DNA of 33,197 nt from positions 1 through 33,197 of the IMG/VR virus record IMGVR_UViG_3300044619_000646, one strand, 5' to 3'. Under the pieces are notes generated by a model. That model saw nothing but the letters and a program-made list of their open reading frames with translations. It did not search any database and was not told the DNA's origin. The position numbers were made by a program, and so were the translations under genes. Positions 1-33,197 of this stretch are shown piece by piece (positions within the stretch are counted from its first letter, which is position 1; every line of letters begins with the position of its first letter). This DNA is from a virus.

Positions 1-2
1 AG

Positions 3-1058
3 ACCTCCTCGGCACCCCAGGCCGAGCCTTCTCAGGGCCAGCCCCAGTCACCTTGGGAAGCGTTCCGTCGCCTCCCCGATTTCCAGGGCCAGGATGACCG
101 GGCCATCGCCGCCCGGCTCTACAACGCCATGGAGAGGGAGAAGGCTGCGGCCCACAAACTGGCCCAATACCAGCAGATTCTGCCCTACGCCCAGGAATAC
201 CTGACCCATCGCCGTCCATTCCAAGAGTGGATGCAGAACCAGTCCCAGCAGACCCAGGCCAATCCGCAGGTCCAGCAGGCCGCCCGGCTCCAGGCCCAGC
301 AGCCCCAGCCAGCACAGCAGCCCCAGCAGTCGTGGTGGAACCCGCCCAAGGTTCGAGATGCCTACAAGCGGTACTTGACCAAGGACGAGACCGGCCGGGA
401 GGTGATCTCCGAGGACGCTCCCCTCGACGCCCGCCATGAACTCATGGAGTACCAGCAGTACCGGGCCGACTTCGCCCGGAAGTTTCTGGAAGACCCACAG
501 TCAGCCCTTGGCCCAATGGTGGAGAACCTTGCCAAGCAGCAGGCCGAGCAGATTGTCCAAGAACGCTTCCAGATGCAGGAAAACGAGAGTTTCGTGGCAA
601 ACATCGAGGAGCAAAATCGAGACTGGCTCTTTGATAAGCAAACAGGCAATGTCACACCAGAGGGGTTGCTCGTACATAAGTTCATCGAAGAGGCAAGAGA
701 GCGTGGCATCAAGGGGCCCCAAGCCCGTTGGGACTACGCAGTGGCAATGGCCGAAAGGCAAATGCTGGCTCAAGCCTTTGACGAGCAACAGTCCGCAGCG
801 ACGAACCAACTCCAGCAGTCAGCACGGCAGTTCATGGAGCAAGCGGCCCGGCCTCAACCGCCAGCCCAGCCTCCAGCACCGCCGCAGCCGCAACAGCCGG
901 ATTTGGCCAAGCAAAACATGGAGTACCTGAGGCGGGAGGCCGCCAGGAACCCCAGCCGTTCAGCGGGAACGGCAGTAAACGACACTCGGGCTAGTAAGCC
1001 CAAGATGACCTTTGAGCAGATGCTAAGAGAAGACGCCTCAACCCGAGGCCTAATCTGA
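3..1058 (+). CDS. Scaffold-like protein, 5' partial
   Basis: The reading frame is open from the left edge, so the true start lies outside; 351 residues are visible. The protein is hydrophilic, Gln/Glu/Arg-rich and predicted mostly helical. It has a Gln/Pro-rich low-complexity stretch (about residues 80-110 of the visible part) and another Pro/Gln stretch near residues 280-300. No enzymatic motif is visible. It lies 13 bases upstream of the major capsid gene, the position where tailed phages usually encode the scaffold or capsid-assembly protein, and its composition fits. The assignment therefore rests on position and composition, not on a family motif. A different internal head protein is possible. 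The last residues (basic and acidic patches before a C-terminal 'RGLI') could be the coat-binding end, which is inference. Confidence 0.6.
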   Translation, partial: TSSAPQAEPSQGQPQSPWEAFRRLPDFQGQDDRAIAARLYNAMEREKAAAHKLAQYQQILPYAQEYLTHRRPFQEWMQNQSQQTQANPQVQQAARLQAQQPQPAQQPQQSWWNPPKVRDAYKRYLTKDETGREVISEDAPLDARHELMEYQQYRADFARKFLEDPQSALGPMVENLAKQQAEQIVQERFQMQENESFVANIEEQNRDWLFDKQTGNVTPEGLLVHKFIEEARERGIKGPQARWDYAVAMAERQMLAQAFDEQQSAATNQLQQSARQFMEQAARPQPPAQPPAPPQPQQPDLAKQNMEYLRREAARNPSRSAGTAVNDTRASKPKMTFEQMLREDASTRGLI

Positions 1059-1071
1059 AAGGGAAGCAGAA

Positions 1072-2190
1072 ATGCCGAGTTCCACTGACTGGGCCCGTTC
1101 CATTGGCACGACCATTATCAACTACCTCAAAGAAGAGGAGTTGACCACTTTCCGAAAGTTCAAGGTATTCGCAGCCCTTGAAGGTTCGGGTAACGTCGTG
1201 ATGAACCAGGCTGGTAGGGGCCTTCAGTGGGAGGTGAGGTACAGGAATCAGCCGGTGACCGGGAACAATGGCGAGACGCCAAGAGTCTTCGCTCGCCAGA
1301 ACCTCTGGGTCAACGCTGAACTTCCTTATCGCGGCTATCAGGTCACCGATAGCATCTACAAGAAAGAGATGCTGGAGAATCGTGGTCAACAGGCCCTTAT
1401 CAATGTTGCTGGCAAGATGGCTAGCCGTCTTCAGGAGTCGATGGAGCAGCACCTCGCCAAGGAGGTCTGGATCGACGGCGGGAAGGCGGGGAACGAACTC
1501 CGCTTCCATGGCATCGAGTCCATGATGGCCATCGACGGGACCATCAACATCAACGATGGGACCAAGCGGGCTGCCAATGCCGAAGACCCGTTCGGCTGGC
1601 CTGCCGATGTCTACGCCAACGTCAACACGGGCCTCGGTGCTATCGCCGGGTCCCAGTTGGAGGGCGTTTGGCCCAACGGTGTCAGCGACCCCGAGTATGA
1701 CTTCTACAGCCCCATCGTGGTGAACTACACCTCGACGTACTTCAAGGGCGGGACCACCCCGACCTGGGCTGACAACTGTGTCGTGGCGACCCGAGAGGGT
1801 ATCCATCAGGCCAAGCGGAATGACACCCGCGAGAGCCAGATCGACATGGTCATCCTCGACCGGAAGATGTTCATCGAGTACCTGAACAAACTCGACTCCA
1901 AGGAGCGGGCCATTGTGACTCGTACCAATGGGCTCAAGTCCTATGGTTTCAATGATGTATTCGAGCAGGACGGCGTCGAAATTTCGACGGAATACGCTGT
2001 GCCCACGGGCTGCGGATACGGGCTCTCCATCCAGAACATGGAACTCCGTTGCATGGAGGGAAGCCTGATGACTGCTGAAGGACCTTTCTACAACGAGGAC
2101 CTCCAAAGTTATCGGTATGTCGTTTCCGTATTGGCCAACCTGAAGTTCCGTTCGCCAAGGAACTTCTTCAAGTTGCAGGCCATTGCCTGA
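1072..2190 (+). CDS. Major capsid protein
   Basis: A 372-residue protein that I read as the major coat protein forming the icosahedral shell. The N-terminal region is helical with an acidic/Lys stretch near residues 20-30. It is followed by a segment rich in aromatic/Gly turns ('GRGLQWEVRYRNQPV', about 49-63), a 'RGYQVTDS' strand near 90 and a long amphipathic helix near 100-130. This resembles HK97-fold coat proteins of podovirus-like phages, whose usual size is 300-400 residues. An AGGGA ribosome site lies 7 bases before the ATG, and the gene follows the scaffold-like gene directly, which is the standard order. No protease gene or obvious propeptide is seen. The identification combines overall pattern recognition with context; fold prediction would settle it. 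Confidence 0.8.
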   Translation: MPSSTDWARSIGTTIINYLKEEELTTFRKFKVFAALEGSGNVVMNQAGRGLQWEVRYRNQPVTGNNGETPRVFARQNLWVNAELPYRGYQVTDSIYKKEMLENRGQQALINVAGKMASRLQESMEQHLAKEVWIDGGKAGNELRFHGIESMMAIDGTININDGTKRAANAEDPFGWPADVYANVNTGLGAIAGSQLEGVWPNGVSDPEYDFYSPIVVNYTSTYFKGGTTPTWADNCVVATREGIHQAKRNDTRESQIDMVILDRKMFIEYLNKLDSKERAIVTRTNGLKSYGFNDVFEQDGVEISTEYAVPTGCGYGLSIQNMELRCMEGSLMTAEGPFYNEDLQSYRYVVSVLANLKFRSPRNFFKLQAIA

Positions 2191-2229
2191 ACCTAAGACC
2201 CAACCTCCAACCAAGAAGGCAAAACAGAC

Positions 2230-2736
2230 ATGAGCGTTTTGACTAGCGATCCGCCGTTTGGCCGTGGCACCACCCTTGGGGTGAAGTCCGTCAGTGATGG
2301 CAACAGCGTCGTGGGCTCCGTCAAGGTGTTCACGGATGCCAACCCCCATGACGGCTCGGTGTACTCCAACCGGGAAGTCCGAGTGGTGGTCCTCCGTAAC
2401 CGCCACACCGACCCGCTCCTCCCGGGCCAGTTGGTGAAGTGCAACCTTGAGGAAGCCACCGGCCTTGCTGCCGCTGGTGACACCCTGGTTGCCGTGGTGG
2501 ACGAGTACCTGGCTGCCGCTGGCGTCAAGGTTGACGATGTCTTCTATGGCGTCGTGACCGGCCCGACCAAGGTGCTGGGCCTGACGGCTTCGGCTGAAGA
2601 CCCGGTCAACATCGGGGCCGGTGGTGACGCCGCTGCTGGTGCTGGCCTGGGTGTGGCCCTGGCAGAGACCGATCCCGACACGGGCATGACCCGGGTTCTG
2701 GTTGGTCTTGGCTACAACTCGGCCGCCAACGGCTGA
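2230..2736 (+). CDS. Probable capsid decoration protein
   Basis: A 168-residue protein that looks almost entirely beta-structured, rich in Val, Gly, Ala and Asp. The centre has a run of alternating hydrophobic residues ('REVRVVVLRN') and a 'LLPGQLVKCN' turn typical of small beta-barrel head proteins. The C-terminal part has Ala/Gly-rich repeats ('GAGGDAAAGAGLGVAL') and ends close to 'RVLVGLGYNSAANG'. There is no signal peptide or membrane segment. Its place immediately after the major capsid gene is where many phages encode a head-stabilising (cement) protein. The function is inferred from position and composition only. An AAGAAGG ribosome site lies about 10 bases before the ATG. Confidence 0.5.
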   Translation: MSVLTSDPPFGRGTTLGVKSVSDGNSVVGSVKVFTDANPHDGSVYSNREVRVVVLRNRHTDPLLPGQLVKCNLEEATGLAAAGDTLVAVVDEYLAAAGVKVDDVFYGVVTGPTKVLGLTASAEDPVNIGAGGDAAAGAGLGVALAETDPDTGMTRVLVGLGYNSAANG

Positions 2737-2747
2737 TAGGTGCCATC

Positions 2748-3047
2748 ATGCCCGAGTGGCTGACGGTTCAAAACGTGGTCTTGGCGGCAGCGGCCCTGAT
2801 TCTTGCAGGACCGTATGCCGCCAAGGCCGCCGCCGTTTTCATGGTGACCCCCACGGTCAACAAGGGGGACTTCCAGAAGCAGGTGGTGACCGAGTTGCTG
2901 ACCCTCAAGGACAAGTTGGAGAAGGAGGGCCATACGGTCGCCTCCAAACTCTGCAAGGACTTGGTCATCGCAATCGTCTACGGCGACATCGCCACACCCA
3001 CCAGCACACCGGCCGCACCCCAGGCGAGTTCCCTGTTCGGCAAGTAG
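2748..3047 (+). CDS. Small membrane protein, one N-terminal segment
   Basis: A 99-residue protein with a single long hydrophobic segment near residues 8-34 (Val/Leu/Ala-rich, interrupted by a Pro-Tyr pair). An amphipathic charged helix follows ('TLKDKLEKEGHTVASK', about 51-66), then a Thr/Pro/Ala-rich tail. No lipobox or clear signal cleavage site is seen, so it would stay in the membrane with a short soluble domain. It follows the decoration-like gene by 11 bases with only a weak AGG ribosome site, suggesting coupled translation. The gene after it encodes a secreted protein, so the two could act together at the host envelope. A holin-like role is possible but nothing specific supports it. 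I do not recognise the family. Confidence 0.65.
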   Translation: MPEWLTVQNVVLAAAALILAGPYAAKAAAVFMVTPTVNKGDFQKQVVTELLTLKDKLEKEGHTVASKLCKDLVIAIVYGDIATPTSTPAAPQASSLFGK

Positions 3048-3062
3048 ACCCCGAGTGGCGAA

Positions 3063-3506
3063 ATGGGCAGAAGGACAATCCTTGCCGTTTCGCTCTTGGT
3101 CCTGGCCGTCTGCTGCCTGGGCAAGGCTGTCACGCCCAAGAAGCAAGTCTGTCAGCCAGAGGCCTGCAAGCCCAAGCCTCTGGGGTCCGAGTTTGAACTG
3201 GAGGTTGTCCGACTGACCAATGAGGAGCGAGTCTCCCGAGGCCTTCGCCCGTTGAAGGTAGAGGCCAAGATGATGTACGACGCTCGTAGTTGGAGTCATG
3301 TCCAAGCCAACAGCCGGATGCACCATTCCAGAATGGGCTACGGCGAGAACGTGGCCTACGGGCAAGACACCCCCAGGGAAGTGATGAACGCCTGGATGAA
3401 CTCCCGAGGCCACCGACAAAACATCCTGAACCCGTCTTACTCCAGTATCGGAGTTGGGGCCGTGAGCAGCGGCCGAGCAATCTTTTGGACCCAGGTCTTC
3501 CGCTAG
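3063..3506 (+). CDS. Secreted CAP-domain (SCP/PR1-like) protein
   Basis: A 147-residue protein with an N-terminal export signal (Arg-Arg at 3-4, hydrophobic core 6-19, adjacent cysteines 17-18 that only loosely resemble a lipobox). A compact CAP domain follows at about residues 43-147. Family landmarks visible are the N-terminal 'LTNEERVSRGLRPL' helix (51-64), His79, His87-His88, the 'GENVAYG' signature with Glu95, 'AWMNSRGHRQNIL' with His117, 'SIGVGA' and the terminal 'FWTQVF' strand. CAP domains are usually 120-150 residues; this one is short because the loop between the first His helix and GENV is trimmed. CAP proteins are secreted and functionally diverse, and no single reaction can be assigned. 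It lies in the head operon between a membrane-protein gene and another secreted-protein gene, an unusual place for such a domain. Confidence 0.85.
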   Translation: MGRRTILAVSLLVLAVCCLGKAVTPKKQVCQPEACKPKPLGSEFELEVVRLTNEERVSRGLRPLKVEAKMMYDARSWSHVQANSRMHHSRMGYGENVAYGQDTPREVMNAWMNSRGHRQNILNPSYSSIGVGAVSSGRAIFWTQVFR

Positions 3507-3523
3507 AAGAAAGGTAGAGAACC

Positions 3524-3877
3524 ATGAAGAAGTGTCTGATTCTGTCGGTGTCGTTTGCTCTGGGGTGCGTGGCCGCCGTTCCGGCCGCCCAGGCTGGCAA
3601 CTGCCACGGGGACAAGAAGAAGGTCGTTGTGGCCGCCCCCGTGGAGGTCGATGTGAAGGAAGAGGTGGTGGTCAAGGTTGAGGAGCCGGTCGTGGTGGCC
3701 GTCTCTGATCCGATCAGCCTCCGCTCGGCCTTCAAGGATGCCAACCGGGAGGCTCGGGCCACCAAGAAGGCTGCCGTGCTGGGCCATCGGGCTGCGAAGT
3801 TCAGCCGCAAGGCCGCAGACGCCGCCTCCCAGGAGGCCAAGCAGGAAGCGGTCATGCAGGCTTATGACGCCAACTGA
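3524..3877 (+). CDS. Small secreted Val/Lys/Glu-rich protein
   Basis: A 117-residue protein with a clear signal peptide: Lys2-Lys3, hydrophobic residues 5-22 and an AQA|G cleavage site near residue 24. The mature start has Cys27 and His28. The next part is a low-complexity tract of alternating Val with Lys, Glu or Asp (about 31-62), likely extended beta or disordered. The last third is a basic, Ala-rich helix (about 70-117). No known domain is recognised. A good ribosome site (AGAAAGG) precedes the ATG. It is the last gene before a strong terminator and directly follows the CAP-domain gene, so the two exported proteins are probably co-expressed. Its role is unknown. A periplasmic or surface-binding function is a guess from the signal peptide alone. 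Confidence 0.65.
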   Translation: MKKCLILSVSFALGCVAAVPAAQAGNCHGDKKKVVVAAPVEVDVKEEVVVKVEEPVVVAVSDPISLRSAFKDANREARATKKAAVLGHRAAKFSRKAADAASQEAKQEAVMQAYDAN

Positions 3878-3902
3878 TCCGGCAGAGGTGTCGGGGAGTT
3901 TG

Positions 3903-3938
3903 AAGGGGGGCGGTGGACTGGATGCCGCCGCCCCCCTT
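3903..3938 (+). terminator. GC-rich hairpin terminator
   Basis: Bases 3903-3916 pair with 3925-3938. They form a 14-bp stem with one G-U pair (core AAGGGGGGCGG / CCGCCCCCCTT) and an 8-base loop, followed by a short T-rich stretch (TTTACGTTTAT). It sits 25 bases after the stop of the small secreted-protein gene and before the packaging block, so it likely ends head-block transcription, at least partly. The T tract is broken by A, C and G, which may make it leaky. Confidence 0.75.
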
Positions 3939-4034
3939 TACGTTTATGAAAAACGACCTGCTTCACTCCTTGTCTTGGATTCTTGTACTTATCCTTTTGG
4001 CAATGCTGTCTCTAGTCCAGCCGGGGATGTTCCA
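3939..4034 (+). promoter_or_regulatory. AT-richer leader, possible promoter region
   Basis: This 96-base non-coding leader between the terminator and the next gene is clearly richer in A/T than the surrounding genes. It holds runs such as CTTGTCTTGG, ATTCTTGTACTTATCC and TTTTGG. No -35/-10 pair is convincing: TTGTCT and TTCACT elements are present, but the matching -10 boxes are poor. Because a strong terminator lies immediately upstream, a new promoter for the terminase block is expected here. The assignment is contextual. Confidence 0.3.
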
Positions 4035-4310
4035 ATGAGTAACCGAATCCGGGCCATGCGGTCTCGCCCCCGGGAGATGACCCCCGAGGAAAAGCAGGCC
4101 ATCCAGTTCCTGATGACCGGCCAGAACACGAACCTGACCGAGGACATCACCGGCAGCATGGAGGACTATCTACAGGGCCCATCCATGGCCAGCGTCCTAC
4201 TCCGACAAGCCAAGGGTGATTACCTGCGGGACCTCCAGCAGAAGAGCCAGGAGCAGGGGACAAACATGAGCCCCATGATCGCCTCGATCCTCCAGTTAGA
4301 TCGGCAGTGA
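4035..4310 (+). CDS. Small protein upstream of terminase
   Basis: A 91-residue soluble protein, acidic in the middle, predicted helical. It has a 'MTPEEKQAIQFLMTG' helix (15-29) and a second helix near 52-70 ('ASVLLRQAKGDYLRDLQQKS'). There is no signal peptide or membrane segment. The frame is open well upstream, but the ATG at 4035 is the first sensible start after the leader and terminator; the ribosome site before it (GGGGA) is poor and close. Its stop overlaps the start of the next gene by one base (TGATG), implying translational coupling. It could be a packaging accessory or a DNA-binding co-factor of the terminase. I do not recognise the family, so no function is claimed. Confidence 0.6.
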   Translation: MSNRIRAMRSRPREMTPEEKQAIQFLMTGQNTNLTEDITGSMEDYLQGPSMASVLLRQAKGDYLRDLQQKSQEQGTNMSPMIASILQLDRQ

Positions 4311-4996
4311 TGGAAGCCTCCAAGCCAGCAACCACTCGGCAATGCGAGGAGTGCAAGAACGTACTCCCGCTGACTCTCAAGTTCTTCCCCCGGGTCCCCG
4401 GCACCCAGGACGCCCTCCAGTTCGTCTGCCGGAAGTGCAAGCGGGCCAAGTTGCAGCAGAAGAAACTGCAACGGATCGAGTCCGGGGCCATCGACGCCTA
4501 CATCAGCCACCTGACCAAGGGCGGGTCCAATATCCCGCACACGGCTGAACTGCTGGAATCCATCATGGTGTACTTCGGCGGGTCCAATGGATTCGCCAGT
4601 CTCCTGATGAAGCAATACTTCGAGTCCAAGCCTGGAAGCCGAATCAGGAACTCCATTCTAGAGATGGTGGTTCGCCTTGCCTCCAAGAACACCGAACAGG
4701 GCGGGGCCAAGAAGCCTCTGGCCCTGCACACGGAGGAGGAACTGGAAGGCGAGATCAACAAGCGGCTGGAGCAGGCGGTCCTAACCTACGGTGGAAAGAG
4801 GTACATCAATGCCCCGCAAGAAGAAGCATCCGCCCTCACCTTCGGCCCCGATTCCGCTGGCCCAGTCCATCTCGTCATTCCAGATGGACGAGTTGCGGAA
4901 CTTGCAGGCCGAATTGAACGAGAGGCGGATCGAAGCCTTGAGGCTATACAAGCCAACTCCCAAGCAATGGGAGTTCCATCAGTGCCTGGCCAGTGA
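4310..4996 (+). CDS. Putative terminase small subunit with zinc ribbon
   Basis: A 228-residue protein. It starts with a four-cysteine zinc-ribbon-like element (Cys12-x2-Cys15 ... Cys40-x2-Cys43) followed by a Lys/Arg-rich helix (44-56), suggesting nucleic-acid binding. A helical middle (about 78-125) has a conserved-looking 'GGSNGFASLLMKQYF' segment. An acidic helix follows ('TEEELEGEINKRLEQ', 141-155). It lies directly upstream of the large terminase, where the DNA-recognition subunit is normally encoded. Start: ATG 4310 overlaps the preceding TGA; a GTG at 4307 is also in frame. From about residue 167 the gene overlaps the large terminase out of frame, and codon choice there turns unlike the rest of the gene. 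The function is inferred from context, size and the DNA-binding-like head; no enzymatic motif is expected in this subunit. Confidence 0.65.
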   Translation: MEASKPATTRQCEECKNVLPLTLKFFPRVPGTQDALQFVCRKCKRAKLQQKKLQRIESGAIDAYISHLTKGGSNIPHTAELLESIMVYFGGSNGFASLLMKQYFESKPGSRIRNSILEMVVRLASKNTEQGGAKKPLALHTEEELEGEINKRLEQAVLTYGGKRYINAPQEEASALTFGPDSAGPVHLVIPDGRVAELAGRIEREADRSLEAIQANSQAMGVPSVPGQ

Positions 4997-6500
4997 AACC
5001 CTGGTTATCGGCGGTAATCGGTCGGGAAAATCCCTCTGTACCTTCATTGAGGACGCCTGGGCTGCCACTGGGACACACCCGGTCGAGGGCAAGTACCGGA
5101 AAGAGGGCGGCAACCTCGTCATTGTCGGGGCCAACTGGAAGCACATTGGTCTGGTCGTGGTGCCCTACCTGTTCCGTGCCGGGGCCTTCAAGATCATCCG
5201 CGACAAGGCCACCGGCCAGTTCCGAGCGTTCGACCCGGTGGCCGACGCCGACCGGTTGGGGGAAGCCAAGCCTGCCCCGCCGCTTATCCCTCCCCGTCTG
5301 GTAAAGAGTTTTTCATGGGTACTCAAGTCAGCCGGTTACCTCAATTCTTGTGAACTACACAATGGGTGGACGATCTATTGCTTTAGTTCAGAGGGAGACC
5401 CGCCCCAGGGATTTCAGGCAGATAGAGTTCATATAGACGAGGACCTCAATAACGAAGCCTGGGTCCCCGAGATGCAGGCTCGACTTGCAGACCGGAAGGG
5501 TAACTTCAACTGGAGTGCCATGCCGCACTCGAAGAATGAAGCCCTGATTGGCCTGAACGAGCGGTGCGAAAAGGCCGAGGAGAAGGGTGACACCAGTGAC
5601 ATCCGCCGGTTCGTGTTGAGGTTTTTGGACAACCCTCACATCGACACGGATGAGAAGCGGAAGATGATCGAGCGGTGGTCGGCCGTGGGGGATGACGTTC
5701 TCCGGCAGCGATCCGAAGGCGAGTTCATCACCGACTCGATTCTGGTTTACCCCACTTGGAACCCGTCAATTCATGGGTTCGATGCTAGCACTTTCCCGAC
5801 AGCATCCGTCCCCGATGACTGGTGCCGGTATGCCGTGATCGACCCGGGCCATGCCGTGACGGCCATCCTGTTCGCTGCCGTCCCGCCCGACGAGAAGTTC
5901 CTGCTCCTCTATGACGAACTCTATATCCGTAACTGCAATGCCATCATCTTTGGCCAGGAGTTCCAGCGAAAGGTGGCGGGCAAGCAGTTCCATGCGTTTC
6001 TCATAGACGCCCACGGTGCCCGCCTGACCGACATTGGTTCAGGCCGCAGCCCCCAGGACCAGTACACCGAGCAACTGGTGGCCCTGGGAATCCGGTCCCG
6101 GGTGACGGGGGCTAGTTTCATCCCCGGCAGCGACGATGTCCTGGCTGGCCTCCAGGCAGTCCGAAACCTTCTCCATATACGTCCAGATGGAACCCCATCC
6201 ATAAGGTTTGTCCGTGGGGCTCTTCCTAATCTCGAAAGGGAAATGAAGAGGTACAAGAAGAAGGTGACCTATGTGGCTGGTACTGCCGTGGTCACCGACG
6301 AGCCCAACAAGAAGGGCGAGTTCCATCTGGTGGACTGCCTCCGCTACCTCTGTGCCTACGATCCGGCCTACCACAAGCCCGAGCAGCAGATCGAGCAGCC
6401 CTGGTGGGTCCAGTGGAAAGAGAAGCGGGACAAGGCCAGGGGTGGCAATGGCGTGGTGTACCTGACGCCCAATTCGTACACCCAGGCCTGGATTGCCTGA
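4809..6500 (+). CDS. terL: Terminase large subunit (packaging ATPase-nuclease)
   Basis: A 563-residue motor protein that drives DNA into the procapsid through the portal and cuts the concatemer. Visible from the N-terminus are an adenine-binding 'KPTPKQWEFHQ' element (about 48-58), Walker A 'GGNRSGKS' (68-75), and Walker B 'RVHIDED' with Asp210-Glu211. The RNase H-like nuclease acids follow: Asp345 ('VIDPGH'), Asp400 ('LIDAHG') and Asp509 ('LVDCLRYL'). The length is normal for the family. I chose ATG 4809 because AGAGG lies 7 bases upstream. A GTG at 4791 and an ATG at 4884 are alternatives, the latter without a ribosome site. All of these overlap the upstream gene, and the adenine-binding element lies inside the overlap, so a start beyond it is not possible. 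A short segment around Walker B has A/T-ending codons unlike the rest. Confidence 0.95.
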   Translation: MPRKKKHPPSPSAPIPLAQSISSFQMDELRNLQAELNERRIEALRLYKPTPKQWEFHQCLASETLVIGGNRSGKSLCTFIEDAWAATGTHPVEGKYRKEGGNLVIVGANWKHIGLVVVPYLFRAGAFKIIRDKATGQFRAFDPVADADRLGEAKPAPPLIPPRLVKSFSWVLKSAGYLNSCELHNGWTIYCFSSEGDPPQGFQADRVHIDEDLNNEAWVPEMQARLADRKGNFNWSAMPHSKNEALIGLNERCEKAEEKGDTSDIRRFVLRFLDNPHIDTDEKRKMIERWSAVGDDVLRQRSEGEFITDSILVYPTWNPSIHGFDASTFPTASVPDDWCRYAVIDPGHAVTAILFAAVPPDEKFLLLYDELYIRNCNAIIFGQEFQRKVAGKQFHAFLIDAHGARLTDIGSGRSPQDQYTEQLVALGIRSRVTGASFIPGSDDVLAGLQAVRNLLHIRPDGTPSIRFVRGALPNLEREMKRYKKKVTYVAGTAVVTDEPNKKGEFHLVDCLRYLCAYDPAYHKPEQQIEQPWWVQWKEKRDKARGGNGVVYLTPNSYTQAWIA

Positions 6501-6517
6501 CCGAGTGCGGATGCCCG

Positions 6518-6547
6518 TTGATTGTCTGACATCTCTTTCTTTTAAAT
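6518..6547 (+). promoter_or_regulatory. Candidate sigma70-type promoter
   Basis: In the 97-base gap after the large terminase, TTGATT (6518-6523) and TTAAAT (6542-6547) are spaced by 18 bases and resemble -35 and -10 boxes (4 of 6 matches each). The surrounding TTTCTTTTAAAT is the most A/T-rich spot in this gap. A perfect 6-bp hairpin (AGTCGG 6554-6559 / CCGACT 6568-6573) follows in the leader, and a strong GGAGG ribosome site lies at 6588-6592. Motif matches are modest, and no transcription evidence exists. Confidence 0.4.
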
Positions 6548-6597
6548 CAGGTCAGTCGGTTGAGACCCCGACTTGAACACCTGTTTTGGAGGAAACG

Positions 6598-6930
6598 ATG
6601 CCAGACTTCGCTTACCCCGATCTCACTGTCGGGGACATGGTCCTGTGGTACAGCAACCCCTTCGCCCCCCAGGACCCAGTCATGGGCTGGGTGTCACGGA
6701 AGCCTGGGGCCCAGACCATAAATATCTTGGTGTGGGCGGAAGACGCCGGGTTCGTTGAGAAGCCGTCCGTCCGCCACAAGGACGATCCGTTCTGGAGAGA
6801 GAGTGACACGGCCGCCGCCTGGGGCAAGTGGGGTGCCTACGGCCTCCACCCCAGCACCCAAGCCTTGAAGGAACTCAAGGCCCTGCTGACCAAGCAGAAG
6901 ATCGAAGCCGCCAAGAAGAAGGAGGCCTGA
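6598..6930 (+). CDS. Small soluble protein, possibly SH3-like barrel
   Basis: A 110-residue protein. The start is fixed by GGAGG (6588-6592) five bases before ATG 6598; a TTG at 6586 in frame is unlikely. The first 75 residues look beta-rich, opening with 'VGDMVLWY' (11-18), then 'MGWVSRKPGAQTINILVW' (29-46) and 'RHKDDPFW' (59-66). This pattern of a G-x-x-V strand followed by short strands and a His-Asp-Asp-Pro turn suggests a small SH3-like barrel, which is inference. The C-terminus is a Lys/Ala-rich helix (88-110). It is the first gene after a candidate promoter and is followed one base after its stop by a secreted-protein gene, so the two are co-translated. Function unknown. Confidence 0.7.
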   Translation: MPDFAYPDLTVGDMVLWYSNPFAPQDPVMGWVSRKPGAQTINILVWAEDAGFVEKPSVRHKDDPFWRESDTAAAWGKWGAYGLHPSTQALKELKALLTKQKIEAAKKKEA

Positions 6931-6931
6931 C

Positions 6932-7288
6932 ATGAAGCGGATTCCCCTCATTGTGATCCTCCTTTGTCTCCTGGCCACCAAGGTGGAGGCCAAGCCCCGG
7001 AAGCAGACCGGGGTGGCTTCCAAGGTGGTTTCCTGCACGGACGGCCAGTGCCGGATTCTCCCCCAGTGGAATACCTCCACGGCCCAAGGGGTGGCTGAAA
7101 TCATGGCCTCCCGTGGGGTCATGGCTCACCTCGGCGGCAACTCGGGCTACGAGGGTGTCGGCATGGGCTCGACCCCCGAGCAGGCCCTGAACAACTGCTG
7201 CTATTCCCGCTCTGGGATGCAGGTGACCGACCAGGGTGTGGCCCGTGGCCGAGACGGCCGCTGGTACGCCTGTAAGAGGTATCACTGA
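6932..7288 (+). CDS. Secreted Cys-rich protein, degenerate CAP-like
   Basis: A 118-residue protein with a signal peptide (Lys2-Arg3, hydrophobic 4-15, likely VEA|K cleavage after residue 20). The mature part has five cysteines (35, 40, 89, 90, 114), consistent with disulfides. Its core reads like a shrunken CAP domain: an Ala/Met helix 'AEIMASRG' (54-61), His66, then 'GYEGVGMGSTPEQAL' (72-86) where CAP proteins have 'GYGENVAYG...P.EV', and a final 'RWYACKRY' strand in place of the CAP 'W-T-Q-V' strand. The CAP His-Arg motif is replaced by the Cys89-Cys90 region. GGAGG lies 6 bases before the ATG. Its stop shares a base with the portal start (TGATG), so it is expressed with the portal. The homology is my reading by eye, not a search result. 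Confidence 0.7.
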   Translation: MKRIPLIVILLCLLATKVEAKPRKQTGVASKVVSCTDGQCRILPQWNTSTAQGVAEIMASRGVMAHLGGNSGYEGVGMGSTPEQALNNCCYSRSGMQVTDQGVARGRDGRWYACKRYH

Positions 7289-9402
7289 TGGATGAACTGA
7301 CCAATCCCGAACTGCCGGTTGATGGCTCCGAAGCCGGGCTTCCTCCACTTCCTGAGGACACGACCTCCCAGAAGAAGATGGAGGACGCCCTTCGGTCCAT
7401 CGCCTCGTCTTGGCTCTCCAAGATCAGTCAAGCCGAGAAGCACAAGCGGCCGTTCACCGAGGACGCCAGGGAGTGCATGAACTTCTTTGACGGCCACGGG
7501 GATTGGTTCTGGAAGCCAACGAAGGGGGGCGAGGCACCTGTCTCCAAGATCGCCCCGCCCTCCTTCAGGTTCTGCATCAACAAGGCGTTCGAGGCGGTCA
7601 AACTCTTTGGTTCAGTCATTTACGCCCGAAATCCAGTTCGGACGGTGACTCCCAAGACGTTCCCGGTGATCCCGCCCACGGCCCTCGGCATTGACCCCAA
7701 TGCCCCGCCCCAGGTGGACCCCATGACCGGGCAGCCCATGGCTGACCCCCGCATCCAGCAGTTCATGCAGATGTCCCAGCAGGTGGGCATGATCGAGGAG
7801 ATGCGTCGGACGGTCTCCTCCATGATCGAGTCCTACCTGAACTACACCCCGGTCGAGTTGAACCTGAAGGAACACTCTCGCCGGGTGGTGGACGAGGGGA
7901 TCATCAAGGGCATGGGGGTCTGGTGGACGGAGTTGGTGGAACTTCCTGGGGTAGAGGGTGGGCCTCCGGTCGGGATCGTGGGCTCGTTTGCCGACTCGGT
8001 GGACAACCTCCTCATGGACCCGGACGCCGAAGAGCAGGAGGACATCCTGTGGTGTGCCCGGCGTTGCGTTCACCCGATTGACGAGGTGGCCCGCAAGTAC
8101 GGCCTGAACCGCGAGGACCTCAAGGGCCATCTGGAAAGCCATGTCGCCCGCTCCCAGGAAGAAGACCGGGAGTACAAGCACAAGAAGCGGAACGGCAAGA
8201 CCAATGACCTAATCGTCTACTGGAAGATTTACAGCAAGACGGGATTTGGTCATACGCTCAAGGGAGCCCCCAAAGAGTTCGCCGGGATGTTCGATGCCCT
8301 GGGTCAGAACTGCTACATCGTGGTGGCAGAGGGTGTGGACTACCCCTTGAACTGCCCCAAGGAGATCGCCCTGGAGCCGCCAGACGAGTCTGGTCTCCCC
8401 AACGCCCTGTTCACCCAGACCCGTTGGCCGATCCCCTTCTACGCCGACATCACCGGCTGGCCCTGGACCCCGTGCCAGTTCCACCGCAAGCCCGGGTACA
8501 TCTGGCCGATCAGCCATTTGAAGCCGGGCCTGGCGGAATTGAAGTTCTTGAATTGGGCCATGTCTTTCCTGGCAGGCCGCCTCATGGTGTCCTGCAAGAC
8601 CATGGTCGGCGTGGCCAAGGCCGCTGGGGATGACATCAAGGACCAGATTCTCAAGCACGAAGAAAACGGGTTCTCCCTGCTGGAACTCTCCGAGACCCTC
8701 GGCCGGTCGGTGGATGACATCGTGTCGGTGTTCCAGATGCCGCAGGTGACGCCTGAAATATGGCAAATCATGCAAGCGGTTATGGATATGTTCGACAAGA
8801 GAGTCGGACTTACAGAACTCGCATATGGCATGACCCGCAATCAGTTTCGTAGTGCTGCGGAGGCGCAGGTCAAGTCAGAGCAGATTTCCGTAAGACCTGA
8901 TGACATGGCCAATGCCTTGGAAGATGCCATGTCCATGTTGGCAAGGAAAGAAGCCCTGGCCGCCCGCTGGCTCCTCAACCCCGAGGACATTGCCCCGGTC
9001 TTGGGTCCGCTGGGTGCCATGGTCTGGGAACAGATGATCCAGAACTTGGACATCAACGCTCTGGCCCGGGAGTACGACTACCGGATCGAGGCTGGCAGTG
9101 CCCGGAAGCCGAACAAGGCCAGCCGGGTCGAGCAGATGCAGATGGCCGTCCAGACCCTTGGGCCGGTCCTCCAGGGCCTCATCCCCATGGGAACCGTGGA
9201 GCCGTTCAACGCTCTGGTTGCCGAGTGGGCCAAGTCTCTCGACATCGACGCCAGTCAGTTCATGGTGCCCAAGCCCCCGCCGCCGCCTCCTGTGCCGCCC
9301 ACCGCCCCTCCTCCAGGCGAAGGCGGGTCTCCATCCGGTGATGGCGGCGGCGGGGTGCAGCCCGAGCAGCCACCTCAGGTTCCCCAGGAGTTGAGTCCAT
9401 GA
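7288..9402 (+). CDS. Portal protein
   Basis: A 704-residue protein that should form the dodecameric ring at one capsid vertex, through which DNA enters and leaves and to which the neck attaches. Visible features are an aromatic N-terminal helix ('ARECMNFFDGHGDWFW', about 60-75) and a 'RFCINKAFEAVKLFGSVIYARNP' segment near 93-115. An Asp-Pro-Asp-Ala element with a following 'EVARKYGL' helix (about 250-275) is typical of podovirus-type portals. A long helical stem follows, with 'GLTELAYGMTRNQFRSAAEA' near 510-530 and a Pro-rich then Gly-rich tail (about 655-695). The length is in the range of large podoviral portals. It overlaps the upstream secreted-protein gene by one base and the next gene by four (ATGA). 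Codons around nucleotides 8745-8950 are more A/T-ending than elsewhere. Confidence 0.9.
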   Translation: MDELTNPELPVDGSEAGLPPLPEDTTSQKKMEDALRSIASSWLSKISQAEKHKRPFTEDARECMNFFDGHGDWFWKPTKGGEAPVSKIAPPSFRFCINKAFEAVKLFGSVIYARNPVRTVTPKTFPVIPPTALGIDPNAPPQVDPMTGQPMADPRIQQFMQMSQQVGMIEEMRRTVSSMIESYLNYTPVELNLKEHSRRVVDEGIIKGMGVWWTELVELPGVEGGPPVGIVGSFADSVDNLLMDPDAEEQEDILWCARRCVHPIDEVARKYGLNREDLKGHLESHVARSQEEDREYKHKKRNGKTNDLIVYWKIYSKTGFGHTLKGAPKEFAGMFDALGQNCYIVVAEGVDYPLNCPKEIALEPPDESGLPNALFTQTRWPIPFYADITGWPWTPCQFHRKPGYIWPISHLKPGLAELKFLNWAMSFLAGRLMVSCKTMVGVAKAAGDDIKDQILKHEENGFSLLELSETLGRSVDDIVSVFQMPQVTPEIWQIMQAVMDMFDKRVGLTELAYGMTRNQFRSAAEAQVKSEQISVRPDDMANALEDAMSMLARKEALAARWLLNPEDIAPVLGPLGAMVWEQMIQNLDINALAREYDYRIEAGSARKPNKASRVEQMQMAVQTLGPVLQGLIPMGTVEPFNALVAEWAKSLDIDASQFMVPKPPPPPPVPPTAPPPGEGGSPSGDGGGGVQPEQPPQVPQELSP

Positions 9403-9947
9403 TCCGGCCCTTCATGCCGCCCGAGATTGCGAACGCCGCCCCCGAGGTCCAGCACCACTACCTGAAGATGATCGCTGACGGGCAGACCGAACGGTTCGCG
9501 GTCATGTGTTCTCTCCAGCAGCCGCCTGGCACCCGTGGCACCGACCGGGCCTTCCAGCAGGGCAGGCTGGACGGAAACTGGCTCGATGACCTGCCGAAGC
9601 ACCAGGCTCGAAGGATAGTCCGCGAAGCCAAGGCGGCAGGCATAGACATCACGGGCAAGCAGTACATGAGCGGCTTGGCCAATAAGTTGGGCCACTGCGA
9701 CCCCAAGGCATGGGTCAGCGACGTTGGTGACATCCGGCGGGTGGCCAAAGAGCGGAACCTGCAAGTTCGGGGCATCGTGGACATTGATGCCCGGGAGGAG
9801 GAGCCCGTTCGGGTAGACCTGAATCCCAGGATCGCCAAGGAACTGGCCAAGAAAGAGATCGCCAAGAACCCGTCGCTGTCCCTGAAAGACGCAATCGCAA
9901 AGGTCAAGCAGCGTCATGTGCCCCACGGAAAGAAGAGGCGGACATAA
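9399..9947 (+). CDS. Unknown protein between portal and fibre genes
   Basis: A 182-residue soluble protein overlapping the portal stop by four bases (ATGA). It begins with 'MIRPFMPPEIANAAPEVQ' and has a helical core with 'TDRAFQQGRL' (about 48-57), 'KQYMSGLANKLGHCDPKAWV' (about 87-106) and a 'DIRRVAKERNLQVRG' segment. The C-terminal 45 residues are Lys/Arg-rich and helical, ending in 'HGKKRRT', so nucleic-acid or acidic-surface contact is plausible. It is the last gene before the fibre block and is translationally coupled to the portal, which suggests a head or neck role rather than a fibre role. I do not recognise the family. Confidence 0.7.
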   Translation: MIRPFMPPEIANAAPEVQHHYLKMIADGQTERFAVMCSLQQPPGTRGTDRAFQQGRLDGNWLDDLPKHQARRIVREAKAAGIDITGKQYMSGLANKLGHCDPKAWVSDVGDIRRVAKERNLQVRGIVDIDAREEEPVRVDLNPRIAKELAKKEIAKNPSLSLKDAIAKVKQRHVPHGKKRRT

Positions 9948-9965
9948 AAAGGGCGAGGCACCTCA

Positions 9966-11018
9966 ATGTCGCTCGTCCCACCCAGCCATCGTGAAGGCAA
10001 GGTCCGCAATGTCGCGGACTCCTACGAGAAAATCTCCCAGCGGATCAAGGTCCGTCAGGACTCGGCTGACAACTGGACGAAGAACGACCCCGTCCTAGAA
10101 GCCGGTGAGTTTGGGTACGAACTCGGGTATCCCAACGGGAAACTCAAGATCGGCACCGGCAGCACCCGCTGGACGGAACTGCCTTATCTCATGGCCAGGG
10201 GTCCCGCTGGGGCTCCGGGCCCTGCTGGCCCTCCTGGCAAGGGCATCCAGATCAAGGGCGTGGCTGACGTTTGGCCGCCCGCCGTGGCTCCCGAGCCCGG
10301 TGACCTCTGGATCATGGGCGACCCGCTGCCCCCAGGTGCCCCGGCCGATGCCGAGATCGGTGACGGCTACGTCTGGACCGGAACCAAGTGGACCCCGACA
10401 GGCCCCATTCGTGGGCCGGAGGGTGTGCCAGGTCAGTCCGTGCTGGTCTTCACCTCGCCCACGGCCCCCACGGCTACCAATACGGGTGACCTGTGGATCG
10501 AGCCCGGCCTGCCTGGTGAAGCCACCCTCTCCATCTGGGACGGCACAGACTGGCTCACCATCTCCAGTGGCGAGACCCATGGGCATATCGTCTCCACCGT
10601 TGAGCCTGTAGGGACCTTCAAGGAAGGCGACCTCTGGATTGACCCCACGGGTACGCCTCCCGAGATCATCTACAGCAACACCAACCCCCCGGTGTCCATC
10701 GACACTCCTGCCGCCGAGTCGGGCGGCGAGCCGCTGGGGGTCGTGGGCGGGGTGTACATCGAGCCTGACGTACTGGGCGGGGTTCCCGTCGTGGTGGCGG
10801 GCAAGCGGTACTTGATGCCCCTGATCGCCGCCCCGGCCGGACTGGACACCCGCACTCCCCTGTTCTCGTTTGCTGACGAGCCGGTACGCCAGCAGTTGGA
10901 TGGCGGCTGGCTTGGCTTCGATGACACGGGCATGAACTACTACCAGCCCGAGGTTGTCGGCGGTGTTCCCGTGGTGATTGCCGGTAAGCGTTACCTCCTT
11001 CCGATCATGGCAGAGTGA
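9966..11018 (+). CDS. Tail fibre: Mtd-N-like base plus collagen segment
   Basis: A 350-residue modular fibre protein. Residues about 26-75 match the pattern of the major-tropism-determinant N-terminal domain ('DSADNWTKNDPVLEAGEFGY' ... 'KIGTGSTRWTELPY'), which anchors fibres to the tail. A short collagen-like stretch follows (79-93), then a 60-residue WPP...GDP module (94-156) repeated in two later genes. Two 'GDLWI' strand motifs come next (174-178 and 221-225). The C-terminus carries two copies of a 19-residue element ('GGVPVVVAGKRYL' at 271 and 332), the second forming the protein end. An A-rich leader with AGGGCGAGG precedes the ATG. It is the first of seven genes transcribed in series that supply the fibre apparatus. 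Receptor-binding is inferred for the family, not shown. Confidence 0.8.
   Translation: MSLVPPSHREGKVRNVADSYEKISQRIKVRQDSADNWTKNDPVLEAGEFGYELGYPNGKLKIGTGSTRWTELPYLMARGPAGAPGPAGPPGKGIQIKGVADVWPPAVAPEPGDLWIMGDPLPPGAPADAEIGDGYVWTGTKWTPTGPIRGPEGVPGQSVLVFTSPTAPTATNTGDLWIEPGLPGEATLSIWDGTDWLTISSGETHGHIVSTVEPVGTFKEGDLWIDPTGTPPEIIYSNTNPPVSIDTPAAESGGEPLGVVGGVYIEPDVLGGVPVVVAGKRYLMPLIAAPAGLDTRTPLFSFADEPVRQQLDGGWLGFDDTGMNYYQPEVVGGVPVVIAGKRYLLPIMAE
10245..10433 (+). repeat. WPP/GDP protein module, copy 1
   Basis: Encodes about 63 residues with the frame 'G-V-A-x-x-WPP ... GDLWIMGDP-x-P-x-GAP ... GDG-x-VWTG-x-x-W ... GPIRGP'. Two further copies lie in the fibre genes at 13912-14100 and about 15683-15860. 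The three are clearly paralogous at protein level and are always flanked by collagen-like Gly-X-Y sequence. Confidence 0.8.
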
Positions 11019-11027
11019 GACCCATCC

Positions 11028-11975
11028 ATGCCCGCTCCTGACCGCCCTGGTGACCGCCAGACTATTGTCAAGGTTCTCGATGTCCCCAAGGGCATTGTCG
11101 GCTACTACACCGACCTTGAGATCGACGCTCTGCTTGCTGGCTTGCAGGGTGGGGGTGGTCTTCAGACTGTTGACCTGTCGGCCTATGCCACCACTGCTTA
11201 TGTGGACGGCCAGATCGCCACCGTCTATTCCAAGGCCGAAGTGGATGCTGCCATCAAGGCTGCGGCAGAGCAGGCTGCCATCGACCTCGATGCCGTGCAG
11301 TCCCAGTTGGTGTTTGCCATCGAGGAGACCGGCAAGCAGACGCAGGCCAAGATCGACCTCAAGGCCGACAAGGCAGCCACCTACACCAAGACGGAAGTAG
11401 ACGAGGCCATTGCCAACGCTGCCACCGGGGGCACGGTAGACCTTAACGGCTATGCCAAGACTGAAGACCTGCCTGCGGTCTATGAGCAGGACACCCAGCC
11501 TGCCGCTGGCAAGGACGGCGATCTGTGGCTCTCGACCCCTGTGGCAAAGGCGGCAGAGATTTCCGCTCTCATTGCCGATGCCGACACCAAAGACCTCGAC
11601 GCCCATGTAACCAGACTTGTCCGCTCCCTGATGGCGGGCGGCAAGACTGTCCCGGCAGACCTTCCGTGGACTGCCTGCACAAAGGTCCTTGGGTCGGGCT
11701 TGATCGAAGCCCGCGTCCTGAACGGCATGATCCAACTGCGTGGCGAGTTGGTCTACACCATGACGAGCGTCGGATCGTTCGCCACAGTCCAGCGGCTCCC
11801 TGCGAACTTTCCGAAACCCCCGGCGGATCAGATTGTTGTCGTGTTCGGCATGGAGACTGGCGTGACGTATCGGCGTGTGTTCGCCAAGTTTTCATCTGAC
11901 GGCTCAATCCAGATCGTTGGTGACGGCAAGGTCACCAACACCACATTTACGGGGGCACAGGCTTACGCCTACTAA
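11028..11975 (+). CDS. Tail fibre protein with paralogous tip domain
   Basis: A 315-residue fibre-type protein. The N-terminal part has a Gly-rich hinge near 42-47 and fibre-style repeats built on Tyr-x-K-x-E-V-D ('YSKAEVDA' and 'YTKTEVDEAI'), separated by an Ala-rich helix likely to trimerise as a coiled coil (about 66-125). A 'GDLWLSTP' strand (164-171) precedes a linker. The last 100 residues are a beta-rich tip ('ARVLNGMIQLRGEL', 'LPANFPKPP', final 'TFTGAQAYAY'). It has a counterpart at the C-terminus of the next gene, so the two probably fill equivalent positions on the virion. The preceding stop is 9 bases upstream and the ribosome site is weak, so coupling is likely. Confidence 0.75.
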   Translation: MPAPDRPGDRQTIVKVLDVPKGIVGYYTDLEIDALLAGLQGGGGLQTVDLSAYATTAYVDGQIATVYSKAEVDAAIKAAAEQAAIDLDAVQSQLVFAIEETGKQTQAKIDLKADKAATYTKTEVDEAIANAATGGTVDLNGYAKTEDLPAVYEQDTQPAAGKDGDLWLSTPVAKAAEISALIADADTKDLDAHVTRLVRSLMAGGKTVPADLPWTACTKVLGSGLIEARVLNGMIQLRGELVYTMTSVGSFATVQRLPANFPKPPADQIVVVFGMETGVTYRRVFAKFSSDGSIQIVGDGKVTNTTFTGAQAYAY

Positions 11976-11978
11976 ACC

Positions 11979-13592
11979 ATGAAGACTCTCCACGTTCACA
12001 GCAACGGTCAGTGGGTTGAGGTTGGTGGCTCTGGGGCTGCCGACCTGTCTCAGTACGCCACCATTGAGTACGTTGACGGCAAGGTCACCGCTGCGTCTGG
12101 GGTCATCGAGCATGACGCCGAACTGCCGCAGGTATCGCCGGGCTCGACCCCGCTCCAGATTCTTCAGGCGTGGTCTGGCTACGAGTCGGGAGTCCATGTC
12201 TTCAAGGGCGGCTCCGGTTCGCCCCGAAACATGGTGCTGCTCTCTAAGGCGTCGGTCACCGGCACGACCAACACGCCAAACGGGGAGAAGCCGACCGCTT
12301 CGGAATCCCTGAACGCCACCGTGTTCCTCAACGGCACGGGCTCGACCTACATCCGGATCACAACGACCGCCATCGACGGGGTGCAGGCCACTGCCAGGTC
12401 GGAGATTCTGGCGGCAATGGGCAGCCAGTGGGCCAAGATGGAGAGCCCGAAGGGTGATGTTCCCTTTGGGGCTCCGCAGGTGGCCGATCTGTTTGGTGGT
12501 GCAGTTGCTCCAGACCTGACCGGCCTCGCCTCGCAGGCTGACCTGACCCTCCTGCAAACCCAGATGCAGGCCATCTTCGACTCGATCTATACCCGAGCCG
12601 AATCGGATGACCGCTACGCCAAGAAGCAGGACAACACCCAAGACCTGCTCTCCAAGACGCTGGTGACGCAGGCTATTGGGTTTGGTGACGCCGCCCTGCC
12701 TCCGGTTGCCATTACCTACACCGACACAGGCGAAGGCTACGGTGACCGGCTGGTCTTCACCAAGGGTCTGGTCAATGACTATCTCGTCCTGAAGACCGAC
12801 CTCGACCCGTTCAACGCCCTGCTGCCCCGAATGGAAGCCCTTGAGGGCAAGGCAGCCCCGGTCATTGATTTGGCCCCATACGTCACGCTCGAAACCGCCG
12901 ACACCCGCTACGGCCGGAAGGACGCCCTCGACCTTCTCCGCAATCAAGTCCAGACGATCTTCGACTCGATCTACACGCGGGCTGAAGCGGACTTCCGCTA
13001 CCCCCTCAAGGCTGATGTCTACACGCAGAAGCAGACCGATGACCGCTTCATGCGAATCGACCAAGCGTTCAGCAAGGCTGACTTCGACAACCAGATGGCG
13101 TTGATGCTGTACTCCCGCAAGCAGGTCGATGACAAACTGACCGCGATCAGTCCGCTTGGCTCCCCGACGATCAATGACCCTGCTCTTGCCGAGTTCAAGA
13201 AGTCCGTCCTCGATGAGGTGAAGTTGATGCTCGTCGGTGGCACGAAGATGCCGCCGCCCGACATCGACTGGACGTGGATGGTTCGTATGGATGGGGCGAG
13301 GGAGTCTGTCTCCACCGAGATTCAAGCGCGGATGATCGGTGGCTTCATCGAACTCAAGGGGACTCTGTCGTTTGGTGCGGGCATCGGCGAGTGGGTGCCG
13401 CTGCGACTGCCGCCTCAGTTCCCGCTTGCAGAACTGGAATCGAAGTACCCCCTTGCCATGCGGCTTGTTGGCACGGCTGTCACCTACGGATTCTGCACGA
13501 TTCACCAGAATAATCGTGACATCAAAGTTAGTCCCGGCGCACGATCAAGCGAGGCGACATTCTCTGGCATCCGCTGGAAGGCGGCCTACTGA
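11979..13592 (+). CDS. Long tail fibre protein with repeated shaft
   Basis: A 537-residue fibre-type protein starting 3 bases after the previous stop. The N-terminal beta-rich region holds 'DLSQYATIEYVDGKV' (about 23-37), shared with the upstream gene ('DLSAYATTAYVDGQI'). The shaft contains a duplicated unit around 'IFDSIYTRAE' (about 199-208 and 327-336), each followed by a Arg-Tyr and 'K' heptad-like segment. A further 'YSRKQVDDKL' repeat comes later. The C-terminal tip (about 428-537; 'ARMIGGFIELKGTL', 'LPPQFPLAE', ending 'TFSGIRWKAAY') parallels that of the upstream gene. The pattern suggests a trimeric fibre of the repeated-shaft, globular-tip kind. No enzymatic domain is visible. Confidence 0.75.
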   Translation: MKTLHVHSNGQWVEVGGSGAADLSQYATIEYVDGKVTAASGVIEHDAELPQVSPGSTPLQILQAWSGYESGVHVFKGGSGSPRNMVLLSKASVTGTTNTPNGEKPTASESLNATVFLNGTGSTYIRITTTAIDGVQATARSEILAAMGSQWAKMESPKGDVPFGAPQVADLFGGAVAPDLTGLASQADLTLLQTQMQAIFDSIYTRAESDDRYAKKQDNTQDLLSKTLVTQAIGFGDAALPPVAITYTDTGEGYGDRLVFTKGLVNDYLVLKTDLDPFNALLPRMEALEGKAAPVIDLAPYVTLETADTRYGRKDALDLLRNQVQTIFDSIYTRAEADFRYPLKADVYTQKQTDDRFMRIDQAFSKADFDNQMALMLYSRKQVDDKLTAISPLGSPTINDPALAEFKKSVLDEVKLMLVGGTKMPPPDIDWTWMVRMDGARESVSTEIQARMIGGFIELKGTLSFGAGIGEWVPLRLPPQFPLAELESKYPLAMRLVGTAVTYGFCTIHQNNRDIKVSPGARSSEATFSGIRWKAAY

Positions 13593-13594
13593 CC

Positions 13595-13801
13595 ATGCCA
13601 ACCCTCAAGTATTGGGACAAGACCCGATGGGTAGACATCACCACCACCACCACCAGTGGCGGCGGCGGTGGAACTGTCGGCCCTCAAGGCCCACCCGGCC
13701 CCGCTGGGGCTGATGGACAGGACGGCGAATCCATTGTGGTTGTCGAGCAGGCATCGCAGCCTGCCCAGCCCAAGCCCGGAACTATTTGGTTTCAACCCTA
13801 G
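13595..13801 (+). CDS. Mini collagen-like fibre protein
   Basis: A 68-residue protein starting two bases after the previous stop. It is made of three parts: a 'YWDKTRW' N-terminal motif (6-12), a Thr5-Ser-Gly5 linker (17-27) and a collagen-like tract (about 30-45). It ends with 'SIVVVEQASQP' and 'PGTIWFQP'. Its two ends match those of the next gene, whose extra modules are missing here. Gly-X-Y tracts form triple helices in phage fibres. The role may be a spacer or a connecting collar, which is inference. The DNA for the Thr tract contains a short CAC/CCA microsatellite, and the Gly tract a GGC one. Confidence 0.7.
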   Translation: MPTLKYWDKTRWVDITTTTTSGGGGGTVGPQGPPGPAGADGQDGESIVVVEQASQPAQPKPGTIWFQP

Positions 13802-13815
13802 AGAAGGAGATAGCG

Positions 13816-14448
13816 ATGGCGAAGTCGGCAAACATCTGGACGGGATCGGAGTGGGTTTCCCTGATTGGCCCCGAGGGCCCTAAGGGCGATCCCGGCAAGG
13901 ACGGTTCGGGCGTCACCATTCAGGGCACGGCCACGACTTGGCCCCCTTCGGCTACTCCCGGTGCCGGTGATATGTACCTGCTGGGTGACCCGGTTCCGGC
14001 TGGTGCCCCGGTCGGCTCCAGCCCCGGCGACGGCGTGGTGTGGACGGGCTCTTCCTGGGTGAACGTCGGTGCCATTCGTGGCCCGCAGGGTGCCCCCGGT
14101 GCGGACGGTGCTGACGGTGCCCCCGGTATCGACGGCCAGAACGGTGCTGATGGTTCTGCGGCCAGTGTGGCTGTCGGAACTGTGACGGCCCTGCCTGCCG
14201 GTTCGACTCCCATCGTCACCAACAGCGGCACGGCCCTTGCGGCGGTGCTGAACTTCTCTATCCCTGCCGGTGCTGCCGGTTCTGATGGAGCGGACGGGGC
14301 CGATGGTGCCAAGGGCGACAAGGGAGACAAGGGCGATCAAGGAACCGCTGGAGCCGATGGCGTTGATGGAAACTCCATCGAGGTCTTCGTTCAGGCCAGT
14401 GAGCCGACCCCGGCTCGCCCCGGTGCCCTCTGGATCGACAACACCTGA
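13816..14448 (+). CDS. Collagen-like tail fibre protein
   Basis: A 210-residue protein. The start is set by AGAAGGAGA before ATG 13816; the frame is open further upstream, but those codons overlap the previous gene. Order of parts: 'IWTGSEWVSL' (7-16), short collagen tract (18-30), the WPP/GDP module (33-95), a second Gly-Ala-Asp-rich collagen tract (96-114), and an 'IGSVT'-type module ('VAVGTVTALPAGS' to 'LNFSIP', 117-150). A third collagen tract contains two 'KGDKGDKGDQG'-like units, followed by the 'SIEVFVQASEP'/'PGALWI' end. It is a fibre or spacer protein, probably trimeric. Its ends are shared with the 68-residue gene upstream and its beginning with the gene downstream, which points to expansion by module insertion. 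Confidence 0.8.
   Translation: MAKSANIWTGSEWVSLIGPEGPKGDPGKDGSGVTIQGTATTWPPSATPGAGDMYLLGDPVPAGAPVGSSPGDGVVWTGSSWVNVGAIRGPQGAPGADGADGAPGIDGQNGADGSAASVAVGTVTALPAGSTPIVTNSGTALAAVLNFSIPAGAAGSDGADGADGAKGDKGDKGDQGTAGADGVDGNSIEVFVQASEPTPARPGALWIDNT
13912..14100 (+). repeat. WPP/GDP protein module, copy 2
   Basis: Second of three copies. It encodes 63 residues with 'TATTWPPS', 'GDMYLLGDPVPAGAP', 'GDGVVWTGSSW' and 'GAIRGPQGAPG', and keeps all the anchor residues of copy 1 with many different residues between them. Confidence 0.8.
14164..14265 (+). repeat. IGSVT-NFVIP protein module, copy 1
   Basis: Encodes a 34-residue unit ('SVAVGTVTALPAGS' ... 'AVLNFSIP') that immediately precedes a collagen tract. 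Three related units lie in the large fibre gene downstream (15509-15601, 15950-16051, 16067-16159). Such units adjoin collagen tracts in many phage fibres, where they probably seed the triple helix. Confidence 0.7.
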
Positions 14449-14460
14449 TCGGAGTCAGAG

Positions 14461-15018
14461 ATGGCGAAGTCCACCAAGATTTGGGACGGCACGGCTTGGC
14501 ACGACCTGCAAGGCCCTCCGGGGCCAACGGTTGTGTCTGCGGATGCTGGCAACCTCCTGACCCTTGGCAGCGATGGCCTGATTCTGCTGCGCGGCGACAC
14601 GCAATTTAGCGGAATGTGGACGCCGTTTTGTCCAGAGTTGGGTACTTATGAGTCTGCCGAGGGCTATTGGTTTCGTGCGGGGCGTCTAGTCACGCTGTTC
14701 GTTCTTCTTAATATAGATCAAGGAAGGACACCGGGGGATGTAATGTCGGGGACAGACTTTAGTGTCGCGGGCCTGCCATTCGGCGTGGCCGAGTTCTTCG
14801 ACTCTTCCACCAGCGTAGCCAACGCATTGTTCTTCGCTCCCGTCTGTGGTTGCGCTCGCATCGACGGCGGAAAACTAGTTTTTGGCCTACCTGTGGGCGG
14901 GGCTGCTATAGATTTTGCTACCCAAGGAATCACCATTAATCTTGACAAGGCAACTGAAGATGCCTACCCGCTGACAGTGAACATCTCCTACCTCACCGAT
15001 GATGCGAGGATCGGATGA
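14461..15018 (+). CDS. Tail fibre protein with distinct tip domain
   Basis: A 185-residue protein. Residues 1-22 ('KIWDGTAWHDL', then 'GPPGP') repeat the beginning of the upstream gene, including an identical MAKS start. The remaining 160 residues are unlike the neighbours: a beta-rich domain with 'YWFRAGRLVTLFVLLNID' (about 69-86) in a form typical of fibre tips ('Y-x-x-x-G-x-x-V'), Cys-Gly-Cys near 129-131, and a closing 'VNISYLTDD'. Codons here (nucleotides about 14600-14960) include ATA, AGG, TTT and other A/T-ending choices rare in the rest of the window, which suggests that the tip was acquired separately. GGAG lies 8 bases or so before the ATG. Receptor contact is inferred from position. 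Confidence 0.75.
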   Translation: MAKSTKIWDGTAWHDLQGPPGPTVVSADAGNLLTLGSDGLILLRGDTQFSGMWTPFCPELGTYESAEGYWFRAGRLVTLFVLLNIDQGRTPGDVMSGTDFSVAGLPFGVAEFFDSSTSVANALFFAPVCGCARIDGGKLVFGLPVGGAAIDFATQGITINLDKATEDAYPLTVNISYLTDDARIG

Positions 15019-15230
15019 AAATCACCCTTCAGAATAACAAGTCCATCGGTGTGATCGAGGATCGCAACGGGCGGCTGTGGGCCTGCAACTATCACCCAGC
15101 CAAGGCGCTGCCAGATGATGCGCCGCAGGCAGTCAAGGACATGGCTGCGGCCCACTGGACGCCCGAGGTGATTCAGGCGGCGAAGGCCCGGCTCGTACGG
15201 GCCGTCGAGCCTCGTGTCGTGGGCAAGTAG
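15015..15230 (+). CDS. Small protein coupled to tail fibre gene
   Basis: A 71-residue protein overlapping the fibre gene stop by four bases (ATGA), so probably made in step with it. The first half is beta-like ('ITLQNNKSIGVIEDRNGRLWAC'). The second half has two short helices ('APQAVKDMAAAHW' and 'PEVIQAAKARLV'). There is no signal peptide. Small genes directly behind a fibre-tip gene often encode assembly chaperones or capping proteins, so that role is possible, but there is no motif to prove it. It ends two bases before the next fibre gene. Confidence 0.6.
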   Translation: MKITLQNNKSIGVIEDRNGRLWACNYHPAKALPDDAPQAVKDMAAAHWTPEVIQAAKARLVRAVEPRVVGK

Positions 15231-15232
15231 CA

Positions 15233-17488
15233 ATGGCTTACCAGCGAATCCAACTTCGACGCGACATCTCGGTCAACTGGGCTAGAGCCAACCCCGTACT
15301 GGCGGATGGCGAGCCCGGCCATGAGACCGATACAGGCCGCTTCAAGATTGGTGACGGCAAGAAGTCTTGGAAAGACCTGCCGTACAAAGCCGAGATAGGA
15401 CCGCAAGGACCGGCTGGTCCTTTGGGCCCTGTGGGTCAAACCGGCCCCCGTGGTCCTGCCGGGATCAAGGGCGACCAGGGCCCCATCGGTGCATCAGGAC
15501 CGGCAACGGTGCTGTCCATCGGGTCGGTCACCTCCGGCCCAGTGCCCCTGGTGACAGTCACGGGCCAGGCTCCGGCACAGTCCCTGAACTTCGTCATCCC
15601 GAGCGGTGTCAAGGGAGACAAGGGCGACAAGGGTGACATCGGCCCTGCTGGCCCCCGAGGAGAACAGGGCGAGGCCGCAGGCGTTGTCATCAAAGGCAAG
15701 GTCGCTTCTTGGCCGCCGTCCTTGAACCCGGACGTTGGCGACATCTACATCATCCCGAACCCGCCACCGGCTGGCACCCCGGCCAACTTCAATCCCGGTG
15801 ACGGTGCCTTGTGGGACGGCGACTGGGAGAACTGCGGACCCATTCAAGGCCCCAAGGGCGACCGTGGTGACACTGGCCCTACTGGACCGACTGGCCCCGC
15901 AGGCAAGGACGGAGCCAACGGCACCAGTGGACCGGCCGGTGCCCCGAACGTACTGACCATCGGCAGCGTGACTCAGGGCCCCCAGGGCTCCATGCCCATT
16001 GTCTCGATCACGGGAGTCAGCCCAGCACAGACCCTGTCGTTCGTTCTGCCAGCCGCCAGCGAGAACTTCCTGACCATTGGGTCTGTCACGGAAGGTGCAG
16101 CAGCGAGTGCCTCAATCACCGGCACCCCGCCCAATCAAGTCTTGAACCTTGTGATCCCCAAGCCGTGGATCAACCAGGCTACGTCTTTCTACCAGAGTCC
16201 TTATGACGCCTCTGTGGTAGAGGGCTCCACTGTGTCGTTCGAGGCCTACGCCCAGTCCACCGAATACCCGATTGTGTACCAGTGGCAGAAGTCCACGAAC
16301 TCTGCCGACTGGACCGACATCGACGGGGCGGGCTCGGAGTACCTGTCGTTCCAGGCATCGCTATCGGATTCTGGGACGTTGTACCGTTGCGTGGCCTCTA
16401 CGGCCTCTGTCGGCCAGGTTTACAGTGCCATCGCCTCGCTCACCGTCTCGGCCAAGCCCTCCAACTCAACGGGCAAGCAGGACTGGCAGTACGCCTACAC
16501 CCCCGGCCCAGACCGACTCACTGCCGACTGGACTATCTACGACAACATTGGCTATGGCCAACTGAAGATGGTCAACGGAAAGTTCTTTACCTACCGTGCC
16601 AGCAGTTCAGACGGCATCCAGTGGGACAGCCACGTTGGCGGCCCCGACGTTTACAGTGGTGCTTGGCTCAACTCGGTCCACTACTTCAATGGCCGATACC
16701 TAATGTGGTATGCCAGCGGGGACACTTGGACCAATGAGCCAAACTACCAGTACACCCGCAAGATGTACGTCAGTGCGGACGGCAGAAACTGGCAGGAGGT
16801 TCAGCCCGCTGTCCGGTGGTTTGCTGTCGGCGGGATCGCCAAGCCGAGCGTCAGCGGCGACCGCCTCCAGTGGATCAACTACCTGTACTACAACTCCAGC
16901 CCCAAGGCCCTGACCCTTGACTGGACCACTGACGGCCAGACCAACAACTATCTGGCCGCCGGTTCGCAGACCTATACGGGCCCAATCCCGTGGTTCAATG
17001 AGGTGGTCAACGGAGTCGAGGTCACCTCAATCAAGCCGCAGATCAGTGCAGGCTCCTGGCTCTCGACCAGCAACTACGAGACCATCCCCGCTGGGCCATA
17101 CGAGTCCCGCATTGGCAGCAGCGACCCGGTAACTGACCGGTTTACGGGGGCTGCCTACGGGGAACTCAACGGCCAGATGGTGTACGTCGCCTTCACGGGA
17201 TCAAAGTTCTATTACACGGCTGACCCCAGTGGCGGCCCCCTGCAAGTCATCGACCTGCCGCCGGGATATGCGATGCAGGCCCCGGTGTACGGAAATGGCT
17301 GGTGGCTGGCCACCCGCCGCAACCAGCCTGGCGTGTACTACACCAGCAAGGACCTTCTGAACTGGAACACCCACACCAACGTCAGCACCGCAGGGGACTA
17401 CCAGGGCAGGGCTGTTTTCACGGGCGGCCGGTTCGTGTTCCCGGTGGTGTCGGGCGGCGGCATCCAGCACATCGCTTACTCGGTGTAA
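15233..17488 (+). CDS. Large multidomain tail fibre with Ig-like domain
   Basis: A 751-residue protein and the largest of the fibre set. Order: Mtd-N-like base domain (about 5-51: 'DISVNWARANPVLADGEPGH', 'KIGDGKKSWKDLPY'), collagen tract (56-90), IGSVT module (93-123), collagen (126-147), WPP/GDP module (151-210), collagen (209-237), and two more IGSVT modules (240-273, 279-309). An Ig-like domain follows (about 320-405: 'YQWQKS', 'DSGTLYRC', 'ASLTV'), lacking a first-strand cysteine partner for Cys386. The C-terminal 340 residues are rich in Trp/Tyr/Gly with recurring 'F-x-x-R/G-x-Y', 'YVSADGRNW' and 'YYTSKDLLNWN' blades. They look like a sialidase-like or Kelch-like beta-propeller. It should be the main receptor-binding fibre; enzymatic activity is not evident. 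It starts two bases after the previous stop. Confidence 0.8.
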   Translation: MAYQRIQLRRDISVNWARANPVLADGEPGHETDTGRFKIGDGKKSWKDLPYKAEIGPQGPAGPLGPVGQTGPRGPAGIKGDQGPIGASGPATVLSIGSVTSGPVPLVTVTGQAPAQSLNFVIPSGVKGDKGDKGDIGPAGPRGEQGEAAGVVIKGKVASWPPSLNPDVGDIYIIPNPPPAGTPANFNPGDGALWDGDWENCGPIQGPKGDRGDTGPTGPTGPAGKDGANGTSGPAGAPNVLTIGSVTQGPQGSMPIVSITGVSPAQTLSFVLPAASENFLTIGSVTEGAAASASITGTPPNQVLNLVIPKPWINQATSFYQSPYDASVVEGSTVSFEAYAQSTEYPIVYQWQKSTNSADWTDIDGAGSEYLSFQASLSDSGTLYRCVASTASVGQVYSAIASLTVSAKPSNSTGKQDWQYAYTPGPDRLTADWTIYDNIGYGQLKMVNGKFFTYRASSSDGIQWDSHVGGPDVYSGAWLNSVHYFNGRYLMWYASGDTWTNEPNYQYTRKMYVSADGRNWQEVQPAVRWFAVGGIAKPSVSGDRLQWINYLYYNSSPKALTLDWTTDGQTNNYLAAGSQTYTGPIPWFNEVVNGVEVTSIKPQISAGSWLSTSNYETIPAGPYESRIGSSDPVTDRFTGAAYGELNGQMVYVAFTGSKFYYTADPSGGPLQVIDLPPGYAMQAPVYGNGWWLATRRNQPGVYYTSKDLLNWNTHTNVSTAGDYQGRAVFTGGRFVFPVVSGGGIQHIAYSV
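15509..15601 (+). repeat. IGSVT-NFVIP protein module, copy 2
   Basis: Encodes residues 93-123 of the large fibre ('VLSIGSVTSGPVPLVTVTG' to 'LNFVIP'), placed just before a KGDKGDKGD collagen tract. Confidence 0.7.
15683..15860 (+). repeat. WPP/GDP protein module, copy 3
   Basis: Third copy, residues about 151-210 of the large fibre ('KGKVASWPPS', 'GDIYIIPNPPPAGTP', 'GDGALWDGDW', 'GPIQGPKG'). It is the most divergent of the three: the GDP triplet is replaced by PNP and one Cys is gained. Confidence 0.75.
15950..16159 (+). repeat. IGSVT-NFVIP modules, copies 3 and 4 in tandem
   Basis: Encodes residues 240-273 ('VLTIGSVTQGPQGS' to 'LSFVLP') and 279-309 ('FLTIGSVTEGAAAS' to 'LNLVIP') of the large fibre. 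They are separated by only five residues and, unlike the other copies, are not followed by a collagen tract but by the Ig-like domain. Confidence 0.7.
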
Positions 17489-17491
17489 TCC

Positions 17492-18565
17492 ATGTACACA
17501 GCCTTCGATGTCATCGAGTACCTGCTCTCCACTACGGGCGGCGGGGCCCAGGACCAAGAACATAGGGTTCTTCGTCAGGCCTTGTTTCATGCCTACCGGG
17601 ACTTGGTTTCGGTCAGGGATTGGCGTTGGTATCACACGGCCGAGCCCCTGGAGTTGCCGACAGACAGGGACATCACGATCCACACCCTGCCCTGGGGTGT
17701 GCAGTCTGTAGATGCCATCCAACTCCGCGAGCCCCACCTTCTGGCTGACTATGTGGACCCGACCGAGTGGGACCGCCTGACCAACTCCCCGTACCGGCAA
17801 TTGGTGCGGCTGGTCTGGACGGTGGCCCCATCCCAGACCTTTCCCGATAGGTTTGACCTCAAAATCCTCAACGGCTACCGCTACGGTCAGACTTGTATGT
17901 TGACCTATAGGCGGCGGCCAAGGGACCTTCGCTGCACCGGGTGGGAGCCGTCGAGCCGCTCCGGCACAGTGGATTGGGCCGGAACCGAGGTGACCGGCAC
18001 CGGGACCCAGTTCAACAACCAGATGGTCGGGGCTGTCGTTCGGGCCTCCGGTGACGCGACCTACCACCCCGAATCCCTGGCCGGGATGCACCCATTCAAG
18101 GACGAGGGGCTGGTGCTGTCCGTGGCTGGCCCCAACCGGCTCTACGTCTGGAGCCCAGTGGACGGGGTCAAATACACGGGCACCAAGTACATCGTGACCG
18201 ATTACTTGGACATCTCGCCCAATATGTACACGGCCCTACTGTCTGGCTGCGAAGTATGGGTTTCGCGGCTTTTGGGCAAGAATATCGAGGGGGCAACAGG
18301 GGTTTACGGCAGGGACCTCCGTCTCGCCTTTGAGCAGGACGCCATGGCCCCGCTCTCGGGACGCCGCAACTCCCGTGGTCACTACTACAACTTCTGGTAT
18401 CTCCGTCCAGGCGGGGACCAGGGGGATGTCGGTGCTGGCGGCAGCGGGGGCGAAACCGGCCAATGCCCATTGAAGCCGAGCATCTCTGGCGGCAATGCTT
18501 CCAATGACGGCACCGAAGTCTGGGATGGCGGAAGTGCCAGTACCACCTTCGGAGCCTGCGGATGA
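17492..18565 (+). CDS. Neck adaptor-like (head-tail connector) protein
   Basis: A 357-residue protein. The first 50 residues are helical with 'EHRVLRQALFHAYRDLVSVRDWRWY' (23-47). That helix-plus-Trp pattern is seen in podoviral adaptor proteins that bind below the portal. The middle (about 55-300) is beta-rich with several Tyr/Trp strands ('KIVTDYLDI'-like and 'LKILNGYRYGQTCMLTYRRRP'). The last 55 residues are Gly/Ser/Asp-rich and probably flexible. It starts three bases after the fibre gene stop, and its own stop overlaps the next start by four bases. The gene order fibre-adaptor-hub-ejection proteins matches the T7-type arrangement of tubular proteins A and B and internal proteins. Function is inferred from pattern and position. 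Confidence 0.6.
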   Translation: MYTAFDVIEYLLSTTGGGAQDQEHRVLRQALFHAYRDLVSVRDWRWYHTAEPLELPTDRDITIHTLPWGVQSVDAIQLREPHLLADYVDPTEWDRLTNSPYRQLVRLVWTVAPSQTFPDRFDLKILNGYRYGQTCMLTYRRRPRDLRCTGWEPSSRSGTVDWAGTEVTGTGTQFNNQMVGAVVRASGDATYHPESLAGMHPFKDEGLVLSVAGPNRLYVWSPVDGVKYTGTKYIVTDYLDISPNMYTALLSGCEVWVSRLLGKNIEGATGVYGRDLRLAFEQDAMAPLSGRRNSRGHYYNFWYLRPGGDQGDVGAGGSGGETGQCPLKPSISGGNASNDGTEVWDGGSASTTFGACG

Positions 18566-18876
18566 TCCGTATTGCCAAGTGGCCTGGCTGGGTTTCCGCA
18601 GCCTCGCCCTACATCCTCCCGGCCGGTGGGTCTGTCGAGCAGATCAACGCCCAGAGCCTGGTCCCTGGCCAACTCTCGGTCAGGGGCGGCATGGCCCCTG
18701 TGACTCCGGGCACCACAGCCCGGACAATGACGGGACGGGCCGTGCTTGAAATGTGGGGATACAGCACAGGCTCGAACTCCACCGAGTTGATCTTTGCCTT
18801 CACCGACGAGGGCAAGATCGTCCAGATAGCCAACCCCAAGATCGAATACCAAGACCCGACACCTGGGGTGACCTGA
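18562..18876 (+). CDS. Small beta-rich protein coupled to tail hub
   Basis: A 104-residue protein locked by overlaps to both neighbours (ATGA with the adaptor, TGATG with the hub). Its sequence is beta-rich with 'PAGGSVEQINAQSLVPGQLSVRGGMAPV' around 21-48, resembling the opening segment of propeller-type tail hub proteins, which often contain a 'PGQL-x-x-R-x-G' turn. A 'ELIFAFTDEGKIVQI' hairpin lies near 75-89. There is no membrane segment or signal peptide. It may be an N-terminal part of the hub encoded as a separate chain, or an independent tail-tip accessory; the former is inference from resemblance. Confidence 0.65.
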   Translation: MIRIAKWPGWVSAASPYILPAGGSVEQINAQSLVPGQLSVRGGMAPVTPGTTARTMTGRAVLEMWGYSTGSNSTELIFAFTDEGKIVQIANPKIEYQDPTPGVT

Positions 18877-21794
18877 TGGCTTTTACTGGAGAACATACCG
18901 TTGCCTTTTCTCAGGGCCGCAGAGGCGAGGTGTACGTCTACCAGGGCTACGGCAACCGTGGCATGGTCTACAGCCCGTCCAAGAAGTCCTGGCGGCAGGT
19001 GGGCATGGACCCGCCTACCACGGCCCCGGCTGTCTCGTTCAACCCCAAGCCCACCTACTACGTCGCCCGAGTAGACATCGAAAACGCCGGGTACGGCTAC
19101 AACAAGCCCCCCAAGATCGACATCCTGCCAGTATTCGGCGGCCTCCCCAAGCAGAACGCGAAGGCCATCGCCCGAATCGCCAGCGGCAGGGTCCGCGAAG
19201 TAGAGGTCACCAACTACGGCAAGGGCTACTCAAAGACGCCCTGTGTGAGGGTGCTGCCGTCTGAAGAAGACCCTGACTTCGGGAGCGGGGCAGAGTTTGA
19301 GTTGCAACTCGACGGCAAGGGTGCGGCCGGAGACCCCAAGACTGGCATTGTCTATTGGGAAGTCGAGCAAGGGAACGCCGCCAACCGGCTTGGCTATTGC
19401 AAAGAAGACTACGAGCAAGTCTCGGAAAAGCCCCAGGAAAACGTCGAAACAAAGTATTACGTTGCCAATGCCGATGGCGGAACTGGCTCTGGGGCCAAGG
19501 TCAGGCTGACTGGGTTTGGGGTCCTCTGGTTCAAGAAGGTCGGCCAGATCACGACCATCAGGCAGGAGCCTTGCGAGAAGTCCAACGAGTCTCGGAAGGA
19601 CACCGATCCTCTGGTCGAGGTTGAGGCCTTTGGGTCTGGGTACTCAAAGACCGACGAGGTGACTGTCATCCTCAAGCAGCCCCCGTGCGACACCGACCCC
19701 GAGATGCCGTGCAAGTTGGTGCTGAAGGGCTACCCGCTCGGCCACCCCAAATGCCCCGACTTCTGGGCCCTGGCAAAGAAGAACCCGTGGCGATCTCGGA
19801 AGGTTTCTTCGATAGCCATTATGAAGTCCGGCTCGATGTACCTTCGCCAGCCCGCCTGCAAGTTCACTCCCACAAATGGAGGCCGGGCCGTATCGCTGGC
19901 AACAGAGACAAACTGCAACGGCGAGATCACGAAGGTCATCGACAAGAACAAGGAACTTATCGGGCGAACCGTCTTATTTTCTGGGTTTGACTCAAATGCG
20001 GACAGCGGCGGCGAGGCCAAGTTGACTGCCGTGGTTCGGGCCACACTTAGGGGCAAGTACCAGTGCTATTACCGGTACGTCGATGACTCTGTGCCCGAGT
20101 CCGAGGGCGGCCCCCTGTACTCCAACTTGTCTCCGGTGACCGAGGTGGATTGCGGGGACGGTGCATCAGAACTCTTCTGGAGTTACTCGTCACCAAGCGG
20201 CCCAGCCACGGCGGTGGAACTCTGGCGAACCACCAGCAACCAGGCCACCACGCTGTTCCGAGTAGCCAAGATCGGCGGCACTGGATCATTCGGAGACAGC
20301 CTCGATGACCTTTCGGACTGGGAACTGACCGACCCAGACCGAGAGGGTTTCCAGGCCATGCCTATCCTTCTGCCCAACGGTGAACTCAATGCCAACCGCT
20401 TTGGGGTCCCGCCCTCCAACTTTGCCGTGGGGGTGATGTTTCAGGACCGAATGTGGATGGGCGTGGACACAACCGGCAAGGAGCCCAACACCCTGCGGTT
20501 CTCCGAGGCCGATGAGCCGGAGTCCATGGCGGATGTCAACGAGATCATCATCCAGAGCAACCTGCGGGCGACCGACTACCTGACGGCCCTGATCCCGTAT
20601 GCCGGTGCCCTGATCTGCTGTCAGGCCCGACACTCCCACCGGCTCACCTACGTCACTCAGCCGCTCATCGACGCCGCCGTGTTCTTGCTGGCCTACCGGG
20701 GCTGCATCAACCAGCGGTGCTGGGACATCTATGACGGCCGGGTCTACGCCATGGATGACCAAGGGGTGTACTCCCTGGACCCGCAGGGCAATGTCGAGAG
20801 CCTGTCTCTGGGCCTGGACAACCTGTGGCAGGGCGAGATTGATATGTCCCTTAGGGAGTGGTTCATCGTTCGGGCCGACCGCAAGATGAACGTCCTCCGG
20901 GTTAGCCTTGCCATCAAGGGAGACGGCTCGGAGAAGTTCCCTACCAGGCAGTTTGTCTACTCGTTTGACTACAAGACTTGGTGGGAAGAGCGGCACCCTG
21001 CGGAACTCACGGCCGCCACTGACTGCCGTACCATCGACGGGCAGGTCTCCCTGGTCTATGGGACTTCTCGGGGTGAGATGCGTCAGTTGGCCTCTGGGCT
21101 TACCGACCTAGCCGACAACTCTATCCATAGCGTCACGGTTACGTCTCCTGGCCGTGGCTACAGGCAGCCCCCAAAGATCACCGCCCCAAACGGCCATGGG
21201 GCAGTGTTCGAGGCTGGGATCAACTCGGACGGCGAGATCACCGGCATCATCGTCAAGCACCCGGGCACGGGGTACTCCTCCGGCCCGCTGGTCATTGAGT
21301 CCCCTCCGGCCGGTGGCATACGGGCGGCGGCCAGTTGCTCGGTGACGAGCGGAGCCATGCCCGTCCACTGGTCCTTTCGGTCTGGGTGTTTTGAGTACGT
21401 CAGCGACTCCATGGACAAGAAGGGCGGCGAGGCCCAGTCCCGACATTGCTCGGTGACCTACCAGCCGACCCGAGGGCCATGCGACCTCATGCTCCAGGGG
21501 TTCTACAACAACGCCAAGTACCCACGGAGCAACGTGGTCAGGCGGGACCGAGGCACGGGTTTCGTCCACTCCGACCAAATCCCTGCCGCCGTGTTGAATA
21601 TGGCGGCCACTCCTCTACAGGAAGCCGAGGCCCACGGGGTCGCACGGGCACTTTTCTCAGGGAGAGTGCTGGACGATATGCAGGGGTCTGACCGCCATGT
21701 CAGCATCGGCCTGTCTGGGAAGCAGGACGAGGCTGGACCTGTGGCCATCCATGTTGTGGATGTCTATGGGGTCAACGGAAAGGGCCAAGACTGA
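18876..21794 (+). CDS. Large tail hub protein with propeller core
   Basis: A 972-residue protein; the frame is open to 18753, but ATG 18876 overlapping the previous TGA is the natural start. The N-terminal region has GxGY beta-repeats with following P-x-V/I strands ('GYGYNKPPKIDI' near 72, 'GKGYSKTPCVRV' near 115, 'GSGYSKTDEVTV' near 263, a degenerate one near 318) plus Cys pairs. The middle (about 400-745) looks like a propeller: 'YYRYVDD', 'GVPPSNFAVGVMFQDRMWMG' (510-529), 'NTLRFSEADEPESM', 'RVYAMDDQGVYSLD' and 'FVYSFDYKTWWEE'. Two more GxGY units follow (near 759 and 797), then a beta-rich tail. I read it as the tail hub/tube equivalent of podovirus virions (T7 tubular protein B-like role). 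No hydrolase motif is evident. Confidence 0.7.
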   Translation: MAFTGEHTVAFSQGRRGEVYVYQGYGNRGMVYSPSKKSWRQVGMDPPTTAPAVSFNPKPTYYVARVDIENAGYGYNKPPKIDILPVFGGLPKQNAKAIARIASGRVREVEVTNYGKGYSKTPCVRVLPSEEDPDFGSGAEFELQLDGKGAAGDPKTGIVYWEVEQGNAANRLGYCKEDYEQVSEKPQENVETKYYVANADGGTGSGAKVRLTGFGVLWFKKVGQITTIRQEPCEKSNESRKDTDPLVEVEAFGSGYSKTDEVTVILKQPPCDTDPEMPCKLVLKGYPLGHPKCPDFWALAKKNPWRSRKVSSIAIMKSGSMYLRQPACKFTPTNGGRAVSLATETNCNGEITKVIDKNKELIGRTVLFSGFDSNADSGGEAKLTAVVRATLRGKYQCYYRYVDDSVPESEGGPLYSNLSPVTEVDCGDGASELFWSYSSPSGPATAVELWRTTSNQATTLFRVAKIGGTGSFGDSLDDLSDWELTDPDREGFQAMPILLPNGELNANRFGVPPSNFAVGVMFQDRMWMGVDTTGKEPNTLRFSEADEPESMADVNEIIIQSNLRATDYLTALIPYAGALICCQARHSHRLTYVTQPLIDAAVFLLAYRGCINQRCWDIYDGRVYAMDDQGVYSLDPQGNVESLSLGLDNLWQGEIDMSLREWFIVRADRKMNVLRVSLAIKGDGSEKFPTRQFVYSFDYKTWWEERHPAELTAATDCRTIDGQVSLVYGTSRGEMRQLASGLTDLADNSIHSVTVTSPGRGYRQPPKITAPNGHGAVFEAGINSDGEITGIIVKHPGTGYSSGPLVIESPPAGGIRAAASCSVTSGAMPVHWSFRSGCFEYVSDSMDKKGGEAQSRHCSVTYQPTRGPCDLMLQGFYNNAKYPRSNVVRRDRGTGFVHSDQIPAAVLNMAATPLQEAEAHGVARALFSGRVLDDMQGSDRHVSIGLSGKQDEAGPVAIHVVDVYGVNGKGQD

Positions 21795-22636
21795 TGTTTA
21801 CCCGTCAGGCACCGGCTCTCCATACCGCTCTTTGGCAGGGCGGCTTATCTCCAGCCCAGGCCAGCCAGATACAGAACCTGCTTGGGCAGTGCCGGGCTCC
21901 TCTGGTTCACCGTGGCCCGATCACCGTGGACCCGACCACTCCGTCCATGCGGCTGGTTGATCCCGATTCGGCAAAGGTGAAGTTCCCGCAGATCGGTGAC
22001 TTGCTGCCGCCCGAGCAAGAAAAGAAGCCCGAGGAAGACCCGGAGGCCCCGCCGGTAGACCTGCCACCGAATCCCATATTTCCAGTTCCGCAGCCCTTTC
22101 CCGGGCCCGGGCCGGGCGGTGGTGGCGGTGGTGGCATCGAGTACACGGCCGGGGACTACATAGAGGTCGATAACAGAAGGCGGGAGATAAGCCTCAAACA
22201 CAAGGACTTTGAGCCCGGTCGGCACTGCATCTTCACCGATGACGGTTTCGTCCGTGGCATCGAGTTCACCGTCCGCGAGACCAGCACCGATGAGGACGGC
22301 GACCAGTTCAACGACAACCACATCGTGATGAACTGGAACGAGGTCCAGCCCGACAAGACCATCCTTGAGTTCGGCCTGAAGAACCTCAAGACCCTTATGG
22401 TCGTGACTGACGTTCAGTTCTATCCAAGCGGGGTTCCTGGCGAGTCTGGAACGGACCCTGTGTTTCGGGTCACTAAGAAGCCCGTACTGGTCTGGCTCAA
22501 CGGGGACGAGCAGACCTACGACATCCCGCTGGCAGTCTGCGACGAGTCGCCTAGCGGCTCTAGTAAGGGCCCCGGAGAGGAAGAGCAAAAGCGGCAGGCT
22601 GAAGCCACGCAAATGCCATTCATGGTGCCGCAGTGA
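21794..22636 (+). CDS. Tail accessory protein with Pro/Gly hinge
   Basis: A 280-residue protein overlapping the hub stop by one base. The N-terminal 60 residues include a Gln-rich helix ('LSPAQASQIQNLLGQ', about 18-32). A Pro-rich/Gly7 hinge follows (about 74-115). After that comes a beta-rich domain beginning 'IEYTAGDYIEVDNRRREISLKH' (115-136), a pattern found in phage tail-tip/fibre-anchor proteins, with a 'VVTDVQFYPSG' strand later. The tail is charged. There is no signal peptide. It is likely a structural accessory of the hub or fibres. The next gene starts with GTG inside its stop region (GTGA), which couples their translation. Confidence 0.65.
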   Translation: MFTRQAPALHTALWQGGLSPAQASQIQNLLGQCRAPLVHRGPITVDPTTPSMRLVDPDSAKVKFPQIGDLLPPEQEKKPEEDPEAPPVDLPPNPIFPVPQPFPGPGPGGGGGGGIEYTAGDYIEVDNRRREISLKHKDFEPGRHCIFTDDGFVRGIEFTVRETSTDEDGDQFNDNHIVMNWNEVQPDKTILEFGLKNLKTLMVVTDVQFYPSGVPGESGTDPVFRVTKKPVLVWLNGDEQTYDIPLAVCDESPSGSSKGPGEEEQKRQAEATQMPFMVPQ

Positions 22637-23418
22637 AGTTGATCTCCAAGGGCGGCGGCCTGCTTGTCAAAGACGGCAAGTTCATTGCGGTCAAGGACGG
22701 GACCGAGGCCTGCCAGTGCTGCGACGAGTGTTCGGTAGACCCTTGCGAACTGACCCTCAGGTACGTTGACGAGAACAGATGCGAGGACGATGTCTTTGAC
22801 ATCTTCGTCTACAACCCTGATGACGGCCCTGCTGGCAAGGTCTTTGTTGCAGAGTTGGACATGGTCAGCACGCCACCCGGCTGTTGCAACCGATTTTGCC
22901 CCCAGACAACCATCGACATCCCCTTGGGCCTGAAGTCCGAGTACATCTCCGGGGACTGCAAGTTCGGGATCATTGCCGAAAAGACCAAGAGCAACTGCTG
23001 CGGAACCGCCGCAAGGTTCAGTGTCCGCACCAAGGACGGCTCGGTGGAGTTGTTCGGGGCCTACTTCAATTCAAGCGGTACGGACCAGATATTTGACCTG
23101 CGAGCCATGTGTGGCGGCAGCAAGTCAGCGTCTTTGGCACGGCAGGGCGGGGTCGGCTCGGAGTTGTCTGCCTTACTAAAGGTCTTCTTCCTGAACCCAG
23201 ACTCGAACTGTGACTGCAAGGCTAGAGCCGAGTACATGAATCGAATGGGAGCCCAGTGGTGTAGAGAGAACATAGAGACCATCAATGGGTGGCTCCGAGA
23301 CGAGGCCCACAAGCGAGGCATCCCGTTCTTCGACTGGCTAGGCAGGCAGGTGATCCTCAGGGCGATTGACTCATGGGAGGCCAAGCAGATGCCTCTCGAC
23401 CAAGACGGCCAGACATAA
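22633..23418 (+). CDS. Cysteine-rich tail-associated protein
   Basis: A 261-residue protein beginning with GTG that overlaps the previous stop (GTGA). It has 16 cysteines, of which 13 fall before residue 151 (including Cys27-x-Cys29-Cys30, Cys84-Cys85, Cys122-Cys123). The last three form a C-x-C (183, 185) followed 14 residues later by Cys200. The C-terminal domain (about 181-240: 'CKARAEYMNRMGAQWC', 'INGWLRDEAHKRGIPFFDWLGRQV') is helical and looks separate from the first. The cysteines could bind zinc or form disulfides; the density of Cys-Cys pairs is unusual for a cytoplasmic virion protein. The first residues ('MKLISKGGGLLVKDGKFIAV') form a small beta hairpin. Function unknown; the position suggests a tail component. 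Confidence 0.7.
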   Translation: MKLISKGGGLLVKDGKFIAVKDGTEACQCCDECSVDPCELTLRYVDENRCEDDVFDIFVYNPDDGPAGKVFVAELDMVSTPPGCCNRFCPQTTIDIPLGLKSEYISGDCKFGIIAEKTKSNCCGTAARFSVRTKDGSVELFGAYFNSSGTDQIFDLRAMCGGSKSASLARQGGVGSELSALLKVFFLNPDSNCDCKARAEYMNRMGAQWCRENIETINGWLRDEAHKRGIPFFDWLGRQVILRAIDSWEAKQMPLDQDGQT

Positions 23419-23446
23419 ATACCCTGGAAAGCAACCGGAGAGTCCT

Positions 23447-23869
23447 ATGTTCCAGCAGCAACTGATCCATCCCGAAGACGCCAGGTCCTACCAGTGGCAC
23501 GGCAGTCTCGTCGGCCGCGATGTCGGTATGGCCCATGAGCAGTGGTACAAGCAGGGCCAGCCCACCAATCAGGACCGCGTGAACGCCGCCTACCAGCAGC
23601 GGATGGCCGCCCAGGAGCAGGCCCGACAGCAGGCCCTCTACGAAAAGCAGATGCGGGAGCAGTGGGAGGAGCAGAAGAAGAACAACGAGGTCAGCCGACA
23701 AGCCCAGGTTCACAAGTCCAAAGCCCTGCGATCCATGGCTCTTGGGTTTGGCGGTGGGTTTTCTATGGGCGGCGGCTCCACCCAGGCCCCGAGCGTTGAC
23801 CTGTACTCCAGTTCTGGCCAGCGGATCGGTGGCTCGTTTGGCCCCATCGGAAAGAGCCTCCTCGGATGA
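23447..23869 (+). CDS. Gln/Gly-rich internal virion candidate
   Basis: A 140-residue protein. ATG 23447 is preferred because GGAGA lies 7 bases before it; the frame is open upstream into the previous gene. A Gln/Glu/Arg-rich long helix spans about 45-90. It is followed by a Gly/Ser-rich segment ('GFGGGFSMGGGS', 98-109) and a last turn 'GSFGPIGKSLLG'. There is no signal or membrane segment. It starts a run of three small Gln-rich genes overlapping by ATGA, before the giant ejection-type proteins. It is probably an internal or ejection-associated protein, as small helical proteins in this position are in podoviruses. The assignment is contextual. Confidence 0.6.
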   Translation: MFQQQLIHPEDARSYQWHGSLVGRDVGMAHEQWYKQGQPTNQDRVNAAYQQRMAAQEQARQQALYEKQMREQWEEQKKNNEVSRQAQVHKSKALRSMALGFGGGFSMGGGSTQAPSVDLYSSSGQRIGGSFGPIGKSLLG

Positions 23870-24300
23870 TCTCAGGCAAGCCCAACATGAATCCCCCCAA
23901 GCCCAGCACTGGCGGGCTTGGGTATCAGTCTGGGTTCAATGCAGACAGGCAGCCCGTGAACACCGGGTTCGCCTCGGGCAGGCTCCAGAAAGAGTCCCAG
24001 TTCGTGCCCCAGTTTGGGTCTGCTACCGGCAAGCAGGCGGCCCTGGACCTGACCAAGTCCCAGCAGTTCAACGACCAGGCCCAACTCCGCAGGGGCATGG
24101 AGACCGCCAATGCCCAGATGGGCCTTGAGAATCAGGTCAGCCGAGCGGAACTCATGCAGGCCGGTCTCTCTAACCAAGCCAAGATTTACGCCGACATGAC
24201 CCAGCGGGCCACCGACCAGATCGGACTGGCGGCTCAACTCCAGCAGGCCATGATCCGCAACCGAGCGGCCCTGTCCGCAGCACTGATGGGTGACGCATGA
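23866..24300 (+). CDS. Small Gln/Ala-rich helical protein
   Basis: A 144-residue protein overlapping the previous stop by four bases (ATGA). The first 45 residues are Gly/Pro/Asn-rich and likely extended. The remaining 100 are a continuous Gln/Ala/Met-rich helix ('QLRRGMETANAQMGLENQVSRAEL...', about 75-140). Similar composition is found in the next gene, but no obvious sequence identity beyond Gln/Ala bias is seen. It is a candidate internal virion protein inserted into or ejected through the host envelope, on context only. Confidence 0.6.
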   Translation: MISGKPNMNPPKPSTGGLGYQSGFNADRQPVNTGFASGRLQKESQFVPQFGSATGKQAALDLTKSQQFNDQAQLRRGMETANAQMGLENQVSRAELMQAGLSNQAKIYADMTQRATDQIGLAAQLQQAMIRNRAALSAALMGDA

Positions 24301-24827
24301 TCGGCAGCAACACCTCACTCAAGGCCAAGGGGGCAACCCCGACCCAGTACCCGGTCCAGCAGGCTCAACCGAGCCCGTTTGGTCAGGGCGGGTACACAGG
24401 CCAGTCTTCCATGAAGCAGCCGAACTACATCGGCATCGACACCACGGAAGACGCGGCCAACAACATCATGGCCAAGGGGTTCCAGCAGGGCGACCACCGC
24501 TTCCAGATGAAGCAGTTGGATCGGGCTGGCATCTCCCGGGGGCGTGGCCAGCAGTTCGTGGCAGGCCAAGAGGGGTCCCAGGCCATGGGCCAGGCCGCCA
24601 ACCAGGCCGCCGAGTTGCGGACCCAGGACATGGCCGCCAACTCCAAGATGCGGTCGGACTATGAAAAGGCCATGGAGCAACAGGCTCAACAGTTGGCCAT
24701 GATCCAACACGCCCAAAGCCAGACCGATTGGACACGGCAGTTTGCGGAAGAGTCAGCCGCAGCCCAGGTCAAGATGGCCCAGCAGCAGGCCCAACTCCAG
24801 TTGATGCTGTCACTGATGAAGGACTGA
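24297..24827 (+). CDS. Small Gln/Ala-rich coiled-coil protein
   Basis: A 176-residue protein starting inside the previous stop (ATGA). The N-terminal 60 residues are low-complexity (Gln/Gly/Ser/Pro). Residues about 85-175 form a long Ala/Gln/Met-rich helix with heptad-like spacing ('EKAMEQQAQQLAMIQHAQSQ' near 122-141, 'KMAQQQAQLQLMLSLMKD' at the end). No enzyme motif or membrane segment is seen. With its two upstream partners it forms a set of small helical proteins of the sort packaged with giant ejection proteins. The family is not recognised. Confidence 0.6.
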   Translation: MIGSNTSLKAKGATPTQYPVQQAQPSPFGQGGYTGQSSMKQPNYIGIDTTEDAANNIMAKGFQQGDHRFQMKQLDRAGISRGRGQQFVAGQEGSQAMGQAANQAAELRTQDMAANSKMRSDYEKAMEQQAQQLAMIQHAQSQTDWTRQFAEESAAAQVKMAQQQAQLQLMLSLMKD

Positions 24828-24839
24828 AGGGGACTAGAT

Positions 24840-25148
24840 ATGTCGCATATGCCCGTAGGCCTCGACCTCGATGACCTGACGCCAAAGCAACTCAGGCAAA
24901 TCCTGCGTGGCTCCATGCGGGCATCCATGCCGTCCCACAAGAAGGATGACAAGGAGAAGGAAGAGTCCGACGAAAAGGACTCCAAGGAGAACGATGACCT
25001 CGTTGACCTTGACCGGGAGAAGGGCGACAGCAAGCCGCCCAAGGTGCAGAAGGATGACCTTCCCAAGGGTGTGACATTCCCCGAGGAAGAGGAAGAAGGC
25101 CCAGAACTCGCCAGCAAGACCAAGGACAAGAAGAATGGCCGTACCTGA
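24840..25148 (+). CDS. Highly charged low-complexity protein
   Basis: A 102-residue protein; AAGGGGA lies about 7 bases before ATG 24840. A short helix ('LDDLTPKQLRQILRGSMRASM', about 10-30) is followed by an almost purely Lys/Glu/Asp/Ser tract (33-65) and a Pro/Glu-rich end. It is predicted disordered except for the first helix. Its last 14 bases overlap the start of the giant gene in another frame. It may be an acidic linker or assembly factor for the ejection proteins. Function unknown. Confidence 0.6.
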   Translation: MSHMPVGLDLDDLTPKQLRQILRGSMRASMPSHKKDDKEKEESDEKDSKENDDLVDLDREKGDSKPPKVQKDDLPKGVTFPEEEEEGPELASKTKDKKNGRT

Positions 25149-28100
25149 CGTAAAGCCTTCCAACGCCGCCCGCCTCAGGAACGTCATCGAACTCCGCAAA
25201 GCCCAGCAGCAGGTTCGAGGCAAGACGTTCGAGACTCCCCGCCCCGAACTCCTTAGGTCTATGGCCCTAGGGGGAGACGAGAGTCGGGGTCTGCTCAAGG
25301 AAATCTGGGACAGCCTCGACAATCAGCAGCGTGAGGTGCTGGTCAAGGAAATCGTCCTGGCCATGCCCCACCCCAGCGACCCGACCAAGTTGTCGGTGGA
25401 CGCGAACAAGGTTCTTTCTGCCATGCAGAAGGGGACCATCGGTGCGGCTGCCGAGTCTGCCAGCAAGGCCGCCGACTCTGGCCGTGCCCCCGTTGAATCC
25501 GACCGTTCATCCACCCGTGGTGCCTCTGGCGACACGATCTTTGACAAGGGTGGCGTAGAGAAGGCCGAGCCCGACGCACCGCAGACTTCCATCGAGGCCC
25601 CTGAAGGCCAGTTGGACATGAACGCACCGGATGACGATGTGGACGGGCCCTCTGCACTTCGTCGCCCCGGCTTGCCCAAGGGGTTCGATCCCAGGAAGGC
25701 CGAGGTCAAGAACCCAAGCAAGGCATCGTCCAGCATTGAGGACCGGCCATCGCTTCGTGCCCCGAACTCATCCGTCGAAATGGTCGGCGGCAGGCCCATC
25801 AGGACCACCGAAGAGGGCACCGGTGCCTATGGCCCAGAGGACGCTGGCCGAGTGGCCAAGGGTCATGCTTGGGAAGAAGCCCAGGATGCCCGTGCTGCCT
25901 TCGTTCTTGAGAAGTTGGTTGCCCTGTACGGCTCCCAAGAGGAAGTAGCCAAGGCTTTTGCCAAGGCCGCTGATGGAGACGAGGCGATCCAGGCCCAGAT
26001 TGATGCCGTTCGTGGCATGGCCGATCAGGAGGTTCGTATTCCCAATCGACCCTCGCCTGCTGGTTACAGCCCCCGGACGGGCATCAAGGCCTCCACCAGC
26101 GAGATGTCGCCGCAGCAGATTTACGACGAACACATCCGCTCCCTGGTGTTTGGCAACCCGACCAGCAAGGTCTACCAGCCCAAGCGTGGTGAACAAGACC
26201 ACCTGATGTCAGCCTGGAAGTTGATCCAGACCGACGCCGACCGGGCTGCCCGTGCCCCGAACTTGGTCTATGGCAGCGCTCGGGACTTCGCCCAGCATCT
26301 CGTCAACAACCTATCCGGTCAGGATATGTTCGATGTCATGCCGGTGACTCCCAGTCAGAGGAGCCTGTCCACCATCGGCACTGCCATGGGGAAGGACGCT
26401 AACTCGGCTGCCAAGGACTACGGCGGGGTCTCCATCACTCCGGCCGACCGGGCCGTGGTCCAGCAGCAGGCCATTGACCGTCTGACCGCAATCATCGAAG
26501 AGCGGCTCGGCAAGGACTGGGGCGAGAACTACAAGGGCGTGACCGAGGGCGAACTCACCCCGGTCCCCGAGTCCCGCCTTCCCGAGGAGCCGGTCAGCAC
26601 CTCGCAAGACCCGGGCCGCGTCCCCATGGAGGGCGGCATCCCGAACAGACTTGGCGAGAAGACGGCACAGAAGCCAGGCCCAGACTTCTCCCGTGGCGTC
26701 GAGCAAGAAGCCATTGACGGCGATACGTCCAGTCAGTTGGCGGGCGAGGACACCTACAGCCAGAAGGAAATCCTTGACCAGTGGGATGGCAAACCTCCAG
26801 AGCCCAAGGCCAAGGAAGAAGTCGAGGTTGTCGAGGAAGCGGAGGGCTGGACTCCCCGTCCGATGACGAGCAAGGACTCGGCCGATGACTGGCACAAGGA
26901 GGCTTACCGCAACTACAAGCAGGGCGAGCCGCAAAAGTCCACCAGTGCGTCGGACTGGATGGCCGACTACAACCGCCGCAACCGCAACCTCTCCCCTGAG
27001 GAGGTGAAGCGGCGGGAGGGGCTTGCCGGGAAACTTGGCGAGAACATCGAGGGCCTGACCACCGAGCGGACTTCGGACCTCCTCAAGGAGATCGACGCCT
27101 TGGAGGCAGGCCTTAGTGAGGTTCCGCCCCAGATCAGCGAAATCTACAAGCAACTGGAGGCCGAAGGTCTGACCCCCAGCCAGGCCCGGGAACTGCGAGA
27201 GCAACTGAAGGTACTCAACGCCGAACACCTCCGGTCCCGTGCTGATGAATACTCTCGGCTGGATGACCTGCGGGAGCGGCTGGCTTCTGCCCGGTCTACC
27301 GACAGCCTGACCGGCATCCTGTCCCGCCGTGGCAAGGGGCCCCTGTCTGGCCGCATCAACAAGGGCGATGGGACCACTCCCGAGAAGCCGCTGGAGATCG
27401 AAACCGAGGACGATTCCCCGGTCATCAACCCCAAGCCCGGCACTCCGGCACCAGCACCCACGCCAGCCCCTGCACCAAAGGCAGAAGCCCAGGCTGATCC
27501 TGTGGCTCAAGGCAAGGTCGATGCTGCAAAGATCATCAAGGTATTCCAGGGCAAGGGCAAAGAGACCCAAGTCGCCAAGGCTGCCAAGCGGGTCGAGGAA
27601 CTGGAGCAGCGGGGCAATGCCCTGTCTGGTCCCGCAGCCGAAGCCTGGGAAGCCGAGGTCATGGGCCCCGTCCGCAAGGCCATGGAGGAGAGGCTGACCG
27701 GTGGCCGCCCGCTGAAGGGTCAGTCCGTCGAAGGCACGGCCCCGGCACCAAAGGCCGAGGAGCCCCCGCCGCCTCCAGCACCCGAGCCCGCTCCTGCCCC
27801 TAAGGCGGAAGAGGATGTGTTCAGCGACCCCGAAGCCGACCAGGCCACCGAGGTATCCAAGGTAGAGGATGAGCCCCTCGACCCCTTGGACAGTGCCCAT
27901 GCCAGTGACATGGGTGACGAGCCTATCCCTGCACCCGAGGCAGTTGACCCCGGAACCGGTTTGGCTGCCGTGCCGGAGAGGCCTGCACCGCTGGAGGGTG
28001 AGATCGAGCCAGGCCCTTCAGCCGCAGGCGAGGTCATTGATGCCGAGTTTGAGGTGAAGTCGCGGGAGGGTGAGGCCGCCGCCAAGGCCGATGCTGCCGA

Positions 28101-28584
28101 GGCCCCCCGTGACGCAGAGTCCGCTCGCCCTGCCCTTGAGTCCAAGACCATTCCCGAGGACGCAGGCAGCCCAGAGACCAAGACCGATGCGGCCCCGGGG
28201 AAGGCTGACCCAAAGGCAGCAGCCACGCCCCGTACATGGATGGGCTTTGGCCGAGACGCTATCACCTACCCGGTTCGCCACCCCATCAGGACGGCAACCC
28301 GAGTGGGCCTCCCGGCGACCCTTCTCGGTATGTACGCGGGCATGACCAGCCGAACGTCCACCAGCCCCGAGGACAACGGCTGGCCCAGCGAGCCCGTCTC
28401 CATGGAACGCCCGACCATGGACCAGATGCCAGTGATGCCCGGTGACATCGGTGTCTCTGACGGTGCAGGATACGACGGCACTGGCCCCGGCATGACTTCG
28501 GAAGAGCGAATCCGAATGTTGCAGAGCGGCCGACAGAACTACATCCCTAAGGGGACACCCCAAACCTTCTATCAGTGGAGATGA
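25135..28584 (+). CDS. Giant internal virion or ejection-type protein
   Basis: A 1149-residue protein. The first 40 residues are basic. A helical region around 315-470 holds 'SPQQIYDEHIRSLVFGN' and 'LTAIIEERLGKDWGENY' and looks folded. Long stretches are Pro/Ala/Glu/Lys-rich and probably disordered, especially about 760-820 and 855-1030. A single hydrophobic segment lies near 1060-1080 ('RVGLPATLLGMYAGM'). It may contact membrane, which would suit a protein ejected into the host envelope. No lytic transglycosylase or peptidase motif is visible. Its gene is followed by two further large genes, as in podovirus internal-protein blocks. The function is inferred from size, order and composition. 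Confidence 0.65.
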   Translation: MAVPDVKPSNAARLRNVIELRKAQQQVRGKTFETPRPELLRSMALGGDESRGLLKEIWDSLDNQQREVLVKEIVLAMPHPSDPTKLSVDANKVLSAMQKGTIGAAAESASKAADSGRAPVESDRSSTRGASGDTIFDKGGVEKAEPDAPQTSIEAPEGQLDMNAPDDDVDGPSALRRPGLPKGFDPRKAEVKNPSKASSSIEDRPSLRAPNSSVEMVGGRPIRTTEEGTGAYGPEDAGRVAKGHAWEEAQDARAAFVLEKLVALYGSQEEVAKAFAKAADGDEAIQAQIDAVRGMADQEVRIPNRPSPAGYSPRTGIKASTSEMSPQQIYDEHIRSLVFGNPTSKVYQPKRGEQDHLMSAWKLIQTDADRAARAPNLVYGSARDFAQHLVNNLSGQDMFDVMPVTPSQRSLSTIGTAMGKDANSAAKDYGGVSITPADRAVVQQQAIDRLTAIIEERLGKDWGENYKGVTEGELTPVPESRLPEEPVSTSQDPGRVPMEGGIPNRLGEKTAQKPGPDFSRGVEQEAIDGDTSSQLAGEDTYSQKEILDQWDGKPPEPKAKEEVEVVEEAEGWTPRPMTSKDSADDWHKEAYRNYKQGEPQKSTSASDWMADYNRRNRNLSPEEVKRREGLAGKLGENIEGLTTERTSDLLKEIDALEAGLSEVPPQISEIYKQLEAEGLTPSQARELREQLKVLNAEHLRSRADEYSRLDDLRERLASARSTDSLTGILSRRGKGPLSGRINKGDGTTPEKPLEIETEDDSPVINPKPGTPAPAPTPAPAPKAEAQADPVAQGKVDAAKIIKVFQGKGKETQVAKAAKRVEELEQRGNALSGPAAEAWEAEVMGPVRKAMEERLTGGRPLKGQSVEGTAPAPKAEEPPPPPAPEPAPAPKAEEDVFSDPEADQATEVSKVEDEPLDPLDSAHASDMGDEPIPAPEAVDPGTGLAAVPERPAPLEGEIEPGPSAAGEVIDAEFEVKSREGEAAAKADAAEAPRDAESARPALESKTIPEDAGSPETKTDAAPGKADPKAAATPRTWMGFGRDAITYPVRHPIRTATRVGLPATLLGMYAGMTSRTSTSPEDNGWPSEPVSMERPTMDQMPVMPGDIGVSDGAGYDGTGPGMTSEERIRMLQSGRQNYIPKGTPQTFYQWR

Positions 28585-28586
28585 CC

Positions 28587-31019
28587 ATGAGTGGAAACTT
28601 TGGGTGGCCCCAGCCTGTTCCTGCACCCCAGTCCCGGTGGCGTCCCCACCCGGCTACGCAGCCCGGTCCCTTTGATACGGCGGCTTCCATCGAGCGTATC
28701 CGGCAGCAGCAGGCCCAGCAGGCCCAGTTCACGCCGGATCAGGTGCTGGATGCCACGGCCGACCACCAGTTCAAGGAGAACACCCGGGACGGACTGGAGG
28801 CCTATCGCCAGTTCAACGGCCCCGGCCCGAATGTTGTGGGCGTGACCGGCCCGACGCTCGGTGAGGGTGATGCCTTCCGTGCCCCCGGTGCCCCTACCAT
28901 GGCCGAAGCCCAAGAGCAGCAGGCCAATGCCGAAGCCTTGAAGAACTGGGAAGACTTCAAGTGGAACGCCCAGATGGCAGGCAGCGTTCTGTGGCAGCGG
29001 GCCCAGCACGAATACAAGAAGGGCAAGAGGCAGAAGGACGAACTGGACTCGATGTCGGCCGGTGTCGGCTTCGACCCCACGGCCACCATGCCCCAGGCCC
29101 CCGAGGCCCCGACTGATCCGCAGGCTTCGGAGCAGGAGAAGGCCGCCAAGGAGTTTGAGGCCAAGCAGAACCGTGCCACCGAGGTGGCCCACAACGAGGC
29201 TTTCCCGACCGGCACCCACCCGAACCCGGTGGCTCCGGTAATGGAGAAGCCCGAAGATATGCTCGCCCCCAAGGAAGGATTTACTGACGGCACCACTGAT
29301 CGGCGGAAGGCGGCGGCCGAAACCCGGCGTCGAGGCACCCGCAAGCAGGAGAACCGGTGGGCTGACCCGACCGAACTGGGCCCACTCCCTGGAGAGGAGA
29401 CCCTGCCTCCTTCGGTGACCCGCTGGTCTTCGCAGAACGCGGCCTCCAATGGGATGGCCCGGCTCCGTCAGGCCTATGAGATCGAGCGTGACTCCAGCAC
29501 CTCGGGCGAGACGTTCGAGGATTGGCTGGTCCGCAAGGGTGTCACGCCCGACCTGAAACCCGAAGAGGCTGATGCCAAGTTGAACGAGATTCTGGCCGAC
29601 AACGTGGTGAACTTTGGCCATGACCCCTTAGACCCCGGTCAACGGAAAGACCCTCGGATCGACACCGAGGATGACACCGTTCTTCAGGGCCGCCGTGGTG
29701 TGGCTGATGACACCCCGCTGGACCTGATGACCGACGAGCAGAAGGCGAAGATCGGCCGAGACCCCAGCGGAGCCCCGCGAACTGCCCGTGGTGGCCGCTA
29801 CGTCTGGGATCAGACCGCAGACTCCGACCCGCTCCGAGATGGAGAGGGTGGGTTTGTGCCCCGTGGTGTCGCCCAAGACCGTTTGGCAGAGGCCCAGAAG
29901 ATGGCCGAGGCTGGCAACTACCGTGGGGCTGCCGCCATCCTGGGCATCGACCATATGGCCTACGGGGACAACGTCCCAACCCTGGCCGGTGATGTCAGGG
30001 CGGAACTCCAGCGGCACGAACGGATGACAAAGGCAGGCTACGTTGCCGAAAACGTGGCTGGTGGCGGGGTGCGGTACAAGGCTGGCCCGGTGATGCAGGC
30101 CAAGGTGGACAAGAACAAGCGGAATATGTCCATGCGGACTATGACGAGCCGCTATGCCAAAGAGATGAAAGACTCCGGTGTCGGGGCTGCTCAGATGCGG
30201 GAGGCCTATGACTCGGCCTACAACAAGGCGGTCAGTGATGGGTCGGACAATCCCCACCGGGATGCCATGGCTTCGCTGAACGACCGCTACCTTGAGGACA
30301 TGAGGCTCCGCAGGACCCAGGACCAGAAGTTGGCCTACAACCAGAGCCAGGATCAGTACGCCCGCTCGGTTCGGTTTGGTCTTCCCAAGTCGGTGGTCGC
30401 TGGCCTGGACACCGTGGGCAACGCCCAGACTGTTCAGGACAAGGCCAATGCCTTGATGGTTCTCCATGCTCAACAGCCAGGCATGGGCTGGGACCGCATG
30501 GCTGGGATGCTAATCCGTGGGGACTTGGACGCCAGGGCCCTGAACAACTGGATTGCCGGGACTGCTGGCCAGCCCTCGCCGTTCCAGAAGCATCAGGCCA
30601 ACTTGCAGCGAGTCTCTTCAGGTGAAGTCTCTGACACGACCTTTGCCGAGATGGGTGCCCTTGCCGCCACCGAAGCCGGTCAAGCCGGGACTGATGCCCA
30701 GCGTCAGGTGATCCTGCGGCGGTACACGCAGCCGGTCTCCACTCGGATCGTGAACAAGCCCACCCAGCCCACGCCCGCAGAGATGAACTTCGTCCGTCAG
30801 GCCACGGCCGGGATGAACTACGATGACTTCTGTGAACACACTGGGCTAGACCCCAAGTCTCCCGCCAGCCGGAAGAAGTACGAGACCATCACTGGCAACG
30901 CAGTCGGCTTCCGCATGGCTGACATCTGGTCGGGAGTCGGTGGTGCTATTGGCTGGCTTGCCGGTGGTGGCGGCCCAGCAAACCCCGGAACCGCCCAGGC
31001 TGCACCCCCGGGGAAGTAA
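28587..31019 (+). CDS. Large internal virion or ejection-type protein
   Basis: An 810-residue protein. I chose ATG 28587 because GGAG (28577-28580) sits six bases upstream; GTG 28575 and ATG 28581 are in frame but badly spaced. The N-terminus is Gln/Pro-rich with 'IERIRQQQAQQAQF'. Residues about 100-230 are Ala/Glu/Lys-rich. The middle holds a 'TDEQKAKIGRDPSG' and 'AQDRLAEAQKMAEAGNYRGAA' region, and the last third is helical with 'MRTMTSRYAKEMKDSG' and 'GWDRMAGMLIRGDLDARAL'. It ends in a Gly/Ala/Trp-rich hydrophobic segment ('VGGAIGWLAGGGG', about 783-795). No known catalytic motif is seen. It is likely one of the set of DNA-ejection proteins, by position and helical content. Confidence 0.6.
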   Translation: MSGNFGWPQPVPAPQSRWRPHPATQPGPFDTAASIERIRQQQAQQAQFTPDQVLDATADHQFKENTRDGLEAYRQFNGPGPNVVGVTGPTLGEGDAFRAPGAPTMAEAQEQQANAEALKNWEDFKWNAQMAGSVLWQRAQHEYKKGKRQKDELDSMSAGVGFDPTATMPQAPEAPTDPQASEQEKAAKEFEAKQNRATEVAHNEAFPTGTHPNPVAPVMEKPEDMLAPKEGFTDGTTDRRKAAAETRRRGTRKQENRWADPTELGPLPGEETLPPSVTRWSSQNAASNGMARLRQAYEIERDSSTSGETFEDWLVRKGVTPDLKPEEADAKLNEILADNVVNFGHDPLDPGQRKDPRIDTEDDTVLQGRRGVADDTPLDLMTDEQKAKIGRDPSGAPRTARGGRYVWDQTADSDPLRDGEGGFVPRGVAQDRLAEAQKMAEAGNYRGAAAILGIDHMAYGDNVPTLAGDVRAELQRHERMTKAGYVAENVAGGGVRYKAGPVMQAKVDKNKRNMSMRTMTSRYAKEMKDSGVGAAQMREAYDSAYNKAVSDGSDNPHRDAMASLNDRYLEDMRLRRTQDQKLAYNQSQDQYARSVRFGLPKSVVAGLDTVGNAQTVQDKANALMVLHAQQPGMGWDRMAGMLIRGDLDARALNNWIAGTAGQPSPFQKHQANLQRVSSGEVSDTTFAEMGALAATEAGQAGTDAQRQVILRRYTQPVSTRIVNKPTQPTPAEMNFVRQATAGMNYDDFCEHTGLDPKSPASRKKYETITGNAVGFRMADIWSGVGGAIGWLAGGGGPANPGTAQAAPPGK

Positions 31020-31022
31020 TGG

Positions 31023-33197
31023 ATGTTCGACACCCTTGGCGGGTACACGCCGGTCAAGACACCAAGGCAGGCCCGCCGCTCCCCGATTGGGTTTGGCGAC
31101 CTGTACTCGGGGGCCGACCAGCCAGTGGCGGCGGGTGGCATAGGGCTCGAAGAGCGTGACGCCCTACTGGGACAACTAGAGGACAAGACCCCTCAGTTTA
31201 CCAGCAGTCTGTTCAACTACATCAACGCCCCTACCACCTGGGCATTGGATGTTCTGTCAGGCAGGCCGCTTGGCTCCGGCACTACGGGAGAGCGGTTCCT
31301 CAAGGACCTGGGCCTCCTCCCTGGGGAAAAGGCCTGGGGTGGGTGGGGCAGACCGGTGGCCGGGGCCGCCCTGGAGTCCGTCGTTGACCCCTTTAACCTC
31401 GTCTCGTTCGGGTCCGGGGCTGTCAGCAAGGCGGCCCGTGCAGCCAAAGCCGCCAACATCTTTGATGACGTAACCCGAGTCGCATCCCGAAGACTGATAG
31501 ACACAGGCGGGGACCTGGGGAAGTTCGGTGACAACGCCCTTGCTTCGTTCCAGAAGAACTTCCCTGGGATGCAACTAGAGGACCTGACCGACGCCGACCT
31601 GGCAGCCCGACCACTGGTTGGCCCAAGGCAGGCAGCCCGTACCACCACGCTCGATGAACTGGTTCAGGCCCAGCCCGCAGCCAAGCAGGCGGATGTGATG
31701 CAGGACATCCAGCACTACCTGGCCAGGAATGGCGGGGACTATGACGAACTGGCCAAGCAGAACCTAGGTGGCGACATCGGGTTCCGGCTCCCCTTCTCGG
31801 ACACTTCTTCGGTCTTCCAGATTCCCGGGGCTGGACCGTGGATGGCCAAGGGCCTGGACCGTACAGGCCAGATCGTCCGCTGGAGTGGCCCCGGCAGGCA
31901 CCTCACCTCCATGTTCGACAACCGGGTTCGCGGGACTGTCGATGAGGGCGACCAGATTCTGGCCAAGGGTCTGTCCAAGGCTGACGAAGTGGGCGACTCG
32001 CTGGCTCGGGAGAAGACCAGTGAGATGCTCATGGCCATGCCCGAGGAGGCCTTTGACCCCCAGGTCAGCGTCAAACTACGCAAGGTCATCGAGAACGTAG
32101 CCACCCCGGCTGAACGGCAGTTCATCCAGAGCCACTCGGGACTGCAAGAGTTCGTGGACAAGTGGGGTCAAGAGGCCCGGGACTACATCACCCGCAGTCG
32201 CAAGGCCGGTATCGGTGCCTCGGCCCTGTCTGACAAGTGGGGCACCCAGTATTTCCCCAGAAGCCTGGACGAGTTGTCCTTTGAGCAGCGGTCCCGTGGC
32301 TCGGTCAAGGGCGGCAAGAACTACTCCGTAATGACCGGAGACCAGTTGGCCAGAGGCAAGGCCTACCATGTGCCTGGAGGTACAAGCACACTCCAAGAGT
32401 TGAGCCTTGACGCCAATGTGGCTGGGCCCGCCCGCACGATCACGACCGACCGGGATGCGGCCAAGTACATCAAGCGGAAACTGGACGCCAAGGCAGCCCA
32501 GATGTTCCCCACGGGGCGGCTCCCCAACGGAAAGCCCGCCAAGTACAGCCTGCGTTCGGCCGAAAAACTGGCACGGATGCTGAACCAGATCAAGCCCGAG
32601 GCGATTAAGAAGGGCTACCCCATCTTCGGCTCGCACGTTACCGAGGACATGGCCCGGTACTTTGCAGGCCGGGAGCGGGCGATCCAGCGGTCGGATGTTC
32701 TCTATGACATCCTGGCCAGCAGGGCCAAGCGGAACAACTACCTCGACGCCTCGGGTGAAATGCCCATCACCCAGGCCATGCGGAACCTCAAACTCAAGAC
32801 CTACCCGGTCATACCCATGGCCAAGCAGGTGGAGGGTGCCGCCGCCAACCTGATCGAGCGGCTCCAGAAGCGGGCTGGGTTCTCGGGTGTTGACCTAGAC
32901 GAACTCAAGAACATCTCCATCGACAAGCGGCTGATGGAGCGGCTTAACCGGATCGCGGACTTCTACCACTACCCCGAAGTCCAGAGCAAGTTCCTCCAGT
33001 TCGTGGACAACATCACTCGGATGTGGAAGGCGAGCATACTTTCTTGGCCTGCCCGCTTTACCAGGGACTGGTATTCAGGAATGTTCTCCAACCTTCTTGA
33101 GGTGGGGAACCCTGCTGATCTCAGGCGTGGGTACATGGGTGCCCAGTATGTGCTTCAGGGTCAATGGGACCGGCTTGATCCGATCCTGGGGATGATG
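31023..33197 (+). CDS. Giant virion protein, 3' partial
   Basis: The frame is open from ATG 31023 for 725 codons to the right edge with no stop, so the gene continues outside. It starts three bases after the previous stop. The protein is mixed helical. An early Gly/Ala/Val-rich region (about 105-145; 'GAALESVVDPFNLVSFGSGAVSKAARAAKAA') is partly hydrophobic, and a long helical middle follows. A notable 'RMWKASILSWPARFTRDWYSGMF' segment near 666-688 resembles an aromatic Pro-Arg-x-Arg-Asp/Asn element that recurs in very large phage-encoded proteins injected with DNA. It is probably the third member of the ejection set. Full length and any C-terminal enzyme domain are unknown. Confidence 0.7.
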   Translation, partial: MFDTLGGYTPVKTPRQARRSPIGFGDLYSGADQPVAAGGIGLEERDALLGQLEDKTPQFTSSLFNYINAPTTWALDVLSGRPLGSGTTGERFLKDLGLLPGEKAWGGWGRPVAGAALESVVDPFNLVSFGSGAVSKAARAAKAANIFDDVTRVASRRLIDTGGDLGKFGDNALASFQKNFPGMQLEDLTDADLAARPLVGPRQAARTTTLDELVQAQPAAKQADVMQDIQHYLARNGGDYDELAKQNLGGDIGFRLPFSDTSSVFQIPGAGPWMAKGLDRTGQIVRWSGPGRHLTSMFDNRVRGTVDEGDQILAKGLSKADEVGDSLAREKTSEMLMAMPEEAFDPQVSVKLRKVIENVATPAERQFIQSHSGLQEFVDKWGQEARDYITRSRKAGIGASALSDKWGTQYFPRSLDELSFEQRSRGSVKGGKNYSVMTGDQLARGKAYHVPGGTSTLQELSLDANVAGPARTITTDRDAAKYIKRKLDAKAAQMFPTGRLPNGKPAKYSLRSAEKLARMLNQIKPEAIKKGYPIFGSHVTEDMARYFAGRERAIQRSDVLYDILASRAKRNNYLDASGEMPITQAMRNLKLKTYPVIPMAKQVEGAAANLIERLQKRAGFSGVDLDELKNISIDKRLMERLNRIADFYHYPEVQSKFLQFVDNITRMWKASILSWPARFTRDWYSGMFSNLLEVGNPADLRRGYMGAQYVLQGQWDRLDPILGMM

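What the first reader, a model, noticed from the sequence alone, without database searches (positions are those of the whole stretch)
3063..3506. A CAP-domain secreted protein inside a phage head operon
The CAP signatures (GENVAYG, GHRQNIL, FWTQVF, His79/His88/Glu95/His117) are clear, with an export signal. The gene sits between capsid and packaging genes and upstream of the head-block terminator. CAP domains are well known in bacteria and eukaryotes as secreted proteins. In a phage structural operon, the inferred role would be host-surface modification, superinfection control or a lysis aid.
Basis: partly seen in the sequence, partly recalled or inferred. Interest (0 to 1): 0.62.

Follow-up and report, generated by a model that had tools for sequence, protein, structure and literature searches.

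The report
Phage CAP protein in capsid operon
A group of uncultured viruses, probably infecting planctomycete bacteria, carries a small exported protein of the CAP family (related to plant defence and venom proteins) inside its capsid operon, in genomes where close relatives carry proteases instead; its job is unproven, but an attack on the host's outer layers is the likeliest.

Summary
Window 3063-3506 encodes a 147-aa CAP-domain protein (PF00188, E=3e-16). Its AlphaFold model is confident and matches solved CAP structures (Z 17.8 to B. anthracis SCP, 16.5 to GAPR-1). It lies between major capsid protein and terminase genes, one gene before a strong conserved hairpin. The named ligands need correcting: H88, E95 and H117 are invariant; H79 is not part of the classical tetrad, and E106 (fourth position) varies.

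It is not a one-off. Over 20 IMG/VR records of one uncultured lineage carry it, always in the head operon, in one of two places. It is a compact CAP subtype that I otherwise found only in Planctomycetia chromosomes; phage copies form one clade beside those. Near-full genomes with CAP (5/5) lack the subtilase and papain-like protease that all near-full CAP-less relatives (10/10) carry. In the window's slot, CAP and the papain-like gene replace each other between close relatives. No peptidoglycan hydrolase was recognised in two genomes scanned.

Best reading: a host-derived, exported envelope effector expressed late with the capsid genes, most likely for lysis (inferred, about 0.4). Superinfection control remains possible. 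Phage CAP proteins are known (Bacillus phages Stills, Slash; role unknown), so this is a new variant of a known kind.

The parts
129..1058 (+). 'pre': gene upstream of the capsid gene, scaffold-like position; group-B relatives carry CAP directly upstream of it
   Evidence: homologues in the same order in the MCP-relative loci; no Pfam match
1072..2190 (+). major capsid protein (MCP)
   Evidence: phrog_9953 major head protein E=4.7e-9; 80 relatives kept in IMG/VR
2230..2736 (+). g168, conserved small gene after MCP (decoration-like position)
   Evidence: present in nearly all MCP-relative loci; function inferred from position only
2748..3047 (+). g99, one predicted transmembrane helix and a short helical tail; always with slot-type CAP
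   Evidence: HMM of g99 hits only CAP-slot loci; sequence shows the N-terminal hydrophobic segment
3063..3506 (+). CAP-domain protein: N-terminal hydrophobic export segment (2-19), linker with C-x4-C, compact CAP domain 41-147 (H88, E95, E106, H117)
3524..3877 (+). g117, small exported protein: signal peptide, CHG motif, basic Ala/Arg/Lys-rich helix
   Evidence: g117 HMM hits only CAP-slot loci; CHG-type analogues occur in CAP-less L042, L044 and L043
3900..3941 (+). GC-rich hairpin, probable terminator of the capsid transcription unit
   Evidence: z=-4.7; in 13/13 CAP loci directly after g117; directly after g168 in papain-slot and outer-clade loci
4035..4310 (+). g91, small conserved gene before g229
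4310..4996 (+). g229, conserved gene overlapping terminase
4809..6500 (+). terminase large subunit (TerL)
   Evidence: Terminase_6N E=6e-4, just below the curated cut-off; 25% identity to the terminase of Microbacterium phage Shocker
6932..7288 (+). g118, exported cysteine-rich protein; relatives in Planctomycetia genomes and in the variable slot of L042 and L047
7288..9402 (+). portal protein
   Evidence: phrog_156 portal E=8e-9

Best explanation
The gene encodes an exported, compact CAP-domain protein that an ancestor of this phage lineage probably acquired from a Planctomycetia host. SHOWN by computation: the CAP fold; conserved metal-site residues; an N-terminal export-type segment; purifying selection; among the viruses sampled, restriction of the compact form to this lineage; placement only in the head operon (between g99 and g117, or just upstream of 'pre'); alternation with a papain-like protease gene in the same slot; and perfect anti-association with subtilase plus papain-like protease genes in near-full genomes. 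INFERRED: it is made late with the capsid genes, crosses the inner membrane by Sec, and acts in the periplasm or cell envelope of a planctomycete host, with g99 (membrane) and g117 (exported) as partners. There it does the job that the proteases do in relatives, most likely weakening the host envelope for lysis and progeny release. The chemistry (metal-dependent hydrolysis, or lipid or peptide binding) is unknown.
For: CAP identity and fold. Conserved H88/E95/H117. Export segment; group B has classical cleavable signal peptides by eye. Slot alternation: 16 loci with CAP, 16 with papain-like, none with both, interleaved on the capsid-protein tree. Near-full records: CAP+ G001, G009, G013, G842, G843 have 0/5 subtilase and 0/5 papain-like; CAP- G023, G025, G027, G029-G032, G037, G042, G043 have 10/10 of both. 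A HExxH zincin-like protein is in all five near-full CAP+ records. No peptidoglycan-hydrolase family among the families listed for 60 proteins of G013 (CAP+; tables show 25 of 27 Pfam and 25 of 48 PHROG families) or 67 of G023 (CAP-; all 18 Pfam families shown). Papain-like: Q, GDC, H and NSWG conserved and Foldseek top hits xylellain and cathepsins. Same transcription unit as MCP by hairpin position. Host: MCP relatives in Pirellulaceae and Planctomycetia MAGs; P0001 matches 42/397 genomes of that class at E<=1e-12, the best being compact CAPs; phage CAPs one clade (99/95) beside them (99/97).
Against: No CAP protein is known to me to lyse bacteria, and the review read here calls the biochemical activity of PR1, a founding CAP protein, an open question (PMC10189770). 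The anti-association is largely clade-structured (few independent events). Planctomycetes do possess peptidoglycan (PMC4432640, title and abstract), so a peptidoglycan hydrolase too diverged to recognise may exist. The subtilase and some papain-like proteins have no obvious signal peptide, so shared function with CAP is indirect. Host assignment rests on three MAG contigs, one of them binned as Ignavibacteriales, plus the CAP tree.
Confidence: 0.4

Rival explanations
1. Superinfection control or host-surface modification: the exported CAP protein sits in the envelope of the infected cell and blocks adsorption or DNA entry of related phages, or masks receptors.
For: Host-derived, exported, swapped between close relatives like a moron. 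Structural match to the CAP domain of PrgA (Z 10.4), a conjugative-plasmid surface protein that I recall as a surface-exclusion factor.
Against: It lies upstream of the probable terminator of the capsid transcription unit, which suggests late high expression, whereas exclusion genes are usually early or independently expressed. Alternates with proteases. PrgA is a much larger, differently anchored protein.
Confidence: 0.25
2. Virion-associated protein acting at entry: CAP is carried in or on the particle and acts on the host envelope during infection.
For: Head-operon placement in two alternative positions and nowhere else seen.
Against: The N-terminal export segment would send it out of the cytoplasm where heads assemble.
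Confidence: 0.12
3. Protease antagonist: CAP binds and inhibits papain-like or subtilisin-like proteases of competing phages or of the host envelope.
For: CAP never co-occurs with the papain-like gene. The nematode CAP protein GrVAP1 targets the papain-like protease Rcr3 (PMC10189770).
Against: Anti-association equally fits functional replacement; no interface evidence.
Confidence: 0.1
4. Passenger: a captured host gene without a role.
For: Patchy presence across relatives.
Against: dN/dS 0.12-0.27, one old clade with about 50% divergence, conserved partners and placements.
Confidence: 0.04

Closest known systems
CAP superfamily (PF00188), bacterial YkwD/SCP-like proteins, e.g. B. anthracis SCP (PDB 4ifa)
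   Same: Fold (Z 17.8, 1.2 A over 103 residues), H-GEN-GHR core motifs
   Different: The phage domain lacks about 17 residues between the first ligand His and GEN that YkwD-type CAPs have; joined to a short export segment only
Compact CAP proteins of Planctomycetia chromosomes
   Same: Same shortened loop, 35-49% identity, sister clade
   Different: Host proteins end YWCQQF (Cys) where phage copies mostly have YWTQ-F; the phage copies sit in a phage head operon
YkwD-like LysM-CAP proteins of Bacillus phages Slash, Stahl, Staley, Stills (phrog_16914)
   Same: Phage-encoded secreted CAP domain; match to phrog_16914 E=3e-21
   Different: They are annotated as secreted LysM/SCP-PR1 or sporulation proteins; Slash carries it beside a Rha-like regulator, not in the head operon; role stated as unknown (PMC4541274)
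GAPR-1, Pry1, Borrelia BB0689
   Same: Fold (Z 14-17); the compact H-to-GEN spacing resembles GAPR-1 (from memory)
   Different: About 20-28% identity; eukaryotic or Borrelia surface contexts; sterol or lipid binding not tested here
Phage lysis cassettes with membrane-anchored (SAR) endolysins
   Same: Small membrane gene, exported effector and exported basic protein in a late operon near terminase
   Different: The effector is a CAP domain, not a recognised peptidoglycan hydrolase; holin, SAR and spanin functions untested

Membership tests
CAP superfamily (PF00188) | Profile match over the domain | tested here: met
   60.7 bits against cut-off 21.1, profile 2-117/117
CAP superfamily (PF00188) | Alpha-beta-alpha CAP sandwich | tested here: met
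   pLDDT ~97 over 41-147; Z 17.8 to 4ifa, 16.5 to 1smb
CAP superfamily (PF00188) | His/Glu tetrad lining the cavity | tested here: met
   H88, E95, H117 invariant; E106 present in the window protein but S/A/D in some relatives
CAP superfamily (PF00188) | Secreted or exported | tested here: inconclusive
   Hydrophobic N-terminal helix predicted; cleavage and export not shown
YkwD-type long-loop bacterial CAP | Extra ~17-residue segment between ligand His and GEN | tested here: not met
   Absent in the copies from this lineage, present in L012, L013, L015 and in the long-loop CAPs of Planctomycetota and Bacteroidota
Planctomycetia compact CAP subfamily | Short His-to-GEN spacing and clade membership | tested here: met
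   Sister clade to 14 host sequences, 99/95 and 99/97; of other phyla only that of the Ignavibacteriales MAG was sampled
phrog_16914 LysM-CAP phage proteins | N-terminal LysM domain | tested here: not met
   No LysM in the window protein; L015, an unrelated phage-type CAP, has it
Phage lysis cassette (holin-endolysin-spanin) | Recognised peptidoglycan-degrading enzyme | tested here: not met
   CAP is not such a family; none among the families listed (weakest rows of G013 not shown)
Phage lysis cassette (holin-endolysin-spanin) | Membrane permeabilisation and lysis activity | not testable with these tools
   needs expression assays

The most novel reading that the evidence does not exclude
A phage lineage of planctomycetes breaches its host's envelope with interchangeable effectors that are not peptidoglycan hydrolases: a CAP-domain protein (with a zincin-like protease) in some members, papain-like and subtilisin-like proteases in others. 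The CAP protein would be the first of its fold, to my knowledge, with a role in phage lysis.
Probability: 0.27. Interest if true: 0.82.

Novelty: new variant of a known kind. Interest (0 to 1): 0.52.

Why it matters
The role of phage CAP proteins is stated as unknown in the literature found here (PMC4541274), and the biochemical activity of the founding CAP protein PR1 is called an open question (PMC10189770). A natural series in which CAP and defined protease folds replace each other in one operon of closely related phages gives a direct genetic handle on what a CAP domain can do. It also points at how phages of planctomycetes, bacteria with an unusual envelope, may get out of their hosts: no recognisable endolysin was found in the two genomes scanned.

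Tried and rejected
Prohead-protease role for the slot: rejected because CAP carries an export segment and is not a known protease. Strict g99-CAP-g117 triad: true for the HMMs, but CHG-type exported proteins that resemble g117 occur without CAP, so g99-CAP is the better-defined pair. Uncleaved membrane anchor for all copies: dropped after group-B copies showed classical cleavable signal peptides; for the window copy cleavage is ambiguous. Consensus terminator scan did not list the hairpin; folding found it. Papain-like AlphaFold model is weak (pLDDT 57), so the family assignment rests on conserved residues and consistent Foldseek hits. In the first CAP tree two outgroup rows were probably mis-framed by my script; the tree was rebuilt without them. 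MCP has no match among INPHARED phages. A profile of the CAP alignment found no match in the three MAGs whose contigs carry the MCP relatives. Searches were argument errors; one search was a format error of the report.

Full report
1. The observation. Window 3063-3506 (+) is a 147-codon ORF. It matches PF00188 with 60.7 bits, E=3.2e-16, over profile positions 2-117 of 117, and phrog_16914, a phage family annotated 'sporulation protein', with E=3e-21. AlphaFold with 16 sequences (the window plus viral homologues) gives pLDDT about 97 over most of residues 41-147, with a separate N-terminal helix 2-19. VIA-align puts B. anthracis SCP first (4ifa, Z 17.8, 1.2 A over 103 residues), then GAPR-1 (16.5), Borrelia BB0689 (16.1) and Pry1 (15.1), and below Z 9 there is a sharp drop to unrelated folds.

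2. Corrections. In 16 homologues H88, E95 and H117 are invariant and H79 is not. By motif, E106 corresponds to the second Glu of the classical tetrad; it is present here but varies in relatives. The protein lacks about 17 residues between H88 and GEN that YkwD-type CAPs have. The window copy has a hydrophobic N-terminal segment; whether it is cleaved is unclear.

3. Surroundings. Gene order is pre, MCP, g168, g99, CAP, g117, hairpin, g91, g229, TerL, g114, g118, portal. The hairpin at 3900-3941 folds far better than shuffles (z -4.7), and a strong hairpin follows g117 in all 13 CAP loci checked. In the papain-slot loci L027, L030, L033, L040 and the outer-clade loci L052, L060 a hairpin lies about 25 bases after g168 instead. 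So slot-type CAP sits inside what looks like the capsid transcription unit, while the papain-like gene sits after its end. Co-transcription itself is inferred.

4. The lineage. The window is an IMG/VR record. At least 144 stretches encode MCP relatives, of which the best 80 were kept; none is in INPHARED. MCP relatives in GTDB contigs come from a Pirellulaceae MAG, a Planctomycetia MAG and an Ignavibacteriales MAG. A degenerate-DNA scan of viral contigs for the GENVA-GQ motif returned 53 stretches. Of the 51 new loci, 21 carried compact CAPs and all 21 had head-gene homologues of this lineage; 25 carried long-loop CAPs and none had such homologues; 5 had no CAP. Compact CAP is thus tied to this lineage among the viruses sampled. 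Its copies lie in two places only: between g99 and g117 (group A, the window) or just upstream of pre (group B, nine loci). Group-B copies have classical signal peptides by eye.

5. Origin. Compact CAPs occur in Planctomycetia chromosomes: the window protein matches 42 of 397 sampled genomes at E<=1e-12, best 92.9 bits, and the 15 best loci read are compact. A sample of the phylum of the Ignavibacteriales MAG gave at best 47 bits, and the loci read there are long-loop forms. In a tree of 39 sequences the phage copies form one clade (99/95) beside the host compact CAPs (99/97). One acquisition from such a host is the simplest reading. Direction is inferred, and other phyla were not sampled.

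6. What replaces it. In relatives without CAP the same slot often holds a 350-aa protein with Q, GDC, H and NSWG conserved, the papain pattern; its weak model still matches xylellain and cathepsins. Of 32 loci with CAP or papain-like in the slot none has both, and on the capsid tree papain-like L042/L044/L047 group with CAP loci L007/L009/L041. In near-full records (55 kb or more), five with CAP have no subtilase and no papain-like gene, and ten without CAP have both. These records are related, so the contrast counts few independent events. An HExxH zincin-like protein occurs in all five CAP+ records and in four of the ten CAP- ones.

7. Function. Among the families listed for 60 proteins of G013 (CAP+; 25 of 27 Pfam and 25 of 48 PHROG families shown) and 67 of G023 (CAP-; all 18 Pfam families shown) there is no peptidoglycan hydrolase. 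Small membrane and exported genes next to CAP (g99, g117) in a late operon near terminase recall lysis cassettes of podoviruses (my knowledge). The best-supported reading is an exported envelope effector that does the work that proteases do in relatives, most likely at lysis. Export itself and each step after it are inferred. Superinfection control, a virion role and protease inhibition remain open. GrVAP1, a nematode CAP protein, targets the papain-like protease Rcr3 (PMC10189770).

8. Known or new. Bacillus phages carry secreted LysM-CAP proteins whose role is stated as unknown (PMC4541274), and predicted structures of other phage and giant-virus SCP proteins exist. New here, as far as these searches show, are the compact planctomycete-type CAP fixed in a phage head operon, its two placements, and its exchange with proteases. 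I rate it a new variant of a known kind.

Noticed in passing
L171:4236-5174 (G023), L178:10403-11206 (G029) and 11 other records: CAP-less relatives carry a subtilase (PF00082, E down to 1e-57); in the two genomes read it lies next to a papain-like protease and small membrane genes, away from the head slot.
   Followed up: partly
L004:5165-5482 and L011:2319-2780: HNH-type ORFs (by eye) inserted between CAP and g117 in two relatives; in L004 the CAP C-terminus also differs from the otherwise identical window copy, as if co-converted.
   Followed up: no
window 6932-7288: g118: exported cysteine-rich protein (AHLGG-GYEGVGMGSTPEQALNNCC) with relatives in 13 of 198 Planctomycetia genomes and in the variable slot of L042 and L047; no Pfam family.
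   Followed up: partly
L043:11725-12006: Sister of CAP-carrying L048 whose slot holds only a short exported CHG-motif protein before the hairpin: a near-empty site.
   Followed up: partly
window 9966-17488: Several consecutive tail-type genes with collagen-like Gly-X-Y repeats.
   Followed up: no
L118:3111-4061 (G013) and L171:8008-8784 (G023): Serine recombinase (resolvase, PF00239) in near-full relatives, hinting at a temperate or inverting lifestyle.
   Followed up: no
L009:4318-5028, L041:11765-12517, L241:9056-9814: HExxH zincin-like family, several with an N-terminal hydrophobic segment, with no Pfam match above cut-off; beside CAP in some loci and elsewhere in others.
   Followed up: partly
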